Positions 1-60,248 of a stretch of 60,248 nt of DNA are shown here, piece by piece. Source of the DNA: Rhodospirillales bacterium. GTDB taxonomy: Bacteria; Pseudomonadota; Alphaproteobacteria; Dongiales; Dongiaceae. Positions within the stretch are counted from its first letter, which is position 1, and each line of letters begins with the position of its first letter. The stretch lies in the NCBI GenBank assembly GCA_009885795.1, contig VFKA01000021.1, forward strand, positions 1-60,248, given 5' to 3'. Made by a program: the position numbers and the translations under genes. The notes below the pieces were generated by a model. It had not been told where the DNA came from. It did no database searches and saw only the letters and a program-made list of their open reading frames with translations.

Positions 1-1495
<1,495 letters not shown>

Positions 1496-1670
1496 GGAGC
1501 TAGAATCCTTCCCCCAATTCGGCTGCCCTTCATCCGTCGTTCGGGCGGCGCGAAACTACACCCGGCCATGGCGCGCCACAAGCGAAACGCCCGGTCCGCC
1601 GTCCGACTGGCGCGGCGGCGGTCGGCGCCTTATTATTCATGAACTTTGCCTCCAGCATGGAGCCCTTCGC

Positions 1671-3104
1671 ATGGCAGCCCTGACCGAGACCGACGATCTC
1701 TTCTTCAATCGCGCCGGGCTCGACCGGGCGCGGGTCGAGGCGATCGTCAAGGACGGTCTTACCGGCGCCGACGATGGCGAACTCTTTCTCGAGTATAACC
1801 AGTCCGAGGCGCTGAGCTTCGACGATGGGCGGCTGAAAAGCGCCAGCTTCGACACGACCCAGGGCTTCGGCCTGCGGAGCGTCGCCGGCGAGGCGGTGGG
1901 CTATGCCCATGCGAGCGTGCTGGACGAGGCGGCGATCCGGCGCGCCGCCGCGACGGTGCGGGCCGTCCATGCCGGGCATGGCGGCACCGCCGATCTGTCG
2001 CCCCCGGGAACCAATCGCCATCTCTATGCCGACGCCAATCCGCTGGCCGAGGTCGACTTCGCGGCCAAGGTGAGGCTGCTCGCCGACATCGACGCCTATC
2101 TGCGTAACCGCGATCCGCGCGTGCGCCAGGTGAGCGTGTCGCTCGGCGGCGTATGGCAGGCGATCCAGATCATGCGCGCCGACGGCTCGCGGGCCGCCGA
2201 CATCCGGCCGCTCGTGCGCCTCAACATCGCCGTGGTGGCGGAGGACGGCGCGCGCCAGGAGACCGGCAGCCACGGCACCGGCGGGCGCGAGGGCTATGCC
2301 CGCTTCATCGATCCCTCGAGCTGGCGCGAAGGCGCCGACGAAGCGCTGCGCCAGGCGCTCGTCAATCTCGGCTCGGTGCCGGCGCCGGCCGGCGAGATGC
2401 CGGTCGTGCTCGGCCCCGGCTGGCCGGGGATCCTGTTGCACGAGGCCATCGGCCACGGCCTCGAAGGCGATTTCAACCGCAAGAAGACCTCCGCCTTCGC
2501 CGGATTGCTGGGCGGCCGCGTCGCCGCGCCGGGCGTCACCGTGGTCGATGACGGCACGATCATGGATCGGCGCGGCTCGCTCACCATCGATGACGAGGGC
2601 ACGCCCAGCCAATGCACGACGCTGATCGAGGATGGCATCCTCAAGGGCTACATGCAGGACCGCCAGAACGCCCGCCTCATGGGCGTGCGCGCGACCGGCA
2701 ACGGGCGGCGCCAGAGCTTCGCCCATTGTCCGATGCCGCGCATGACCAACACCTATATGCGGCCCGGGCCGCACGAGCCGGCCGAGATCGTCGCCTCGGT
2801 AAAGCGCGGGCTCTACGCCGTCAATTTCGGCGGCGGGCAGGTGGACATCACCTCGGGCAAGTTCACCTTCAGCGCCTCGGAGGCGTATCTCATCCTGGAC
2901 GGCAAGGTCGGCCCGGCGGTGAAGGGCGCCACCCTCATCGGCAACGGCCCCGACGCGCTGACGCGGGTGAGCCTCATCGGCAATGACTTCGCGCTCGACC
3001 CCGGCATCGGCACCTGCGGCAAGGAGGGCCAAGGCGTGCCGGTGGGCGTGGGGCAGCCGACGCTTCTGATCGACAGCCTGACCGTGGGCGGCACCGGGAG
3101 TTGA
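1671..3104 (+). CDS. tldD: Metalloprotease TldD
   Basis: Catalytic subunit of the TldD/TldE zinc protease, known for processing modified peptides such as microcin B17 and for CcdA turnover. The zinc motif HEAIGH is at about residue 257 and the C-terminal GTCGKEGQGVPVG segment carries the conserved cysteine. The open frame extends upstream to 1494, but the ATG at 1671 gives 477 residues, the normal family length, starting MAALTETDDLFF; the upstream stretch overlaps the divergent promoter region of ctaC. The partner tldE/pmbA homologue is about 12 kb away at 15524. A small Cys-rich membrane protein gene follows after only 6 bp. Confidence 0.95.
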   Translation: MAALTETDDLFFNRAGLDRARVEAIVKDGLTGADDGELFLEYNQSEALSFDDGRLKSASFDTTQGFGLRSVAGEAVGYAHASVLDEAAIRRAAATVRAVHAGHGGTADLSPPGTNRHLYADANPLAEVDFAAKVRLLADIDAYLRNRDPRVRQVSVSLGGVWQAIQIMRADGSRAADIRPLVRLNIAVVAEDGARQETGSHGTGGREGYARFIDPSSWREGADEALRQALVNLGSVPAPAGEMPVVLGPGWPGILLHEAIGHGLEGDFNRKKTSAFAGLLGGRVAAPGVTVVDDGTIMDRRGSLTIDDEGTPSQCTTLIEDGILKGYMQDRQNARLMGVRATGNGRRQSFAHCPMPRMTNTYMRPGPHEPAEIVASVKRGLYAVNFGGGQVDITSGKFTFSASEAYLILDGKVGPAVKGATLIGNGPDALTRVSLIGNDFALDPGIGTCGKEGQGVPVGVGQPTLLIDSLTVGGTGS

Positions 3105-3110
3105 GCCGGC

Positions 3111-3653
3111 ATGACATTCCGGACGAAATTGGGTCGGTGCCCCAAATGCATGAAGACGTCGTTCCTGGCAGCCGCGGCCGCATGGGCGGTCGCGCTCGCC
3201 CTTGCGTCGATGCCGACGGTCCCGTCGATCGGGGCGGCGATTTGGGCGGTACCGGCGGTTCTCACGTTGCTTTGGATCGGCCATCTCGCTTCCTTCGCCG
3301 GCCGGGCGACGCGAGGCGCCTTCCGCCGGGCCGAGGACGAGGAGAGAATCCGCGGCGCCTCGGCGTCGGCCATGATCCGGTGGCCGCGGCGGCGCTTCCT
3401 GCTTACCTTCGCCAAGATGCTCGTCATCGCCGCGGCCGCGACGGCCTTGCCGTTCAGGGCGATGGCTCAAGATTGCAGCTGCGCCGATCCGGAATGCACC
3501 TGTCCGCCCGACGCGCCCGACTGCTACATCAATCCCGCCAGACAGGAATCCTTTTGCTGCGCCTATGGCGACGTCGGCTGCAGCAGCCCGCTCTTGAGCT
3601 GGTGCTGCCCGAACGGGTCCAATTGCTACGGCGACAATGGCGAGTGCTACTGA
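3111..3653 (+). CDS. Cys-rich membrane-anchored hypothetical protein
   Basis: I do not recognise a function. The 180-residue product starts with a short zinc-ribbon-like LGRCPKCM motif, followed by two hydrophobic helices (about residues 17-33 and 40-62). A basic stretch with RRRFLLTF (about 94-101) then leads into a third hydrophobic segment ending ALPFRAMAQ, resembling an internal Tat or Sec signal. The last 60 residues hold 12 cysteines, including CC pairs, and look like a small disulfide-rich exported domain. It starts 6 bp after tldD and is probably co-transcribed. Whether the link to TldD is functional (substrate or partner) is speculation. Confidence 0.7.
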   Translation: MTFRTKLGRCPKCMKTSFLAAAAAWAVALALASMPTVPSIGAAIWAVPAVLTLLWIGHLASFAGRATRGAFRRAEDEERIRGASASAMIRWPRRRFLLTFAKMLVIAAAATALPFRAMAQDCSCADPECTCPPDAPDCYINPARQESFCCAYGDVGCSSPLLSWCCPNGSNCYGDNGECY

Positions 3654-3657
3654 ACGT

Positions 3658-3693
3658 GGGGAACGCAAGCGACGGCCCATGGAGCGTTTCCCC
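3658..3693 (+). terminator. Possible terminator hairpin after the Cys-rich gene
   Basis: GGGGAACGC (3658-3666) can pair with GCGTTTCCCC (3684-3693) with one bulged base. It lies just past the stop codon of the tldD-linked gene. There is no clear T-tract, so intrinsic termination is uncertain. Confidence 0.3.
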
Positions 3694-3770
3694 GATGTTG
3701 CTCTAGGGTGTCGGGTGGGGTACCGTCGGTCGAATCGGCGATTTATCCCGTTAAAATAGGATTGGGGGCG

Positions 3771-3941
3771 ATGGTGCGACCACCGAATTACAGCCAGGAG
3801 CGGGCGGCGCGGGCCCGGAAGAAGCAGGCCAGGCGCGAGTTGAAGGCCGAGATGAAGGCCGCGAAATCGGTCCGGCCCGAAAAGGCGGACGCGGGTCCAA
3901 CGCCGGATGGCGAGCGGATCGCCGACGATACCAAGTCGTGA
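3771..3941 (+). CDS. Small highly basic hypothetical protein
   Basis: A 56-residue protein beginning MVRPPNYSQERAARARKKQ and rich in Lys, Arg, Ala and Glu, probably one charged helix. The frame is open from 3708, but ATG 3771 has a purine-rich GGGGG stretch just upstream and gives the more protein-like product. The stop codon overlaps the GTG start of the next gene (GTGA), suggesting coupled translation. No function can be assigned. Small Lys/Arg-rich proteins of this kind are common unannotated genes in alphaproteobacteria. Confidence 0.55.
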   Translation: MVRPPNYSQERAARARKKQARRELKAEMKAAKSVRPEKADAGPTPDGERIADDTKS

Positions 3942-4153
3942 ACCGGGAGAGGCCGCTTGCCGCGGATGCCGAATCCATGGCCCGGCTTGCGGGAGCGCTG
4001 AGTTTCGTGTGCGGCCCCGATCACCCGGTGACGCAGGCCATGCGCAAGGCCGCCGAAAGCGGCGCGGCCGAAGACATCAAGAAGGCCCGGACGCAGTTCG
4101 TCGGCTTGAAGCCGGGACACCAGCGCGCCGCGCTCGCGATGATCGCCACGTAA
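3938..4153 (+). CDS. Small hypothetical protein (71 aa)
   Basis: Starts with GTG overlapping the stop of the preceding small gene by 4 bp. The product has an Ala-rich helical composition (AESMARLAGALSFVC, then HPVTQAMRKAAESG) and no recognisable domain or membrane segment. Its 3' end overlaps the convergent degenerate vapC remnant (4077-4412) by about 77 bp, so one of the two frames is not under strong selection there. Moderately supported by the translational coupling only. Confidence 0.45.
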   Translation: MNRERPLAADAESMARLAGALSFVCGPDHPVTQAMRKAAESGAAEDIKKARTQFVGLKPGHQRAALAMIAT

Positions 4154-4412
4154 CGGTCGATCGCGGACGCGACTTGGGCGCGCGCCCTCTATATTGCGCC
4201 TGCGCCACCAGCATGCGATCGAACGGATCGCTATGATGCAGCGCAAGCCGGCCGGCCTTCATCACGCGGCCAATCGCGATCGGCAGTACAGTCTCGGCGT
4301 TTACAAGGACGTGGTTAGCCGGGTCGGTCAACGCGCGCCGCGCCGGCTCGCCGAGACGTCGATCCTCGAGCCCGGCCCAGATGAACGCGTGCGTATCCAG
4401 CTGGAGCTTCAC
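4077..4412 (-). pseudogene. Degenerate VapC-type PIN toxin
   Basis: The start MKLQLDTHAFIWAGLED and the DPFDRMLVAQAQ motif identify a PIN-domain toxin RNase of the VapC family, which normally has about 125-130 residues. The middle is missing: AETVLPIAIGR is followed almost at once by LALHHSDPFDRM, where about 30 residues usually intervene, so an acidic catalytic residue region is lost. After AQAQ the frame reads into an Arg/Ser-rich tail; a one-base shift would give a more VapC-like C-terminus. It overlaps the vapB gene by 4 bp (ATGA). I read it as an inactivated toxin behind an intact antitoxin. Confidence 0.65.
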
Positions 4413-4651
4413 GAACCACGTCCCTCGAATGCGTCGAGCAAGTCGTCTGGCAGCGGATCGTCGAGATTCTCCGGGACAACCATCTTGCCCTTGAGCCAGC
4501 CCAACTTACGCGGTGTGGCCGTTCCCTCGTAGGCGACCAGGCGCGCCACCGGCTTTCCGGCCCTGGCGATGACGACATCTTCACCCTTGCCGGCCCGCTC
4601 AAGCAGCTTGGAAAGCCGCGACTTGGCTCGATACGTGTTGACGATGATCAT
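4409..4651 (-). CDS. VapB/Phd-type antitoxin
   Basis: An 80-residue antitoxin of the Phd/YefM type, beginning MIIVNTYRAKSRLSKLLERA, followed by GEDVVIARAGKPVARLV, the characteristic N-terminal DNA-binding fold, and a C-terminal toxin-binding tail ending LPDDLLDAFEG. The start at 4651 was chosen because the family begins here, although the frame is open to 4801 inside the gshA 3' region. It overlaps the degenerate vapC by 4 bp and begins 16 bp after the stop of gshA on the same strand. With the toxin damaged it may be an orphan antitoxin. Confidence 0.85.
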   Translation of the reverse strand: MIIVNTYRAKSRLSKLLERAGKGEDVVIARAGKPVARLVAYEGTATPRKLGWLKGKMVVPENLDDPLPDDLLDAFEGRGS

Positions 4652-4667
4652 GGCGCTCGCCCGCCGA

Positions 4668-6032
4668 TCAATATGCGAACTCCGCGAACACCGGATCGAC
4701 ACTTCCCTGCCAGCGCCCGTGATAGAGCGCGAGCTTGTCCTCGGCCGGGGTACGGCCGCTGTCGGCGATGGTCCACAACGTTTCGAGGAAACGGCTTTCA
4801 TCGCGGCCTTTGTCGTCGAGGCGGGCGCGGCGCTTCAGGCCCGCATCGGCGAGTGCCAGAACCTCCCGCGCCAGGTCCCGCAGCAAGCGGCCGCGGAAGG
4901 GCGTGTTCAGCGCTAGGCGCGGCGCGTCACGGCGTAGATCCGCCCGCTCCTCGGGCGTCCAATCGGCGATCATGTCGGCGGCGCCGGCGAGCGAGCGATC
5001 GTCATAGAGGAGCCCGACCCACAGGGCGGGGAGCGCGCAGATGCGCTGCCACGGCCCGCTGTCGGCGCCGCGCATTTCGAGAAAGCGCTTGAGGCGGACC
5101 TCGGGGAAGGCCGTCGTCAGGTGATCCATCCAGTCGCCGATTCCCGGGATTTCGCCCGGCAGGGCCGGCAGCCTTCCGGCAAGGAAGTCGCGGAACGACT
5201 GGCCGCTGGCGTCGATATAGCGCCCGTCGCGATAGACGAAATACATGGGCACGCCCAGCATGTAGTCGACGTAACGCTCGAACCCCATGCCCGATTCGAA
5301 GGCGAAGGGCAGGATGCCGCAGCGGTCGGGGTCGGTGTCGGTCCAGATATGGCTGCGATAGGACAGGTATCCGCTGGGCCGGCCTTCGAGGAAGGGCGAA
5401 TCGGCGAAGAGGGCGGTGGCCACCGGCTGCAAGGCGAGGCCGACGCGAAGCATGCGCACCATGTCCGCTTCGGACGCGAAATCGAGGTTCACCTGCACGG
5501 TGCAGGTGCGCAACATCATGTCGAGGCCGAGCTTGCCCTTTTTCGGCATGTAGTCGCGCATGATCTTGTAGCGGCCCTTGGGCATCCAGGACACCTGGTC
5601 CCTGGCCCATTTCGGATTGAAGCCCATCCCGAGCATGCCGACCCCAAGCTCGCCGCCGACCTCGCGAATCTGCGCCAGATGCGTGTTCACCTCGTTGCAG
5701 GTCTCGTGCAGCGTCGCCACGGCCGCGCCCGAGAGCTCGAACTGGCCGCCGGGTTCCAGCGTGATGTTGCCCGACCCTTGCGTCAGCGCGATGACGTTGC
5801 CGTTCTCCTCGACCGGCTGCCAGCCGAACCGCATGAGCCCGCGCAGCAGCGCCCCGATGCCGTCCGGCCCTTCATGGGGCAGCGGACGAAGATCGGCGAG
5901 GCGGAAGGCGAACTTCTCGTGCTCGGTGCCGATGCGCCAGGCTTCGCGAGGCTTGCAGCCCGCCTCGAGATAGGCGACGAGCTGGCGCCTGTCCGTGATC
6001 GGTTCGCCGCTTGATTTTGGCGGTGCTGACAT
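4668..6032 (-). CDS. gshA: Glutamate-cysteine ligase (alphaproteobacterial/plant type)
   Basis: Catalyses ATP-dependent joining of glutamate and cysteine, the first step of glutathione synthesis, in the cytoplasm. The 454-residue product belongs to the class shared by alphaproteobacteria and plants: [10 protein letters not shown] near residue 37, [12 protein letters not shown] near 112, and the conserved [16 protein letters not shown] around 185-200. The length fits the family. It follows rsmE (29 bp gap) on the same strand, so the two may be co-transcribed, and is followed by the vapB remnant operon. Confidence 0.95.
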
Positions 6033-6061
6033 GCCGGTGCTGGCCTCGCGATCTTACAATT

Positions 6062-6811
6062 CTATGCGGAAATTTCGGGCGGGCGCTCCATACCGTCGCC
6101 CATGATCGCCTGCCAGCACGCCAGCGCCGCGATGGCCGCGGTTTCGGCTCGCAGCAGTCGCGGCCCCAAGCCGACGGCCGTAACAAAGGGCAGATCGCGC
6201 AGCCGGTCAAGCTCGGCCGTCGCGAAGCCGCCTTCGGGGCCGACGAGAATGGCGCCGGGCTTTCCCCTCGGCAGGCGCGAAAGCGCCACCGCAATGGGTT
6301 CCGCCGCGCCCGTTTCGGCGCACAGAACGAGACGCCGGCCGGCCGGCCAGCGGTCGATGACCGCGCCGAGGGCTTGCGGCTCCTCGATGCGCGGCACGCC
6401 GAGGCACCGGCACTGCTCGGCCGATTCGATGGCAATGGCGCGCAGCCGGTCGACGCCGACACGGGTCATCGCCGTGCGCTCGGTCACGATCGGCAGCAGC
6501 GCCCCCGCGCCCAGCTCCGTCGCCTTGGCCGCGACCAGATCGATGTGCGTGCGCTTGATCGGCGCGAACAGCAGCCAGAGATCGGGCAGCGGCGCCTGGG
6601 GGCGGGTCCGGACTTCCACGTCGAGCGTGGCGCTTCGCTTGCCCAACGCGGCGATCCGCGCCCGCCACTCGCCGTCGCGGCCGTTGAAGAGACGTAAATC
6701 CGCGCCAGCGCCAAGGCGCAGCACATGGCGCAGATAATGGACGCGCTCGGGCCCCAGCACCGGCGCCGCCCCGGCCGCCAGGTCGTCCTCCATGTAGAGT
6801 CGCGGTTGCAA
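6062..6811 (-). CDS. rsmE: 16S rRNA (uracil-1498-N3)-methyltransferase
   Basis: SpoU-like/SPOUT methyltransferase modifying U1498 of 16S rRNA. It shows the N-terminal PUA-like segment (HYLRHVLRLG, RLFNGRDGEW), then KRTHIDLVAAKATELG, ERTAMTR, and the SAM-binding knot LVGPEGGF plus LGPRLLRAETA near the C-terminus. The frame extends to 6886, but the family usually begins about at 'PRLY'; a TTG at 6811 gives (M)QPRLYMEDDLAAG and about 249 residues. An ATG at 6793 is an alternative. Divergent from ubiA. Confidence 0.93.
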   Translation of the reverse strand: MQPRLYMEDDLAAGAAPVLGPERVHYLRHVLRLGAGADLRLFNGRDGEWRARIAALGKRSATLDVEVRTRPQAPLPDLWLLFAPIKRTHIDLVAAKATELGAGALLPIVTERTAMTRVGVDRLRAIAIESAEQCRCLGVPRIEEPQALGAVIDRWPAGRRLVLCAETGAAEPIAVALSRLPRGKPGAILVGPEGGFATAELDRLRDLPFVTAVGLGPRLLRAETAAIAALACWQAIMGDGMERPPEISA

Positions 6812-6864
6812 GGGGTGTACCTCGATCGCTTGAGCGGCCGCATTTATGCGGGCACACTTAGCAC

Positions 6865-7797
6865 ATGCGCGAACCCAAAACCGCAAGCCCCGGCTTCACC
6901 GACATCGCCGCCGGCGACTGGATCGACCGTATCGTTCCGGCCCTCGCGCGGCCCTATCTCAGGCTGATGCGCCTAGACCGGCCGATCGGGACGTGGCTGC
7001 TGCTCTTCCCCTGCTGGTGGTCGCTGGCGATCGCCGCGCCGCCGGGCGCGTTGCCCGATCCTCGGCTCCTGCTGCTTTTCGCGGTGGGCGCCGTCGCGAT
7101 GCGCGGGGCAGGGTGCACCTACAACGACATCATCGACCGCGATTTCGACGCGCGGGTCGAACGCACGGCCCGGCGCCCGATCCCGAGCGGCGCCGTAGGC
7201 GTTCGCCAGGCGGCGGTATTTCTCGCAGGCCAGCTTGGCGTTGGTCTCGCCGTGCTTGTGCAACTGAACGGCCTTGCGATCGGCCTCGGGCTGGCCTCGC
7301 TGGCGCTCATCGCCGCCTATCCCTTCATGAAGCGGTGGACCTACTGGCCGCAGGCGTTCCTGGGCGCGACCTTCAACTGGGGCGCGCTGATGGGCTTTGC
7401 CGCCGCGACGGGCGCAATCGAGGCCCCGGCGCTCCTCCTTTACGCCGCCGGCATCGCCTGGACGCTCGCCTACGACACCATCTACGCCCACCAGGACAAG
7501 GAGGACGACGCGCTCATCGGCGTCAAGTCGACGGCGCTCAAATTCGGCGCCGCCAGCCGGAATTGGATCGCGGGCTTTTGCCTGCTGTCGGTCATGCTCA
7601 TGGCGGCGGCGTTGGCGGCGGCGGGGATGGCATGGCCTGCCTGGGCCGGGCTCGCCGGCATGGCCGCGCATCTCGCCTGGCAGGTTCGGTCCGTCGATTT
7701 CGCCGACCCGGCCAGTTGCCTCGCGGTCTTTCGTTCCAATCGCTGGGTCGGGTGGATCATGTGCGCCGGCCTGGTACTCGGCCGGTGGCTGGCTTGA
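6865..7797 (+). CDS. ubiA: 4-hydroxybenzoate polyprenyltransferase
   Basis: Integral-membrane prenyltransferase that attaches the polyprenyl chain to 4-hydroxybenzoate in ubiquinone synthesis. The 310-residue product has the two Asp-rich metal/diphosphate motifs, NDIIDRDFDARVE (about residue 91) and DTIYAHQDKEDD (about 205), and about eight hydrophobic helices. Upstream is the divergent rsmE; downstream the stop overlaps the start of a methyltransferase gene. ubiD lies in the same region, consistent with ubiquinone-based aerobic respiration. Confidence 0.96.
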   Translation: MREPKTASPGFTDIAAGDWIDRIVPALARPYLRLMRLDRPIGTWLLLFPCWWSLAIAAPPGALPDPRLLLLFAVGAVAMRGAGCTYNDIIDRDFDARVERTARRPIPSGAVGVRQAAVFLAGQLGVGLAVLVQLNGLAIGLGLASLALIAAYPFMKRWTYWPQAFLGATFNWGALMGFAAATGAIEAPALLLYAAGIAWTLAYDTIYAHQDKEDDALIGVKSTALKFGAASRNWIAGFCLLSVMLMAAALAAAGMAWPAWAGLAGMAAHLAWQVRSVDFADPASCLAVFRSNRWVGWIMCAGLVLGRWLA

Positions 7798-8444
7798 TCC
7801 TGGACCGGGCTGCCTTCGTGCGGCGCGAGACGGCGCTGGCCTCGCCGCCGCTGGTGCCTGAGATCCGGCTGCATCTGGCCAGCGAAATCACGCCGCTCTG
7901 GGAGGCGAGCGAGGCGACGCTCCAGGCGGGCCAGGTGCCGCCGCCCTACTGGGCCTTCGCCTGGCCCGGCGGCCAGGCGATCGCGCGATACGTCATCGAT
8001 CACGCCGCCCTGGTGGCCGGGCGCCGGGTACTCGACTTCGCTTCCGGCAGCGGTGTCGCCGCCATCGCCGCCGCCAGGTCCGGAGCCGCGGTCGAGGCCG
8101 CCGACATCGACGCTTTCGCGCTCGCCGCGATGGAGCTCAATGCCGCCGCCAACGGTGTTGCCATCGGCTGTCTGTCGCGTGACGTCGTCGGCGAAGCGGG
8201 CCCATGGGATGTCGTACTCGCGGGCGACGTCTGCTATGAAAGGCCGATGGCCGAGCGGGTCATGGTCTGGCTGAAGGCGCTGGCCGCGAATGGCCGGCTT
8301 GTCCTCCTCGGCGATCCGGGGCGCGCCTATCTGCCGGAACGCGACCTCGAGGCCGTGGCGAGATACGAAGTTCCGACCAGCCTCGATCTCGAGGATCGCC
8401 TGATGCGGGAGACGATCGTGTGGCGCGTGCGAAGCGATCCATGA
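7785..8444 (+). CDS. Class I SAM methyltransferase (NNMT/EtfB-lysine methyltransferase-like)
   Basis: About 219 residues. The N-terminal part, PLVPEIRLHLASE, LWEASEATLQ and PPPYWAFAWPGGQA, matches the small METTL20/EtfB-lysine methyltransferase-like family; LDFASGSGVAAIAAARSG is the SAM-binding loop and DVVLAGDVCYE the post-I region. Candidate starts are GTG 7785 and TTG 7794, the latter overlapping the ubiA stop as TTGA; I chose GTG as the commoner codon. The stop overlaps the next gene's ATG by 4 bp. The target (electron-transfer flavoprotein beta, or another protein) is inferred from family resemblance only. Confidence 0.88.
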   Translation: MAGLILDRAAFVRRETALASPPLVPEIRLHLASEITPLWEASEATLQAGQVPPPYWAFAWPGGQAIARYVIDHAALVAGRRVLDFASGSGVAAIAAARSGAAVEAADIDAFALAAMELNAAANGVAIGCLSRDVVGEAGPWDVVLAGDVCYERPMAERVMVWLKALAANGRLVLLGDPGRAYLPERDLEAVARYEVPTSLDLEDRLMRETIVWRVRSDP

Positions 8445-9166
8445 GCGACAGGGCCGAGATCGTCGGGCATGTCGGCGAGCTGTGGCGCTACCCGGTGCAA
8501 TCGCTGCGCGGCGAGACGCTGGAGACGGCCGCGGTCGGGCGCCAGGGCATCGCCGGCGACCGTGCCTTCGGCCTTGTCGATCCCGAGATCGACGGGTTCG
8601 TTTCTTCGGCCAAGGGCCAGCGGCGCTGGCGCGGGCTGGTCACGTTCGCGGCGCATCTCATGCCGGACGGCGGGGTCGAGATGCGCTTTCCGGACGGCCT
8701 CGTGCTGTCGAGCGCCATGCCGGATATCGACGCGCGCCTCTCCGCCGCCATAGGCCGGCCGGTCAGGCTGAAGCGCAAAGGCGAGGCGACACCGGTCTAT
8801 GAGCACGCCGATCTGCATGTCCTGACGACGGCGACGCTTTCGGCGCTTGCCGGCGCCTATCCCGGCGGCGATTTCGCCCCCGCCCGCTTCCGGCCCAACA
8901 TCGTCATCGACATGGGCGAGGAACACGGGTTCCTGGAAACAGGCTGGATCGACCGCGAACTGCTGATCGGCGATGTCATGACGGCGCGGGTGAGCGCCCA
9001 TACGATGCGCTGCGTCATGACGACGCTGGCGCAGGGCGACCTGGCGCAGGATCCGGCGATCCTCCAGACCGTGCGCGAGCGGAACGCGACCCGCTGCGGC
9101 GTCTACGCCAAGGTGGTGACGCCGGGGATCGTGCGCCGCGGCGACCCGGTGCGGCTCGCGGATTAG
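8441..9166 (+). CDS. MOSC domain-containing protein
   Basis: A 241-residue MOSC protein (molybdenum cofactor sulfurase C-terminal type), a family linked to molybdenum-cofactor-dependent reductases and sulfur transfer. It contains a beta-barrel N-terminal portion (GELWRYPVQSLRGETLE, GIAGDRAFGLVD) and the C-terminal MOSC core with FAPARFRPNIVID and a cysteine in HTMRCVMTT. ATG 8441 overlaps the upstream stop (ATGA), preferred over the in-frame 8420. It converges with and touches the stop of the DUF4170 gene. Confidence 0.9.
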   Translation: MSDRAEIVGHVGELWRYPVQSLRGETLETAAVGRQGIAGDRAFGLVDPEIDGFVSSAKGQRRWRGLVTFAAHLMPDGGVEMRFPDGLVLSSAMPDIDARLSAAIGRPVRLKRKGEATPVYEHADLHVLTTATLSALAGAYPGGDFAPARFRPNIVIDMGEEHGFLETGWIDRELLIGDVMTARVSAHTMRCVMTTLAQGDLAQDPAILQTVRERNATRCGVYAKVVTPGIVRRGDPVRLAD

Positions 9167-9552
9167 GGCCGCCGGTCGCCGGCGAGGCGTTCGATGCGGT
9201 AGCGCGCCAGCGCATCGTCGACCGAGGCCCAGGACCGGCGCTGCCATTCGGCCTTCGCCTCGTCATAGGTCGCGAAGGGGCCGAACCAGGTTTCGCCGCT
9301 CTCGGCGGGCTCGGTGAAGCCGGTGTCCTTGTAAGCGCCGCCCACCACCCAGAATTTGAAAGGCGCCGAACCGGCGTCTTCCTCGATGCGGTAGCGGGCG
9401 TGGGCGTTATCGACCGAGGCCCAGGCCAGGCGCTGCCATTCGGCCTTGGCGGCCCCGTAAGTCGGAAAGGGTCCGAATCGGCGCTCGTCGCCCACCGGCT
9501 TTTCGAAGCTCGTGTCGGTGTATTCGCCGCCGACGACCCAGAATGATCCCAT
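9163..9552 (-). CDS. Tandem DUF4170 protein
   Basis: A 129-residue protein made of two copies of a roughly 60-residue DUF4170-like unit. Each copy has FWVVGGEYTDT or FWVVGGAYKDT, then GPF, AKAEWQRR/L.WASVD, and ends ARYRIE. DUF4170 proteins are mostly single-domain alphaproteobacterial proteins of unknown function. ATG 9552 is chosen because the first domain starts there; the frame continues far upstream as a shadow of the opposite gene. The stop interlocks with that of the convergent MOSC gene. Confidence 0.82.
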   Translation of the reverse strand: MGSFWVVGGEYTDTSFEKPVGDERRFGPFPTYGAAKAEWQRLAWASVDNAHARYRIEEDAGSAPFKFWVVGGAYKDTGFTEPAESGETWFGPFATYDEAKAEWQRRSWASVDDALARYRIERLAGDRRP

Positions 9553-9609
9553 GCCGAACAGCTTTAGCAGAAAGCCCGAGATTGCGCACGCGCCGCGCTT
9601 GACGGCGCC

Positions 9610-10350
9610 ATGCCTTCCGGCGTCAATGCGGCCATGATCGCGCGCCCGAGTCCCGAGCAGTTCGCCGACATCCATCGCCGTTTCCAGGCGCCCGTGTCGC
9701 GCTTCGACTGCGGCAAGATGTGCGCGCCCCTGAACGGCGGCGAACCGGTGTGCTGTTCGACCGATCACGCCATCCCGATCATGGACAAGGCCGAGTACAA
9801 ACTGTTGCGCCAGAAGAGCGATTTGTGGCGGCCGTTCAGGCCCAAGGACAAGCACGCGCGCGAGGTCGTCTCCGACATGGCCACGAGCTGCATCGCCACG
9901 GAATGCAAGGGCGCGAAGTTCTGCGAACGGGACAACCGCAGCCTCGCCTGCCGGTCGTTTCCTTTCTTTCCATACCTGACGGCCAAGGACGAACTCATCG
10001 GCCTCTCCTACTACTGGTATTTCGAGGATCGCTGCTGGGTGATCTCGAATCTCGGCGTCGCCGATGCGAAATTCGTGCGCGAATTCATCGCCGCTTACGA
10101 AACGCTGTTCGTGCTCGACCCCGAGGAGCGCGGCGCCTTCCGCGATCAATCGGCCGCCATGCGCCGGACGTTCTCGCGCTGGCGCCGGCCGATCCCGCTC
10201 ATCGGCCGCGACGGCGGCTATTTCAAAATTCTTCGCGGGGGCCGCATGGTGCCCACCGACGTCGATACGTTTCGCAAGCACGGGCCGTATCGTTCGGACA
10301 AGATCTACGCCCGCGCGGTGAAGGAAGCGAACGCCGCCGCGGCCACCTGA
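9610..10350 (+). CDS. Cys-cluster hypothetical protein
   Basis: A 246-residue soluble protein with a conserved-looking cysteine set: [28 protein letters not shown] and [12 protein letters not shown], then [12 protein letters not shown]. The spacing of the cysteines and the CRSFPF motif recall metal-binding YkgJ-like proteins, but I cannot assign it to that family with certainty. Starts at 9610 or 9634 are both possible. It stands 8 bp upstream of ubiD and is probably co-transcribed with it. Confidence 0.75.
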
Positions 10351-10358
10351 TCCAGCTC

Positions 10359-11864
10359 ATGCCCTATTCGTCCCTACGCGATTTCATGGCGCGGCTCGAG
10401 CGCGAGGGCCGGCTCGCGCGCGTCGGCGAGGCCGTCAGCCCCTATCTCGAAATGACCGAAATCCAGACGCGCCTCATCGCCGAAGGCGGGCCGGCGGTGC
10501 TGTTCGAGAACGTGGTCGAGGGCGGACGGCGCCACGACATGAAGGTGCTGGTCAACCTCTTCGGCACGGTCGAGCGCGTGGCGTGGGGCATGGACCGGGA
10601 GCCGAGCGAATTGCGCCAGGTCGGCGAGACCCTCGCGTTCCTGAAGCAGCCCGAGCCGCCCGGCGGCTGGCGCGAGGCGCTCGAGCTGCTGCCGCTGCTG
10701 AGGACCGTCATGGCGATGAAGCCGCGCACGGTCTCGCGCGCGGCCTGCCAGGAAATCGTGCTGACGGGCGACGAGGTCGATCTCGCAACGCTGCCGATCC
10801 AGACTTGCTGGCCGGGCGAACCGGCGCCGCTCATCACCTGGCCCTTGGTGGTCACCAAAGGTCCGGGCAAGCGCAAGGAGGACGACTACAACCTCGGCAT
10901 CTACCGCATGCAGGTGACGGGGCGGAACACGACGTTGATGCGCTGGCTGAGGCATCGCGGCGGGGCGCAGCACCATGCGCGCTGGAGGCAAGAGCGCCGC
11001 GAGCCGTTGCCGGCCGCGGTCGTCATCGGCGCCGATCCCGGAACTATCTTGGCCGCGGTGACGCCGGTGCCCGACACGCTCTCCGAATACCAGTTCGCCG
11101 GCCTGTTGCGCGGCGCCAAGGTGGAGCTAGTCGATTGCAAGACCGTGCCCTTGAAAGTGCCGGCCGAGGCCGAGATCGTGCTCGAAGGCCATGTGTCGCT
11201 CGACGATCATGGCGACGAAGGCCCCTATGGCGATCACACCGGCTATTACAACGCGGTCGAGCGCTTCCCGGTATTCACGATCTCCGCCATGACGCGCCGG
11301 CGCGACGCGATTTATCTATCGACCTACACCGGACGGCCGCCGGACGAGCCCTCGACGCTGGGCATGGCCTTGAACGAGGTATTCATTCCTTTGCTCGCCC
11401 AGCAGTTCCCGGAGATCGTCGATTTCTGGCTGCCGCCCGAGGGTTGCTCCTACCGCATCGCCGTCGTCTCCATGAAGAAGGCCTATCCCGGCCACGCCAA
11501 GCGCGTCATGTTCGGGGTGTGGTCGTTCCTGCGCCAGTTCACCTACACGAAGTGGGTCATCGTGGTGGATGACGACATCGACGCGCGCGACTGGAAGGAC
11601 GTGATGTGGGCGGTGGCGACACGCATGGACCCGGCGCGCGACATCACGGTGGTCGAGAACACCCCCATCGACTATCTCGACTTCGCCAGCCCCGAGCCGA
11701 GCCTGGGGTCGAAGATCGGTCTCGACGCCACGACCAAGTGGCCGCCGGAGACCAAGCGCGAATGGGGGCGCAAAATCCGCATGGACCAGGCGGTGGTGGA
11801 TAGGATAACGGCGTTGTGGCCGAGCCTGGGGCTGCCGGGGTCGGGCAAGCCGATCTGGAAGTAG
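10359..11864 (+). CDS. ubiD: UbiD family decarboxylase (3-polyprenyl-4-hydroxybenzoate decarboxylase)
   Basis: Prenylated-FMN-dependent decarboxylase acting after UbiA in ubiquinone synthesis. The 501-residue product starts [19 protein letters not shown] and carries [12 protein letters not shown] (about residue 175) and [14 protein letters not shown] (about 285), the region with the catalytic glutamates. The length equals the family norm. The upstream open frame from 9720 is a shadow; ATG 10359 lies 8 bp after the Cys-cluster gene. No ubiX, which makes the cofactor, is visible in the window. Confidence 0.95.
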
Positions 11865-12025
11865 GCGCGGCCGCTGGGCACCCCGCGAAAATGTGAAAAA
11901 CCAGCGATCGACCCCATGCAAAGCGGGAACCTTGTGGGTCGCCGCTTGGCGAAACGGTGACGACGCACAAGATGTAGGGGGGGCGACGCGGGCACGCGAT
12001 CGTCCGCCCTCCGGTGCCTAGAATC
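11865..12025. other. Intergenic stretch downstream of ubiD with a stable hairpin
   Basis: No gene is supported here. The stretch contains an extended imperfect inverted repeat: CTTGTG and GTCG (read on the minus strand) pair with CGAC and CACAAG, with an inner CCGTTT/AAGCGG stem, at about 11931-11972. On the minus strand it would be the 5' part of any transcript made from the rRNA-type promoter at 12026-12107, so it could be a structured leader or a small RNA; this is an inference. Confidence 0.4.
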
Positions 12026-12107
12026 TATTCACGATGTCAAAGAACTGGCGCGCCCGCGAGGGGCGCGGTGCAGGCGACTATATAGGAACGTCCTCCTTGC
12101 CGTCAAG
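12026..12107 (-). promoter_or_regulatory. Orphan rRNA-type promoter with boxA-like leader, copy 1
   Basis: Read leftwards: TTGACG (12101-12106), a 16-nt spacer, TATATA (12079-12084), then a GC-rich hairpin (GCGCCC/GGGCGC, 12050-12066) and a boxA-like GTTCTTTGACATCGTGAATA (12026-12045). The 20-nt boxA-like block is identical in a second copy at 51917-51936, and the -35, -10 and hairpin positions are kept. The arrangement equals an rRNA-operon promoter and antitermination leader, but no rRNA gene follows; transcription would run antisense to ubiD. What it drives is unknown. Confidence 0.6.
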
Positions 12108-12219
12108 CGTTAACCCGTTCGCCTTGGACTGAATCCATGTCGGCGTGCAAGGGCATGATGCAATGCCAGCCTCCCCGCTTGCGCGGTACGCACACATCGC
12201 CCACCACGCAACAGGTGGG
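12103..12219 (-). pseudogene. C-terminal fragment of an interrupted DNA (N4/N6-type) methyltransferase
   Basis: The minus strand encodes TCCVVGDVCVPRKRGGWHC followed by IMPLHADM, matching the segment of N-type site-specific DNA methyltransferases that follows the motif IV TSPPYW region by about 50 residues. The matching N-terminal part (ending TSPPYWTLKK) is at 15077-15421, on the same strand and in the expected order, with the 5mC methyltransferase and HNH genes between them. The match ends after HADM, close to the orphan promoter. This is a remnant and codes for no functional product. Confidence 0.65.
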
Positions 12220-12262
12220 AATCATAGGGATGACCCCCCAATGCGCCGATTTTGCCGAACGA

Positions 12263-13222
12263 TTATGCCCAGTCGTAGCACTTTGAAAAATATTGGTAGC
12301 GTTGATTAAACATGGCAGCTCGCGGTTGCCAAGACGCGTGAGTTGGAACATTGAGGATCGGTCTTGTGTTTTGTGCGAAGACCATCGCCGCAGCATCCGT
12401 CTTTGCAAACTTTAAAATGTCGGGCCGAAGCTTTATCTCTCGGTTCGTTGGGGCCACCCAGATGTAATGCTTGTCAAACCCAGCGTGGTGATTGTGGCAA
12501 AGCGCAACCCCATTCCAGACTACGTCCTTCGATCCGGGGGCTTTCACCGGCAAAATGTGAGCCCCCACAACAAGATCAAGGCTTAGGCCGCACATCGCAC
12601 AACGATCTTCGTAGACGCGACGCACTTCCTTGCTGAATGCGGCATCGCGAACGAGTATTGAGGCAACGCGACGGGCGCGCTCGGCAGCGTCGTTAGTGCC
12701 CTCTTGAGCCACGCCGGATGCTGCTGTTGCAGCAACAAGTTCGTCGGGGGCGATTGTCACGCCAGCAGCAAGGGCTTCCACATAGATCGGGAAAAGCCTT
12801 GGGTGCATCGCAAAGATATGTTCCCCTGTCCCGGATATATATTCTTCCCATCCGTTTTGAATTGCGCCGTTTAGAAGGCGACGATTGAAAAGGATTGAGA
12901 AACGCGCCTTGCGGCCAATCCGTGATGATCCGTCCACCGCCACAAGCACTGCCTGCGGCCCTTCATTCGCGAGACCAACAAGGATTGGCAGTCTTCCATC
13001 GTTAGCCATGACCGGGGAACTATCGGCGGGGTTCTGGAACCGCAGCTCATAGATTTGTCGGGCATGTGACCCGACCAACGATACATGGAGAGCGACGGGA
13101 ACCATCCCTTGTCCAGTGAGTACGCCGCAATGCCCAGGCCATCCAGAGCCCACGTCCATTGGATGGAGAGGCGGATCGCCGACCAGTTCGCAAATGATCC
13201 TGAACAGGTCTGGACGCAACAT
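12263..13222 (-). CDS. HNH endonuclease, probable restriction enzyme
   Basis: A 319-residue protein with a C-terminal HNH nuclease fold: CAMCG (about residue 213), then VGAHILPVK and NGVALCHNHHAGFDKHYI, giving the His-Asn-His set and zinc-type cysteines. The N-terminal 190 residues are probably the DNA-recognition part. It starts 14 bp after the stop of the 5mC methyltransferase on the same strand, the classic layout of a Type II restriction-modification pair. Base composition is lower in GC than the surrounding genes, pointing to horizontal acquisition. The recognition sequence cannot be read from the sequence. Confidence 0.88.
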   Translation of the reverse strand: MLRPDLFRIICELVGDPPLHPMDVGSGWPGHCGVLTGQGMVPVALHVSLVGSHARQIYELRFQNPADSSPVMANDGRLPILVGLANEGPQAVLVAVDGSSRIGRKARFSILFNRRLLNGAIQNGWEEYISGTGEHIFAMHPRLFPIYVEALAAGVTIAPDELVAATAASGVAQEGTNDAAERARRVASILVRDAAFSKEVRRVYEDRCAMCGLSLDLVVGAHILPVKAPGSKDVVWNGVALCHNHHAGFDKHYIWVAPTNREIKLRPDILKFAKTDAAAMVFAQNTRPILNVPTHASWQPRAAMFNQRYQYFSKCYDWA

Positions 13223-13236
13223 TCTTTACATCACCC

Positions 13237-15084
13237 TTATCCTATCTGGGCACGACTTTCCACCAAGGCGCGGGGTGACAGCAGTGGGAATGGATAAGTG
13301 CAAATGATCCGGTCGCCACCGATGATTGGGTGGGTTCGATCCGAGCGAATATCAAAGCGAATTTCACGCATGGCGCCGATAATCCCGACAAGTGCCCCTC
13401 GCGTAAGTTTCAACGTCTTCCCAAGTATAGTCGATTCGATAAAGTCACCGCATCTCGGCGTGTTGGTAAAATGATTGATGGCAGAAAGAAGCGCACTGCC
13501 TTTCGGAAGCTTCCATGCCCCTTCGATGTTCACTGTGTCGCCACGATTCGCGTAATGCCCGTATATGTCTATGAGCGTGAAGAAACGAGACCGTCGCGTG
13601 AGCGCATCCTCGATCACGCTCCAAGCATGGAAAATATCCGGAATCTCACTGATGCGCGCGGAGAGCCGTAGCGTATCGTATCCCGGTAAATACTTCCGCA
13701 GGCCGGAAATCGTAACCTCCGATGCGGCGCCAATTGGTCTTACATCAAGCCGCTCAAATTTGACATGGATGTGGCGCCCTTTCTCAGTGACACAAACTGA
13801 AAATTTTGAGCCACTTTCCTTCAGCCGCGACTTCAGATAGTGCCTTCGCCGATCAAAAAGCGTTGTTGGATTCAGAAAATAGGATTCAGCTTCACCAGCA
13901 GATAGCATGATGACTTCGCCATTAGCCGGCTGATGCTTCGGGGTGGCCTTGGCCGCAATCTCATCAAATCTGGCGCTTCGCAATCGCTGGCGCTGTCGAA
14001 AGCTGGAACGGAACCCCGGTGGCCGTACTCTGAATTGTAGGGGCGCCAGAGCTTCAAACAACTGGTCGCGGACGGAAGCGGCCATCACATTGGCAAGGCG
14101 AGGCGGCACGGAGTTACCAATCTGCTCAAGCGCCTTCGCGAAACTGCCAACGAGTTCGTACTTATCTGGAAAAGTCTGTAGCCGCTTCAGTTCAGCAATT
14201 GTGAAGTGCCGATTTTTCCAGTGGAACGGGCCTGTGAATTTCCCCGGTTGTGCCTTGATGGTCCGGCATGGCTCTTTCCTGTTCACCTTGTAAAGTAGAT
14301 CGTGAAACTTCGAGCGCCATGCAAAAACAGGCTCAGGGTGTCCCATTTCGGCCGTGAAGTAGGCGTAATTCAAACCTTCGGGGACTAGGGCCAGCAAGTG
14401 TCCGTACATCCCGCCGAGGTTGTTGTGGTATGGCTCTTTCTCATCTTGAAGGTCACAAATTGTCTCCTCTACCGAGACGAGGGGCTGTTCAGTGCCGGAA
14501 TCCGGCCCATGCGTCGGCATCGGGAATAAAAATTCGCCCTTGCGAAAGCCAACGAGGATAAGCCGCTCACGATGTTGCGGCACTCCATAATCTGCAGCGT
14601 CGACCACTTCGGCGCGGAGTTGATAACCGCGCTTCGAGAACGCGGCTACAATCTCCCGCCACGGCTTACCGCCATTTGCCCCAGGGAGACCATAAACGTT
14701 CTCAAATACAAACACCTCGGGCGTCAGCACATCGAGAATATGGCAATATGCCTGGAATAGCAGTCCACGCTCATCCTCGGTCCCAATGACGCCACCTGAC
14801 CGACGGCCTGCTGCCGAAAAAGTCTGACACGGGGGTCCGCCAATCACGCATCGAATTCCAAGATCACGGTATGGGCGGGCATCAAATCTTCGCACATCCT
14901 CACAATGAATGGCGGTATCTGGCCTGTACCCACCGGGCGCGTGAAGGTTGGCCTTTAGCGTCGCGCAGTAGGATGGTTCAATCTCCACACACGCCTTGAT
15001 ATCAAAACCAGCCTGGATAAAGCCTAGATCGAGGCCACCAGCGCCAGAAAAAAGGCTTAGAGTGGAAATGCGATTCCTAGCCAT
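13237..15084 (-). CDS. DNA (cytosine-5-)-methyltransferase with C-terminal extension
   Basis: Modification enzyme of the adjacent HNH nuclease. It has motif I LSLFSGAGGLDLGF near the N-terminus, motif IV GGPPCQTFS (catalytic Cys, about residue 86), motif VI FENV, motif VIII QHRERLILVG and motif X QIGNSVPPRLANV (about 325). The core ends near residue 350, but the protein continues to 615 residues with a basic linker and an unassigned domain. The gene starts exactly at the point where an older N-type methyltransferase frame is broken (overlap 8 bp). GC is lower than in the neighbourhood. Confidence 0.94.
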   Translation of the reverse strand: MARNRISTLSLFSGAGGLDLGFIQAGFDIKACVEIEPSYCATLKANLHAPGGYRPDTAIHCEDVRRFDARPYRDLGIRCVIGGPPCQTFSAAGRRSGGVIGTEDERGLLFQAYCHILDVLTPEVFVFENVYGLPGANGGKPWREIVAAFSKRGYQLRAEVVDAADYGVPQHRERLILVGFRKGEFLFPMPTHGPDSGTEQPLVSVEETICDLQDEKEPYHNNLGGMYGHLLALVPEGLNYAYFTAEMGHPEPVFAWRSKFHDLLYKVNRKEPCRTIKAQPGKFTGPFHWKNRHFTIAELKRLQTFPDKYELVGSFAKALEQIGNSVPPRLANVMAASVRDQLFEALAPLQFRVRPPGFRSSFRQRQRLRSARFDEIAAKATPKHQPANGEVIMLSAGEAESYFLNPTTLFDRRRHYLKSRLKESGSKFSVCVTEKGRHIHVKFERLDVRPIGAASEVTISGLRKYLPGYDTLRLSARISEIPDIFHAWSVIEDALTRRSRFFTLIDIYGHYANRGDTVNIEGAWKLPKGSALLSAINHFTNTPRCGDFIESTILGKTLKLTRGALVGIIGAMREIRFDIRSDRTHPIIGGDRIICTYPFPLLSPRALVESRAQIG

Positions 15085-15421
15085 TCTTCTTCAGCGTCCA
15101 GTACGGCGGCGACGTAACCACCAGGTGAACGGACCCGTCGGGGATGGCCCGCAAGTCGCGCGCGTCGCCGAGGCGCAGCTCATGGGTGGTGGCATCGAAG
15201 GGCGCCGGCCATGGTACCGCGCGATAACGCGCGTTAGCCGCCTTCAGAGCCGCCAGTCCCTCGGACGTGTTGTCGGCAAGTGTCGGCGCCCATGCATCGC
15301 CGCTTCGTGCGACGGTCTCGCCAGCAGGCGAAATCATGTCTTGGGGACGCTCTATCTCGACTGCTGTCATGACGCCAGCATGCCATAGCGGCAGAGCCGG
15401 CTCCAACATATTGTGTGCCAT
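15077..15421 (-). pseudogene. N-terminal fragment of an interrupted DNA (N4/N6-type) methyltransferase
   Basis: The 114-residue frame ends LRLGDARDL, then SVHLVVTSPPYWTLKK plus two residues and a stop. TSPPYW is catalytic motif IV of N6-adenine/N4-cytosine methyltransferases, whose normal length is far greater; everything after TLKK is replaced by the start of the 5mC methyltransferase. A C-terminal piece of the same kind of protein survives at 12103-12219. The N-terminus (ATG 15421 or 15370) looks intact, so a short peptide might still be made. Confidence 0.75.
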
Positions 15422-15523
15422 CGTCGTTTACCCCATATTACGAGGCTGTTTATCGATACTGGTGCCTTTTTCCACCCTGATCGAGCATTATCAGTCCATC
15501 CTATAAAACGGTCAAGAACAAAC

Positions 15524-16864
15524 ATGGAACGAAACGACTCCCGCGATCTCCTCGCCGACCTCATCGCCCGCGCCAGGAAGGCCGGCGCCGACGAGGCCGA
15601 CGCGATCCTGGTCGAATCGGCGTCGCTGTCGCTGGCGCGCCGGCTCGACCGGCCGGAGAAACTCGAGCGTTCGGAGAGCGTCGATCTCGGCTTGCGCGTG
15701 CTTGTGGGCAAGCGCCAGGCGATCGTGTCGTCGACGGACCTCGCCGCGGCGACGCAAGAGGCGATGATCGAGCGCGCCGTGGCCATGGCGCGCGCCGTGC
15801 CCGAGGATCCGCATTGCGGGCTGGCCGCGCCGGACGAACTGCAGCGCGACGTACCCGACCTCGATCTTCTCGACCCTCGCGAGCCGGATTCGAGCGTACT
15901 CGAAGCGCGAGCCAGGGCGGCCGAGGACGCGGCGCGGGCGGTTCCCGGCATCACCAACTCCGAGGGCGCGGAAGCCGGCTGGGGACGGGCGCGGGTGACG
16001 CTCGCCGCCTCCAACGGATTTTCCGGAAGCTACGCCGGCTCGCAACACAGCGTCGGGGTTTCGGTCATCGCCGGCACCGGCACCGCCATGGAAAGCGACC
16101 ACGATCATACCAGCGTGCGCCATGCCGGCGACCTCGAAGATCCGGCTATCGTGGGAACGCGGGCGGGCGAGCGCGCGGTCAGGCGCCTCAACCCGAGAAA
16201 GCCCGCGACCGCCAAAGTGCCCGTGGTCTTCGACCCGCGCGCGGCGCGCGGCCTCGTCGGCCATCTGGCCGGCGCCATCAACGGCCAGGCGATCGCCCGT
16301 GGGACAAGTTTCCTCAAGGACAAGATGGGCAGCCGCGTGTTCGCGGCCGGAATCGATATCATCGACGATCCGCATCGCCGGCGCGGGCTTGCCTCGAAGC
16401 CCTATGACGGCGAGGGGTGCCGGAATCAGGCCCGCGCGCTAGTCGAGGATGGCGTCCTCAAGAGCTGGGTTCTCGACCAGCGCTCGGCCCGCAAGCTCGG
16501 GCTTCGCTCCACGGGCCATGCCTCGCGCGGGACCGGCGGACCGCCATCGCCCGCGACGACGAACCTTCATCTGACGGCGGGGAGCATGTCGCGCCAGGCG
16601 CTGCTCGCCGACATCAAGGAGGGGCTCTACGTGATGCAGGCCGTCGGCCAGGGCGTCAATACGGTGACCGGCGACTATAGCCGGGGCGCCACCGGATTTT
16701 GGATCGTCAACGGCGAACTCGCCTACCCGGTGAGCGAGATCACCATCGCCGGCAATCTCGAAGCCATGTTCCGCGAACTGACCGCCGCCGACGATCTCGA
16801 ATTCCGTTACGCCGTCAACGCGCCAACCTGCCGCATCGACGGCATGACCGTGGCCGGGGTCTGA
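15524..16864 (+). CDS. pmbA: Metalloprotease-related protein TldE/PmbA
   Basis: Non-catalytic partner of TldD in the TldD/TldE protease. The 446-residue product starts MERNDSRDLLADLIARARKAGADEADA and contains the family segments (VDLGLRVLVGKRQAIVSST, ISNSEGAEAGW-like ITNSEGAEAGW, KVPVVFDPRAARGLVGHL, and GVNTVTGDYSRGATGFWI near the C-terminus). It lacks an HExxxH motif, as expected for TldE. ATG 15524 matches the family start; the frame is open from 15413. Separated from tldD by about 12 kb, unlike typical linked arrangements. Confidence 0.92.
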   Translation: MERNDSRDLLADLIARARKAGADEADAILVESASLSLARRLDRPEKLERSESVDLGLRVLVGKRQAIVSSTDLAAATQEAMIERAVAMARAVPEDPHCGLAAPDELQRDVPDLDLLDPREPDSSVLEARARAAEDAARAVPGITNSEGAEAGWGRARVTLAASNGFSGSYAGSQHSVGVSVIAGTGTAMESDHDHTSVRHAGDLEDPAIVGTRAGERAVRRLNPRKPATAKVPVVFDPRAARGLVGHLAGAINGQAIARGTSFLKDKMGSRVFAAGIDIIDDPHRRRGLASKPYDGEGCRNQARALVEDGVLKSWVLDQRSARKLGLRSTGHASRGTGGPPSPATTNLHLTAGSMSRQALLADIKEGLYVMQAVGQGVNTVTGDYSRGATGFWIVNGELAYPVSEITIAGNLEAMFRELTAADDLEFRYAVNAPTCRIDGMTVAGV

Positions 16865-16911
16865 TCTTTGTGCTAGAACTCGACCGACCAAACAGGGAGG
16901 CAAGGACGGCC

Positions 16912-18018
16912 ATGAACAAGAAGCAATCGATGAACGACCCGACCCAAGCGCCGATGTCGCGGCGCGGTTTCAACACCCTGCTGGCGGCGAGCGGCCTGGC
17001 GCTCGTCACCGTTCCGGTGATTGGCCGGCCGGCATCGGCGGCGGGACAGGCGGTCTATTTCACCTGGAGCGGCTACGACGATCCGGGATTCTTCCCGGGC
17101 TATGTCGCCAAGAACGGCGCCAATCCCGACATGCCGATCTTCGCCGACGAGGAGGAGGCGCTGCAGAAGCTTCGCGCCGGGGCCGAGTTCGACGTCGTCC
17201 ATCCGTGCAACAACAGCCTGCCGCGCTGGCGCGAGGCCGGCGTGATCCAGCCCATCGACACCTCGCGCCTCGCCCATTGGGGCGATCTCTTCCCCGAGTT
17301 GAAGACCTTCGAAGGGGGGCAGGACGGCGACAAGCAGTATTTCGTGCCGGTCGATTGGGGCAACACCTCGATCATCTACCGGCCCGATCTCGTCGACATC
17401 ACGGAGGAATCCTGGACGCTGATGTGGGACGAGCGCTACGCCGGCAAGCTCTCGATGGCCGCCGGGGCCGAGGAGACGGGAGTCATCGCCGGCATCGTCG
17501 CCGGGGCCGCCGACCCGTTCAACCTGACCGACGAGGAACTGGCCAAGGTCAAGGAACTGCTGGTGAAGCAGAAACCGATGGTGCGCTTTTATTGGGATTC
17601 CAACACCACCGTCGAGCAGGGCCTGGCTTCGGGCGAACTGGTCGCCGCCACCGGCTGGAACAGCTCGGCGGTGACGCTGAAGGGCCAGGGCGTACCGGTG
17701 AAATTCATGCAACCCAAGGAGGGAATCCTCACCTATTGCTGCGGGCTGGTCCTGAGCACCGGCGCCAAGAACGTGGACCGGGCCTACGAACTCATGGACG
17801 CCATGACCGCGCCCGAGGCCGGCAAGTGGCTGATCGAGGCGCAAGGGTACGGCCATTCGAACCGGCGCACTTTCGATCTCGTGGACGCGGCGATGCTGGA
17901 GGAACGCGGATTGCCGAAGGATCCGACGGCGTTCCTCTCGAACGGCATCATGTTCAAGCCGAACGGGCGGGTGGACGACCTCACCACCATGTTCGAGGAC
18001 GTGAAGGCCGGGGTGTAA
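16912..18018 (+). CDS. Spermidine/putrescine-type ABC transporter substrate-binding protein (Tat-exported)
   Basis: A 368-residue periplasmic binding protein of the PotD/PotF class. It has a twin-arginine signal MSRRGFNTLLAASGLAL (about residues 15-31) ending near ASA, then the mature start VYFTWSGYDDPGFF. Typical lines are FDVVHPCNNSLPRWREAG, FVPVDWGNTSIIYRPD and SGELVAATGWNSSAV. No permease or ATPase gene is adjacent, so it must pair with a transporter elsewhere. ATG 16912 was chosen; ATG 16930 also fits. Substrate (polyamine versus another cation) is inferred from family only. Confidence 0.9.
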   Translation: MNKKQSMNDPTQAPMSRRGFNTLLAASGLALVTVPVIGRPASAAGQAVYFTWSGYDDPGFFPGYVAKNGANPDMPIFADEEEALQKLRAGAEFDVVHPCNNSLPRWREAGVIQPIDTSRLAHWGDLFPELKTFEGGQDGDKQYFVPVDWGNTSIIYRPDLVDITEESWTLMWDERYAGKLSMAAGAEETGVIAGIVAGAADPFNLTDEELAKVKELLVKQKPMVRFYWDSNTTVEQGLASGELVAATGWNSSAVTLKGQGVPVKFMQPKEGILTYCCGLVLSTGAKNVDRAYELMDAMTAPEAGKWLIEAQGYGHSNRRTFDLVDAAMLEERGLPKDPTAFLSNGIMFKPNGRVDDLTTMFEDVKAGV

Positions 18019-18024
18019 TACCGA

Positions 18025-18042
18025 GTCTCGGACGCCCGAGAC
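18025..18042 (+). terminator. Hairpin after the PotD-like gene
   Basis: Perfect 7-bp stem GTCTCGG/CCGAGAC with loop ACGC, six bases past the stop codon. No T-tract follows, so it may be a 3'-end protecting hairpin rather than an intrinsic terminator. Confidence 0.4.
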
Positions 18043-18050
18043 CTAAGGCG

Positions 18051-18146
18051 CATCCTTCGAGACGCGTTCTTCGAACGCTCCTCAGGATGAGGAATATTGC
18101 CTCATGGTGAGGAGGCCGCGCCAGCGGCCGTCTCGAACCATGAGGC
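18051..18146. repeat. Dispersed palindromic repeat, inverted pair (copy 1)
   Basis: Two facing units of a roughly 40-bp repeat, one starting ATCCTTCGAGACG at 18051 and one ending CGTCTCGAACCATGAGGC at 18146. Related units occur at 30879-30987, 43571-43673 and 58206-58305. Each has the form TTCGAGACG, a variable stem, then CTCCTCAGGATGAGG. They lie only between genes or in gene remnants. Confidence 0.8.
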
Positions 18147-18164
18147 AGCCGATCGCGTGTTAGC

Positions 18165-18986
18165 TCACTGCGCAGCCGGCGGCGGGCCGTCGAGCAATAG
18201 CGCCGGATCGAGGCGGATCTCGAAGAGGTTCATGCGCCAGTCGAGATGCGGGCCGGTCACGCGGCCGGTGGCGCCGACGCGCCCGATGGGATCGCCTTGG
18301 GCAAGCTCGTCGCCGACCTCCACCTCGACCGCGCTCATATGCATGAAGGTTGAGCTCAAGCCATAACCGTGGTCGAGGATGACGGTCCCGCCGGTATAGA
18401 AGAGGTCGGCTGCCGCCAGGCGCACGATGCCCGGCGCGGGTGCGACCACCGGCGCGCCTTCCGGCGCCGCGACGTCGACCCCGAAATGCGGCTGGCGCGG
18501 TGCGCCGTTCAAGACGCGCCGGCTGCCATAGACGCCCGAGATCGGCCCCGCCGCCGGCCATATGAATCCTGCGTCGAACATCGCCGCGGGTGAATCGACG
18601 GCGCGGGCATTGGCGACCAGTTGCCGTTCGCGATCGATGCGCGCGAGTTCGTCCGCGTTCGGCGTGACTTGGTTTTGCGGCAGCCCGTCGATGCGCTGAA
18701 CGTCGTAGTCGCGTTGGGCAATAGCGAGGATTCGGTCCTCGTGCTTGCCGTCGGCGAAGACGACGCTAAGCCGTGCCGAAGGCGGAGCGTCATGATCGAA
18801 GCCGATCAGGAAGCGCCCGCCCGGCCGTAGCGCCACGCGCTTGCCGTCGAGCAACACTTCGCTTGCCTGCGGCGCTTGGCCGATGACGAGGCCGCCTTGG
18901 ACGAAATCGCCCGATATCTCGATCTCGCCGGCAGCCGCGCCCCGCAGAAAGAAAAATACGAAAGCGAAAGCGAGCGCCGTCTTCAA
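18165..18986 (-). CDS. M23 family metallopeptidase (LytM-type)
   Basis: A 273-residue exported protein with a signal sequence (about 1-19). Its C-terminal peptidase_M23 domain contains GPISGVYGSRRVLNG, HFGVDVAAPEGAPV (zinc His and Asp, about residue 165), FMHMS and HLDWRMN (zinc His, about 247), giving the H-x3-D and HxH-like zinc site; HLDW departs from the classic HLHF, so one ligand is changed and activity is less certain. Probable cell-wall hydrolase or regulator. The start overlaps the xseA stop by 4 bp, so it is co-transcribed with xseA. Confidence 0.9.
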   Translation of the reverse strand: MKTALAFAFVFFFLRGAAAGEIEISGDFVQGGLVIGQAPQASEVLLDGKRVALRPGGRFLIGFDHDAPPSARLSVVFADGKHEDRILAIAQRDYDVQRIDGLPQNQVTPNADELARIDRERQLVANARAVDSPAAMFDAGFIWPAAGPISGVYGSRRVLNGAPRQPHFGVDVAAPEGAPVVAPAPGIVRLAAADLFYTGGTVILDHGYGLSSTFMHMSAVEVEVGDELAQGDPIGRVGATGRVTGPHLDWRMNLFEIRLDPALLLDGPPPAAQ

Positions 18987-20383
18987 AGAAGCGACCCCTG
19001 TTTGCCATCGGGCGCCTTTGCGGATCGCGGTTTCGCCGCGCCATCGGCGGTGGCGCCGACCTCGCCATCGGCGAAACCCAATTTCAGCGCCATGCCGGGC
19101 GATACCGATGTTGCCGCGGTCACCAAAGCGCCGGCCGCATCGCGCACCAGCGCATAGCCGCGCTTCAGCACGGCATCGGGGTTGACGCTATCGACGAGTC
19201 GCGCGAGGCCGTCGAGACGCAAGCGCGCATGGGCCAGAGGCTGGCGAACCGCCGCGCCCAGGCGCTCGCCGGCATGGACCAGTTCGAGCCGGCGGCGCGC
19301 CAATTGCTGGCGCGGGGTCGCGATCGCGGACGCCAACCCTTCGACCAGGCGCCGGCGGGTCTCGAAGTAAGGCAGCCTCGCGTTGCGCAGGCGGTCGATC
19401 CACTGGTCGAGCCGTTGCGATTTCTCGCCGAGCAGCCTGGCCGGATCGGCGAGCCCGCGCCCCAACCCCTCGACCGCCAGACGCCGTTCGGCGAGGAGAC
19501 GGATCAGGCCCTGGACCGCGCGCTTGCCGAAATCGAGCAGGTCGGCGGCAAGCTCGGCCCGGACCGGCACCGCCATCTCGGCCGCCGCGCTCGGCGTGGG
19601 TGCCCGCACATCGGCGGCGAAATCGATGAGGGTCGTGTCGGTCTCGTGCCCGACCGCCGAGATGAGCGGGATGGCGGAGGCGGCGGCCGCGCGCACCACG
19701 ATCTCCTCGTTGAAGGGCATCAGGTCCTCGAGGCTGCCGCCGCCGCGCGCCACGATGATGAGGTCGGGGCGCAAAGGCGATCCGGCGGGGAAGGCGTTGA
19801 AGCCGGCGATGGCGGCGGCCACCTGCTCGGCGGCGCCCTCGCCCTGGACCGCCACCGGCCACAGCAGAACGCGGCGCGGGAAACGGTCGGCGAGGCGATG
19901 CAGGATGTCGCGGATGACGGCCCCCGTGGGCGAGGTCACGACGCCGATGATGTCGGGGAGGAAGGGGAGCTTTACCTTGCGCGAGGGGTCGAACAGCCCC
20001 TCGGCGGCGAGGCGGCGCTTGCGCTCCTCCAGAAGCTTCAGCAGCGCCCCCTCGCCCGCGAGCTCGATCGCATCGACGACGATCTGGTATTTCGAGCTGC
20101 CGGCGTAAGAGCTGACCTTGCCGGTGACGATGAGCTCCATGCCGTGCTCGAGCCGGAGGCGCAGGCGCCCGACGGTGCCGCGCCAGGCGACGGCGTCGAT
20201 CACCGCGTTCTCGTCCTTCAGCGTGAAATAGAGGTGGCCGGAGCCGTGATAGTTGGGCTTCGACACCTCGCCGCGCACCCGAACGCGCTCGAAGCCCGCC
20301 TCGAGCGTGCGTTTCACCGCCTGGGCGATCTCGCTCACCGTCTGGACGGGAAGATTGTCGAAGGGCGCGGGCTGGTCGCTCAT
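18983..20383 (-). CDS. xseA: Exodeoxyribonuclease VII large subunit
   Basis: Large subunit of the ssDNA exonuclease ExoVII. The N-terminal OB-fold is visible (VRVRGEVSKPNYHGSGHLYF, then LKDENAVIDAVAW). The catalytic domain includes TSPTGAVIRDILHRLADRFP, VARGGGSLEDLMPFNEE and SAVGHETDTTLIDFAADVRA. After it comes a coiled-coil Arg/Leu-rich region (about 280-400). The length of 466 residues is normal. It overlaps both neighbours by 4 bp (ceramidase-like gene upstream, M23 gene downstream). The small subunit xseB is not in the window. Confidence 0.96.
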   Translation of the reverse strand: MSDQPAPFDNLPVQTVSEIAQAVKRTLEAGFERVRVRGEVSKPNYHGSGHLYFTLKDENAVIDAVAWRGTVGRLRLRLEHGMELIVTGKVSSYAGSSKYQIVVDAIELAGEGALLKLLEERKRRLAAEGLFDPSRKVKLPFLPDIIGVVTSPTGAVIRDILHRLADRFPRRVLLWPVAVQGEGAAEQVAAAIAGFNAFPAGSPLRPDLIIVARGGGSLEDLMPFNEEIVVRAAAASAIPLISAVGHETDTTLIDFAADVRAPTPSAAAEMAVPVRAELAADLLDFGKRAVQGLIRLLAERRLAVEGLGRGLADPARLLGEKSQRLDQWIDRLRNARLPYFETRRRLVEGLASAIATPRQQLARRRLELVHAGERLGAAVRQPLAHARLRLDGLARLVDSVNPDAVLKRGYALVRDAAGALVTAATSVSPGMALKLGFADGEVGATADGAAKPRSAKAPDGKQGSLL

Positions 20384-21207
20384 GGGGCCGCTTCGGCCGG
20401 ACGACGCTTTTGCAAGGCCATGAGAAACACATAGCCGCCGAGCGCGGCAATGAGATGCTTGAGCGAATGCCCGCTGATCGCGCCGCCGAGCGCATCGAAC
20501 ACGATGCCGTCCGCCACCTCCAGCAGCTTAGCCAGGGCGTAGGCGCCGAGAACGGCCCAGATATACCCGGTGTCGGAGAGGCGGGACGGGAACAGCAGCA
20601 GCACGATCGGAATCAGGACCATGGGCAGGAACTGGACAATGGCATAAGGCCGCAGATCGCCGTGTCCGGCGGCCTCGGTCCAGTGCCAATACACGACCGA
20701 TGCCACGCCCACGACCAAGAGAGGCCACAGCAGCCGCCGTCCCACCGTCACGCCGATGTGCTCGCCGACAAGCACCGACACGAAAGCCATGAACGGCATG
20801 GTCAGCGGCATGCGGTCCCAGAGCAGCGTCCGGTTGGACGGATCGAGGTGATAGTAGCTCGACCCGATGCCGACGAGCAGCATGCCGAGGAAGATGTAGA
20901 GATACGCCAAGCGGAGTTCATCGAGCGCGCCACGGAGCGTTCCATGGACCAACCGATGAATTCCGAGCAACCCCACGAGTACGAACGAGAAATTCGTCAC
21001 CACATTCCAAAAGTTGGGGATACCAAGAATCTCGCGCTTATCGGCAAAGTCATGAAATTGGGGGTCTTGCGGAACCGGCGGGAAAAAACTTCCGGCGACG
21101 ACCACGAAGACGACGAATCCGTTGATGAGAATGAGCTTCCGTCGGCGCGTCAAATGATTCTCCGCCCTTGCGCAAGTCTGGCGCCGGCACGCGCCCCGGT
21201 CGCTCAT
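20380..21207 (-). CDS. Ceramidase-like (CREST superfamily) membrane protein
   Basis: A 275-residue protein with about seven membrane helices. Signature segments are [39 protein letters not shown] and [15 protein letters not shown]. The S, H, D and HxxxH residues match the alkaline ceramidase/PAQR (CREST) metal-dependent hydrolase pattern. The frame is open to 21336, but ATG 21207 leaves the purD promoter region mostly free. It overlaps xseA by 4 bp. Whether the substrate is a sphingolipid is not determined; the fold is shared by other hydrolases. Confidence 0.85.
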
Positions 21208-21256
21208 GGGATCATTCCATGATAAGAGCCGGGCGGCAAACAGGCGAGGGTCACCT

Positions 21257-22537
21257 TTGCGCATCCTCATCATCGGTTCCGGCGGGCGCGAGCATGCGCT
21301 TGCCTGGGCAATCGCGGCCTCGCCGCTCACGGACAAGCTTTATTGCGCGCCGGGTAACGCCGGCATCGCCGAGGAGGCGACCTGCGTCGCTTTGGCGCCG
21401 GAGGATCAAGACGCGATCGTCCGGTTCTGCCGCCGGGAGCGCATCGACTTCGTCGTCGTGGGCCCCGAGGCGCCGCTGGTGGCGGGCCTCGTCGACCGGC
21501 TGGAGGAAGCCGGCATCAAGGCCTTCGGGCCGAGCGCCAAGGCGGCCGAGCTCGAAGGCTCCAAGGGGTTCATGAAGGATCTCTGCGCCAAATACAAAAT
21601 ACCGACCGCCGCCTATCGCCGCTTCACGCAAGCCGAGGCCGCGCGCGCCTACGTGCGCGAAACCGGCGCGCCCATCGTGGTGAAGGCGGATGGCCTCGCC
21701 GCGGGCAAGGGCGTCGTGGTCGCCTCGACGGTCGAGGAGGCGGAGGAAGCGGTCGGCGCCATGTTGTCGGAGCGGCGCTTCGGCGAAGCCGGCGCCGCGG
21801 TGGTGATCGAGGAGTGTCTCACCGGCGAGGAGGCGAGCTTCTTCGCGCTGGTCGATGGCCGCACCGCCTTGCCTCTGGCCTCGGCGCAGGACCACAAGCG
21901 CGTGGGCGAAGGCGATACCGGGCCCAACACCGGCGGCATGGGCGCCTATTCGCCGGCCCCGTTCATCGGCGAGGCCATGGCCCTGCGCGTCATGGCGGAG
22001 ATCATCCGCCCCACGGTCGCGGCGATGGCGGCCGAGGGCCGGGAATTCAAGGGCGTCCTCTTCGCCGGCCTGATGATCGACGAGGCGGGGCCGAAGCTCT
22101 TGGAGTTCAACGTGCGATTCGGCGATCCGGAGACGCAAGTGCTGGTCGCGAGGCTGATGTCGGATCTGCTGCCGGCGCTCATCGCCGCGCGCGACGGGGT
22201 GCTGGACCACGTCCATTTGCGCTGGCACGAGCACGCGGCGCTTACCGTGGTGATGGCGGCCAATGGTTATCCCGGCGACTACGCCAAGGGTACCGAGATC
22301 AAGGGCGTCGAGCGGGCGAAGGCGCTTGCCGGCGTGCACGTGTTCCATGCCGGGACCGCGCGGTCGGCGGATGGAAGGCTGCTCGCGACAGGGGGCCGCG
22401 TCCTTGGCGTGACCGGCACGGGCGACACGCTGGCGCAAGCCCGGACGCGCGCCTACGATGCCGTCGATCTCATCGACTGGCCGGACGGCTTCTGCCGGCG
22501 CGACATCGGATGGCGGGCGTTGAAGGCGGCGCCTTGA
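21257..22537 (+). CDS. purD: Phosphoribosylamine-glycine ligase
   Basis: ATP-grasp enzyme forming GAR in purine synthesis. The product starts (TTG at 21257) [19 protein letters not shown], the standard PurD N-terminus; the open frame from 21206 has no such match. Family lines include [34 protein letters not shown] and [13 protein letters not shown]. It gives 426 residues, equal to the family norm. A GAGGG purine-rich sequence sits about 8 bp upstream of the TTG. Divergent from the ceramidase-like gene. Confidence 0.95.
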
Positions 22538-22558
22538 TCCGGCGGATCGCTGTCTCAT

Positions 22559-22641
22559 GGTTGGCTTTCCTTATCCTGAGCCTGTCGAAGGATGAGGAGC
22601 GCCCAGCTTAGGGTGCGTCTCGAAGAGGAGGAAAGCCAACC
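22559..22641. repeat. Long inverted repeat enclosing a dispersed-repeat-like core
   Basis: Perfect 13-bp arms GGTTGGCTTTCCT (22559-22571) and AGGAAAGCCAACC (22629-22641) enclose a sequence with CTGTCGAAGGATGAGG and TCTCGAAG motifs related to the dispersed repeats of this window. It lies between purD and the PuuB-like gene and can form a long hairpin that might separate their transcripts. Confidence 0.7.
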
Positions 22642-22686
22642 GACCCCGATAGACGCCGGCCCCGGCCTTCGCCATGATCGCCGGCC

Positions 22687-23997
22687 ATGAGCGATTCCAT
22701 GGACGACAAACTGTTCCACCCCGACTATGTCGGCACGCCCTATTGGTGGGACATAGGCCCAAGGCCGGCGCTGCCGATGACGGCGCCGCCGCCCAAGGCG
22801 GACGTGGTCGTGATCGGATCGGGCTATACCGGCGCCATGGCGGCGCTCGCGCTGGCCCGGGGCGGGCGCGACACCGTGGTACTCGACGCCGAGCAGCTCG
22901 GATGGGGATGCTCGACCCGGAATGGCGGCCAGGTCTCGACGTCGCTGAAGCCGTCCTTCGACGAGCTCGGCGCCCTTCACGGACCGGAGCGCGCGCTCGC
23001 CATCCTCAAAGAGGGTCACACGGCGCTCGATTTCATCGACGACTTCATCGCCAGGGAGAAGATCGAGTGCGGCTTCGCGCGCGTCGGGCGCTTCACCGGC
23101 GCCCACAACCCGAAGGCCTATGAGCATCTCGCCCGCAAGCTCGACAAGGCACCCAAGGAATTGCCGACGGGCGCCTACATGGTGACCCGCGCGGAGCAAA
23201 GCGGCGAGCTTGGAACCGAGTTCTATCACGGCGGCGCCGTCCATCCGCATCACGCGGCGCTCGACCCGGCGCGCTTCCACCTCGGCCAATTGCAGCGCGC
23301 CCATGGCGCGGGCGTCCGCTTCATTACGCGCTGCCCGGCGAGCGCGATCGAGCGCGAGCGCGGCGGCTTCAAGGTCATGACGCCGATGGGGCCGATCGCC
23401 GCGCGCGATGTCGTCGTCGCCACCAATGGCTATACCGGCGCGCTGACGCCGGCTTTACGCCGGCGGGTCATCCCCATCGGCAGCTACATCATCGCCACCG
23501 AGGCGCTGGCGCCCGAGGTCATGAACCGGCTGATGCCGAGGAACCGGACCGTCACCGATACCAGGCGGCTGGTCTATTACTACCGCGCCTCGCCCGACCG
23601 CGGTCGCATCCTCTTCGGCGGCCGGGTCGCCTTCAAGGAGACCGACCCGGCGGTGTCGGCGCCGCGGCTTCATGCGGCGCTCTGCAAGATTTTTCCGGAG
23701 TTGAAGCCGGTTCGCGTCACCCATTCCTGGATGGGATTCGTCGCCTATACCTTCGATACCATGCCGCATATCGGCAGCCTCGACGGGCTGCACTACGCCA
23801 TGGGCTATTGCGGTTCGGGCATATCGCTCGCCAGCTATTTCGGCTGGCGCCTCGGCCACAAGGTGCTGGGTACCGCCGAGGGGAAGACCGCGTTCGACGG
23901 CCTCTCTTTTCCGACGCACCCCTTCTACACCGGTAATCCCTGGTTCCTGGGGGCGGCGATCGCGTACTACAAGGTCCGCGACCGCATGAACATCTGA
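22687..23997 (+). CDS. FAD-dependent oxidase of the DAO/PuuB type (gamma-glutamylputrescine oxidase-like)
   Basis: A 436-residue flavoprotein with the FAD-binding VVVIGSGYTGAMAALALARGG (about residues 39-59), the GWGCSTRNGGQVSTS segment typical of PuuB-like amine oxidases (about 77), and the C-terminal GYCGSGISLASYFGWRLG (about 378). Related enzymes oxidise gamma-glutamylputrescine or other secondary amines. ATG 22687 or 22699 could be the start. The stop shares one base with the start of the PaaK-like ligase (TGATG), so they form a coupled pair. The exact amine is not known. Confidence 0.88.
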   Translation: MSDSMDDKLFHPDYVGTPYWWDIGPRPALPMTAPPPKADVVVIGSGYTGAMAALALARGGRDTVVLDAEQLGWGCSTRNGGQVSTSLKPSFDELGALHGPERALAILKEGHTALDFIDDFIAREKIECGFARVGRFTGAHNPKAYEHLARKLDKAPKELPTGAYMVTRAEQSGELGTEFYHGGAVHPHHAALDPARFHLGQLQRAHGAGVRFITRCPASAIERERGGFKVMTPMGPIAARDVVVATNGYTGALTPALRRRVIPIGSYIIATEALAPEVMNRLMPRNRTVTDTRRLVYYYRASPDRGRILFGGRVAFKETDPAVSAPRLHAALCKIFPELKPVRVTHSWMGFVAYTFDTMPHIGSLDGLHYAMGYCGSGISLASYFGWRLGHKVLGTAEGKTAFDGLSFPTHPFYTGNPWFLGAAIAYYKVRDRMNI

Positions 23998-25364
23998 TGG
24001 CGGCGCTCGATACCGCCGGCGCCAAGGCCAGCGGCGCCCGGCCAAGAACCGGCGCCGCCAACCTCGCGTTGCAGAAGCGGCTCGAGGAAAGCCAGTGGTG
24101 GCCGGCCGAGACGTTGCTGCGGCACCAGCTCGACCTGGCCGGCCGGCTTGTCGCCCACGCCGCGGCCACGGTGCCCTATTATCGCAAGCGGTTCGCAGAG
24201 GCCGGGATAAAGGCCGGCCAGCGTCTCGACCTCGATGCCTGGCGGCGCCTGCCCATTCTCACGCGCCGGGAATTGCAGGCGGCCGGCGACGCCCTCAACA
24301 GCCGGCGCATTCCGCCCGGCCACGGCAGGCTGATCAAGGTCTCGAGCTCGGGCTCGACCGGCACGCCGGTGAGCGTGCTCGCCACCCAATTCAACGGATT
24401 CCATTTCAAGGCGATCGTGTTCAGGTCGCACCTCTGGGCGCGGCGCGACTTCTCCTTGAAATTCGCCCTCATCCGCCGGTTCAAGGATCCGGCCTATCAT
24501 TACCCCTCGGGCGCGTCTTCCCGCCGCTGGGGCGATCCGCTGACCTTTCCGATCCCGACCGGGCCGTCGGCGAGGCTCCACATCGGCGCCAGCGTCGCCG
24601 AGCAGATGGAATGGCTCGGCCGCCAGAATCCAGGCTATCTGCTGACCTACCCGTCCAATCTTCGCGAGCTCGCTCGGCACAGCCTCGAGAACGGGATCCG
24701 CCTGCCGAACCTCAAGGAGGTGGCGACGATGGCGGAAATCCTGACGCCCGAGACCCGGGAGATCGTCCGCGAGGCGTGGGGCGTCTGCGTCAACGATTCC
24801 TACAGCGCCCAGGAGATCGGCGGCATCGCCTTGCAATGCCCGGAGCATGAACATTATCACGTCCAGGCTGAGGCGCTCATCGTCGAGGTCCTGGACGAAG
24901 CCGGCCGCGCCTGCGGGCCGGGCGAGGTCGGGCGCCTTTATGTGACGCCGTTCTTCAACTACGCCACACCGCTCATCCGCTATGAGCTGGGCGACTATGC
25001 CGAGGTGGGCGAGCCCTGCCCGTGCGGGCGCTCGCTGCCGGTGCTGAAGCGAATCCTCGGGCGCACGCGCAATACCCTGGTACTCCCCGACGGACGCCGT
25101 TTCTGGCCCCATTTCGGTTCGCGATCCTTGCGCAAACTCGCCCCCATCGTTCAGCACCAGTACGTGCAGACCGAGGCCAACGTCATCGAGGCGCGTTTCG
25201 TGACGGAACGCCCGCTCACCCCGGCGGAAGAAGACGCGCTGCGCGCTTCGATCCTCGGCAACCTGCCTATTCCCTACGAAATCAAGTTCGCCTATTACGA
25301 TGAAATCCCGCGATCGTCGGGCGGCAAGTACGAGGATTTCATCTCCGCGGTCGCGACAAGCTGA
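23997..25364 (+). CDS. PaaK-like phenylacetate-CoA ligase family protein (adenylate-forming)
   Basis: A 455-residue ANL-superfamily enzyme resembling phenylacetate-CoA ligase. It shows ATVPYYRKRFAEAG near the N-terminus, the phosphate-binding SSSGSTGTPVSV (about residue 116), YSAQEIGGIALQCPEHEHYH (about 265), RYELGDYAEVGEPCPCGR with paired Cys (about 330-345) and a C-terminal RSSGGKYEDFIS with the lysine expected of acyl-adenylates. It is translationally coupled to the PuuB-like oxidase and its 3' end overlaps the convergent TRAP permease by 26 bp. The carboxylate substrate is unknown. Confidence 0.87.
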   Translation: MAALDTAGAKASGARPRTGAANLALQKRLEESQWWPAETLLRHQLDLAGRLVAHAAATVPYYRKRFAEAGIKAGQRLDLDAWRRLPILTRRELQAAGDALNSRRIPPGHGRLIKVSSSGSTGTPVSVLATQFNGFHFKAIVFRSHLWARRDFSLKFALIRRFKDPAYHYPSGASSRRWGDPLTFPIPTGPSARLHIGASVAEQMEWLGRQNPGYLLTYPSNLRELARHSLENGIRLPNLKEVATMAEILTPETREIVREAWGVCVNDSYSAQEIGGIALQCPEHEHYHVQAEALIVEVLDEAGRACGPGEVGRLYVTPFFNYATPLIRYELGDYAEVGEPCPCGRSLPVLKRILGRTRNTLVLPDGRRFWPHFGSRSLRKLAPIVQHQYVQTEANVIEARFVTERPLTPAEEDALRASILGNLPIPYEIKFAYYDEIPRSSGGKYEDFISAVATS

Positions 25365-27273
25365 CGGCCAAGACCAGATTGGACCGCAAGGACGGCGAGA
25401 CGATCGCGGCAGCCCCGGCCAGCGCCGCCCCGGCCAGCGATAGCGAGGGCCACGGCAGGATCAAGGCGATTCCTGCGATGACGAGCATGGCGCGCGTCAA
25501 GCGGTCGATGCGCGTGCGCCAGAACCCCTCGACGCCAAGCGCGATGACGAGAACGCCGGCGCAAGCGGTGGCGCCGCCGATCGCGATGGTCAACGGATCC
25601 CCGACCAGGAGAATGTCCGGCCGCAGGATGAAGGCGAACGGCACCACGAACGCCGAGAGCGTCAGCCTCACCGCCGCGAAGGCGACCTGGAAGGGATTGG
25701 CCTCGGCGATGGCCGCGGCGGCGAAGGCCGCGACCGCCACCGGGGGCGTGATCGCCGACAGGCAGGCGAAGTAGAGAACGAACATGTGCGCGGCAAGGAC
25801 GGTCGCGCCGAGATCGATGAGAACCGGGGCGACCAGGGCGGCGCTCAAGATATAGACCCCGCTGGTCGGCATGCCCATGCCGAGCAGGATCGGAATGAAC
25901 GCCGCCACGACGATGGCCAGCGCGACGCTGTCGCCGGCAATGGCGAAGAGCAGATGCGACAGCTTGGCGTCGAGCCCGGTCATGGTCAGGCTGCCGATGA
26001 CGAGGCCGGCGGCGGCGCAGGCGCCGGTGACACGCAACATCAGCACCGTGGTCTCGGCCAGGCCCTCATAGATGGCGCCGATCGCCTTGGGCAACCCGGG
26101 GCGCACGACCGCCACTACGGCCACCGCGATCGCCGAGTACGCCGCGACCCTTGTCGCCGATAACCCGAACGACATGGCCGCGATCATCGCCACGAGCGGC
26201 ACAAGGAAGATGCCGTCGCGGCGCAGCAACGCGCCCAAGGGCATGGGTTCGACGGGGTCGCGGTCGATAAGCCCGAGGGACATCGAACGCAGGTGGACCT
26301 GGGCGTAAATGCCGAGAAAGTAGAGCAGCGAGGGCAACAGCGCGGCCAAGGCGATCTCGCCGTAGGGGATGCCGGTGTACTCGGCCATGAGGAAGGCCGC
26401 CGCGCCCATCACCGGCGGCATGATGCCGCCGCCGGTGGAGGCGGTCACCTCGATGCCGCCGGCGAGCGCCGCCGGCAGGCCCATGCGCTTCATGAGCGGA
26501 ATCGTGATCGATCCGGTGGCCACGACATCGGCGGTCGGGCTGCCGGATATCGTGCCGTATAGCCCCGACGAAAGGATCGCCACCTTGGCCGGTCCGCCGA
26601 CCCGCTTTCCCACCAGGGTGTTGGCGAGGTGAAAGAAAAGCTCCGCCCCGCCGATCCGGGTCAGCAACGTGCCGAAGGCCACGAACAGAAAGGCGTAGGT
26701 CGCCGCCACCTGAATCGGATTGCCGAACAATCCCTGTCCGGTGAAGACCAGAAGATCGAGGAGATGAAGGTAATCGATGGGACCATGGCCGAAGCCGCCT
26801 TCGAGCCGGTCGCCCAGCAGGTTGTAGGCCATGATGGCGATGACGATGAGGGTCAACGGCGGGCCGACCGTCCGGCGCGCGACTTCGAGCGAGAGTACGA
26901 GAAAGACCGTTCCGGCGGCGATATCCCAGGGGCTCAAGGGATCGAGCAGCGCCATTCGCGCGACGATCGCGTCGCCCTCAAAGGCGAAATGCGCGCCGGC
27001 GAGGAGCGCCAGCACGGCGGCCACGATGTCGCCCCATGGCGGCCCGGTCCGGCGCGACCCGCCCCCGATCAGCATCAGGCAGAGCGCCAGCATCGCGGCC
27101 AGGAAAACGACCGTCTGGCGATAGAGGTCGACTGGGAGAAAGGTGACGGCGAAGACGGCCAACGCCAAGACGGCCGACGCCGCCTGGACGAATCGCCCCA
27201 AGGCGCCGTCGAGCCGGCGCGACGGCACCGAGGAAATAAGCCAAGAACCGAGCGCGCCGGCCCGCTGACGCAT
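25339..27273 (-). CDS. TRAP transporter fused permease (4TM/12TM)
   Basis: Membrane component of a TAXI-type TRAP transporter, with the small and large permease subunits fused. The 644-residue protein is almost entirely hydrophobic, about 16-18 helices. Recognisable segments are TGQGLFGNPIQVAATYAFLF, GGPAKVAILSSGLYGTISGS, TASTGGGIMPPVMGAAAFLM and GMGMPTSGVYIL. It is transcribed leftwards, downstream of the TAXI binding protein gene but separated from it by a 100-bp inverted repeat element. The 3' end overlaps the PaaK-like gene. The substrate is probably a small carboxylate, by family. Confidence 0.93.
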   Translation of the reverse strand: MRQRAGALGSWLISSVPSRRLDGALGRFVQAASAVLALAVFAVTFLPVDLYRQTVVFLAAMLALCLMLIGGGSRRTGPPWGDIVAAVLALLAGAHFAFEGDAIVARMALLDPLSPWDIAAGTVFLVLSLEVARRTVGPPLTLIVIAIMAYNLLGDRLEGGFGHGPIDYLHLLDLLVFTGQGLFGNPIQVAATYAFLFVAFGTLLTRIGGAELFFHLANTLVGKRVGGPAKVAILSSGLYGTISGSPTADVVATGSITIPLMKRMGLPAALAGGIEVTASTGGGIMPPVMGAAAFLMAEYTGIPYGEIALAALLPSLLYFLGIYAQVHLRSMSLGLIDRDPVEPMPLGALLRRDGIFLVPLVAMIAAMSFGLSATRVAAYSAIAVAVVAVVRPGLPKAIGAIYEGLAETTVLMLRVTGACAAAGLVIGSLTMTGLDAKLSHLLFAIAGDSVALAIVVAAFIPILLGMGMPTSGVYILSAALVAPVLIDLGATVLAAHMFVLYFACLSAITPPVAVAAFAAAAIAEANPFQVAFAAVRLTLSAFVVPFAFILRPDILLVGDPLTIAIGGATACAGVLVIALGVEGFWRTRIDRLTRAMLVIAGIALILPWPSLSLAGAALAGAAAIVSPSLRSNLVLAVSLSRPRR

Positions 27274-27324
27274 GGCGGAGATGATTCGTCCCCGCTAGTG
27301 AATCGAGTCCGACACTTGCGTCCC

Positions 27325-27425
27325 ACTATTGTCATGCCCGCGCTTGACGCGGGCATCCAGCAAGGCGCGCAAACGCGCGCAAATCCTGGATCGCCGGGTC
27401 AAGCCCGGCGATGACAATGATAGTG
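27325..27425. repeat. Palindromic intergenic repeat element (about 100 bp)
   Basis: The two ends are inverted repeats: CACTATTGTCAT at the left and ATGACAATGATAGTG at the right. Inside are two hairpin units, CCCGCGCTTGACGCGGG and CGCCGGGTCAAGCCCGGCG. This is a REP-like element of a type common in alphaproteobacteria. It lies between the TRAP binding protein and permease genes and may set their relative expression. Confidence 0.8.
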
Positions 27426-27455
27426 AAACGAGTGTCATTTGTCGGAATGCATCCA

Positions 27456-28436
27456 CTAATTCATCAACCCCGCTTCGCGATAGGCGGCGACGGCGCCGGG
27501 GTGATAGGGGGACGAATTCTGCCCCGCCATCAGTTCCGGCGTCACGGCCTTCAGGGCCTTGTGCGCGGCTTGAAGCTGGTCCAAATGCTTCAAGAGCGCC
27601 GTCACCAGCTTCCGGGCCTCGGCGTCGGGCATGTCGGCGCGGGCCACGAGCGAGGCCGAGAGCGCCACCGTGGGCACTTCGGCCGGCAACCAATCATAGG
27701 CGCCGGCGGGAATGACGAAGGGAGTCGTCGCGAATTCGGCGATCGCGGCGGCCCGCGCGTCCTCGGTCATCGACAAGACGATGGGCGGCGCGCTGTCGGC
27801 GGCCTCCATCACGGTGCTGTTTCCGACGAAAACGACGGAGGGCATGAAATCGACCCGGCCGTCCTTGTAGAGATCGAGAGCCTCTTGCGAGGATGCGTAC
27901 GCGACCGAGCCGCCCCACGCCTCGATATCGGCGAGCGTGAATCCGCTGGCCTCGAACAGGCGCTCGACCAGCATCGAGGCGATGTTGCCGCGCTTGTTGA
28001 TCGCCAGGTTGAGCGCCGGCTTGACCCTGGCGACGTCGGCGAGCGAGGTCAGGCCGTGCTCGTCGGCGAAGGATTTCCGCAGCAGCATATGGACCGCGGC
28101 GAAGTTGTAGAGCTGCGCCAATACCCGCAGATCGCCGACCGGCGCCGTGAACGGCTCGCGCCCGTCCTGGGCGAGCTTCAGCTCGGCGTTGTGAATGATG
28201 GCAAGCCGAACCTTGCCTTCCAGGAGCAAGCCCACATTGGCGAAGCCGCCGCCCGAGGTCTGGTAGGTGACGAGGTCGTCGGGATTGGCGGCGCGGACCG
28301 CATTGTCGATCCCGGTGCCGACCGAGGTCCACAGGCCGCTCGGGCTGGCGCCGGCGAGGATGTAATTCTCCGCTTGCGCCGGGCCGAAGCTCAAAAGCCA
28401 AACCGCCAATGCAACGCAAATGTTTCGAGCCGTCAT
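27456..28436 (-). CDS. TAXI family TRAP transporter solute-binding protein
   Basis: Periplasmic binding protein for the downstream fused TRAP permease. The 326-residue product has a signal sequence ending FGPAQA (about 22), then NYILAGASPSGLWTSVGTGI, the typical TAXI N-terminus, and VTYQTSGGGFANV, LLRKSF, NLAINKRGNIASMLVE. The pair gives high-affinity secondary uptake driven by an ion gradient. Ligand unknown; TAXI proteins are reported to bind small dicarboxylates or amino acids such as glutamate. Confidence 0.93.
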   Translation of the reverse strand: MTARNICVALAVWLLSFGPAQAENYILAGASPSGLWTSVGTGIDNAVRAANPDDLVTYQTSGGGFANVGLLLEGKVRLAIIHNAELKLAQDGREPFTAPVGDLRVLAQLYNFAAVHMLLRKSFADEHGLTSLADVARVKPALNLAINKRGNIASMLVERLFEASGFTLADIEAWGGSVAYASSQEALDLYKDGRVDFMPSVVFVGNSTVMEAADSAPPIVLSMTEDARAAAIAEFATTPFVIPAGAYDWLPAEVPTVALSASLVARADMPDAEARKLVTALLKHLDQLQAAHKALKAVTPELMAGQNSSPYHPGAVAAYREAGLMN

Positions 28437-28506
28437 GGCATCGCCTCCCTGCTGTTTATTCCGCGCATTATCGGCGCAAACCCAGGCCCTTGGGAAGCGC
28501 GCTCGC

Positions 28507-29385
28507 TCACGACCGAACCGCGACGATCATGGCGTAGGCGCCGCCCTTCGCGGTCGGGCCGGAGGCCGCCCCCTTCGCCGCCGCGCGCTCGGTCCAGTTC
28601 TCCTCCAGGCGTTCGAGCCGGAAGCCCGAATCCTGGAACAGCGCCTCGATCTCGGCGGCCGTTCGCACCGGCCAAATCCGCTGGCGCTCGACATAGGCGC
28701 GGGCACCCGCGACGAGCGCCTTGGCGTCCAGGTCGAGCAGACCGCCTTGCGCCGCGCGCCCGACGGCGGCGATGAAGTTCTCGGCCTCCAGCGGCGTGAA
28801 GCCGATTCGCGCTTCGCTCGAATCGGGCCGTAACCTCGAAATCGTGACGACGACGCCGCCCGGCCGCAACAGCAAGCGCCAACGCCGGAGCAGCGCCCTG
28901 CGCCGGTCGGGCGGGAACATCGCCAGAAACGAATGCGTGAGGATGACGTCGAAGACCCCGCCGGGGGCATAATCGAGGATGTCGCCGGCCGAGGTCGCAA
29001 GCGACACGCCGATTCGGGCCCCATACCATCGGACAAGCGCCAGCGGCGTTTCGCAGATGTCGGCGACGGTAAGGTCGAGGGCCGCGCCGGCCTCGCGGTA
29101 GATATCGATCGCCAACGCCGGCATGGCGTAATCGACGGCGCCGGAAACGAGCACGCGGCCGCGATTGCCGCCGGCGATCGATGGCGCCAACGCTTCGCGG
29201 AAGAATCCCTGGTGCCGGTAGGGCGAACCGACGACCTCGAGCAGCCGCAAGTACGGCCAGAACCCGTGATACCAGGCGCAAGCCTCCCCAAGCGCGGGAT
29301 CGACCCGGCATGTCGCGGGCGCGATCCGCCGCGCCAATGTCGCGCACTCGATCAGGTCTTGGCGCTGGCGGTCGGGGCCGGACAT
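28507..29385 (-). CDS. Class I SAM-dependent methyltransferase
   Basis: About 292 residues from ATG 29385. The SAM-binding core is around VLVSGAVDYAMPALAIDIY (about residue 78), AALDLTVADICETPL, the acidic stretch VFDVILTHSFLAMFP (about 137) and RPGGVVVTISRLR. No target-specific motif is recognised, and the family is not assigned further. It begins 10 bp after the stop of tadA on the same strand, so it is probably expressed with it; the upstream open frame to 29757 overlaps tadA and is a shadow. Confidence 0.82.
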   Translation of the reverse strand: MSGPDRQRQDLIECATLARRIAPATCRVDPALGEACAWYHGFWPYLRLLEVVGSPYRHQGFFREALAPSIAGGNRGRVLVSGAVDYAMPALAIDIYREAGAALDLTVADICETPLALVRWYGARIGVSLATSAGDILDYAPGGVFDVILTHSFLAMFPPDRRRALLRRWRLLLRPGGVVVTISRLRPDSSEARIGFTPLEAENFIAAVGRAAQGGLLDLDAKALVAGARAYVERQRIWPVRTAAEIEALFQDSGFRLERLEENWTERAAAKGAASGPTAKGGAYAMIVAVRS

Positions 29386-29395
29386 GGAAACGACT

Positions 29396-29842
29396 TTAAC
29401 GCCGCGCGGCGAAGAAGTCGCGCAACAGCGCCGCCGCCGCGGACTCCTCGATGCCGCCATAAATGTCGGGCCGATGATGACAGGTGGGTTGGTCGAAGAC
29501 CCGCGCCCCATGCTCGACGCCGCCGCCCTTTGGGTCGTAGGCGCCGTAATAGAGTCGGCGCAGCCGGGCGAAGGAGATGGCCGCGGCGCACATCGGACAG
29601 GGCTCGAGCGTGACATAGAGATCGGCGCCCTCGAGGCGCTTTCGCCCAAGCGCGCGGGACGCCGCCTGGATCGCCAGCATCTCGGCATGCGCGGTCGGGT
29701 CATGCAGTTCCTCGACCCGGTTATGGGCGCGCGCCAGGACTTCGCCGCTGGCGCCATCGACGATGACCGCGCCGACCGGCACCTCGCCCAGCGCGGCTGC
29801 TTCCGCCGCTTCCCGCAACGCCATCGCCATGAACTCGGCCAT
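29396..29842 (-). CDS. tadA: tRNA-specific adenosine deaminase
   Basis: Zinc enzyme converting A34 to inosine in tRNA-Arg(ACG), essential in most bacteria. The 148-residue product has the zinc site HAE (residues 52-54) and PCPMC (81-85) of the CDA fold, and the tRNA-deaminase-type segments NRVEELHDPTAHAEMLAI and YYGAYDPKGGGVEHG. ATG 29842; a start at a downstream methionine is possible but less likely. Divergent from the homocysteine methyltransferase-like gene. Confidence 0.95.
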   Translation of the reverse strand: MAEFMAMALREAAEAAALGEVPVGAVIVDGASGEVLARAHNRVEELHDPTAHAEMLAIQAASRALGRKRLEGADLYVTLEPCPMCAAAISFARLRRLYYGAYDPKGGGVEHGARVFDQPTCHHRPDIYGGIEESAAAALLRDFFAARR

Positions 29843-29923
29843 GGGCCGACACGATCCCTACCCGCGCCGCGCCGGTCAAGTCCCGATATCGGGGATGGAG
29901 CGCATGGTGTAGGATGATCCGCG

Positions 29924-30847
29924 ATGCCGACGAATCAAAACATAGCCCTGCCCAAAGGCACCGTTCTTCTCGACGGCGGCATGGGCCGCGAGTTGCGCCG
30001 GCGCGGCGTGCCGATCCTCCATACCATCTGGTCGGCGAACGCGCTCCTGGTTGCGCCCGATATCGTTCGCCAGGTGCATGTCGATTTCATCGATGCCGGC
30101 GCCGACATCATCACCACCAACACCTATGGCGTGATCCGCGCCGAGCTTGCCAAGGAGGGCGTGGAGGAGCGCTGCGCCGAGTTGAACGCGATGGCGGGAC
30201 GGCTCGCCGTCGAGGCGCGCGACCGATGCGGGCGGCAGGTGGCGATCGCGGGGTCGTTGCCGCCGTTGCGCGGCAGCTACCGGCCCGATCTCGTCGGGTC
30301 GTTCGCGGAGATCGAACCGCTCTACCGCGAGCAGGCCGAATGCCTGGCGCCGTTCGTGGATTTCTTCCTGTGCGAAACCATGTCGAGTGGAGCGGAGGCG
30401 GTCGCGGCGGCGACGGCCGCGACGCGCACGGGAAAGCCGGTCTGGGTGTCGTGGACGCTGCACGAGAATCGCTCGGGGCGCTTGCGCAGCGGCGAGACGA
30501 TCGAGGAAGCGGCGGCCTTGCTCGCGCTCCTGCCGATTTCGGCGTTCCTCGTCAATTGCTGCCCGCCGGAGAGCATCACCGCCGCCATGCCGGCCCTGGC
30601 AAAGCTTGGCGCGACGCCGGTGGGCGGCTATGCCAACACCTTCCAGCCGGTGCCGGAGGACTGGGTCATGGACGGCGACAAGGACAGCGACGGGCTCCTG
30701 GGCGTGCGCCAGGATCTCGACCCCGACGCCTACGCGCGCCATGCCAGGCACTGGCTGGCGGCGGGTGCCCGCATCCTCGGCGGGTGCTGCGGCACCGGGC
30801 CGGAGCATATCGCGCGGCTGAAGCGCCTGGCGGAGATCGGGTCATGA
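29924..30847 (+). CDS. Homocysteine S-methyltransferase family protein
   Basis: A 307-residue (beta/alpha)8 zinc enzyme of the MmuM/homocysteine S-methyltransferase family, which moves a methyl group from S-methylmethionine, SAM or betaine to homocysteine. It starts GTVLLDGGMGRELRRRG after a short leader; the zinc cysteines are NCCPPES (about 211) and GGCCGTGPEH (288-289). Length is normal. Its stop is followed by a pair of dispersed palindromic repeats. The methyl donor cannot be told from sequence. Confidence 0.9.
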   Translation: MPTNQNIALPKGTVLLDGGMGRELRRRGVPILHTIWSANALLVAPDIVRQVHVDFIDAGADIITTNTYGVIRAELAKEGVEERCAELNAMAGRLAVEARDRCGRQVAIAGSLPPLRGSYRPDLVGSFAEIEPLYREQAECLAPFVDFFLCETMSSGAEAVAAATAATRTGKPVWVSWTLHENRSGRLRSGETIEEAAALLALLPISAFLVNCCPPESITAAMPALAKLGATPVGGYANTFQPVPEDWVMDGDKDSDGLLGVRQDLDPDAYARHARHWLAAGARILGGCCGTGPEHIARLKRLAEIGS

Positions 30848-30878
30848 CCGCAAGGCCATCGCATGTGGCGCAACCGGG

Positions 30879-30987
30879 GCCTGATGGTTCGAGACGGCCG
30901 CTGACGCGGCCTCCTCGCCATGAGGCTCTTTCAGGGTTTCCTCACCCTGGGGAGCGCCCGCGTGGGCGCGTCTCGAAGGGCGAGAAA
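30879..30987. repeat. Dispersed palindromic repeat, inverted pair (copy 2)
   Basis: A forward unit (30879-30928) with GTTCGAGACGGCCGCTG and CCTCCTCGCCATGAGGC, and a reverse unit (30937-30987) with CCTCACCCTGG, GGCGCGTCTCGAAGGGCGAG. Same family as the units at 18051, 43571 and 58206. Confidence 0.75.
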
Positions 30988-31019
30988 ACCCATGACGCTA
31001 GAATGCGATCGCCCTACCC

Positions 31020-31742
31020 ATGACCGGGGCCATGACCGCGCCGGTAATCGGCGTCACCCTCGACAGCGAGGAGCCTGGCGGCTACTCGAAGCTGCCCTGG
31101 TACGCGCTGCGCCAGAACTACAGCGAGGCCGTGGGGCGGGCCGGCGGTTTGCCGATGCTGCTGCCGCACGAACCCGAGCTCGCCGACGCCTATCTCGCGC
31201 GCATCGACGGGCTCATCGTCACCGGCGGCGCCTTCGACGTCGACCCGGCGCTCTTCGGCGCCGCCTCCCGCCACCCAAGCGTCAAGACCAAGGATCGGCG
31301 AACCGCGTTCGAGATCGCGGTGACCAAGGGCGCCATCGCGCGCAGGCTGCCGGTTCTCGGCATCTGCGGCGGCCAGCAGCTCATGAACGTGCTGCTCGGC
31401 GGCACGCTCATCCAGCACATCCCGGACGAGGTCGAGGGCGCCATTGCCCACGAGCAGCCCAATCCGCGCACCGAGGCCGGCCATGAGGTCAAGGTCGCGC
31501 CGGGGACGCTGCTCCATCGCATCTGCGGCCTCGACACGCTTAGCGTGAACAGCGCCCATCATCAGGCGGCCAAGGCGGTCGGGCCGGGCGTGGTCGTGAA
31601 CGCGGTGGCGCCTGATGGCGTCATCGAAGGCATCGAGTTTCCCGGCCACCCTTTCTGCCTCGGCGTGCAGTGGCATCCGGAGTATGCGATCGGCGCCGGC
31701 GACCGGCCCATCTTCGACGCCTTCGTCGCCGCCTGCCGTTGA
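31020..31742 (+). CDS. Gamma-glutamyl-gamma-aminobutyrate hydrolase-like class I glutamine amidotransferase
   Basis: A 240-residue peptidase C26-type enzyme resembling PuuD, which releases GABA from gamma-glutamyl-GABA in the Puu pathway. The catalytic Cys is in VLGICGGQQLMN (about residue 116), with WHPEY (about 217) supplying His and Glu; the N-terminus APVIGVTLDSEEP, the YSEAVGRAGGLPMLLP segment and NSAHHQAAKAVG are typical. ATG 31032 is also a plausible start. It supports polyamine or gamma-glutamyl catabolism together with the other Puu-like genes nearby. Confidence 0.9.
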   Translation: MTGAMTAPVIGVTLDSEEPGGYSKLPWYALRQNYSEAVGRAGGLPMLLPHEPELADAYLARIDGLIVTGGAFDVDPALFGAASRHPSVKTKDRRTAFEIAVTKGAIARRLPVLGICGGQQLMNVLLGGTLIQHIPDEVEGAIAHEQPNPRTEAGHEVKVAPGTLLHRICGLDTLSVNSAHHQAAKAVGPGVVVNAVAPDGVIEGIEFPGHPFCLGVQWHPEYAIGAGDRPIFDAFVAACR

Positions 31743-31902
31743 CGGGCTGTTAGCGGCCCTCCTGCTTCGTCTCAAGCTTGCCGAAAGGCGAGGCGCGGCC
31801 CTCATCCGCATTAACCTCCTGTTAATATTTATAAGGGACCAATTCTAAAGTAATACGACCTTGAGCATAAGGTTCGGCCCTTCGGCCGGCGAGGGAGGTT
31901 CG

Positions 31903-34900
31903 ATGCGGTCTCTTCGCCCGGTACTCGGAAGCAAGTTTGCGAGTCGCTACGCGTTCATCGTGTACTCCATCCTGGCCGCCGCCGCGATAGCGACGGCGGG
32001 AGGCTGGTACTTGGCGCGGTCGATCGACACCGGCCGCACCCATGTCCGATTCGAAACGAGGTCGCTCGAAGTCGTCGACGCGATCAAGGAACGCATGCGC
32101 CTGTACGAGCAAGTTCTGCTCGGCGCAAAGGGGCTATTCGCCGCCTCCACGGTAGTGACCCGCATCGAGTGGCGCCAATACTATCGGGCCTTGAGAATCG
32201 AGGCCAATCTGCCGGGGATCCAGGCTCTGGGCTATGCCGCGCGGATCTCGCCCGGCGAACTGGATGCCCGCATCGCCGGCGTCGACGGCGAAGGCTTTCC
32301 CAGCCACCGGCCGGGGCCGGCGGCCGGGCGCCCCGAACACTCCGCCATCGTCTTCATCGAGCCCTTCGGTAACCGCGATCTTCGAGCTTTCGGCTATGAC
32401 ATGTTTTCCGAGACGGTCCGCGCCGCCGCCATGAGCCGGGCAGTGGCGACCGGCGCCATCAGCCTGTCGGGCAAGGTCAGGATGATGCAGGAGACCGAAA
32501 CCGACGTCCAGCCGGGGTTCCTGATGTACGTGCCGGTGTACCGGAATGGAGCCCCGGTGAGTGCCGAGGGGGAGCGCCGCGCCGCCCACATCGGCTGGGC
32601 CTTCGGCGCGTTTCGCTCGCGCGACCTGATGGAGGGCATCTTCGGTCGAAATCTGCCGGGCCTAAGGCTGGAGATTGCCGACGGCGACACAATGGCCGCG
32701 AATGCCGCCCTTTACGACAGCCAGGAGGGCAAGGGCGCCGCTACCGGCGACGCGTTGTTCGTCGATACGATCGCGCTGCCGATGTACGGATATCGTTGGA
32801 CGCTACGGCTGTCTTCGCTGCCGGCGTTCGAAACGGCGGCGGCAGGGAATGAGCCGATGCTCGTGCTGGTGCTGGGGGGGCTCGGCAGCGCACTGGTCGT
32901 CGCGATTTCCGTATGGTACCTGGGGTTCCGCCTAAGGGCCGCCGAAAGCGCGGGGGCGATGGCGATTCGCGAGAGCGAGGTCCGCTACCGGCAAGCCGAG
33001 CGCCTCGCGCGGCTTGGGCATTGGCGTTGGACCACCGCGCGAGACGGCAGTCTGGCGGGCTTCGCGATCGAGGCGTCTTCGCAGGCCGCCGCCATTCACG
33101 GTTTAACGCCGGCGGAGTTGCGAATCACGGGATCGGAATGGGTGGAAAAATTCGTGCACCCGGACGACCGCAAGGCCGTCATCGGCACGTTGACCGTTGC
33201 GTCGCCAGTGAAATCCTTCGAGTACGAGTTGGAATACCGGATCGTGCGCCCGGACGGGTCGATCGCGACGATCAAAGAGATCGGGCAGTACGAATGGCAC
33301 GCCAAAGAGCGCGTCCATCATGGGTTCGCAACCATTCAGGACATCACCGAGCGCAAACAAGCGGAGGCAGCGCTGCGCCGCGCCAAGGAGCAGTCCGAGG
33401 CGGCAAACGAGGCGAAATCGGAATTCCTGGCCGCCATGAGCCATGAGGTCCGCACACCGATGAACGGCATCATCGGCTACGCCAATCTGCTGCTGGAGGG
33501 CGCGCTCGAAGCAAAACAGCGCCAGCACGCGATCACGATCCGCGATTCCGGCGAAGCCCTGTTGACGGTCCTCAACGACGTACTCGACTTCTCCAAGTTC
33601 GAAGCCGGAAAGCTAAAGTTCGAGGAGATCGATTTCGACCCCGTCCAGGTTGTCGCCCGCGCCGTCGACATCATGCGGTTGCCGGCGACCGACAAGGGGC
33701 TGTCGCTGTCGTTCCAGGCCGACCCGGGCGTGCCTCGGGCGCTCAAGGGGGACCCCCATCGGTTGCGCCAGATCGTCCTCAATCTTATCGGCAACGCGAT
33801 CAAATTCACCGAAACCGGCGGTGTCGCGATCGAAATGTCGTTGCTCGCGACGACCCCCGAAGCGGCCAAGGTCCACATCGCCGTCCGCGACACCGGCATC
33901 GGCATCGCGCCGGCCGCCCTTGCGGGCCTTTTCACGCGGTTCACCCAGGCGAGCGCGGATATCTCGCGGCGGTACGGCGGAACCGGACTCGGCCTCGCGA
34001 TTTCCAAAATGCTGGCTGAGATCATGGGTGGCGAGATTGCCGCCGAGAGTGCGCCCGGCGCCGGCAGCCGGTTCTGGTTCACGGTGGACTTACCGCATGG
34101 CGCGCAGCCAGTGGCCGGCGAACCCGCGAGCTTGGCCGCGCCGGTCGAACCCGCGCGCGTCCTGGTGGTCGACGACGTCGACATGAACCGCGCCCTGGTG
34201 GCGAGCCTGCTGAGCAGCGCGGGCCATCGCGTCGACACGGCGGAGAGCGGCGAGGCGGCGAGAGCGGCCGTGGCCGCCAATGACTACGACTTGGTCCTGA
34301 TGGACCTGCGCATGCCCGGCATGGACGGTTTCGAGGCGACCGCCGAGATCCGCAAGCTGCCGGAGCCGAAGTGCACGCTGCCCGTGGTCGCGGTGACGGC
34401 GGCGGCCACCAAGCACGAGATCGAGCAGTGCCGAGCAGCCGGCATGGCCGATCACCTGGCCAAGCCGATCGACAAGGGGCGGCTCCTGGCCTGCGTCGAG
34501 CGTTGGGCCTCCGGCAAGCGGGCGCCAGCGAGCGAGCGAGCGGTCGCTTCGATCCCCGCGGCGGCGGACCAAGCGATCGACAAGACGGTCCTCGACGAGC
34601 TCGAAGCAGCGCTCGGAGGCGAAAAAGTGGCGCAATACATCGACTCGCTGATGAGCATCGTCCGGTCGGCGATCGCGCAAATCCGCCATTTCGAACACCA
34701 GGGCGGCGATGACACACTCGCCAGCGAGCTGCACAAACTCGTTGGCGCGGCCGGCAATTTCGGCCTCCTGGGCGTCTCCGGCCTCGCGCGCGACCTGGAA
34801 CAGTCGCTCAGAGAGGGCGCGATTCTCGCTTCCGAACGCGCCGCTCGCGTCGATCGCATCGCGGCGGCAGCCGAGGAATCCCTTGCCCAATTGTCCAAAC

Positions 34901-34953
34901 GCTATACCAAGGCCGATGGAGACGCCGCCAACGGCCTTTGGCGCGCCGTCTAG
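31903..34953 (+). CDS. Hybrid sensor histidine kinase (CHASE-PAS-HisKA-HATPase-REC-HPt)
   Basis: A 1016-residue hybrid kinase with, in order: a membrane helix (about 15-35), a periplasmic CHASE-like domain (about 60-265), a second helix (about 320-345), a PAS domain (about 366-482), HisKA with SHEVRTPMNG (His about 513), HATPase_c with NLIGNAIKF, DTGIGIAP and GGTGLGLAISK (about 620-730), a receiver with VVDDVDMNRALV and LMDLRMPGMDGF (phospho-Asp about 803) and an HPt domain with SELHKLVGAAGNFGL (His about 943). ATG 31903 has a GAGGGAGG Shine-Dalgarno, so it is preferred over TTG 31861. No response-regulator gene is next to it. The signal is unknown. Confidence 0.94.
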   Translation: MRSLRPVLGSKFASRYAFIVYSILAAAAIATAGGWYLARSIDTGRTHVRFETRSLEVVDAIKERMRLYEQVLLGAKGLFAASTVVTRIEWRQYYRALRIEANLPGIQALGYAARISPGELDARIAGVDGEGFPSHRPGPAAGRPEHSAIVFIEPFGNRDLRAFGYDMFSETVRAAAMSRAVATGAISLSGKVRMMQETETDVQPGFLMYVPVYRNGAPVSAEGERRAAHIGWAFGAFRSRDLMEGIFGRNLPGLRLEIADGDTMAANAALYDSQEGKGAATGDALFVDTIALPMYGYRWTLRLSSLPAFETAAAGNEPMLVLVLGGLGSALVVAISVWYLGFRLRAAESAGAMAIRESEVRYRQAERLARLGHWRWTTARDGSLAGFAIEASSQAAAIHGLTPAELRITGSEWVEKFVHPDDRKAVIGTLTVASPVKSFEYELEYRIVRPDGSIATIKEIGQYEWHAKERVHHGFATIQDITERKQAEAALRRAKEQSEAANEAKSEFLAAMSHEVRTPMNGIIGYANLLLEGALEAKQRQHAITIRDSGEALLTVLNDVLDFSKFEAGKLKFEEIDFDPVQVVARAVDIMRLPATDKGLSLSFQADPGVPRALKGDPHRLRQIVLNLIGNAIKFTETGGVAIEMSLLATTPEAAKVHIAVRDTGIGIAPAALAGLFTRFTQASADISRRYGGTGLGLAISKMLAEIMGGEIAAESAPGAGSRFWFTVDLPHGAQPVAGEPASLAAPVEPARVLVVDDVDMNRALVASLLSSAGHRVDTAESGEAARAAVAANDYDLVLMDLRMPGMDGFEATAEIRKLPEPKCTLPVVAVTAAATKHEIEQCRAAGMADHLAKPIDKGRLLACVERWASGKRAPASERAVASIPAAADQAIDKTVLDELEAALGGEKVAQYIDSLMSIVRSAIAQIRHFEHQGGDDTLASELHKLVGAAGNFGLLGVSGLARDLEQSLREGAILASERAARVDRIAAAAEESLAQLSKRYTKADGDAANGLWRAV

Positions 34954-35050
34954 TTTCCTGCCCGCCGCATTATTCCCATTGCATCGCCGGTATCGGATCG
35001 GCACCATCGTCGGCGGCCTTAGGCGGCGATAGCATCGGATGCGGGGGAAC

Positions 35051-36412
35051 ATGAGTGCAATCGAAGAATTGAAGCGGACCTTGAAGTCGCAGGGCGTCAA
35101 ATATTTCTTCGGCGCCTTTGTCGACGGTCTCGGGGTGCCGAAATCGAAATGCGTGCCGATCGATCACCTGGCGGACGCGATCGGCGGGTCGGAGCTTTAT
35201 ACCGTGGGCGCCTTGGAGGCGATGGGGCCGCTTGGACCCAACGAGGACGAATGCGTCGGCCTGCCGGACCTCGCCAGCACGACCGTGCTCCCTTGGGACC
35301 GGCGCTACGCCATTGCCCCGGCCGACCTCCACTTGCACGGCAAGCCCTACAGCCATTGCTCGCGCACGACGCTGAAGCGCCAGCTCGAAGCGGCGGCGGC
35401 TCTGGGCTATCGCGTCAACATGGGCATCGAGCCTGAGCTTTACGTGTTGCGGCCGGTGGATGGCGGCTGGCAGCCCTTCGTGGCCGAGGATCTGCGCAAC
35501 AAGCCGACGCGCGGCTACGACATCGAGACGACGATGTTGGCCGATTCCTTTCTCGAACCGATGGTGGCCTATATCAACGAGCTCGGCTGGGACATCTACT
35601 CCTTCGACCACGAGGGCGGCGACGGCCAGTACGAGTTCGATTTCGGCTATTGCGACGCCCTTGCCATGGCCGACCGCATGATCTTGTTCCGCTTGATGGC
35701 CAAGCACGTCGCCCGCTCGATCGGCTGCATCGCCAGCTTCATGCCCAAACCCTGGTCGACCGCCTTCGGCTCGGGCGCCCATTTCAACGTCAGCCTCGCG
35801 GATTTGAAGACGGGCGCCAACAGATTCGAGGCCGGCGAGGGCGAGAAGGCGCGCGACGGCAGGGGCTATGCCGAGCTCGCCTACCACTTCACCGCCGGAG
35901 TCCTGGAGCACGCCGAAGCCATCACCGCGGTGGTCTGCCCCACCGTCAATTCCTATAAGCGTCTCAGCCCGCGCGGCTTCATGAACGAAATGTCATGGGC
36001 GCCGGTCTATCGGGCCTATGGGCAGAACAACCGGACGCTGATGTGCCGTCTGCCGGTCAATCGCCGCTGCCTGGAACTGCGCACCGCCGATGCGGCGGTG
36101 AATTTCTACCTCGGCGCCGCGATCATGATCGCGGCCGGCCTCGACGGCATCCGCCGGCGCCTCGACCCGGGACCATCGGTCGATTTCAATACCTATGACG
36201 TGAGCGAGGAGGAGCTTGAAAAGCGCGGCATCCACCGCCTGTCGCGCACGCTCGGCCAGTCCATCGAGGCGTTCGCGACGAGCGCGCTCGCGCGCGAGAC
36301 ATTCGGGCCGGAGTTCCACGACAGCTACACGAAGTACAAGCGCGCCGAATGGCACGAATACTGCCTGGTGGTCGGCGAGTGGGAGCGCGAGCGTTACATG
36401 CATATCTGGTAG
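35051..36412 (+). CDS. Glutamine synthetase family protein (type III/GmaS-like) 1
   Basis: A 453-residue ATP-dependent gamma-glutamyl ligase of the glutamine synthetase fold, with GIEPELYVL (about 130), GQYEFDFGYCDALAMADR (about 190), the HFNVSL segment and NSYKRLSPRGF (about 300). This branch (TIGR03105-like) includes glutamine synthetase type III, gamma-glutamylmethylamide synthetase and PuuA-like enzymes. The start at ATG 35051 is preceded by GGGGGAAC and preferred over 35039. Substrate amine unknown; its paralogue is at 38584. No methylamine (mgs/mgd) genes are beside it. Confidence 0.9.
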   Translation: MSAIEELKRTLKSQGVKYFFGAFVDGLGVPKSKCVPIDHLADAIGGSELYTVGALEAMGPLGPNEDECVGLPDLASTTVLPWDRRYAIAPADLHLHGKPYSHCSRTTLKRQLEAAAALGYRVNMGIEPELYVLRPVDGGWQPFVAEDLRNKPTRGYDIETTMLADSFLEPMVAYINELGWDIYSFDHEGGDGQYEFDFGYCDALAMADRMILFRLMAKHVARSIGCIASFMPKPWSTAFGSGAHFNVSLADLKTGANRFEAGEGEKARDGRGYAELAYHFTAGVLEHAEAITAVVCPTVNSYKRLSPRGFMNEMSWAPVYRAYGQNNRTLMCRLPVNRRCLELRTADAAVNFYLGAAIMIAAGLDGIRRRLDPGPSVDFNTYDVSEEELEKRGIHRLSRTLGQSIEAFATSALARETFGPEFHDSYTKYKRAEWHEYCLVVGEWERERYMHIW

Positions 36413-36435
36413 GCTTGCGCCGATCAACGCCTCTG

Positions 36436-36525
36436 TCGTCCCGGCGAAGGCCGGGACCCATGGCGAAGCGGCTCGATGGATTCCGGCTGGAGTTTACCCC
36501 GGCGAAGGCCGGGGCCGGAATGACA
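36436..36525. repeat. Short palindromic repeats upstream of the TetR gene
   Basis: Two related units, GTCCCGGCGAAGGCCGGGACC at about 36438 (21 bases with flanks) and CCCCGGCGAAGGCCGGGGCC at about 36498, form hairpins GGCC/GGCC-type with the same CGAAGG loop. Such units are common in alphaproteobacterial intergenic DNA. They lie in the interval between the glutamine synthetase-like gene and the TetR start. Confidence 0.7.
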
Positions 36526-36563
36526 GACTTGAGGCATGGTGGGCGGAGGGGAGGGCCGGGCCG

Positions 36564-37226
36564 GTGGAAAGAAAGCGCGCCAGGAAATCGGGGCGGGCCG
36601 CCGACGGATCGCCCGATAGCGCCGAGAGGCTGCTCGCCGGCGCGCTCGAGCTGTTCGCGGCGCGCGACTTCGCCGCCGTCACCATCAAGGACATCGCCAA
36701 GGCGGCGGGGGTCACGACCGCGCTCATCTACTACTATTACGACGACAAGGAAGCGCTGTTCCGCGCCTCGCTCGAACATGCCGTGGCGCGGGCCTTGGAC
36801 AATTACCGGCATTTGCGCGAGAACCAACCCGACCCGGTCGGCCTGATCACCGATTGGCTCGAAACCAACGTCCAGTTCTCCAAGCCGATTCGCGAGTTGC
36901 TGAAGATCATGCTCGACTATCGCGGCTCGCGGAGCCAAAAGGCCGTGGTCGACCGCATCATCAAGCAATTCTACGACGAGGAATGTTCGATCCTCTCGAC
37001 CGCCATTCGCCAGGGCATCGAGCAAGGACTCTTCCGGCCGGTGGACCACGACCGGGCGGCGCTTTTCGCTTCGACCCAGATCGACGGCATCTTCGTGCGC
37101 TCGATGATCCACAAGAATTTCGATCTTGCCGCCGGCATGGCCACGTTCAAGGCCATGCTATGGGAGCATCTCGGATACCGCGGCCTGCAAGCCGTTCGCC
37201 AGCCGCCCGGCGCTCAGGCCGGATAG
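36564..37226 (+). CDS. TetR family transcriptional regulator
   Basis: About 220 residues, starting at GTG 36564 after a GGGCCGG-rich leader. The N-terminal helix-turn-helix is clear: SAERLLAGALELFAARDFAAVTI, with KDIAKAAGVTTALIYYYYDDK being the TetR recognition helix region (quoted in parts); the C-terminal ligand-binding domain has no recognisable specificity. Its 3' end overlaps the convergent DUF1116 gene by 13 bp. A palindrome suited to a TetR dimer lies in the promoter between the DUF1116 gene and the second glutamine synthetase-like gene (38505-38518), so these are its probable targets. Confidence 0.9.
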   Translation: MERKRARKSGRAADGSPDSAERLLAGALELFAARDFAAVTIKDIAKAAGVTTALIYYYYDDKEALFRASLEHAVARALDNYRHLRENQPDPVGLITDWLETNVQFSKPIRELLKIMLDYRGSRSQKAVVDRIIKQFYDEECSILSTAIRQGIEQGLFRPVDHDRAALFASTQIDGIFVRSMIHKNFDLAAGMATFKAMLWEHLGYRGLQAVRQPPGAQAG

Positions 37227-38482
37227 CGCTCGCGATAGGCCTGGACGGCGGATACGAAGCAGTCGAGCGAGGCGCTGACGACACCGGCGCCGATCTGGCC
37301 GCCGTCGCGCCCGGCGATGCCCGCATCCATGACCGGAACGATCCCGGTTTCCAGAACCTTGAAGATGTCGATGCCGGTGGGCGTTCCGCGATAACGCAGA
37401 AAAGGAATCTGGTAGTCCTTGTTCTCGCCGACCGTGATCTTGTAGAGGCTGAGATTGCGCTCGACCATGGCCTCCGGCGATCCCCCCTGATAGGCCTGGA
37501 GCGGGAACGCCGCGGCCTGGGCGAAACCGCCGAGCCCGATGGTCTCGGTGATCGTGCTCTCGCCGCCCATCCAGGTGATCTCGTCCTCGGTATGGCCATC
37601 GAACAGCTTGGCCTGGACGGTTGGGTGCGGCCCATTGATCCACGCATCGCCGAGCCCGCTGATGCGCATGGCGAAGGCCCGGCAGTTGATCGCGATGGCG
37701 CTGACCACGCTCGAGCCTTCGATGCCGTGCGCGGCGTCGGCGGTGGCCTTGCCGGCGGCCATCGACAGGCGCAGGAAGAAGTAGTGATCCGCGGTCATGG
37801 CGGCGACGGCTTCTTCCACGTCGGCCCGGCCGCCGCGCGCCAGCGCGAGCAAATGCGGCACCAGCTCGCGGGTGAGAAGGAGCGATGCAGCGGTGTTGCG
37901 GCTGTGCAGCTCGTCGCCCAGATGCAGCGCGCGCTTGATGATGGGCTTCAAGGGAATGCCGCCGGCCGCGCGCACGGCATCGCGCAAGACCGGAGCCACG
38001 ACATTGTTGACGTAAAGAAGGCGCTCGCGCACGCCCTCGTCATAAACACCATAGTTCAGGCGGCGCGGGTTGGTGCCCTCGTAGAAATTGCAATGGCCGA
38101 CGTTGCCGAAGGTGTCGTTGCGGACCACGAACACGGGCATCGAGGCCGTGTAGATTCCGGCCAGCGAACCGACGCAAGCATGGGCGTGGCAGCCATCGAC
38201 CTTGATCTCGCCCGCGGCAAGGCGGCGCTCGGCGCCGGCGCGGTCCGGCGCCAGGCCTTCGAAGAGGGCGCCGCCGATGATGGCGTCGCGCTGGCCGCCG
38301 ATATAGTCCTTCCAGGGCAGCGCCGGGCCCGAGGTCAGGATGGTCTCGCGCGTCATGCCGGGAAGCGCTTCGATGGCCGGGAGAATGTCCACCAGCACCG
38401 GCTCCGATTCGTTGAGGCGCCGGAACGCCTCTTGGTTCGCGCGCGCGCGCAAGGCCTCGCCACCCTTCCCCATGGCCGTCAT
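37214..38482 (-). CDS. DUF1116 domain protein (AllG/YlbE-like)
   Basis: A 422-residue protein of the DUF1116 family, whose Escherichia coli member AllG (YlbE) is a subunit of the oxamate carbamoyltransferase AllFGH in anaerobic allantoin breakdown. Recognisable stretches include GAIGGALFEG-like IIGGALFEGLAPD, DGCHAHACVGSLAGIYTAS, NEGTNPRRLNYGVYDEGVRE in part, and GHTEDEITWMGGESTITETIG. The usual partners (FdrA/AllF and AllH) are absent from the window. It is divergent from the second glutamine synthetase-like gene and next to the TetR gene. Function here is not established. Confidence 0.85.
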   Translation of the reverse strand: MTAMGKGGEALRARANQEAFRRLNESEPVLVDILPAIEALPGMTRETILTSGPALPWKDYIGGQRDAIIGGALFEGLAPDRAGAERRLAAGEIKVDGCHAHACVGSLAGIYTASMPVFVVRNDTFGNVGHCNFYEGTNPRRLNYGVYDEGVRERLLYVNNVVAPVLRDAVRAAGGIPLKPIIKRALHLGDELHSRNTAASLLLTRELVPHLLALARGGRADVEEAVAAMTADHYFFLRLSMAAGKATADAAHGIEGSSVVSAIAINCRAFAMRISGLGDAWINGPHPTVQAKLFDGHTEDEITWMGGESTITETIGLGGFAQAAAFPLQAYQGGSPEAMVERNLSLYKITVGENKDYQIPFLRYRGTPTGIDIFKVLETGIVPVMDAGIAGRDGGQIGAGVVSASLDCFVSAVQAYRERYPA

Positions 38483-38504
38483 GCTTGGCTCCTCCTCTCG
38501 ATTG

Positions 38505-38518
38505 ATTGACTAGTCAAT
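38505..38518. promoter_or_regulatory. Candidate TetR operator
   Basis: A perfect 14-bp palindrome ATTGACTAGTCAAT in the 101-bp divergent promoter region between the DUF1116 gene and the glutamine synthetase-like gene 2. Size and symmetry suit a TetR-type dimer; the tetR gene is 1.3 kb away. Repression of both genes is inferred. Confidence 0.6.
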
Positions 38519-38583
38519 AAGCATCTGACAAGGTTCCCGCCAATACAACAAGAAATGTCGTGAACGGGGCGGGCTGAAAGCGA

Positions 38584-39969
38584 ATGGCTAGGACAGTTTC
38601 GACGGCGGCGCATGGGTCCGGTGCCGGCAATTTGAAGGCCCTGCGCAAGGATCTCGAAGCCAAGGGCGTGCGCTTCCTGCTGGCGAGCTATGCCGACATC
38701 CATGGCGTGCCCAAGGCGAAGATGGTGCCGATCGACCATCTCGAACAGATGATGGCGGGATCGGAGCTCTTCACCGGCGCCGCTCTGGATGGCGTGCCCC
38801 AGGATGTGAGCGAGGAAGAAGTCTCCGCCCATCCCGACCCGGCGAGCTGCAAGATCCTGCCCTGGAAGCCGGACGTCGCCTGGTTCGCCTCCAATCTGTG
38901 GACCAGGGGCAAGCCGTTCGAGGCCTGCTCGCGCACCATCCTCGGCCGCATCATGGCGCAAGCGGCGGCGCTGGGCTTCGAGCCTAAGATGGGCATGGAG
39001 GCCGAGTTCTTCGTCCTCAAGGACAAGCCGGACGGCGGATTCGAACCGGTCTCGACCCGCACGCGCCTCGACAAATCCGCCTATGACGCGGCGCGCCTGC
39101 TCGACAACATGGATTGGATGGGCGAGCTGGTCACGATGATGAACGGCTTCGGCTGGGACGTCTATTCCTTCGACCACGAGGACGGCATCGGCCAGTTCGA
39201 GGTGGATTTCACCTACTTCAACATGACGACGATGGCCGACAATTTCGCGTTCTTTCGCATGATGGCGCATGAAGTGGCGCGCAAGCACGGGTACTTCGCG
39301 ACCTTCATGCCGAAGCCCTATCGCGACCGGGCCGGCAGCGGCGCGCATTTCAACATCTCGTTCGCCGATGCCAAGACCGGGCGCAATCTGTTCCACGACC
39401 CGGCCGACAAGCGCGGCTGCAAGCTTTCCAAGCTTGGCTATCAATTCATCGCCGGCGTGCTCCGCCATATGCCGGCGATCTGCGCCATGGTCGCCCCGAC
39501 CGTCAACAGCTACAAGCGCCTGGTCCTGCGCGGCAGCCAGTCGGGATTCACCTGGGCGCCGGTCTTCGTGTGCTATGGCGGCAACAACAGGACGAACACG
39601 CTGCGCATTCCGCTGGCGGGCGGGCGGGTCGAGCTGCGCGCCCCCGATTCGGCCTGCAATCCCTATCTGGGCGCGGCGCTGGTCCTGGCGGCGGGTCTCG
39701 AAGGCATCCGGAAGGATCTGGACCCGGGCGAGCCGCACACCGAGAATATGTACGTGAAAACCGAGGCGGAACTGAAGAAGATGGGGGTGGGCTACCTGCC
39801 CCAGAGCCTGGGCGAGGCGATCGAAGCGTTCGAGGCCGACCCCTTCACCAGGCAAGTCTTCGGGCCGGGCATGCACAAGGCGTGGCTCGACTATAAGAAG
39901 GCCGAGTGGGAGAGTTACTGCTATCATGTCTCGGACTGGGAATTGGCGCGCTACCTGAAACAGTATTGA
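38584..39969 (+). CDS. Glutamine synthetase family protein (type III/GmaS-like) 2
   Basis: A 461-residue paralogue of the gene at 35051. Key segments are KMGMEAEFFVL (about 137), GQFEVDFTYFNMTTMADN (about 203), GAHFNISFADAKTGRN (about 257), NSYKRLVLRGSQ (about 306) and RIPLAGGRVELRAPDSACNP (about 340). It is the first gene of a rightward set followed after 45 bp by a metallophosphoesterase and then an APC permease. Its promoter holds the palindromic operator. It probably makes a gamma-glutamyl amide from an imported amine; the amine is unknown. Confidence 0.9.
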   Translation: MARTVSTAAHGSGAGNLKALRKDLEAKGVRFLLASYADIHGVPKAKMVPIDHLEQMMAGSELFTGAALDGVPQDVSEEEVSAHPDPASCKILPWKPDVAWFASNLWTRGKPFEACSRTILGRIMAQAAALGFEPKMGMEAEFFVLKDKPDGGFEPVSTRTRLDKSAYDAARLLDNMDWMGELVTMMNGFGWDVYSFDHEDGIGQFEVDFTYFNMTTMADNFAFFRMMAHEVARKHGYFATFMPKPYRDRAGSGAHFNISFADAKTGRNLFHDPADKRGCKLSKLGYQFIAGVLRHMPAICAMVAPTVNSYKRLVLRGSQSGFTWAPVFVCYGGNNRTNTLRIPLAGGRVELRAPDSACNPYLGAALVLAAGLEGIRKDLDPGEPHTENMYVKTEAELKKMGVGYLPQSLGEAIEAFEADPFTRQVFGPGMHKAWLDYKKAEWESYCYHVSDWELARYLKQY

Positions 39970-40014
39970 GCGCCGGCCGAAACCGCGGGGTTCGAGGCAG
40001 GGGAGACCTAAGGC

Positions 40015-40989
40015 ATGTTCTGGAAGAAGAAGGACGGCGGGGAGAAGATGGTGATCTTCTTCGCGAGCGATCTGCATGGCTCCAATGTCTGCTTCAAGAA
40101 GCTTCTCAACGCGGTCGAATTCTACGGCGCCAATGTCCTGGTCATGGGCGGCGACATGACCGGCAAGGCGGTCATGCCGATCGCCGAACAGGCGGACAGT
40201 ACGTGGCTCGCCTTTTCCGCCGGCGAGACCATCAAGCTCAAGTCCAAGACCGAGGTGGACGAGTTCATCAAGCGCACCGGCAATCAAGGCTTCTACCCGA
40301 CCGTGCTGACGGAAGCCGCGTATCGCGAGCTTTCCGAGAACGAGGAGCACCGGCACGAGCTGTTCAAGAAACTGGTGGTCGAGCGCGTGCGCGAATGGTG
40401 CACGCTCGCCGAACAGAAATTGCACGGCAAGAACGTGCCGCTGATCACCGCGCCCGGCAACGACGACTTCTTCGAGATCGACCCGATCCTGAATGCTTCG
40501 CCGGCGATCGATTATCACGAGATGGAAGTGACGAGCTTACGCGGTTACGAGATGTTGCACTGCGGCGGCTCGACCAAGACGCCATGGGACACCGAACGGG
40601 AATACACCGAGGACCAGTACCGCGAGCGGCTCGGCCATCTCTGCGCCCAAGTCAAGGACATGTCGCGCTGCATCTTCAACGTGCACGTGCCGCCGCATGG
40701 CACCATCCTCGACCAATGCCCGAAGCTCGACGACGATTTGCGGATCGTCTTCGAGATGGGCCAGCCGGTGCAGATGCACGCGGGCTCCAGCGAACTCTAC
40801 AAGACCATCGAGAAGCACCAGCCGCTGCTTGGCATACACGGACACATTCACGAGGGGCGCGGCCAGATCAAGATCGGCCGCACGGTGTGCGTCAATCCGG
40901 GCAGCACCTATCCCGAAGGGCTGCTGCAGGGCGTTCTCGTCACCTTGCAGGACGGCGCGATCAAGAACGTCAGTTTGACTCAAGGGTGA
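40015..40989 (+). CDS. Metallophosphoesterase (calcineurin-like)
   Basis: A 324-residue cytoplasmic protein with the calcineurin-like fingerprint: FFASDLHGSNVCFKKLL (D-x-H, about 18-20), VMGGDMTGKA (GGD, about 43), APGNDDFF (GND, about 147), NVHVPPHGT (H, about 223), and GIHGHIHEGRG (GHxH, about 277-279). All metal ligands are present. A long helical insertion separates GGD from GND. It sits 45 bp after a glutamine synthetase-like gene and 48 bp before an APC permease, an unusual company. Substrate unknown. Confidence 0.9.
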   Translation: MFWKKKDGGEKMVIFFASDLHGSNVCFKKLLNAVEFYGANVLVMGGDMTGKAVMPIAEQADSTWLAFSAGETIKLKSKTEVDEFIKRTGNQGFYPTVLTEAAYRELSENEEHRHELFKKLVVERVREWCTLAEQKLHGKNVPLITAPGNDDFFEIDPILNASPAIDYHEMEVTSLRGYEMLHCGGSTKTPWDTEREYTEDQYRERLGHLCAQVKDMSRCIFNVHVPPHGTILDQCPKLDDDLRIVFEMGQPVQMHAGSSELYKTIEKHQPLLGIHGHIHEGRGQIKIGRTVCVNPGSTYPEGLLQGVLVTLQDGAIKNVSLTQG

Positions 40990-41037
40990 ACGGCATCGCC
41001 GCCGTCTCGGCGGCCGAACAAAGGGGGGGCGTAAGTC

Positions 41038-42675
41038 ATGTCCAACATCAGTGGTACCGGGGGCGAGCAGCGCATCTTCCTGCGCAAGGCGTCGGGTCTC
41101 ATCAAGACCGCGAGCCTGACCGACACGCTCATCTACGACATCGGCGTCGTCAGCGTCGGACTGGGCGTCGGCACGATGATGTATTACGGGCCGGCCTTCT
41201 ATCCCGGCGGCGATTTGCTCTGGGGCTGCGTCATCGCCGGCTTCATGATGGCGCTCATCTGCCTCGGCATGATCACCTGGTCGGTGACGCTGCCGCGCTC
41301 GGGCGGTATCTATGTCTTCGGTTCGCGCTCTCTGCCGCCCTTCCTTGCCCATGCGATCAGCTTTGTCGAGATCTTCGCCTGGCTGTTCTATTGCGCGATC
41401 GCCGCCTTCTGGATCGTCCGGCTCGGGATCGCCCCGGCCTTCGCCATGATCGGCTACATGACCGGCAGCGTGACCTTCCAGGAATGGTCGGCCGCCCTTT
41501 ACGAGCCCCTCCCGACTTTCATCGTGGGTTCGATCATCCTCATCCTCTCCTCCATTGTCCTCACCATGGGGATGAAGGTCTTCCTGCTGACGCAGAAGAT
41601 CGTGTTCGTAGCGGCGATGCTGGGCTCGGCGCTTCTCATCATCGTCCTGCTGATGTACTCGAACGCGGATTTCATCGCGTCATTCAATGCGATGATGGGA
41701 CCGATCATGGGCGTCGACCAGCCCTACCAAGCCATCATCGCCTCGGCGGCGGCCAATCCCGGCGGCGCCTGGACGACCGAAGGCGCCGATATCTGGACCA
41801 CGATCAAGGTCTCCAACTGGGCGTTCCTGCCGCTGCTGGGCGCCGCCTTTTCGATTTCCATCGCCGGCGAGATCAAGTCGGTGGAGATGTCGCAGACCAT
41901 CGGCATGCTGGGCGCCATCGCCATCAACGTCGTCATCTGGCTTATCACGATCGCGCTGGCTAATTCGGTGTTCGGTTACGATTTCATCGGTTCGGCCGTC
42001 TATAATTACTGGGTGCCGGGCGAGGGCGTCATCACCACGCCGACCGATGCCTCGATCACCTTGCTGGCCGGCATCCTGACCCAGTCCTGGGTGATCGCCG
42101 TCCTGGTATCGATCGGGTTCATCACCTGGATATGGATGTGGATTCCGGCCATGCACACCTATGGCGTGCGTGCCGTCGTCGCCTGGTCCTTCGACCGCAT
42201 CGCCCCGGCGAAATTCGGGGAGATCTCGCAACAGACCCACACGCCGCAATTCTCGATCTGGGCGACGACGGCCTTGAACATCGTCTTCATGGCGCTGTTC
42301 TGCTTCACGGCGTTTTTCTCCACCGTGATCATCCTGATCGAAGCGGCGCTGCTGGCGTGGAGCATCGTGTTGCTCGCGGGAATCTTCTTCCCCTACACGC
42401 GGCCGCACATCTATGAGAAGTCGCCGATCGCCGGCAGAAAAGTCCTGGGGCTGCCGATCATGTCGGTCGCTTGCGCGCTGGGCTTCCTCGGCTCCCAATT
42501 CTATTTCTGGGTGCTGTTCTTCGATCCGACGGCGGCCGGACACGCGCCGGAGCAGTTGCAGCTCGTCGGCGGCGTCTTCGTCATCGCCATCGTCTGGTAT
42601 GCGGTCATGAAGGCCTACCAGCGCTCCAAGGGCATCGATGTGACGCTGGCCTTTAAGGAGATTCCGATCGAGTAA
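41038..42675 (+). CDS. APC family amino acid/amine permease
   Basis: A 545-residue transporter of the amino acid-polyamine-organocation superfamily with about 12-14 helices. The N-terminal FLRKASGLIKTASLTDTLIYD and TWSVTLPRSGGIYVFGSRSL segments are typical of the first helices, and GEIKSVEMSQTIG around helix 6-8. It has a strong GGGGGGCG purine-rich Shine-Dalgarno and is followed by a clear terminator at 42701. Proton- or sodium-coupled uptake of an amine or amino acid for the glutamine synthetase-like enzymes is inferred from the neighbours. Confidence 0.92.
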   Translation: MSNISGTGGEQRIFLRKASGLIKTASLTDTLIYDIGVVSVGLGVGTMMYYGPAFYPGGDLLWGCVIAGFMMALICLGMITWSVTLPRSGGIYVFGSRSLPPFLAHAISFVEIFAWLFYCAIAAFWIVRLGIAPAFAMIGYMTGSVTFQEWSAALYEPLPTFIVGSIILILSSIVLTMGMKVFLLTQKIVFVAAMLGSALLIIVLLMYSNADFIASFNAMMGPIMGVDQPYQAIIASAAANPGGAWTTEGADIWTTIKVSNWAFLPLLGAAFSISIAGEIKSVEMSQTIGMLGAIAINVVIWLITIALANSVFGYDFIGSAVYNYWVPGEGVITTPTDASITLLAGILTQSWVIAVLVSIGFITWIWMWIPAMHTYGVRAVVAWSFDRIAPAKFGEISQQTHTPQFSIWATTALNIVFMALFCFTAFFSTVIILIEAALLAWSIVLLAGIFFPYTRPHIYEKSPIAGRKVLGLPIMSVACALGFLGSQFYFWVLFFDPTAAGHAPEQLQLVGGVFVIAIVWYAVMKAYQRSKGIDVTLAFKEIPIE

Positions 42676-42700
42676 TGGGAAGCTTTTTCCCCCTCGCGGT

Positions 42701-42738
42701 TCCGGCGCGCTCGGTAAAGCGGGCGCGCCGGATTTTCT
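42701..42738 (+). terminator. Intrinsic terminator after the APC permease
   Basis: Perfect 10-bp stem TCCGGCGCGC (42701-42710) and GCGCGCCGGA (42723-42732), loop of 12 nt, followed by TTTTCT. It lies 25 bp past the permease stop and ends the 38584-42675 transcription unit. Confidence 0.85.
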
Positions 42739-42774
42739 GTGTATGGACGGAAAGAACAGGGTAGATAGACGACC

Positions 42775-43560
42775 GTGACCGGCACCGCCCCCGATCTGCA
42801 TCTCGAATTCGTCGATGAAGCCCTGCGCCTCGTGCGCGAGGCCGAGGCCAAGGGCATTCGCCTGCGCATCCTGGGCTCGGTCGCCTACCGCCTGCAATGC
42901 CCGCGCAACGTGCATCTCTTCGAGGACATGGCCCGGGCTCTGACCGATGTCGATTTCGCCGCCGAGAAGAGCCAGAACCGCCAGATCAAGGACTTCATGG
43001 TGGCACAAGGTTACGTGCCGGAGGAGGGCGTCTTCGTCATTTCCGAAGGCAGCCGGCACGTATACTTGCACCCGAAAACGAATCTCAACGTCGACGTGTT
43101 CGCCGACGAACTCTATTTCTGCCACAAGGTGCCGTTCAAGGGCCGTCTCGCCATCGATTCGCCGACCATCTGCACCACCGATTTGTTGCTCGAAAAGATG
43201 CAGATCGTCGAGATCAATTTGAAGGATTTCAAGGACACGCTCGTCCTCATGCTCGAACATCCCCTGGGGTCGGCCCGCGACGGCAACAAACATATCGACG
43301 CCGATTACATCGTCGCCATGATGTCGAAAGATTGGGGCTTTTATTACACCTTCACCACCAATCTGCGCCGCGTGCCGGATTACATCAAGGAATTCCCGGC
43401 CATTACCGGTGCCGATGCCGACACCATCCGCGGCCGTATCGACGATCTGCTCCAGCGCATCGACCAAGCGCCGAAATCGTTGGGTTGGAAGTTGCGCTCG
43501 AAGATCGGCACGCGGGCGCTGTGGTACCAGGAAGTCTCGGAAAAAACCAAGCAGATGTGA
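42775..43560 (+). CDS. Nucleotidyltransferase-like protein
   Basis: A 261-residue protein from GTG 42775. The segment RLRILGSVAYRL followed later by LTDVDFAAEK fits the GS and DxD elements of the nucleotidyltransferase (MNT/aminoglycoside adenylyltransferase-like) fold, and NLNVDVFADELYF could give the third acidic residue. The remainder (LLEKMQIVEIN, KDFKDTLVLML) resembles uncharacterised nucleotidyltransferase domains. It follows the terminator, so it has its own promoter, and precedes a dispersed repeat. Role unknown. Confidence 0.75.
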   Translation: MTGTAPDLHLEFVDEALRLVREAEAKGIRLRILGSVAYRLQCPRNVHLFEDMARALTDVDFAAEKSQNRQIKDFMVAQGYVPEEGVFVISEGSRHVYLHPKTNLNVDVFADELYFCHKVPFKGRLAIDSPTICTTDLLLEKMQIVEINLKDFKDTLVLMLEHPLGSARDGNKHIDADYIVAMMSKDWGFYYTFTTNLRRVPDYIKEFPAITGADADTIRGRIDDLLQRIDQAPKSLGWKLRSKIGTRALWYQEVSEKTKQM

Positions 43561-43570
43561 CGGCGCTAGC

Positions 43571-43673
43571 ATCCTTCGAGACGGCCCTAAAGGGCCTCCT
43601 CAGGATGAGGTCGTTTATTCGAGAAAAAAATCCTCGCCCTGAGGAGCCACCCGAAGGGTGGCGTCTCGAAGGG
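43571..43673. repeat. Dispersed palindromic repeat, inverted pair (copy 3)
   Basis: A forward unit (43571-43610, ATCCTTCGAGACGG through CTCCTCAGGATGAGG) and a reverse unit (43632-43673, CCTCGCCCTGAGGAG through GGCGTCTCGAAGGG). Same family as the units at 18051, 30879 and 58206. Confidence 0.8.
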
Positions 43674-43695
43674 CGGTTTCCCGGAGGCGCCTGCC

Positions 43696-44544
43696 ATGAA
43701 CCATCGCGATTTCCGCGCCCGCCAGCGTAGCCTCACCCTCGACGGTCTGGGTCCGCTCGACCTCAAGATCGCTTACACGGACGAGGGCGCCGGCGAACCG
43801 GTGCTGCTTCTTCACGGCATTCCGACCTGGTCCTATCTCTATCACGACGTGATCCCGCTGCTCGCGCCCGAGACCCGCGCCATCGCCCCGGATTTCCTGG
43901 GCCACGGATACTCGGACCGCCGCGACCGGTTCGACCGCTCGCTGGTGGCGCAGACGGCGATGATCCTGCGCTTCATGGATGCGCTCGGCCTCGACAAGGT
44001 GACGATCGTCGGCCACGACACCGGCGGCGGTGTCGCCCTCATCATGGGAATCCTGCACGGCGACCGGGTGAAGCGCCTGGTGCTCGCCAATGTCGTTGCC
44101 TACGATTCGTGGCCGATCGACGACATGATCGCGCTCGGCAACCCGCAATGGCGGGAGAAGACGCCCAAGGAGATCGCCGAATTCGTCGCCTCGGGCCTTC
44201 CCGACGGGCTCAGGAACCAAGACCGCCTCACGTCCGAGTTCCGCGAGGGCATCGTCGCCCCCTACAGCGATGAAGAGGGCAAGATCAGCCTCATCCGCAA
44301 CGCCAGCGCGCTCAACACCAATCACACCATGATGCTGGTGGACCGGCACAAGGAGATCGCGGCGCCGACGCTGGTGCTGTGGGGCGTTCACGATCCGTGG
44401 CAGAAGATCGCCGACGGCGAGCGCCTGGCGCGGGAGATTCCGGGCGCCCGGCTGGTGCGCCTCGAACACGCCTCGCATTGGCTCCAGCAGGATGCGCCCC
44501 AGGACTTCGCGGCCGAAATCCTGGCTTTCATCCGCGCGACCTGA
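43696..44544 (+). CDS. Alpha/beta hydrolase (haloalkane dehalogenase-like)
   Basis: A 282-residue alpha/beta hydrolase. VLLLHGIPTWSYLYHDVIP carries the oxyanion region, and VGHDTGGGVAL (about residue 100) has Asp as nucleophile, as in haloalkane dehalogenases and epoxide hydrolases rather than Ser. ASHWLQQDAP (about 257) gives the catalytic His. The acid may be in LVLWGVHDPW. Substrate is not known. It is convergent with the FMN reductase at the end of the leftward run. Confidence 0.88.
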   Translation: MNHRDFRARQRSLTLDGLGPLDLKIAYTDEGAGEPVLLLHGIPTWSYLYHDVIPLLAPETRAIAPDFLGHGYSDRRDRFDRSLVAQTAMILRFMDALGLDKVTIVGHDTGGGVALIMGILHGDRVKRLVLANVVAYDSWPIDDMIALGNPQWREKTPKEIAEFVASGLPDGLRNQDRLTSEFREGIVAPYSDEEGKISLIRNASALNTNHTMMLVDRHKEIAAPTLVLWGVHDPWQKIADGERLAREIPGARLVRLEHASHWLQQDAPQDFAAEILAFIRAT

Positions 44545-44554
44545 CGGAAGTTCG

Positions 44555-45229
44555 TCAGCGCCAGGTCGTCGGGAAGGATCGCTCGTCCTCGCCCCAGACG
44601 CGGCCGGCGCGCACCGAGTCCAGCTTGTAGTCGGTCTCCTTCACCAGGAAGAGGCGCCGGCCAAGCTCGCGGGCGTCTTCCAAGGGATTGGTCGGGTCGT
44701 CCTTGATCTCGCCGGTCTTGTTGCCGATGCCGGTGACGATTCCGGCCATGGTGTAATGAAGGTAACGGCTGAGTTCCTGGACCGACTGCACGATGCCGAG
44801 GCGCGCGGAGATGTTGTTTTCCTCGGCGCTCAGGGCCAGCGCCACGCGCTTATGCATCAGCCGGCGATGGACGTTCTCGCAATCGGGATAGGAGAGCGCG
44901 ATGTAGCAGAACATCCGGTCGAGGAAGTTCTTGAGGCCGGCCGACATGCCGTACCACCAGATCGGCGTCGCCAACACCAGCGCGTCCGCCGCCAGCACCT
45001 TGTCGAGGAATAGCGCGCGGTAGCCGTCCTCGATCGAGCACGAACCATCGGGGCGGCGGCATTCCCTGCAGTTGCGCAGCAAGCCCGAAACGTGATCGGG
45101 CAGATGAATGAGCTCCACCTTGTGCCCGGCTTGCGCCGCGCCTTCGAGTATGGCTTCGGCCAAGAGCGCCGAGTTGCCCCGCCGCCGCGGGCTCGAGCTC
45201 AGGCCGATGACGCGTTTACCTTCGCTCAA
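44555..45229 (-). CDS. NADPH-dependent FMN reductase-like flavodoxin-fold protein
   Basis: A 224-residue flavodoxin-fold protein with the FMN phosphate loop SSSPRRRGNSALLAE (about residues 11-25), a Cys-rich insert NCRECRRPDGSCSIED (about 53-68) and the flavin-binding TPIWWYGMSAGLKNFLDR (about 88-105). The start is TTG at 45229, overlapping the MetX-like stop as TTGA. It is the last gene of the leftward run that begins with hypB. Related proteins reduce quinones, azo dyes or iron; the role here is unknown. Confidence 0.87.
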   Translation of the reverse strand: MSEGKRVIGLSSSPRRRGNSALLAEAILEGAAQAGHKVELIHLPDHVSGLLRNCRECRRPDGSCSIEDGYRALFLDKVLAADALVLATPIWWYGMSAGLKNFLDRMFCYIALSYPDCENVHRRLMHKRVALALSAEENNISARLGIVQSVQELSRYLHYTMAGIVTGIGNKTGEIKDDPTNPLEDARELGRRLFLVKETDYKLDSVRAGRVWGEDERSFPTTWR

Positions 45230-46248
45230 CTGGCCAGCAGCTCCTTCAGCCTATCGTCCATGAACTTCACCGCCTCCTTGTCCCTGCCGCCGCCGGCGTA
45301 GTGGCCCCAGATGGAGGGGATCGGCCGCAAGGTCGCGTGCTTCATGCGCGCGACCTCGTACTCGTTGTCCTCGGGCGGAAAATAGAGGTCGGTCGAGCCC
45401 GGCATGACGAGGGCCTTGGCCTCGATCGCGCCCAGCGCCTTGCCGAAATCGCCGTTGTAGGTGCCGTTGGCACTTATGTCGCCATGCTGCCAGGTCCAGA
45501 TGAGGGCCAGCAGGTTGTTGGCGTCGCGCTGCAAGAACAACCCTTCCCACCAACCCACCAGAAAATCCTCGACCGAGGCGTAGCCCATCGTCTTGTAGAG
45601 TTCCTGGCGGTAGAAGGCCTGCGACAGCCCCCAGCCGGCCCACACCCGCGCCATGGCACGCAGGCCCACGGTCGGCGGTTTTTCGTACCAGCCGCCGTTC
45701 CAGGCGGCGTCCGCGGTCAAGGCCGCCTTGACGCCCTCGAGGAAGACGAAATTGTGATGCGAGGTGCGCGCCGAACCGCCGATGGCCGCCAGCCGCTCGA
45801 CCCGATCCGGAAACAGCGCCGCCCAGTGATAGGCCTGCTGCGCGCCCATGGACCAGCCGATGGCGAGCGCCAGGCGATCGACGCCGAATTTTTCGACCAG
45901 CAACCGGCGCTGGAGCATGACGTTGTCATGGATGGTGACGTTCGGGAACCGGGCCCGGTCGAAGGGCGGGGGCGTATTGCTGGGCGAGGACGACACGCCG
46001 TTGCCGAGCAGGTTGGGCACGATGATGAAGTACTTCTTCGGATCCAGCGCCATGCCCTCGCCGATCAGATATTCGTTGTCGCCATGCCGGCCCGAGTAGC
46101 GCGTCGGAAAAACAATGGCATTGCTGCGCTCGCGGTTGAGCGTGCCATGGCATTTGTAGGCGAGCTTCGCGTCGCGCAGCGTCAGCCCGCATTGCAGCAC
46201 GACATCGCCGGCCGCGAAGACGTCATGGTCGGGTGCTGGAACCGACAT
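45226..46248 (-). CDS. MetX-like alpha/beta hydrolase (homoserine acetyltransferase family)
   Basis: A 340-residue alpha/beta hydrolase of the homoserine O-acetyltransferase-like family: LRDAKLAYKCHGTLN, NAIVFPTRYSGRHGDNEYLI, NLLGNGVSSSPSNT and the nucleophile elbow AIGWSMGAQQAYHWA (about 129-143, Ser about 133). GSTDLYFPPEDNEYE holds the acid. It is one of several MetX-fold proteins that are not true MetX. It lies 12 bp after the 74-residue membrane protein gene and overlaps the reductase start. It may hydrolyse or acylate a product of the upstream ureohydrolases; this is inferred from context. Confidence 0.88.
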   Translation of the reverse strand: MSVPAPDHDVFAAGDVVLQCGLTLRDAKLAYKCHGTLNRERSNAIVFPTRYSGRHGDNEYLIGEGMALDPKKYFIIVPNLLGNGVSSSPSNTPPPFDRARFPNVTIHDNVMLQRRLLVEKFGVDRLALAIGWSMGAQQAYHWAALFPDRVERLAAIGGSARTSHHNFVFLEGVKAALTADAAWNGGWYEKPPTVGLRAMARVWAGWGLSQAFYRQELYKTMGYASVEDFLVGWWEGLFLQRDANNLLALIWTWQHGDISANGTYNGDFGKALGAIEAKALVMPGSTDLYFPPEDNEYEVARMKHATLRPIPSIWGHYAGGGRDKEAVKFMDDRLKELLAS

Positions 46249-46260
46249 GAAGATCGCCTC

Positions 46261-46485
46261 TCAGCGGCGGCTAGCCTTCCGGCGCGCTCGGGCGATACGC
46301 AAAGCCACGCAGCCGCCGATGACGACGAGGAGCGCGGTCACGTAGATGATCGCCTCCGAAGCATGGACCATTCCCGAGGCGTGCGGATGGCCGTGAACGA
46401 CGATGCCGGTATGGGCGCTGGCGGCGGTCGCGGCGACCGTTGCCGAAATGGACGCCAGTACGGCGGCGGTGCGTGCGTAATTCAT
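46261..46485 (-). CDS. Small His-rich exported membrane protein (74 aa)
   Basis: The product has a signal sequence ending ATAASA (about 23), then AHTGIVVHGHPHASGMVHASE, in which five or six histidines face the periplasm, then one membrane helix IIYVTALLVVIGGCVAL and a basic tail RRKASRR. It starts with ATG 46485 behind a GAGGAGG Shine-Dalgarno and lies 20 bp after the first ureohydrolase gene. No family is recognised. Since nickel chaperone genes head the same run, a role in nickel binding or import is a reasonable but unproven guess. Confidence 0.75.
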   Translation of the reverse strand: MNYARTAAVLASISATVAATAASAHTGIVVHGHPHASGMVHASEAIIYVTALLVVIGGCVALRIARARRKASRR

Positions 46486-46505
46486 AAGTCCTCCTCTGGG
46501 ATTTT

Positions 46506-47699
46506 TCACTTCTTCATGACCTTGGCGCGATGGCCGATCTTGCCCTCGACGCACATGGAACCGAGCGCATCGAGCATGACCCGGCAGGCGAGCTGGGCCG
46601 TGTTGTCGTTGACATCGTAGGGCGGGGCCACCTCGACAACCTCCATGCCGCACAAACCCTCGCGGGCGATGAGGCGCACCATCTCCAGCGCCTCGCGCGG
46701 CAGCAGGCCGCCCGGTTCCGGCGAGCCGGTTCCAGGCGCGAAGCCGGGGTCGATCGAATCGATGTCGAAGGAGAGATAGACGGCCTTGCAGCCCTTCCAG
46801 GCAAGCTCGAGCGCCATCTCCGCCGCCTTGGCCGGCCCGAGATCGGTGATATCGGTCATGGTCATGACCGAGGTGCCGCGGCGCTTGGCGACCACGGCGC
46901 CCGGCCGCGAGCCGTACCAGCCGCCGATGCCCATCTGGACCAGGTTCTCCGGCCGGCAATTGGGCAGGCCGACGTCGTGCATGTGGCTGTGGTCGCGGTG
47001 CGTGGACGTGGTGGGCTCGTGCGTCGTCCAGTACCAGGGCGTGGTGTGCATCCGCTCGTCCATGTCCTTTTCCTGGATGTCCAGGTGGCGGTCGATATGG
47101 ATGATGCCGACATTGCCGTCGATATGCGGGGCGATGCCGCGCACGTTCGGGAAGCCCAGCGAATGATCGCCGCCGCAGATGATCGGAAAGACGCCCGAGG
47201 TGAAGATGTGCGAGATCGCCCTGGTCACCTGGTCGAAGGTCTTTTCGATATTGCCGGGAATGACGAACACGTCGCCGGCATCGCAGAGATCGAGTTCCTC
47301 GTAGATGTCGACGGCGCCATCGACGGAGTAACCGTCATAGAGGGCCGAGATGCGCCGCACCGCTTGCGGGCCGAAGCGGGCGCCGGGGCGGTAGGTCGTG
47401 GCGGTGTCGAACGGCACGCCGACGAAGGCGGCCTCGTAGTTCTTCACCTTGCGCACGTCCTCGCAATAGGGCGCCTTCATGAAGGTGTTGATGCCGGCGA
47501 AAGCCGGCTGATGGCCGCGGCTGAAGAGCGAGATGGTGCGATCGACGACCGATGGGGCCGCCTCCAGGCCCAGTTTCAGAGACCGTTTGATCTCCTCGTC
47601 CTGCCTCTTGGTCGTGATGCGCGACAGGCGCTCGAGATTGCGGTTGCCCCGCAATTGATAACCTGTTGGCCCCTTGCCGCCCTTCTTGCCCGCCACCAC
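46506..47699 (-). CDS. Ureohydrolase (arginase/agmatinase superfamily), GdmH-like
   Basis: About 397 residues from GTG 47699, preceded by GGGGGGA about 8 nt upstream; the frame is open to TTG 47735. All metal ligands are present: GGDHSLG (His 179), the DRHLD motif (Asp 203, His 205, Asp 207) and SFDIDSID (Asp 312, Asp 314). IDRHLDIQEKDMDERMHTTP differs from the DAHxD of ordinary agmatinases and resembles nickel-dependent guanidine hydrolase. A His-rich insertion THRDHSHMHD (about 233-242) is notable. It ends the ureohydrolase set next to hypA/hypB. Substrate (guanidine or a substituted guanidine) is inferred. Confidence 0.88.
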   Translation of the reverse strand: MVAGKKGGKGPTGYQLRGNRNLERLSRITTKRQDEEIKRSLKLGLEAAPSVVDRTISLFSRGHQPAFAGINTFMKAPYCEDVRKVKNYEAAFVGVPFDTATTYRPGARFGPQAVRRISALYDGYSVDGAVDIYEELDLCDAGDVFVIPGNIEKTFDQVTRAISHIFTSGVFPIICGGDHSLGFPNVRGIAPHIDGNVGIIHIDRHLDIQEKDMDERMHTTPWYWTTHEPTTSTHRDHSHMHDVGLPNCRPENLVQMGIGGWYGSRPGAVVAKRRGTSVMTMTDITDLGPAKAAEMALELAWKGCKAVYLSFDIDSIDPGFAPGTGSPEPGGLLPREALEMVRLIAREGLCGMEVVEVAPPYDVNDNTAQLACRVMLDALGSMCVEGKIGHRAKVMKK

Positions 47700-47761
47700 G
47701 CTATGTCCCCCCAAGCTCCCTGATTCGGCGATCAATTCATAGCGGAGCGCCGCGCCGAAAA

Positions 47762-48820
47762 CTAGCGCCGCGGCGCCCTCGCCGCCTTGATGAGGTCGGT
47801 GCGGCGGAGCTTCGGGTCGATGACATCGCCCCGCTCCTTCGCCAGCGCCGCCATGATGCGCATGACCACGCAGGCCGCGAGCCGCGCCGCCGTGCCGCTC
47901 ACGTCGAAGATCGGGCAGAGCTCGGTCACGTCGATGACGCTAAGCCCCCCCTTGCCGGCGATCATGTCGGCGATGCGCATCATCTCGCGCGCCTCGACGC
48001 CGCCGGGCTCGGCCGCGGTGACGCCGGGTGCCGCGGACGCGTCCATCACGTTGAAGTTGAAGCTGAGATACTGCCCGGCGGTGCCGCTCCAGACCTTGTC
48101 CAAGGCCTCGGCGACCGGCGGATAGATGCCGTGATCCAGAAGCTCGAACATCGGATAGAAGCGGATGCGGCGCCGGCGCGCGAGATCGACATGGTCCTTG
48201 GGGTTCATGGAATTGCGGGCGCCGACATGGGCGACGTTGGCGGCGTCGAGGTTCTTCAATTCGGTGATGCGCGCGAGCGCGCAGACGCCGAGGTTGCGCT
48301 CGCCGGCCCAGCTATCCGCCATGTCGAGATGCGCGCCGAAATGGAGATAACCCATCCTCTTCCGCCCGAGGTGGTCGGAGAGCGCCTTGGCGCCGGCGAT
48401 GGAAATGGAGCGGTCGCCGCCGCAGAGGATGGGGACGAGGCCGGCCTTCAGGACTTCGCGCACCGCGCGATAGACGCGTTCGCGCGCCACGTCGGGACTG
48501 ACCTTGGGCATGGAAACATCGCCGCAATCGACGGCGGTGCCGTGAAGATCGACGCCGTATTCGAACCAATACGGAAAATACTCCTGCGAGGCGAGCCGAA
48601 ACTCGCGCGGGCCGTCCTCGGAGCCGGGCTTGCCGACGCTGCCTTCGTCGAAGGGCACGCCGAGGAAGGCGTAGCGCGCCCCGCTTTTCCGCAACGCCGC
48701 CACCTTCAACGGCACATGGGTCGAGCGCAGGAAGGTGAGTATGTTGGGCGCCCGGTAATTGTCGCCGGCATCGCCGCCCAAGGGCGAGAACAGATGGGCA
48801 TAGGCCTTGGCTGGATTCAT
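47762..48820 (-). CDS. Ureohydrolase-family pseudoenzyme lacking metal ligands
   Basis: A 352-residue ureohydrolase homologue in which the binuclear-metal site has decayed: GGDHS is GGDRS (Arg 137 for His), DAHxD is GAHLD (Gly 162 for Asp; His 164 and Asp 166 kept) and the DxD of the second motif is FNFNVMDAS (Asn 255 and Asn 257). The rest of the fold is well kept (AFLGVPFDEGSVGKPG, VPILCGGD, GARNSMNPKDH). It sits between two intact paralogues with 13- and about 60-bp gaps. It is likely a structural or regulatory partner subunit of the 48834 protein, not a free enzyme. Confidence 0.88.
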   Translation of the reverse strand: MNPAKAYAHLFSPLGGDAGDNYRAPNILTFLRSTHVPLKVAALRKSGARYAFLGVPFDEGSVGKPGSEDGPREFRLASQEYFPYWFEYGVDLHGTAVDCGDVSMPKVSPDVARERVYRAVREVLKAGLVPILCGGDRSISIAGAKALSDHLGRKRMGYLHFGAHLDMADSWAGERNLGVCALARITELKNLDAANVAHVGARNSMNPKDHVDLARRRRIRFYPMFELLDHGIYPPVAEALDKVWSGTAGQYLSFNFNVMDASAAPGVTAAEPGGVEAREMMRIADMIAGKGGLSVIDVTELCPIFDVSGTAARLAACVVMRIMAALAKERGDVIDPKLRRTDLIKAARAPRR

Positions 48821-48833
48821 CGCGGTGCTTTCC

Positions 48834-49901
48834 TTATGGCTTCAAGCCCTGGGAACGGAGCGTCGCGGCCCGCGAACCCAGGTAGTGGTAGATGACGTTG
48901 ACGGCGAGACGCACGCTCATCTGGCTCACGTCGAAGGTGGGGGCAAGCTCGACGAGATCGAGCACGTCGGCGCCGAACTCCCCGGCGATGCGGGCAAGCC
49001 GGATGGCCTCGCGCCCTTTGAGGCCGTAGCATTCGGGCGAGGTCGAACCCGGCATGCAGGCGATGTCGATCGAGTCCGTGTCCCAGGAGAAATAGACCGC
49101 ATCGGTGCCGCGCCAGGCCAGTTCGAAGATCTCGCGGGCGCAGGCGTCGATGCCGCGATCGACGACCTCGTTCATGGGAATGACGCGGATGTCGTTGTCG
49201 ACGTAGAAGTCCCACCAATCCTTCGGGTTGAGGCTGTTGCGCGAGCCCATATGGGCCATGTTCGAAGGCCCGCAATTGGGCAGTTCGAGGGCGCGCGTGG
49301 CGCCGGAGCAGTTGGTGATCTTGTTCCCCGCCCAATCGGGGCCGGCGTCGAGATGGGCATCGACGTGGAGATAGCCGATCTTGCCGGCCCTGGTGAAATG
49401 CGAAAGCGCGCGGGCGCCGGGGATGGGCAGGGAGTGATCGCCGCCGCACAGGATGACCTTGGCCCCGCCCGCCAGGCATTCGGTCACATACTTGTAGATG
49501 TAGTCTTGCGACTTCTTGTTGTTGCCCGGCACGGTCGGGATGTCGCCGCAATCGACGACGCGGAAGAAGGTGAGCAGATCCACGTCGTACTCGAACATGT
49601 AGGGGAAGTACTGGGTCGAGGCCTCGCGCACGCCCGACGCACCCTGCGAGGTGCCGGCGCGCACGATCTGGCCCTGGTCCCAGGGGGCGGCGATGAAACA
49701 GACCTTGGCGCCCATCTTGCGGATAGCGTGGCGGTCCGGCGGGCAATAGGGCGCGCCCATGAAGGTGGCAAGCCCGCGGGCGCGGAAGGCGCCATTGTGC
49801 TTCTTGGGCGAGCGGATGTGGTCGTCCCTGCCCGTCTGGCGCGCCGGTCCCTGGTGCTGGTGGGGAACGAAGTCCCAAACGTGCGTCTTGGCGGTCTTCA
49901 T
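48834..49901 (-). CDS. Ureohydrolase (agmatinase-like), metal-site intact
   Basis: A 355-residue ureohydrolase with the full set: CGGDHSLPIPG (His 156), LHVDAHLDAGPDW (Asp 181, His 183, Asp 185) and FSWDTDSIDIACMPG (Asp 274, Asp 276). It shares GSRNSLNPKDWWD with its inactive neighbour's ARNSMNPKDH, showing the two are close paralogues. ATG 49901 overlaps the hypA stop by 4 bp, tying it to the nickel chaperones. It is the probable catalytic subunit of a heteromer. The guanidino substrate is not known: agmatine, guanidinobutyrate, guanidine and substituted guanidines are all open. Confidence 0.9.
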   Translation of the reverse strand: MKTAKTHVWDFVPHQHQGPARQTGRDDHIRSPKKHNGAFRARGLATFMGAPYCPPDRHAIRKMGAKVCFIAAPWDQGQIVRAGTSQGASGVREASTQYFPYMFEYDVDLLTFFRVVDCGDIPTVPGNNKKSQDYIYKYVTECLAGGAKVILCGGDHSLPIPGARALSHFTRAGKIGYLHVDAHLDAGPDWAGNKITNCSGATRALELPNCGPSNMAHMGSRNSLNPKDWWDFYVDNDIRVIPMNEVVDRGIDACAREIFELAWRGTDAVYFSWDTDSIDIACMPGSTSPECYGLKGREAIRLARIAGEFGADVLDLVELAPTFDVSQMSVRLAVNVIYHYLGSRAATLRSQGLKP

Positions 49902-50263
49902 GCCAGGAGTCTTTCCCTATGGTCGGCCAGCTCGATCGCGGCCAGCTGCATCTCGCGCCCGGTCACCACCTTGGGCGTCGGGCGGCCGCAATCCGGGCAG
50001 CGGAAATTGTGCAGCGCGCGCGGCGTCTTCACCGCGTCGCAATGGGCGCACTTGACGGTCAACGGCACTTCCTCGATGTGGAGGTTGGCGCCTTGGCAAA
50101 GCGTGCCGCGCGATGCCGGCCCCCAGCAGAAATAGAGCGAGCGGGCGATGCCGCAGAGGACGCCGAGGCGGATATCGACCCGCGCCACCCGGCCCCCGCC
50201 GTTGCGGGCGGCGTGGTCGCAAGCCAACTCCACGAGACTGGTGGCAATGGTAAGCTCGTGCAT
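49898..50263 (-). CDS. hypA: HypA-like nickel metallochaperone
   Basis: A 121-residue nickel-insertion protein. The N-terminus MHELTIATSLVELACDHA holds His 2 (Ni ligand with the N-terminal residues), and the zinc knot is CAHC (72-75) and CPDC (89-92). Genuine HypA works with HypB for hydrogenase or urease; no such enzyme is near. Here the gene overlaps an arginase-family gene by 4 bp and sits 4 bp after hypB. ATG 50263 fixes the family start. It likely loads nickel into the adjacent ureohydrolases. Confidence 0.92.
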   Translation of the reverse strand: MHELTIATSLVELACDHAARNGGGRVARVDIRLGVLCGIARSLYFCWGPASRGTLCQGANLHIEEVPLTVKCAHCDAVKTPRALHNFRCPDCGRPTPKVVTGREMQLAAIELADHRERLLA

Positions 50264-50267
50264 GATG

Positions 50268-51077
50268 TCAGCGCGCGTCCCTGATCCAGTCGAGCCAGGC
50301 AAGCATGCCCTCGCCCGACCGCGCCGAGAGGGTAAGGACCTCGAGGCCGGGGTTGACCGACCGCGCGCGCTCGACGCAGGCCGCCACGTCGAAATCGACA
50401 TGCGGGAGGAGGTCGAGCTTGGAGACGAGCAGGAGATCGGCGGCGGCGAACATGTCGGGGTATTTGACCGGCTTGTCGTCGCCCTCGGTGACGGAGAGGA
50501 TGACCACCTTGCGCCCCTCGCCCAGGTCGAAGCCGGACGGGCAGACGAGGTTGCCGATGTTCTCGATGAAGAGCAGCGCGCGGTCGGCGAGCGGCAGGCT
50601 GGTCATCGCCTGGCCGACCATGTGGGCGTCCAGGTGGCAGCCGCGCCCGGTGTTGATCTGGACCGCGGGGGCGCCGGTGGCGCGGATGCGCTCGGCGTCG
50701 TTCGAGGATTCCTGGTCGCCCTCGACGACCATGATCGGCGCCTCGCCCTTCAGGGCCTCGATGGTCTTGACCAGGAGCGTGGTCTTGCCGGCGCCGGGGC
50801 TCGACATCAGGTTGAGCGCGAGGATGCCGTGGCCGGCGAGCCGGGCGCGGTTCTCCTCGGCGAAGGCCTGGTTCTTCGACAGGATATCCTGTTCGATCCG
50901 CACCAGCCGGTCGCCGCCGTCCGTGCCGGGGAAATGGATGGGCCGGGTCGGCTGGGGCGGGGCGTCATGGGAGAGGTGATGGTGGTGATGATGGCCGGCG
51001 GCGGGGTGCGCAGGGACGGGCGCAAGCGCGCCTTCGATCCGAACTTCCTCGGCGCCGCAGCCGCATACCGCGCACAT
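50268..51077 (-). CDS. hypB: HypB-like nickel-binding GTPase
   Basis: A 269-residue SIMIBI GTPase. The N-terminus MCAVCGCG (Cys 2, 5 and 7) is the high-affinity nickel motif, and a run of six His (29-34) adds nickel storage. Walker [10 protein letters not shown] is at about 92-100, followed by [14 protein letters not shown] and the [14 protein letters not shown] segments (metal Cys) and NVSKLDLLP-like VSKLDLLPH. It heads the leftward eight-gene run ending at 44555. A promoter should lie in the 55 bp before rsmD's divergent start. Confidence 0.93.
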
Positions 51078-51132
51078 GATGACCGACCCCCGAAATGGTC
51101 CGCGAGTATGTCATCGCGGCCGTTGAAAAGCC

Positions 51133-51696
51133 ATGCGCATCGTCGCCGGACGGCATAGGGGAAGGCGCCTCGTGGCCGCGCCGGGGCTGGCGGTTCGCCC
51201 GACCTCGGAGCGCGCGCGCGAGGCGGTGTTCGATATCCTGGCGCATGCGTTTAGAGCCAAGGACGGGCGCTCGCCGATCCTCGATGCGGCGGTGCTGGAC
51301 GCCTTCGCCGGCAGCGGCGCGCTTGGGTTGGAGGCGCTGTCGCGCGGGGCGGCGAGCGCAACGTTCATGGACATGGATGCGGCGGCTTGCGGCGTCGTCC
51401 GCGCCAATGTCGCCGCCTTGGGCGAGACCGCGAAGGCGAGCGTCGTGCAAGGAGACGCCACTCACCCGCCGCCGGCGCGAGGGGTTTGCGATCTCGTGTT
51501 CCTCGACCCGCCCTATGGCGAGGGGTTGGCGGCGCCGGCGCTGGCGGCGCTCGCCAGGGCGGGGTGGATGGCGGACGGGGCGCTGGTGGTGGTGGAGCTT
51601 GGGGGGCGCGATTTATTCCAGCCGCCGGAGGGTTTCGAGGTAGAGGACGAGCGCCGTTACGGACGGGCGCGAATCCTGTTCCTGCGGTTTGGGTAG
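51133..51696 (+). CDS. rsmD: 16S rRNA (guanine-966-N2)-methyltransferase
   Basis: A 187-residue methyltransferase of 16S rRNA position 966. It begins MRIVAGRHRGRRLVAAPG, followed by RPTSERAREAVFDIL, the SAM motif VLDAFAGSGALGLEALSRGA (about 54-73) and the catalytic DPPYG (about 124), which is the N-type NPPY-like motif. Length is normal. It is divergent from hypB with a 55-bp gap and is followed by a gene-poor 615-bp interval. Confidence 0.95.
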   Translation: MRIVAGRHRGRRLVAAPGLAVRPTSERAREAVFDILAHAFRAKDGRSPILDAAVLDAFAGSGALGLEALSRGAASATFMDMDAAACGVVRANVAALGETAKASVVQGDATHPPPARGVCDLVFLDPPYGEGLAAPALAALARAGWMADGALVVVELGGRDLFQPPEGFEVEDERRYGRARILFLRFG

Positions 51697-52311
51697 CGGC
51701 CCGCCGGATTTACGCATTTCGGTCGAGATTTCGAGCCAAGGCATTGTCCGATATAGGATTTTTGGCCTGAATCGCCCGAACACGATTCTAATTTCTCGAG
51801 GAACAACCCCATGAAGACTTTTTCCTGGTAACCCATTGCGGGAAAAGGTCATTTCTGGGGGCGGAACCCTCGCCAGCGGTGATCGCGATACCGGCGGCGC
51901 CGTCTCCCCAAGGCCTTATTCACGATGTCAAAGAACTGTTCCGGCCCCATCGAGAGGGACCAAAGAACATATTAGGAACATGCTTGCAAAAGTCAAGAAC
52001 TTTCGGCAGCGCCTTCGCGGGCGAGCCACAGCCGAACGGCCCCATCCGGATTGCCCCTGCTGAACCCGAGGGTCAACCTCCGACAAGCATTACTATAGGG
52101 TCTCGATGACCGGGCAGGCACGCATGGGAGATGGCAGCAAAGCCCCACGATAAGCGGGTGACAGGGCGCATTCGCGCGCTTCCACACCAGCCGATGCCGC
52201 GTCCCCGCCGCGATCCAATCCGAAACATCCGCCCGGCGACAGTTAGGCGGGGCCGGCCGCACCGGAGACCGACGCGGGCACAGAGCGAATACTCAATCTG
52301 AGGAGCAAGAC
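51697..52311. other. Gene-poor interval between rsmD and the accessory region
   Basis: I see no gene in these 615 bp. They hold the second orphan rRNA-type promoter (51917-51997, minus strand). Left of it, on the minus strand, is a structured stretch where CTTGGGG (about 51907-51913) can pair with CCCCCAG (about 51855-51861) around a GC-rich hairpin core. To the right are about 300 bp with no repeat or recognisable feature until a clear Shine-Dalgarno (TGAGGAGCAAG) for the gene at 52312. Confidence 0.5.
51917..51997 (-). promoter_or_regulatory. Orphan rRNA-type promoter with boxA-like leader, copy 2
   Basis: Read leftwards: TTGACT (51991-51996), 16-nt spacer, TAATAT (51969-51974), a hairpin (GGTCCC/GGGGCC-type, 51943-51961) and the boxA-like GTTCTTTGACATCGTGAATA (51917-51936). 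Same order and spacing as copy 1 at 12026-12107. No rRNA gene follows. Transcription would run towards the 3' end of rsmD. Confidence 0.6.
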
Positions 52312-53010
52312 ATGGCGAAAAAGCCTCGGGGCCACGTGGGTTCGGTAACCGTCGGTCGGGACATTGGAGGCATGAGATACGAGGCGGTGCCTTTTCCTGA
52401 AACAAAGGAAGAGATTGAGCGGCTAGTCATCGAAACCTTCAATCGCGCTTTGGACCCCGCAACGCGAGAGAAATTTGGGATCACTGGCTTCACCAAGATT
52501 CCAGTTGAGAATGATCTCGACTGTCGGGTTCATAGTATGCGCGGAGACTGGCTGATGGATCTTGTCGAGTGTGTTCCGGCGAATCTCAGCCGGGGCGGCC
52601 ATGAGACCGCGCCCAATGCGTACAATTGTGGAGTGATGGCGGATCGGATGATTGAACTGATCCGTGCAAAATCAGACAAGTATGTAGCCCTCGAAACGAG
52701 TCCTTGGCTCTTAATGTACGCAACGGCATGGCAATTCATGCCGACCAACCATGAGTTCACTGTCGTCCAACATGCCTTAATCAACGCACCCCCAAAGTTA
52801 GGGTGCGTCCTATTTCTGTATGTATTTCCAGATGGCCAAGGAGGGGTAACAACGCTTTATCCAGTTGAGCCTGCTGAGCGCCAGCGCATTCTTGAAGCGA
52901 ACATTCCGGAGCTGCGGGCAGGGACGACAGTGTTCGCTGATCTTCGGAAGGGTCGAATGGTTGACCGCGATGGCAAACACGTCTTTAGAGGTCGTTTCGA
53001 AATTGGTTGA
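52312..53010 (+). CDS. Hypothetical protein (232 aa), accessory
   Basis: Starts with ATG 52312 behind a good Shine-Dalgarno. The product begins MAKKPRGHVGSVTVGRDIGG and shows mixed alpha/beta composition, with no membrane segment and no motif I recognise; WLLMYATAWQFMPTNHEF and CVLFLYVFPDGQGG are hydrophobic-core-like stretches. Codon use is less GC-rich than the housekeeping genes, fitting a horizontally acquired region. Function unknown. Confidence 0.7.
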   Translation: MAKKPRGHVGSVTVGRDIGGMRYEAVPFPETKEEIERLVIETFNRALDPATREKFGITGFTKIPVENDLDCRVHSMRGDWLMDLVECVPANLSRGGHETAPNAYNCGVMADRMIELIRAKSDKYVALETSPWLLMYATAWQFMPTNHEFTVVQHALINAPPKLGCVLFLYVFPDGQGGVTTLYPVEPAERQRILEANIPELRAGTTVFADLRKGRMVDRDGKHVFRGRFEIG

Positions 53011-53091
53011 GTGGTCGGAGGTATCGTGATTCCGAACGATTGTCGAAGCCGAATTTGGAGTTTGCGATGTGGGCCCGACCACTTGCCGGGA

Positions 53092-53168
53092 AATGCGGGG
53101 ACACGATACCTATCTGACCGGGTCCCGCCAACATTGGCTGGAATTAAGGCAATTATATACTTGACGCA
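53092..53168. repeat. Partial copy of the IS1595-gene upstream sequence
   Basis: GCGGGGACACGATAC and, about 40 bp later, CAATTATATACTTGACG match, on the opposite strand, the upstream region of the IS1595-type transposase (55950-56000). The promoter-like TTGACG is shared. This suggests a solo remnant or related element end, with the small reading frame at 53174 starting directly behind it. Confidence 0.5.
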
Positions 53169-53173
53169 AACAA

Positions 53174-53350
53174 ATGCCCGCACTATCCAAGCAGCGACAG
53201 GCTGGCGAGATCGAGAAAATCAAGAAACTCCTGCTTGAAGAGTTTGGAGGGGGACAAGAAATTGGCCCGATGTTCGAGGTTATGGCGGAGAGGGTCGCTC
53301 GGAGTATTGTTGAATTAATTCACGGCGAAAATTGTGAATCTGAATCGTGA
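53174..53350 (+). CDS. Small hypothetical protein (58 aa)
   Basis: ATG 53174 opens a 58-residue frame, MPALSKQRQAGEIEKIKKLL onward, rich in charged helix residues (EEFGGGQ, then FEVMAERVARSIVELIH), ending at 53350. The composition is that of a real helical protein, and the frame follows the repeat end with its TTGACG promoter-like hexamer. No good Shine-Dalgarno is seen. Its last 70 bp overlap the convergent gene at 53280. Function unknown. Confidence 0.4.
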   Translation: MPALSKQRQAGEIEKIKKLLLEEFGGGQEIGPMFEVMAERVARSIVELIHGENCESES

Positions 53351-53876
53351 GAGCGGTAATGCGCTGCGCGATCGCAGCAAGATCAGTTTCCTTGTACAAG
53401 GCGTAGTTGGGCAGTCGGTCAATCCACTTTGGTCTTTCGCCCTCTTTTGTGGTGTCCGCCAAAAAGACGGCAGTTAGGTGAATGTGGGCGGCTGTTTCTG
53501 AAAGCAGAAGGGCGTCGGGTTGGGTATCGGTGATGGACCATATGCCATGGATGATACGGTCTCGCTCAGCCATGCGTTTCCGCATATCAGCGTCAAGCTG
53601 TTCCAGTTTTGTAAAATGGTCGCGAGACAGCAGGGCTTTGCCGGCTGACAGCAAAACAGCTCGCTTAGGCCCGGACGAGGCAAGCGATTGATGAATTGTG
53701 ATACCAATCTCAGCGTGGACCCCAAGCACGATGGCGAGTAGCCTGCCTAACTCCACTTCGGCTAGCGCCCAAGTCGCAGCAATGCAGGCGATATGCACCG
53801 CTAGTTGTGGTCGCTCTAGAATGACACGCGGTCCTGTTTTGATTAATTTGCCCGAAACGTCATAGGGCTGTGGCAT
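53280..53876 (-). CDS. Hypothetical protein (198 aa), accessory
   Basis: From ATG 53876, which follows a GAGGAG Shine-Dalgarno. The protein starts MPQPYDVSGKLIKTGP and is mostly helical (IACIAATWALAEVELGRLLAIV, broken up by charged residues; KLEQLDADMRKRMAERDRIIHGIW). The RDxxxHG-like MAERDRIIHGIW motif recalls helical HEPN-type or similar domains, but I cannot assign a family. Its start overlaps the divergent start of the small basic gene at 53875 by two bases. Confidence 0.68.
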   Translation of the reverse strand: MPQPYDVSGKLIKTGPRVILERPQLAVHIACIAATWALAEVELGRLLAIVLGVHAEIGITIHQSLASSGPKRAVLLSAGKALLSRDHFTKLEQLDADMRKRMAERDRIIHGIWSITDTQPDALLLSETAAHIHLTAVFLADTTKEGERPKWIDRLPNYALYKETDLAAIAQRITALTIQIHNFRRELIQQYSERPSPP

Positions 53877-54060
53877 GGCAAAGACTCCTCGCAAGGGTAG
53901 GCAAGCGGTGCCCGAGCTCGACCCGGCCAAGTGGCCTCAGTTCGAGGCGACGCTAAAGCGGGCGCTCAGCATGCCGCCGCAACATCGTGTGGTAAAGAAG
54001 CCGCCCGCAAAACGCACGAGTGGCAAGGGCCGTGCGCGCGTAGGAAAGGCCAAGCGCTAA
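53875..54060 (+). CDS. Small basic hypothetical protein (61 aa)
   Basis: Starts MAKTPRKGRQAVPELDPAKW and ends in a Lys/Arg-rich tail (GKGRARVGKAKR). The middle, FEATLKRALSMPP, resembles small proteins often found beside toxins or mobile genes, though no function is known. It begins two bases inside the divergent gene at 53876, so the two starts would compete. The Shine-Dalgarno is weak; it could be spurious. Confidence 0.4.
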   Translation: MAKTPRKGRQAVPELDPAKWPQFEATLKRALSMPPQHRVVKKPPAKRTSGKGRARVGKAKR

Positions 54061-54129
54061 CATCAGCCTTTCTTGCGAGACCGCAGAAAGCGCTTGATGT
54101 TGTCGCGGGGATACCGGAACGTCTGAACC

Positions 54130-54495
54130 ATGAACCGTTGGGCGTCATTGGGTGCTTTGGTAATGCTTCTATCTGGGTCTGCCTCGGCCCAAATGACAAC
54201 GTCATGCGGGTGGGAGCTTGGCAAGTGGGTATGCCGTGAGGAAATTCCCCATGAGCCATTGAATTTTATCACGAAAAACCCATTCACAGAGGAATACAAC
54301 CGCAACCTAGCCGCTGAGGAGGCCCAGAATTCGGCTGACGAGGCGACAAGGAACGAAAGGCTCGATGACTTGGTGCGTAGGGCGGTAGCTCAAGCCATCC
54401 TGGCCGGCGATTGCGACAGGGCGAAAACGATCGCTCTGAGTGACGGCAATCTCGACCTAGCCCAGCAAGCCATGTCTCTCTGCACACCGAAGTAA
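54130..54495 (+). CDS. Exported hypothetical protein (121 aa)
   Basis: Begins MNRWASLGALVMLLSGSASA, a clear Sec signal sequence cleaved near residue 20, followed by QMTTSCGWELGKWVCREE with two cysteines and a helical Ala/Glu/Arg-rich second half (NLAAEEAQNSADEATRNERL), ending with Cys. A small periplasmic protein of unknown function, in the accessory stretch. Confidence 0.65.
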   Translation: MNRWASLGALVMLLSGSASAQMTTSCGWELGKWVCREEIPHEPLNFITKNPFTEEYNRNLAAEEAQNSADEATRNERLDDLVRRAVAQAILAGDCDRAKTIALSDGNLDLAQQAMSLCTPK

Positions 54496-54623
54496 GCATC
54501 CGGCGTTTAACTCTCCTTCACCTCGCGGCCGGCAAGGCGCGCGTGCCATCGCGGTTCGTGCGCCGGTAGCCATTCATTCGGAGCTCCGCACGCCAGAGGA
54601 GAAAGACGTGACGCGAAATAGGC

Positions 54624-54884
54624 CTAATGCCGCGAGTCTGTCTGCGGCCGTGGAATGTGCGGAGCGTCGGCTATTCTCAGTAGACCCTCGGCTAATTCAC
54701 GAATTTGAGCGCGTGACAGTGCCAATTGGAGAGCGTGTGCGTCCTCATCCCGTTGCTGCCGACTCGATACGAACTCTAGACGCAGCAGGCACATGTTATC
54801 GGACATCGTTGCCGTCTGGTGCCCGACATACGGGTAAAAGCTGACGGCGCCATCGGCGTATTTATCCCATTTGAACTTGTCCAT
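54624..54884 (-). CDS. Hypothetical protein (86 aa)
   Basis: ATG 54884 has an excellent GGAGG Shine-Dalgarno 6 nt upstream. The product MDKFKWDKYADGAVSFYPYV... has aromatic-rich N-terminal beta-type composition, then helix RAQIRELAEGLLRIAD. It looks like a genuine small cytosolic protein of phage or plasmid flavour, but no family is recognised. It is immediately downstream (80 bp) of the IS1595-type transposase gene on the same strand. Confidence 0.65.
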   Translation of the reverse strand: MDKFKWDKYADGAVSFYPYVGHQTATMSDNMCLLRLEFVSSRQQRDEDAHALQLALSRAQIRELAEGLLRIADAPHIPRPQTDSRH

Positions 54885-54963
54885 CGAAACCTCCGTGGCG
54901 GGCTGATCCTATCGGCGGGAAAGCAGCCGCTTCAAAACCTCGTCGCCAGAAATGACGCGCGGC

Positions 54964-55890
54964 CTATGTTTCGGGCGCTTGCCCGTGAGTCCGCCGGTAG
55001 GTGAGGCGCTTCCCTTCGATGCCCTTGATGGCCTTCGCGGCGCGCTCGGCATCGCTGACGCCTAGGCCGGCGCGCTCGTTGTAGCGGAAGTCGAATTCGC
55101 CAAGGTAGCGCTTCAAGTGCTTTTGGCTGACGTGGTGATAGGTGCCGAAGATGCCGCGCTTGAGGATCGAAAAATAATTCTCGGCCGTGTTGGTGTGCCA
55201 GAAATAGCCGCGCACGTATTCCTCGATGGAGTGGTTGACGGTGCCATGGCCGGCGAATTCCTCGCCGATCTTCGGATAGACCGCGCTTTCATCCGTCATG
55301 AGGTAGGACTTGCGCGAGACCTGGCTGACCAGGATCGGGCGTAGCGTCTTGGCATTGACCGAGGGGACATGCGAGGAACGGACGCGGCCCTCGCGCTCGA
55401 CCAGGGCGAACACGGCCTCCTTGGGCGCCACCTTGCGGCTCTTGCGGTTCTTGGCCTTGCCGCCGACAAACGACTCGTCGGCCTCGACCACCTTGTTATG
55501 ACCGCCAAGCGGGCCGGGGCTGCCTTCGCGCATGGCCTCGCGGATACGGTGCGCCATGAACCAGGCCGACTTGTAGGTGATCCCGAGCATGCGGTGAAGC
55601 TGGTGGGCGCTCATGCCCTTCTTGCTGGCGGTCATGAGGATGAAGGCCGCCGCCCACTTGTGCAGCGCGATATGGCTGCGCTCCATGAGGGTGCCGACCG
55701 TCACCGTGAACGTCTTGCGGCAGGCGAGGCAGACATAGAGGCCGGCGCGGTGCGACTTGCCTTCGACCGGGCTGGTGCGCTCGGCCTCGCCGCAATGCGG
55801 GCAGAACCTGCCATCGGCCCAACGTAGGCTTTCTAGGTACTCGCGGGCTTTGGCGTCATCGTGAAAGATCGGATCGGAGAAGGCGCGCAT
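54964..55890 (-). CDS. IS1595 family transposase
   Basis: A 308-residue DDE transposase with an N-terminal zinc ribbon (CPHCGE, CLACRK; about residues 30-60), a helix-turn-helix-like SAHQLHRMLGITYKSAWFM region, then the catalytic part EADESFVGGKAKNR (Asp/Glu), SYLMTDESAVYP and SIEEYVRGYFWHTNTAENYFS (HTNxxE pattern), and HHVSQKHLKRYLGEFDFRYN at the end. It appears intact. Element ends and target-site duplications could not be defined; a 17-bp-spaced promoter lies upstream (55930-55958). Confidence 0.93.
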   Translation of the reverse strand: MRAFSDPIFHDDAKAREYLESLRWADGRFCPHCGEAERTSPVEGKSHRAGLYVCLACRKTFTVTVGTLMERSHIALHKWAAAFILMTASKKGMSAHQLHRMLGITYKSAWFMAHRIREAMREGSPGPLGGHNKVVEADESFVGGKAKNRKSRKVAPKEAVFALVEREGRVRSSHVPSVNAKTLRPILVSQVSRKSYLMTDESAVYPKIGEEFAGHGTVNHSIEEYVRGYFWHTNTAENYFSILKRGIFGTYHHVSQKHLKRYLGEFDFRYNERAGLGVSDAERAAKAIKGIEGKRLTYRRTHGQAPET

Positions 55891-55929
55891 GGAACAGTTC
55901 CCTTACCCCGGCGGTATGCCGTTGATCCG

Positions 55930-55958
55930 AATATATGACCGCCCGGCGTTTTCGTCAA
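55930..55958 (-). promoter_or_regulatory. Promoter of the IS1595 transposase gene
   Basis: On the minus strand TTGACG (55953-55958), 17-nt spacer, TATATT (55930-55935), about 40 bp upstream of the transposase ATG. Near-consensus sigma-70 hexamers. Confidence 0.7.
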
Positions 55959-55984
55959 GTATATAATTGCCGGAATTAAGTATT

Positions 55985-56020
55985 GTGTCCCCGCAACCCA
56001 TCGTGTCCCCGCAACCCATC
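55985..56020. repeat. Tandem 18-bp direct repeat near the IS1595 left side
   Basis: GTGTCCCCGCAACCCATC occurs twice head to tail (55985-56002 and 56003-56020). Its complement GCGGGGACAC recurs at about 53096. It may mark the end of the insertion element, where one unit might be a duplicated end or target. Confidence 0.6.
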
Positions 56021-56037
56021 GAGCAATTACCCCAGCT

Positions 56038-56718
56038 TTACTCAGTGAGCGAGTTCGGCCCTGCGCAAAAGGGGATGGCCTCTGGAACCTTTATGTCGAG
56101 GAAGTCTTGCACTGGTGAAGAGGTAAACCACAGAACTCTATACTCAAGTTGGTGTGAGTAGCTGCTGTGTTTAAGAAAAAATGGATAGTGTTTCATCTGA
56201 TCGTTGATGAAACCATCCAGGCGTTCTCGGTTGGACTGAGTAGGGGCAGAAGGATCGGTGAACTGGGTCACGTCAATGTAACCAAGGTCGCGCTCAATAA
56301 TTTTATTGTCCTGATAGAGGCAGAACCCTTCGGCACCACCCATAAGGCCGGGTATGTGCCGTCCGACCTTCACGCCGAACTCCGTAGAATTATTGATCCG
56401 AATATAGGAGTCACAACCGAAGGCCGTCATAAGCTCGCGGTCGTAGCGTATCGTAGCGCACAGCACGTAAGCGTTGCAGCCATGGTCCGCTCTTGCAAAA
56501 AGGGTCTGCCCGGCGCCTTGCTGTGTACGGTGCACGAAGGAAGTTTTGCCCTCCGTGGTATCTAGGCGTTGTTCGTCGCGATGTTGCTTGAACCGGGAAA
56601 AAGAGCTCAGGCGGAGAGACCCGTCCGCCAAGAATTGCCCGACATACTCTGATGGTAGGAAGCGGAAAGTGGTGGGAGTACAGACGTGCCATGAAGGAGT
56701 CTTGGTAACGGTATTCAT
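56038..56718 (-). CDS. Hypothetical protein (226 aa), accessory
   Basis: From ATG 56718. The N-terminus has TPTTFRFLPSEYVGQFLADG and LRLSSFSRFKQHRDEQRLDT, which resembles DUF2971-like proteins found in variable and defence-related regions, with a conserved-looking ...H(R)DEQRLD; the rest includes CATIRYDRELMTAFGCDSYI and EYRVLWFTS. The assignment is tentative and function unknown. GC is lower than in housekeeping genes. Confidence 0.62.
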   Translation of the reverse strand: MNTVTKTPSWHVCTPTTFRFLPSEYVGQFLADGSLRLSSFSRFKQHRDEQRLDTTEGKTSFVHRTQQGAGQTLFARADHGCNAYVLCATIRYDRELMTAFGCDSYIRINNSTEFGVKVGRHIPGLMGGAEGFCLYQDNKIIERDLGYIDVTQFTDPSAPTQSNRERLDGFINDQMKHYPFFLKHSSYSHQLEYRVLWFTSSPVQDFLDIKVPEAIPFCAGPNSLTE

Positions 56719-56794
56719 AGGCCCTCGCGGTTACGGCAACTACGGTGACATGATTGTGGGGATTACGATTAAGGTAAAATTACGGTGAGAGATT

Positions 56795-56932
56795 GAGCTG
56801 ATCCTGGTTGGTTGGACAGGTTGATAAGGTGTATTCCGCCGGGTAAAAGAGGGATACGCGATGTCGACGAGACGCCGGTTTGGCGGAGAATTCAAGGCCC
56901 GCGTGGCGCTGGACGCGCTCACAAGCGCGTAA
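56795..56932 (+). pseudogene. IS3-family element remnant (OrfA start)
   Basis: ATG 56861 opens MSTRRRFGGEFKARVALDAL, the typical N-terminus of IS3-family OrfA, but the frame stops at 56932 after 23 codons. The upstream sequence from about 56795 (CTGGTTGGTTGGACAGG, GTATTCCGCCGGGTAAA) is characteristic of the left end of such elements. The rest of the element is missing. Confidence 0.75.
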
Positions 56933-56966
56933 ATCCTTCTTCCGCGCCGGATCGCCCGAAGTCTGG

Positions 56967-57470
56967 TCACACACGCCCGTGCATCGCCGCTCGCACTTCC
57001 GCCAGCGTCACCATGAGCGTCATCGGATCGAGCGGCGAGGGGTCGAAGCCGAGCGCCGTGTAGAAGGCGCTGGCCTGGTCCGAGAGCGCGTGGACGAGGA
57101 TGCCGCGCACGCCGATCGAATCGGCGGCGTTGAGGATTCGAGAGGCGGCGTCGCGGAAGAGCGCGCGCCCCAATCCCCGCCGCTGCCAGGCGCGATCGAC
57201 GGCGAGGCGTCCGAGGAGGACGGCCGGAATCGGGTCCGGCATGTTGCGGCGAAACCGGCCCGGCGCGGCGGCGATGGCGACGGCGCCGGAAGCAAGCGAA
57301 TAGTAGGCGACCGCTCTCTCGTCCTCAGCAACGACGAAGGTGCGGGACGCGCCGCTCGCCTGATTGGGCCTAGCACGGCGCTTCAACCATTCGTCGAGCG
57401 ATGGTACGCCCGAGTCGAAGCCGTCGAGAAGGTGATGGGGGCCAAGCGGTTCGGGTGCCGCGAGCGTCAC
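56967..57470 (-). CDS. GNAT acetyltransferase toxin (TacT/AtaT-like)
   Basis: A 167-residue GNAT protein from GTG 57470. It begins VTLAAPEPLGPHHLLDGFDSGV and has SLDEWLKRRARPNQASGASRTFV, YYSLASGAVAI, then the acetyl-CoA-binding region LLGRLAVDRAWQRRGLGRALF (Q/RxxGxG/A) and FYTALGF. This matches the type II toxin acetyltransferases that block tRNA aminoacyl groups. It overlaps the DUF1778 antitoxin stop by 4 bp (GTGA), the expected order antitoxin-toxin. Confidence 0.88.
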   Translation of the reverse strand: MTLAAPEPLGPHHLLDGFDSGVPSLDEWLKRRARPNQASGASRTFVVAEDERAVAYYSLASGAVAIAAAPGRFRRNMPDPIPAVLLGRLAVDRAWQRRGLGRALFRDAASRILNAADSIGVRGILVHALSDQASAFYTALGFDPSPLDPMTLMVTLAEVRAAMHGRV

Positions 57471-57754
57471 CGGCGCTCCCACGGCGCCGGCGCGCGCATG
57501 GTCCGCTTGAGGCGCGCATTGGGCCTGGGCCGAGCATCGAGCCGCTTCAGGAAATCGCCATAGGCCTTGGCATCGACGGCGAGCAGCGTGCGGTCGAGCA
57601 AGGCGTCCTCGGCCGCCCGGCGCGCGGCATCGAGGATGAAATCGGTGCGGTTCTGGCCGCGCGCGCGGGCGGCCCGGTCGATCAAGCCGCGCTCCTCGGG
57701 CCTGATGCGGATATTGAGCGATGTGCGCTTGGCGGGGCGCGATGGCTGGGGCAT
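57467..57754 (-). CDS. DUF1778 (TacA-type) antitoxin
   Basis: A 95-residue antitoxin. MPQPSRPAKRTSLNIRIRPE and RGLIDRAARARGQNRTDFIL form a ribbon-helix-helix DNA-binding part; DAARRAAEDALLDRTLLAVD and the tail bind the toxin. ATG 57754 preferred over 57784. It is the partner of the GNAT toxin and probably represses its own operon. Confidence 0.88.
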   Translation of the reverse strand: MPQPSRPAKRTSLNIRIRPEERGLIDRAARARGQNRTDFILDAARRAAEDALLDRTLLAVDAKAYGDFLKRLDARPRPNARLKRTMRAPAPWERR

Positions 57755-57906
57755 GGCGATCTCCTTCGCGCCGGAGCATGACACGGCGTAGCGACAATGT
57801 CATTACGGCTGTCGGATGGAAAAGGGAAGCGTCCCCTTTACCCGCTTTCCACCGAAATGCCCGGAGTTCGCTGACAATCGCCGCGACTTACGGTATCGAT
57901 TGCCGC

Positions 57907-58113
57907 ATGACCAAGACCCAGAAAATTACGGCGCATCTGCCAGCCGCACTCTTGCGCCGGGCGTGCGCGGCGACCGGCAAGGGCGTGACCGAGACGCTGC
58001 GGCTCGGTCTCGATTTGCTGGCCGCCGCCAGGGCGCAAGACGAACTGCGCGGCTTACGCGGCAAGCTGCGGCTCGGCATCGAAATCGAGACGCTGCGCCG
58101 GGACCGGCGTTGA
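57907..58113 (+). CDS. Antitoxin of a broken VapBC-type module
   Basis: A 68-residue protein from ATG 57907: MTKTQKITAHLPAALLRRAC, then GVTETLRLGLDLLAAARAQD. The first part fits a ribbon-helix-helix (VapB/MetJ-type) antitoxin. Its stop overlaps the TTG of a PIN-toxin fragment (TTGA), so the original module was a vapBC pair. With the toxin truncated the gene may be an orphan. Confidence 0.72.
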   Translation: MTKTQKITAHLPAALLRRACAATGKGVTETLRLGLDLLAAARAQDELRGLRGKLRLGIEIETLRRDRR

Positions 58114-58304
58114 TCGCCGTCGATACCGGCACGCTGCTCGCCTATCTCGCGCAAGGCTTGCGGGCACCCCTTGCCGACGCGGTGGAAAAGAGTCCGTCAC
58201 CTTATATCCTTCGAGACGGCCGCTGGCGCGGCCTCCTCAGGATGAGGCAACCTGGGTCCCCTTTATCCTTCGAGACGGCCGCTGGCGCGGCCTCCTCAGG
58301 GTGA
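58110..58304 (+). pseudogene. VapC-type PIN toxin truncated by dispersed repeats
   Basis: TTG 58110 starts LIAVDTGTLLAYLAQGLRA, with the first PIN acidic residue (VDTGTLLAYL), as in VapC toxins of about 130 residues. After about 32 codons the sequence runs into a dispersed repeat at 58206 (encoding spurious YILRDGRWRG) and stops at 58304. The rest of the toxin is absent, so the toxin is inactive. Confidence 0.75.
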
Positions 58305-58305
58305 G
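58206..58305. repeat. Dispersed palindromic repeat, two direct units (copy 4)
   Basis: Two head-to-tail units (58206-58247 and 58265-58305), each TCCTTCGAGACGGCCGCTGG through CCTCCTCAGG, spaced 59 bp. Unlike the other three loci, where units are inverted, these are direct. Confidence 0.85.
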
Positions 58306-58320
58306 GAAGTTTGTTGCCGA

Positions 58321-60084
58321 CTAACGCCTTCCGAACAGGCGTTCGATGTCGGCGAGTTTCAACTCGACGTAAGTCGGGCGGCCGTGGTTGCACTGGCCGG
58401 AATGGGGGGTCGCCTCCATCTGGCGCAGGAGCGCGTCCATCTCTCCTTGCGCGAGGCGGCGCCCGGCGCGCACGCTGCCGTGGCAGGCGAGCGTGCCGCA
58501 GACCTCTTCCAGGCGCTCTTTGAGCGATAGCGCGGCGCCGAGTTCGGCGATTTCGTCGGCAAGGTCGCGCACGAGGCCTTGCACGTCGGTGGCGCCGAGG
58601 AGCGCCGGCACTTCGCGCACGACGACCGAAGCCGGGCCGAAGGATTCGAGCACCAGGCCTAGTTCCTTGAGTTCGGTGCTACGTTCGACGAGGCGGCGCG
58701 CCGCGGCCTCGTCGAGCTCCACGACCTCGGGCAACAGCAGACCCTGGCGCTGGACCCCGCCATCTTCCAGCGCCTGCTTCATGCGTTCATAGACGAGGCG
58801 TTCGTGGGCCGCGTGCTGATCGACGATGACGAGGCCGTCGGCGGTCTGCGCGACGATGTAGGTCTCGTGCACCTGCGCCCGGGCGGCGCCCAGAGGATGG
58901 GCTTTGTTTCCTATCGACTCGGTGGCGGCCCCGGGCGGCGCGGAAGGGCTTTCGAATCCCGCCAACGGTTCGGCGAATCCACGCGGCAAAGATGGGCGAA
59001 GGGGAGTGTAAGACGGGGCGGCGCCGGGGCGGAAACTGCCCAAGGCAGCGGCCGAGACGGTGGTCGAGGCGCGGTGGCCGGCTTCGGCCAGCGCATGGCG
59101 GAGTGCCCCCACGATGAGGCCGCGCACCAGGCCGGAATCGCGAAAGCGCACCTCGGCCTTGGCCGGATGGACGTTCACGTCGACCTCGTCCGGCGGCACG
59201 TCGAGGAAGAGCGCCACGAGGGGATGTCGGTCGCGGGCGAGGAAATCCTGATAGGCGGCGCGCACCGCGCCTTGCAGCAGCCGGTCGCGCACCGGCCGGC
59301 CGTTGACGAAGAGATATTGCTGGGCGGCGTTGCCGCGATTGAGGGTGGGGAGGCCGATATGGCCGGTGAGGCGCACGCCCTCGCGCGTCGCCGAAACGGC
59401 AAGCGCGTTATCGGCGAAGTCGCGGCCCATGACCGAGGCGAGGCGCTCCAGCCGCGCGCCCGCCTCGTCGAGCAAATCGCGCGAGGCGGCGGGGCCGCGG
59501 AAGAGTACGCGCCCGTCCTCGGTCATGGTGAAGTCGATATCGGGATAGGCCATGGCGAGGCGCTTCACCGCGTCGGCCGCGTGGCTGGACTCCGTGCCGG
59601 GCTTGCGCATGAATTTGAGCCTAGCCGGTGTCGCATGGAAGAGGTCGTTGAGCTCGACCCGCGTGCCTTGCCCGAGCGCGGCCGGTTGCGGCGCGGATTT
59701 GACGCCGCCCACGACCGTGAGGCTCCAGGCGTGCGGGTCGTTCTGCCGGTGCGTCGCGATGGCGAGGCGCCCGACGGCGCCGATCGAGGCCAGGGCCTCG
59801 CCGCGAAACCCCAGCGTCGCGATGTTGACGAGATCGTCGTCGGGAAGCTTCGAGGTCGCGTGGCGCTCGACCGCGAGCACGAGTTCGTCGCGGCTCATGC
59901 CGGCGCCGTCGTCGCTAACAACGATGGCGCCGAGGCCGCCTTCGCGCAGGGTCACCTCGATGCGCCTGGCGCCGGCGTCGATGGCGTTTTCGACCAGCTC
60001 CTTGACGGCCGCCGCCGGGCGCTCGACCACCTCGCCGGCGGCGATGCGGTTGACGATCTCGGGCGGAAGCAGGCGAATCGGCAT
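58321..60084 (-). CDS. mutL: DNA mismatch repair protein MutL
   Basis: Mismatch repair matchmaker ATPase. ATG 60084 begins [20 protein letters not shown], the usual MutL start; the open frame reaches 60123. GHKL ATPase motifs: [13 protein letters not shown] (about 30-42), [23 protein letters not shown]. Then the transducer domain ([33 protein letters not shown], about 310) and the C-terminal dimerisation domain with [20 protein letters not shown] and [11 protein letters not shown]. 587 residues, normal. The C-terminal [12 protein letters not shown] motif suggests an endonuclease-type MutL is not excluded; the sequence ends near ACHGSVRAG. Confidence 0.95.
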
Positions 60085-60163
60085 GGGGCGAGGATGATAG
60101 CAGATCGCCCGGACGCCAGCCAAAGCCGGAATGCGTCGCGCGTCGTCCTTCGTCCCTCGACAG

Positions 60164-60248
60164 GCTCGGGACGAGGAGGCTCGGGACGAGGAGGCTCGGG
60201 ACGAGGAGGCTCGGGACGAGGAGACTCGGGACGAGGAGGCTCGGGACG
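60164..60248. repeat. 15-bp tandem repeat (minisatellite) at the window edge
   Basis: Unit GCTCGGGACGAGGAG, five full copies from 60164 with one A-for-G variant in the fifth (60224), and a partial sixth at the end. It continues beyond the window. The preceding GACAGGCTCGGGACGAGG resembles the dispersed repeat CTGTCGAAGGATGAGG family in style. Located in the intergenic region upstream of mutL. Confidence 0.85.

Follow-up and report, generated by a model that had tools for sequence, protein, structure and literature searches.

What are the nickel chaperones HypA and HypB doing in a gene run that carries three ureohydrolases? We addressed this question in a 60,248-nucleotide stretch of DNA from a Rhodospirillales bacterium (contig VFKA01000021.1; hereafter the window), in which a minus-strand run at 44555-51077 comprises eight genes, all confirmed from the sequence and from gene and family calls (Pfam: CobW/HypB, HypA, Arginase in three genes, Abhydrolase_1 and FMN_red). 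The original prediction of eight leftward genes in tight succession is borne out, neighbouring genes being separated by 4-26 bp or overlapping by 4 bp, in place of its upper bound of about 60 bp, and we infer that the genes are co-transcribed as an operon.

The run starts with hypB (50268-51077), a nickel GTPase with a His-rich N-terminus that exceeds the TIGR00073 cut-off (287 bits), and, after a 4-bp gap, hypA (49898-50263), a nickel metallochaperone starting MHELT that matches PF01155 with 90 bits and TIGR00100 with 83 bits, slightly below the latter's 88.1 cut-off. Overlapping hypA by 4 bp is U1 (48834-49901), the catalytic alpha subunit of a pair of the dimethylguanidine hydrolase (DmgH) type, followed at 13 bp by its degenerate, presumably metal-free beta partner U2 (47762-48820) and at 26 bp by U3 (46506-47735), a ureohydrolase of a separate clade related to guanidine hydrolase (GdmH) and predicted to hydrolyse methylguanidine, whose putative start codon is called as TTG. 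A 74-residue small protein (46261-46485; 20-bp gap), a MetX-like alpha/beta hydrolase of the PRK07581 subfamily (45226-46248; 12-bp gap; 534 bits, over the cut-off) and an NADPH-dependent FMN reductase or flavodoxin-like protein (44555-45229; 4-bp overlap; PF03358/PF02525) complete the run. Because the hypA/hypB-alpha-beta block has already been published, what is new is limited to the third ureohydrolase with its module. When the gene order was checked in other genomes the block was found to recur, but its direct joining to U3 in a single run is confined, among the loci compared, to the window; at locus L035 the block and U3 both lie within 12 kb.

The closest solved relatives of U3 are 7esr/7oi1 and 9fek, listed as agmatinase 2 or putative agmatinase 2 and named guanidinases in PMC11410670. 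For comparison we used five U3 members (the window, L076, L061, L035 and L062) and 12 canonical GdmH proteins, ten from genomes lacking U3 (L063-L072; E 1e-100) and two plasmid-borne (L073 and L074, 2 of 11 plasmid matches); L062, cut by a contig end, was excluded from the tree and from the Trp313 count, and the tree also omits a distant L035 homolog. U3 and its relatives form a set of their own (support 100/98), sister to the 12 canonical GdmH proteins (98/97), so that the prediction of a GdmH relative within the run stands. U3 is 57-62% identical to canonical GdmH relatives of its class and keeps all six metal ligands as well as the equivalents of T105, H222 and E344 (the first two being T113 and H230 in U3). 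However, an equivalent of Trp313 is required for classification as a guanidine hydrolase or guanidinase and for guanidine specificity (PMC11410670), and the residue aligned with Trp313 of the Nitrospira enzyme is Ser338 (codon at 46722-46724, minus strand); this position is serine or threonine in 4/4 full U3 copies and tryptophan in 12/12 canonical proteins. Since the published residue criterion fails, the name GdmH, as predicted for U3, fits its ancestry and probable metal and not its substrate. The loss of the tryptophan says "not guanidine-specific" and is silent on the actual substrate.

A second difference is a His-rich stretch at residues 237-254 of U3 (numbered from the TTG start; 46974-47027, minus strand) that ends in HRDHSHMHD and is about 17 residues longer than the same part of canonical GdmH. 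Such extra residues, 17-21 in number, occur in all five U3-clade members and in none of the 12 canonical proteins. In sequence the insertion lies six or seven residues past the conserved H222 equivalent; we claim this sequence place and not a spatial one, because the predicted structure (from a 28-row alignment), mostly confident in its core, has pLDDT under 50 at residues 220-248. The surroundings also differ. The window has no Rfam match to the guanidine-I riboswitch at the gathering score, and this element occurs at 0/5 U3 loci versus 8/12 canonical loci (Fisher p 0.029, for loci that are related, with 4/12 canonical loci themselves lacking it and less than 3 kb of upstream DNA available at canonical L068 and at L062). 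At 12/12 canonical loci gdmH is immediately preceded by ABC transporter genes, an arrangement that the window lacks, and the four other U3 loci have a LysR regulator upstream of U3.

Together with the methylamine-type neighbours described below, these features weigh against the possibility that U3 is a plain guanidine hydrolase, splitting guanidine into ammonia and urea, that came to lie beside a DmgH pair by chance. Its best structural matches are two characterised guanidinases, and the identities and retained residues given above agree with that reading; the replacement of the required tryptophan in every full member, the clade-wide insertion and the missing riboswitches argue against it, and we regard it as rather unlikely. 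Instead, U3 has the look of an enzyme adapted to a different guanidine, probably a methylated one, and an enzyme of this type appears undescribed. The clade sample is small (five members found, one of them cut off): a wider search of 17 genomes of the same order added one member (G001), and none was new in 398 genomes of the phylum, one of the order of G094, or 382 of a second class draw.

The genes around U3 point to methylamine. Two GS-III-type ligases, on the strand opposite to the operon and outside it, have glutamate-methylamine ligase (9qur) as their best solved relative: one at 38584-39969 (plus strand; 386 bits versus 305 for the next match), above the GS-III cut-off and with a 76% identical relative kept with U3 in G001 (locus L076), and one at 35039-36412 (plus strand; 331 versus 247 bits). 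At locus L061, the genes downstream of U3 carry GATase, GXGXG and Glu_synthase domains, a set that matches the make-up of N-methylglutamate synthase; relatives of these synthase-like genes lie on contig C100 of the genome of the window, the largest being 84% identical. The synthase link thus comes from one genome (L061) and the ligase link from two (the window and G001). The sole search made for the dimethylamine step used PF11927, presumably the family covering dimethylamine monooxygenase; the genome has no match to it, so an onward dimethylamine route was not found.

Several further genes accompany U3 or the pair in other genomes. Convergent with the run is an alpha/beta hydrolase (43696-44544, plus strand) with a 72% identical relative directly after beta in L030. 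Beyond it on the plus strand lie a protein of unknown family without a Pfam match (42775-43560; 66% relative in L076, same gene neighbours in G001), an amino-acid/APC-type permease (41038-42675; PF13520; 66% in L076) and a calcineurin-like phosphoesterase-related protein below the Pfam cut-off (40015-40989; 75% in L076), the latter two also kept in the G001 cluster. These are followed by an AllG-family protein (37214-38482, minus strand; PF06545, 234 bits), with relatives at alpha-beta loci L022, L030, L034 and L040 and in L076, and by an open frame containing a TetR regulator whose true start lies downstream (36216-37226, plus strand; PF00440 at residues 139-184). MetX-like relatives occur at U3 loci L035 and L076 and at alpha-beta loci L026, L030, L034 and L035, and a 50% identical relative of the reductase lies near U3 in L062. 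The 74-residue protein has an apparent signal peptide, an AHTG...H stretch, one hydrophobic span and a basic tail; it has no Pfam match, no plasmid homologs at E 0.01 and weak local matches only in the loci compared. Look-alikes in position and layout stand behind canonical gdmH at 2/12 loci (L065 and L074), and L073 has a longer HupE-like protein. The extra genes, placed outside the known systems in the earlier view, are not confined to this locus: MetX-like, AllG-like and GS-III ligase genes, reductase relatives and small-protein look-alikes accompany U3, alpha-beta pairs or GdmH in some other genomes.

This recurrence, with an alpha/beta hydrolase immediately after beta in L030 and a roomier U3 site inferred from the tryptophan-to-serine/threonine change, could suggest that U3, and perhaps the pair, acts on a guanidino compound that is larger or acylated and is first freed by the MetX-like and other alpha/beta hydrolases, with AllG and the reductase in the same route. 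However, MetX-like and AllG-like genes are each found at just 4/25 alpha-beta loci, and the DmgH enzymes reported on in PMC11399263 act on dimethylguanidine; we consider this reading unlikely.

Is the metal nickel? The only HypB above the cut-off in the whole genome is that of the run (a second match, on C62, scores 85 bits and falls below it). Whole-genome searches that included the window gave no match to the NiFe-hydrogenase large subunit (PF00374) and a single urease-alpha match (PF00449), on the separate contig C71. As predicted, then, neither gene type stands alongside hypA and hypB, and the run is not part of a hydrogenase or urease maturation cluster. HypA is present at 23 and HypB at 21 of 25 alpha-beta loci (L022-L046, from 26, leaving out L047, which has a partial beta match and no alpha; author-set thresholds of 90 bits for HypA, 200 for HypB and 300 for MetX-like and AllG; L031 of this count lies on the same contig as L020 of the tree and residue table, in G001), and on these counts the chaperones do not lie beside the pair by chance. 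The same block is reported to depend on nickel and HypAB by experiment in Aminobacter and Pseudomonas (PMC11399263), so nickel use by the enzymes of this locus is likely, by analogy; a related pair, MfmAB, is reported to show some activity with cobalt and manganese, at least 5% of the nickel level (PMC11647477). In L035, U3 is followed by a protein with no Pfam match and a very weak NCBIfam match, which we take from its HALEADH motif to be a putative nickel/cobalt transporter.

The three proteins do share a distant likeness to agmatinase models, as expected if they were manganese enzymes of the agmatinase or arginase type and HypA/HypB served another enzyme. Yet U1, U2 and U3 score 123.7, 112.1 and 158.5 bits against the curated agmatinase model TIGR01230, all below its 174.3 cut-off, and an agmatinase identity was rejected on this ground; with the genome lacking a hydrogenase match and the same block reported as nickel-dependent in Aminobacter (PMC11399263), the manganese reading is very unlikely.

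The pair itself, as judged by homology, adds a member to a nickel system already in the literature. The best PDB matches of U1 are 8ryi_B (652.6 bits; listed as an agmatinase family protein) and 8snf_D (643.5 bits; metformin hydrolase subunit A), and that of U2 is 8ryi_C (616.9 bits; also listed as metformin hydrolase subunit B). U1 and U2 are 74.1% and 75.8% identical to the pair of Aminobacter niigataensis DSM 7050 (L027), which is reported to hydrolyse dimethylguanidine in dependence on nickel, HypA and HypB; a Hyphomicrobium pair 70%/68% identical to DmgH is reported to be active as well (PMC11399263). They fall among 27 alpha and 27 beta rows of the tree (100/100 each), each grouping with the Aminobacter pairs (100/98), and the tandem alpha and beta genes have hypA/hypB directly upstream. 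U1 keeps 6/6 metal ligands, whereas U2 has changed 4/6, to R, G, N and N. The predicted combination of nickel chaperones with an active and an inactive ureohydrolase is thus supported; all three Arginase-family genes are present, with U2 a degenerate subunit. The published discriminating residues are an Asn-Ser-Ala (NSA) loop with Cys184 in MefH and a Ser-Thr-Ser (STS) loop in DmgH (PMC11399263), and U1 carries the DmgH-type loop (PGSTSPECY) and alanine at the Cys184 position. By these residues the pair is predicted to be of the DmgH type; despite its homology to MefH/MetCaCb, a metformin hydrolase is extremely unlikely, DmgH pairs being reported inactive on metformin (PMC11399263) and two related pairs (alpha 93.8% and 71.2% identical to MetCa) to convert it in traces, some 20,000-fold slower (PMC11271267).

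Combining these results, we consider it moderately probable that this locus is an operon for the nickel-dependent catabolism of methylated guanidines, with U3 splitting monomethylguanidine. HypA and HypB would load nickel; U1 and U2 would assemble, by homology, into an alpha2-beta4 complex converting dimethylguanidine to dimethylamine and urea; and U3 would act on monomethylguanidine, or on a comparably small N-alkylguanidine, releasing methylamine and urea. The methylamine could then be captured by the glutamate-methylamine-ligase-like and N-methylglutamate-pathway-like enzymes encoded next to the locus and at other sites of the genome, and the urea could pass to the urease encoded on another contig. 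We infer nickel occupancy, complex formation and all substrates in this scheme, which assigns no role to AllG, to the reductase, or to the MetX-like and other alpha/beta hydrolases. More tentatively, with a chance we would put somewhat short of even, U3 may found a new family of nickel-dependent monomethylguanidine hydrolases marked by a His-rich loop close to the active site; alongside DmgH, HypAB and a pathway of the N-methylglutamate type, it would then make up a complete natural route for methylated guanidines.

Several known systems resemble parts of this arrangement. The DSM 7050 cluster shares hypA/hypB with alpha and beta, the six alpha ligands, the degenerate beta and the STS loop, but the run in the window goes on into the GdmH-like ureohydrolase, the small HupE-like protein, the MetX-like protein and the reductase, and urease, reported downstream of the Aminobacter cluster, is on another contig here (PMC11399263). 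MefH, MetCaCb and MfmAB have the same paired architecture and chaperones, as reported, with the NSA loop and Cys184 that the window lacks (PMC11399263, PMC11271267, PMC11647477). To GdmH/guanidinase of Synechocystis (Sll1077) and Nitrospira inopinata (PMC11410670), U3 is the sister set described above. From the N-methylglutamate pathway, the window has the ligase-like genes, with the synthase-like genes beside U3 in L061 and on C100 here; Aminobacter MD1 is reported to encode both this pathway and a metformin hydrolase, on different replicons of its genome (PMC9699525), and our literature search found no report of the pathway beside a ureohydrolase gene. The Vreelandella MgdH/MgdL system shares the presumed substrate, methylguanidine, but as described in PMC12508155 demethylates it through a dioxygenase and a lyase in a guanidine carboxylase operon, without a nickel ureohydrolase.

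The authors of the DmgH study saw no clear reason for bacteria to retain a dimethylguanidine-specific enzyme, and noted that dimethylguanidine has not yet been found in biological systems (PMC11399263). A DmgH together with a second, differently tuned ureohydrolase and methylamine-type genes offers a testable answer, namely that methylated guanidines serve in nature as a source of nitrogen, handled by a dedicated nickel pathway. The residue rule described here (tryptophan versus serine or threonine plus the extra residues) could sort "agmatinase" entries in databases. If the proposal is true, it would place a hydrolytic methylguanidine route beside the oxidative one reported in PMC12508155, and would provide the natural setting for the origin of DmgH, from which metformin hydrolase is proposed to descend.

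The eight-gene leftward run of the original prediction is confirmed: between 51077 and 44555 the minus strand encodes, in reading order, HypB, HypA, three arginase-family proteins (U1, U2 and U3), a small protein of 74 aa, an alpha/beta hydrolase of MetX-like type and a flavin reductase-like protein. Neighbouring genes overlap by 4 bp at two junctions and are otherwise 4, 13, 26, 20 and 12 bp apart. The U3 reading frame opens at TTG, and its N-terminal residues are uncertain because its relatives have later starts. The run was also said to lack an accompanying hydrogenase or urease, and this held: in its own genome (completeness 99.89; the window is on contig C52) we found no NiFe hydrogenase match, in a search whose control was positive in 5 of 14 genomes, and a single urease-alpha match, located on another contig.

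Searched against the PDB, U1 matched the alpha chains of metformin hydrolase entries (652.6 bits, 8ryi_B; 643.5 bits, 8snf_D) and U2 the beta chain 8ryi_C (616.9 bits), with all six metal ligands kept in U1 and four changed in U2. Three papers describe a class in which hypA/hypB accompany alpha and beta genes encoding an alpha2-beta4 nickel enzyme (PMC11399263, PMC11271267, PMC11647477). Whereas metformin hydrolase (MefH) carries an Asn-Ser-Ala loop plus Cys184, U1 has the Ser-Thr-Ser loop of dimethylguanidine hydrolase (DmgH) and Ala at the Cys184 position. On a tree of 75 rows, U1 and U2 were each placed in a group of eight whose seven other members come from Aminobacter (five) and Hyphomicrobiales (two), with support of 100/98 for both groups. 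The window pair is 74.1% (U1) and 75.8% (U2) identical to that of A. niigataensis DSM 7050, for which dimethylguanidine hydrolysis is reported as demonstrated, and a Hyphomicrobium pair at 70%/68% identity is reported to be likewise active (PMC11399263). Judged by sequence, U1 and U2 are filed as a DmgH-type pair, a further member of a known system. Within that system, two pairs related to the metformin hydrolase MetCaCb are reported to have metformin activity about 20,000-fold lower than MetCaCb (PMC11271267), and a further metformin hydrolase, MfmAB, some activity with cobalt and manganese (PMC11647477).

Scanning genome contigs with a beta alignment yielded 26 loci, 25 of which encode both alpha and beta. 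Within the available flanking DNA, and at thresholds set in this analysis, HypA was present at 23/25 and HypB at 21/25; of the four loci without HypB, two (L039, L041) end at a contig edge and two (L028, L034) have neither HypA nor HypB. MetX-like and AllG-like genes each occur at 4/25. Alpha loops were STS in 7/25 (plus the window), TTA in 7/25 (plus contig C60 of the same genome) and TSC in 11/25, and in the parts of the literature covered an activity is assigned only to STS (DmgH) and to NSA (MefH). An ABC transporter accompanies the C60 pair, the genome's second (L009 10617-17256), as does a GS-III-type ligase; the pair has no HypA/HypB match within 20 kb, carries the TTA loop, not STS, and perhaps acts on another substrate than the window pair. 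Since the window HypB is the only one above cut-off in this genome (another match, on C62, is weaker and below it), it may be needed for both pairs. Every locus with a C60-type ligase or solute-binding gene has a TTA loop. Three loci stood out in layout: L030 (652-7484) is a compact form with AllG-like and MetX-like genes divergent from hypB-hypA-alpha-beta-alpha/beta hydrolase; in L045 (8917-10003) the beta gene matched in two overlapping, frameshift-like frames; and in L028 (6959-11032) about 1.8 kb separates alpha from beta, a spacing that sets it off from the other pairs, with no Hyp genes found in 21 kb.

The closest solved relatives of U3 are 7esr/7oi1 and 9fek, described as guanidinases of Synechocystis and Nitrospira (PMC11410670). 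Of 385 genomes drawn from the class, 13 matched U3 at E 1e-100 or better; besides the window's own, identity was 79% for one match, 75% for another, which is partial, and 57-62% for the remaining ten. Adding a related genome, G001 (91%), and locus L035 (76%) brings the U3-type proteins to five, a small sample with one partial member. The four full-length proteins form one set (100/98) adjoining 12 canonical guanidine hydrolases (GdmH; 98/97). Trp313 is reported as required for a guanidinase call, setting guanidine specificity together with Thr105, and urea from methylguanidine was not detected with the Nitrospira enzyme (PMC11410670). At the Trp313 position, all four full-length U3 members have Ser/Thr, whereas all 12 canonical GdmH have Trp; in the alignment this position corresponds to residue three of the DmgH/MefH loop, a site reported to have been examined by mutation (PMC11399263). 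In addition, 17-21 extra residues ending H-x-H-M-H-D, 6-7 residues past the His222 equivalent, occur in 5/5 U3 proteins and 0/12 canonical GdmH, and the predicted U3 structure has low certainty precisely at this insertion. A guanidine-I riboswitch (Rfam, gathering score) was found at 8/12 canonical and 0/5 U3 loci (Fisher p 0.029, for related loci that are not independent, with less than 3 kb of upstream DNA at L068 and L062). One canonical locus, L067, gave an unexpected Rfam match at 2864-3148 to the 5' ureB small RNA (RF02514, 104.7 bits), which we take to be a Helicobacter RNA.

The proposal that the run combines the logics of nickel-dependent guanidine hydrolase and of the paired metformin hydrolases was borne out in part: the hypA/hypB-alpha-beta block is present and U3 keeps its metal site, but U3, without Trp313, falls outside the guanidine hydrolases as published. 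The 74-aa protein has what looks like a signal peptide, together with an AHTG...H stretch, a single hydrophobic span and a basic tail. In 2/12 canonical loci (L065, L074) gdmH is followed by a short protein resembling it; a longer protein at L073 is, by its sequence pattern, presumably HupE-like. From its position and layout, the 74-aa protein may be a nickel-supply accessory. Directly behind 10/12 canonical gdmH genes (L065-L074) we observed proteins that have a tail in common (about FxxGFRAAxDKxxFLRLAGxPF) and mostly a His-rich head; they are candidates for a nickel chaperone of guanidine hydrolase.

U3 also occurs apart from the pair. In G001 (locus L076) it is present without hypBA and alpha-beta, and most of the window cluster is kept: TetR, AllG-like (73%), GS-III ligase (76%), phosphoesterase-like (75%), APC permease (66%), the protein at 42775 (66%), alpha/beta hydrolase (84%) and MetX-like (67%), the reductase and the 74-aa protein not being kept there. 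Upstream of U3, all four other U3 loci have LysR regulators belonging to a single family, with a solute-binding protein gene in between at L061; in the window, hypBA-alpha-beta stands in its place. Within 14 kb, L035 has hypB-hypA-alpha-beta, an ABC transporter, TetR, LysR and U3, followed by a putative transporter of nickel/cobalt type and a MetX-like gene in convergent orientation. Among the genomes surveyed, both modules therefore occur together in two, and in a single unbroken run in the window only. At window 37214-38482, and also at L022, L030, L034, L040 and L076, a lone protein of the AllG family, a family of oxamate carbamoyltransferase subunits, is encoded. Some 4 kb to the right of the operon lies what resembles an IS1595-type transposase gene (54964-55890), and overlapping frames at 56967-57803 have the look of a GNAT toxin paired with an antitoxin of DUF1778 type.

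For both window GS-III ligases, which lie on the strand opposite U3, and for the C60 ligase, the best solved relative is glutamate-methylamine ligase 9qur (386, 331 and 260 bits). At L061, U3 is followed by one gene of isochorismatase type and by a trio whose domains are GATase, GXGXG and Glu_synthase, which we take to be the composition of N-methylglutamate synthase; relatives of these synthase genes (the largest at 84%) lie on C100 of the window's genome, next to a GS-like ligase. Methylguanidine is favoured as the U3 substrate because methylamine, its hydrolysis product alongside urea, suits the methylamine-type genes nearby: U3 would convert methylguanidine to methylamine and urea, and glutamate-methylamine-ligase-like and N-methylglutamate-synthase-like genes would provide for methylamine uptake. 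Several results weigh against this reading: the genome has no match to PF11927, presumably a dimethylamine-monooxygenase-like family; U3 proteins are few, and their predicted structure is uncertain at the insertion; the ligases and U3 lie on different strands; MetX-like and AllG-like genes are infrequent at alpha-beta loci; and related enzymes show the metformin and cobalt/manganese activities given above. In openly licensed papers, a weak basis for a negative, no report of a methylguanidine hydrolase was found; those pairing methylguanidine with a ureohydrolase report no such enzyme in the parts covered, and methylguanidine with N-methylglutamate yielded, by their listing, unrelated papers only. 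Growth on metformin-derived dimethylamine is reported for Aminobacter MD1, along with induction of its genes for dimethylamine and for methylamine, the latter of the N-methylglutamate pathway (PMC9699525). The hypA/hypB-alpha-beta block is already known; what is new here is the U3 clade, together with its module of methylamine-linked genes, in one run with a DmgH-type pair.
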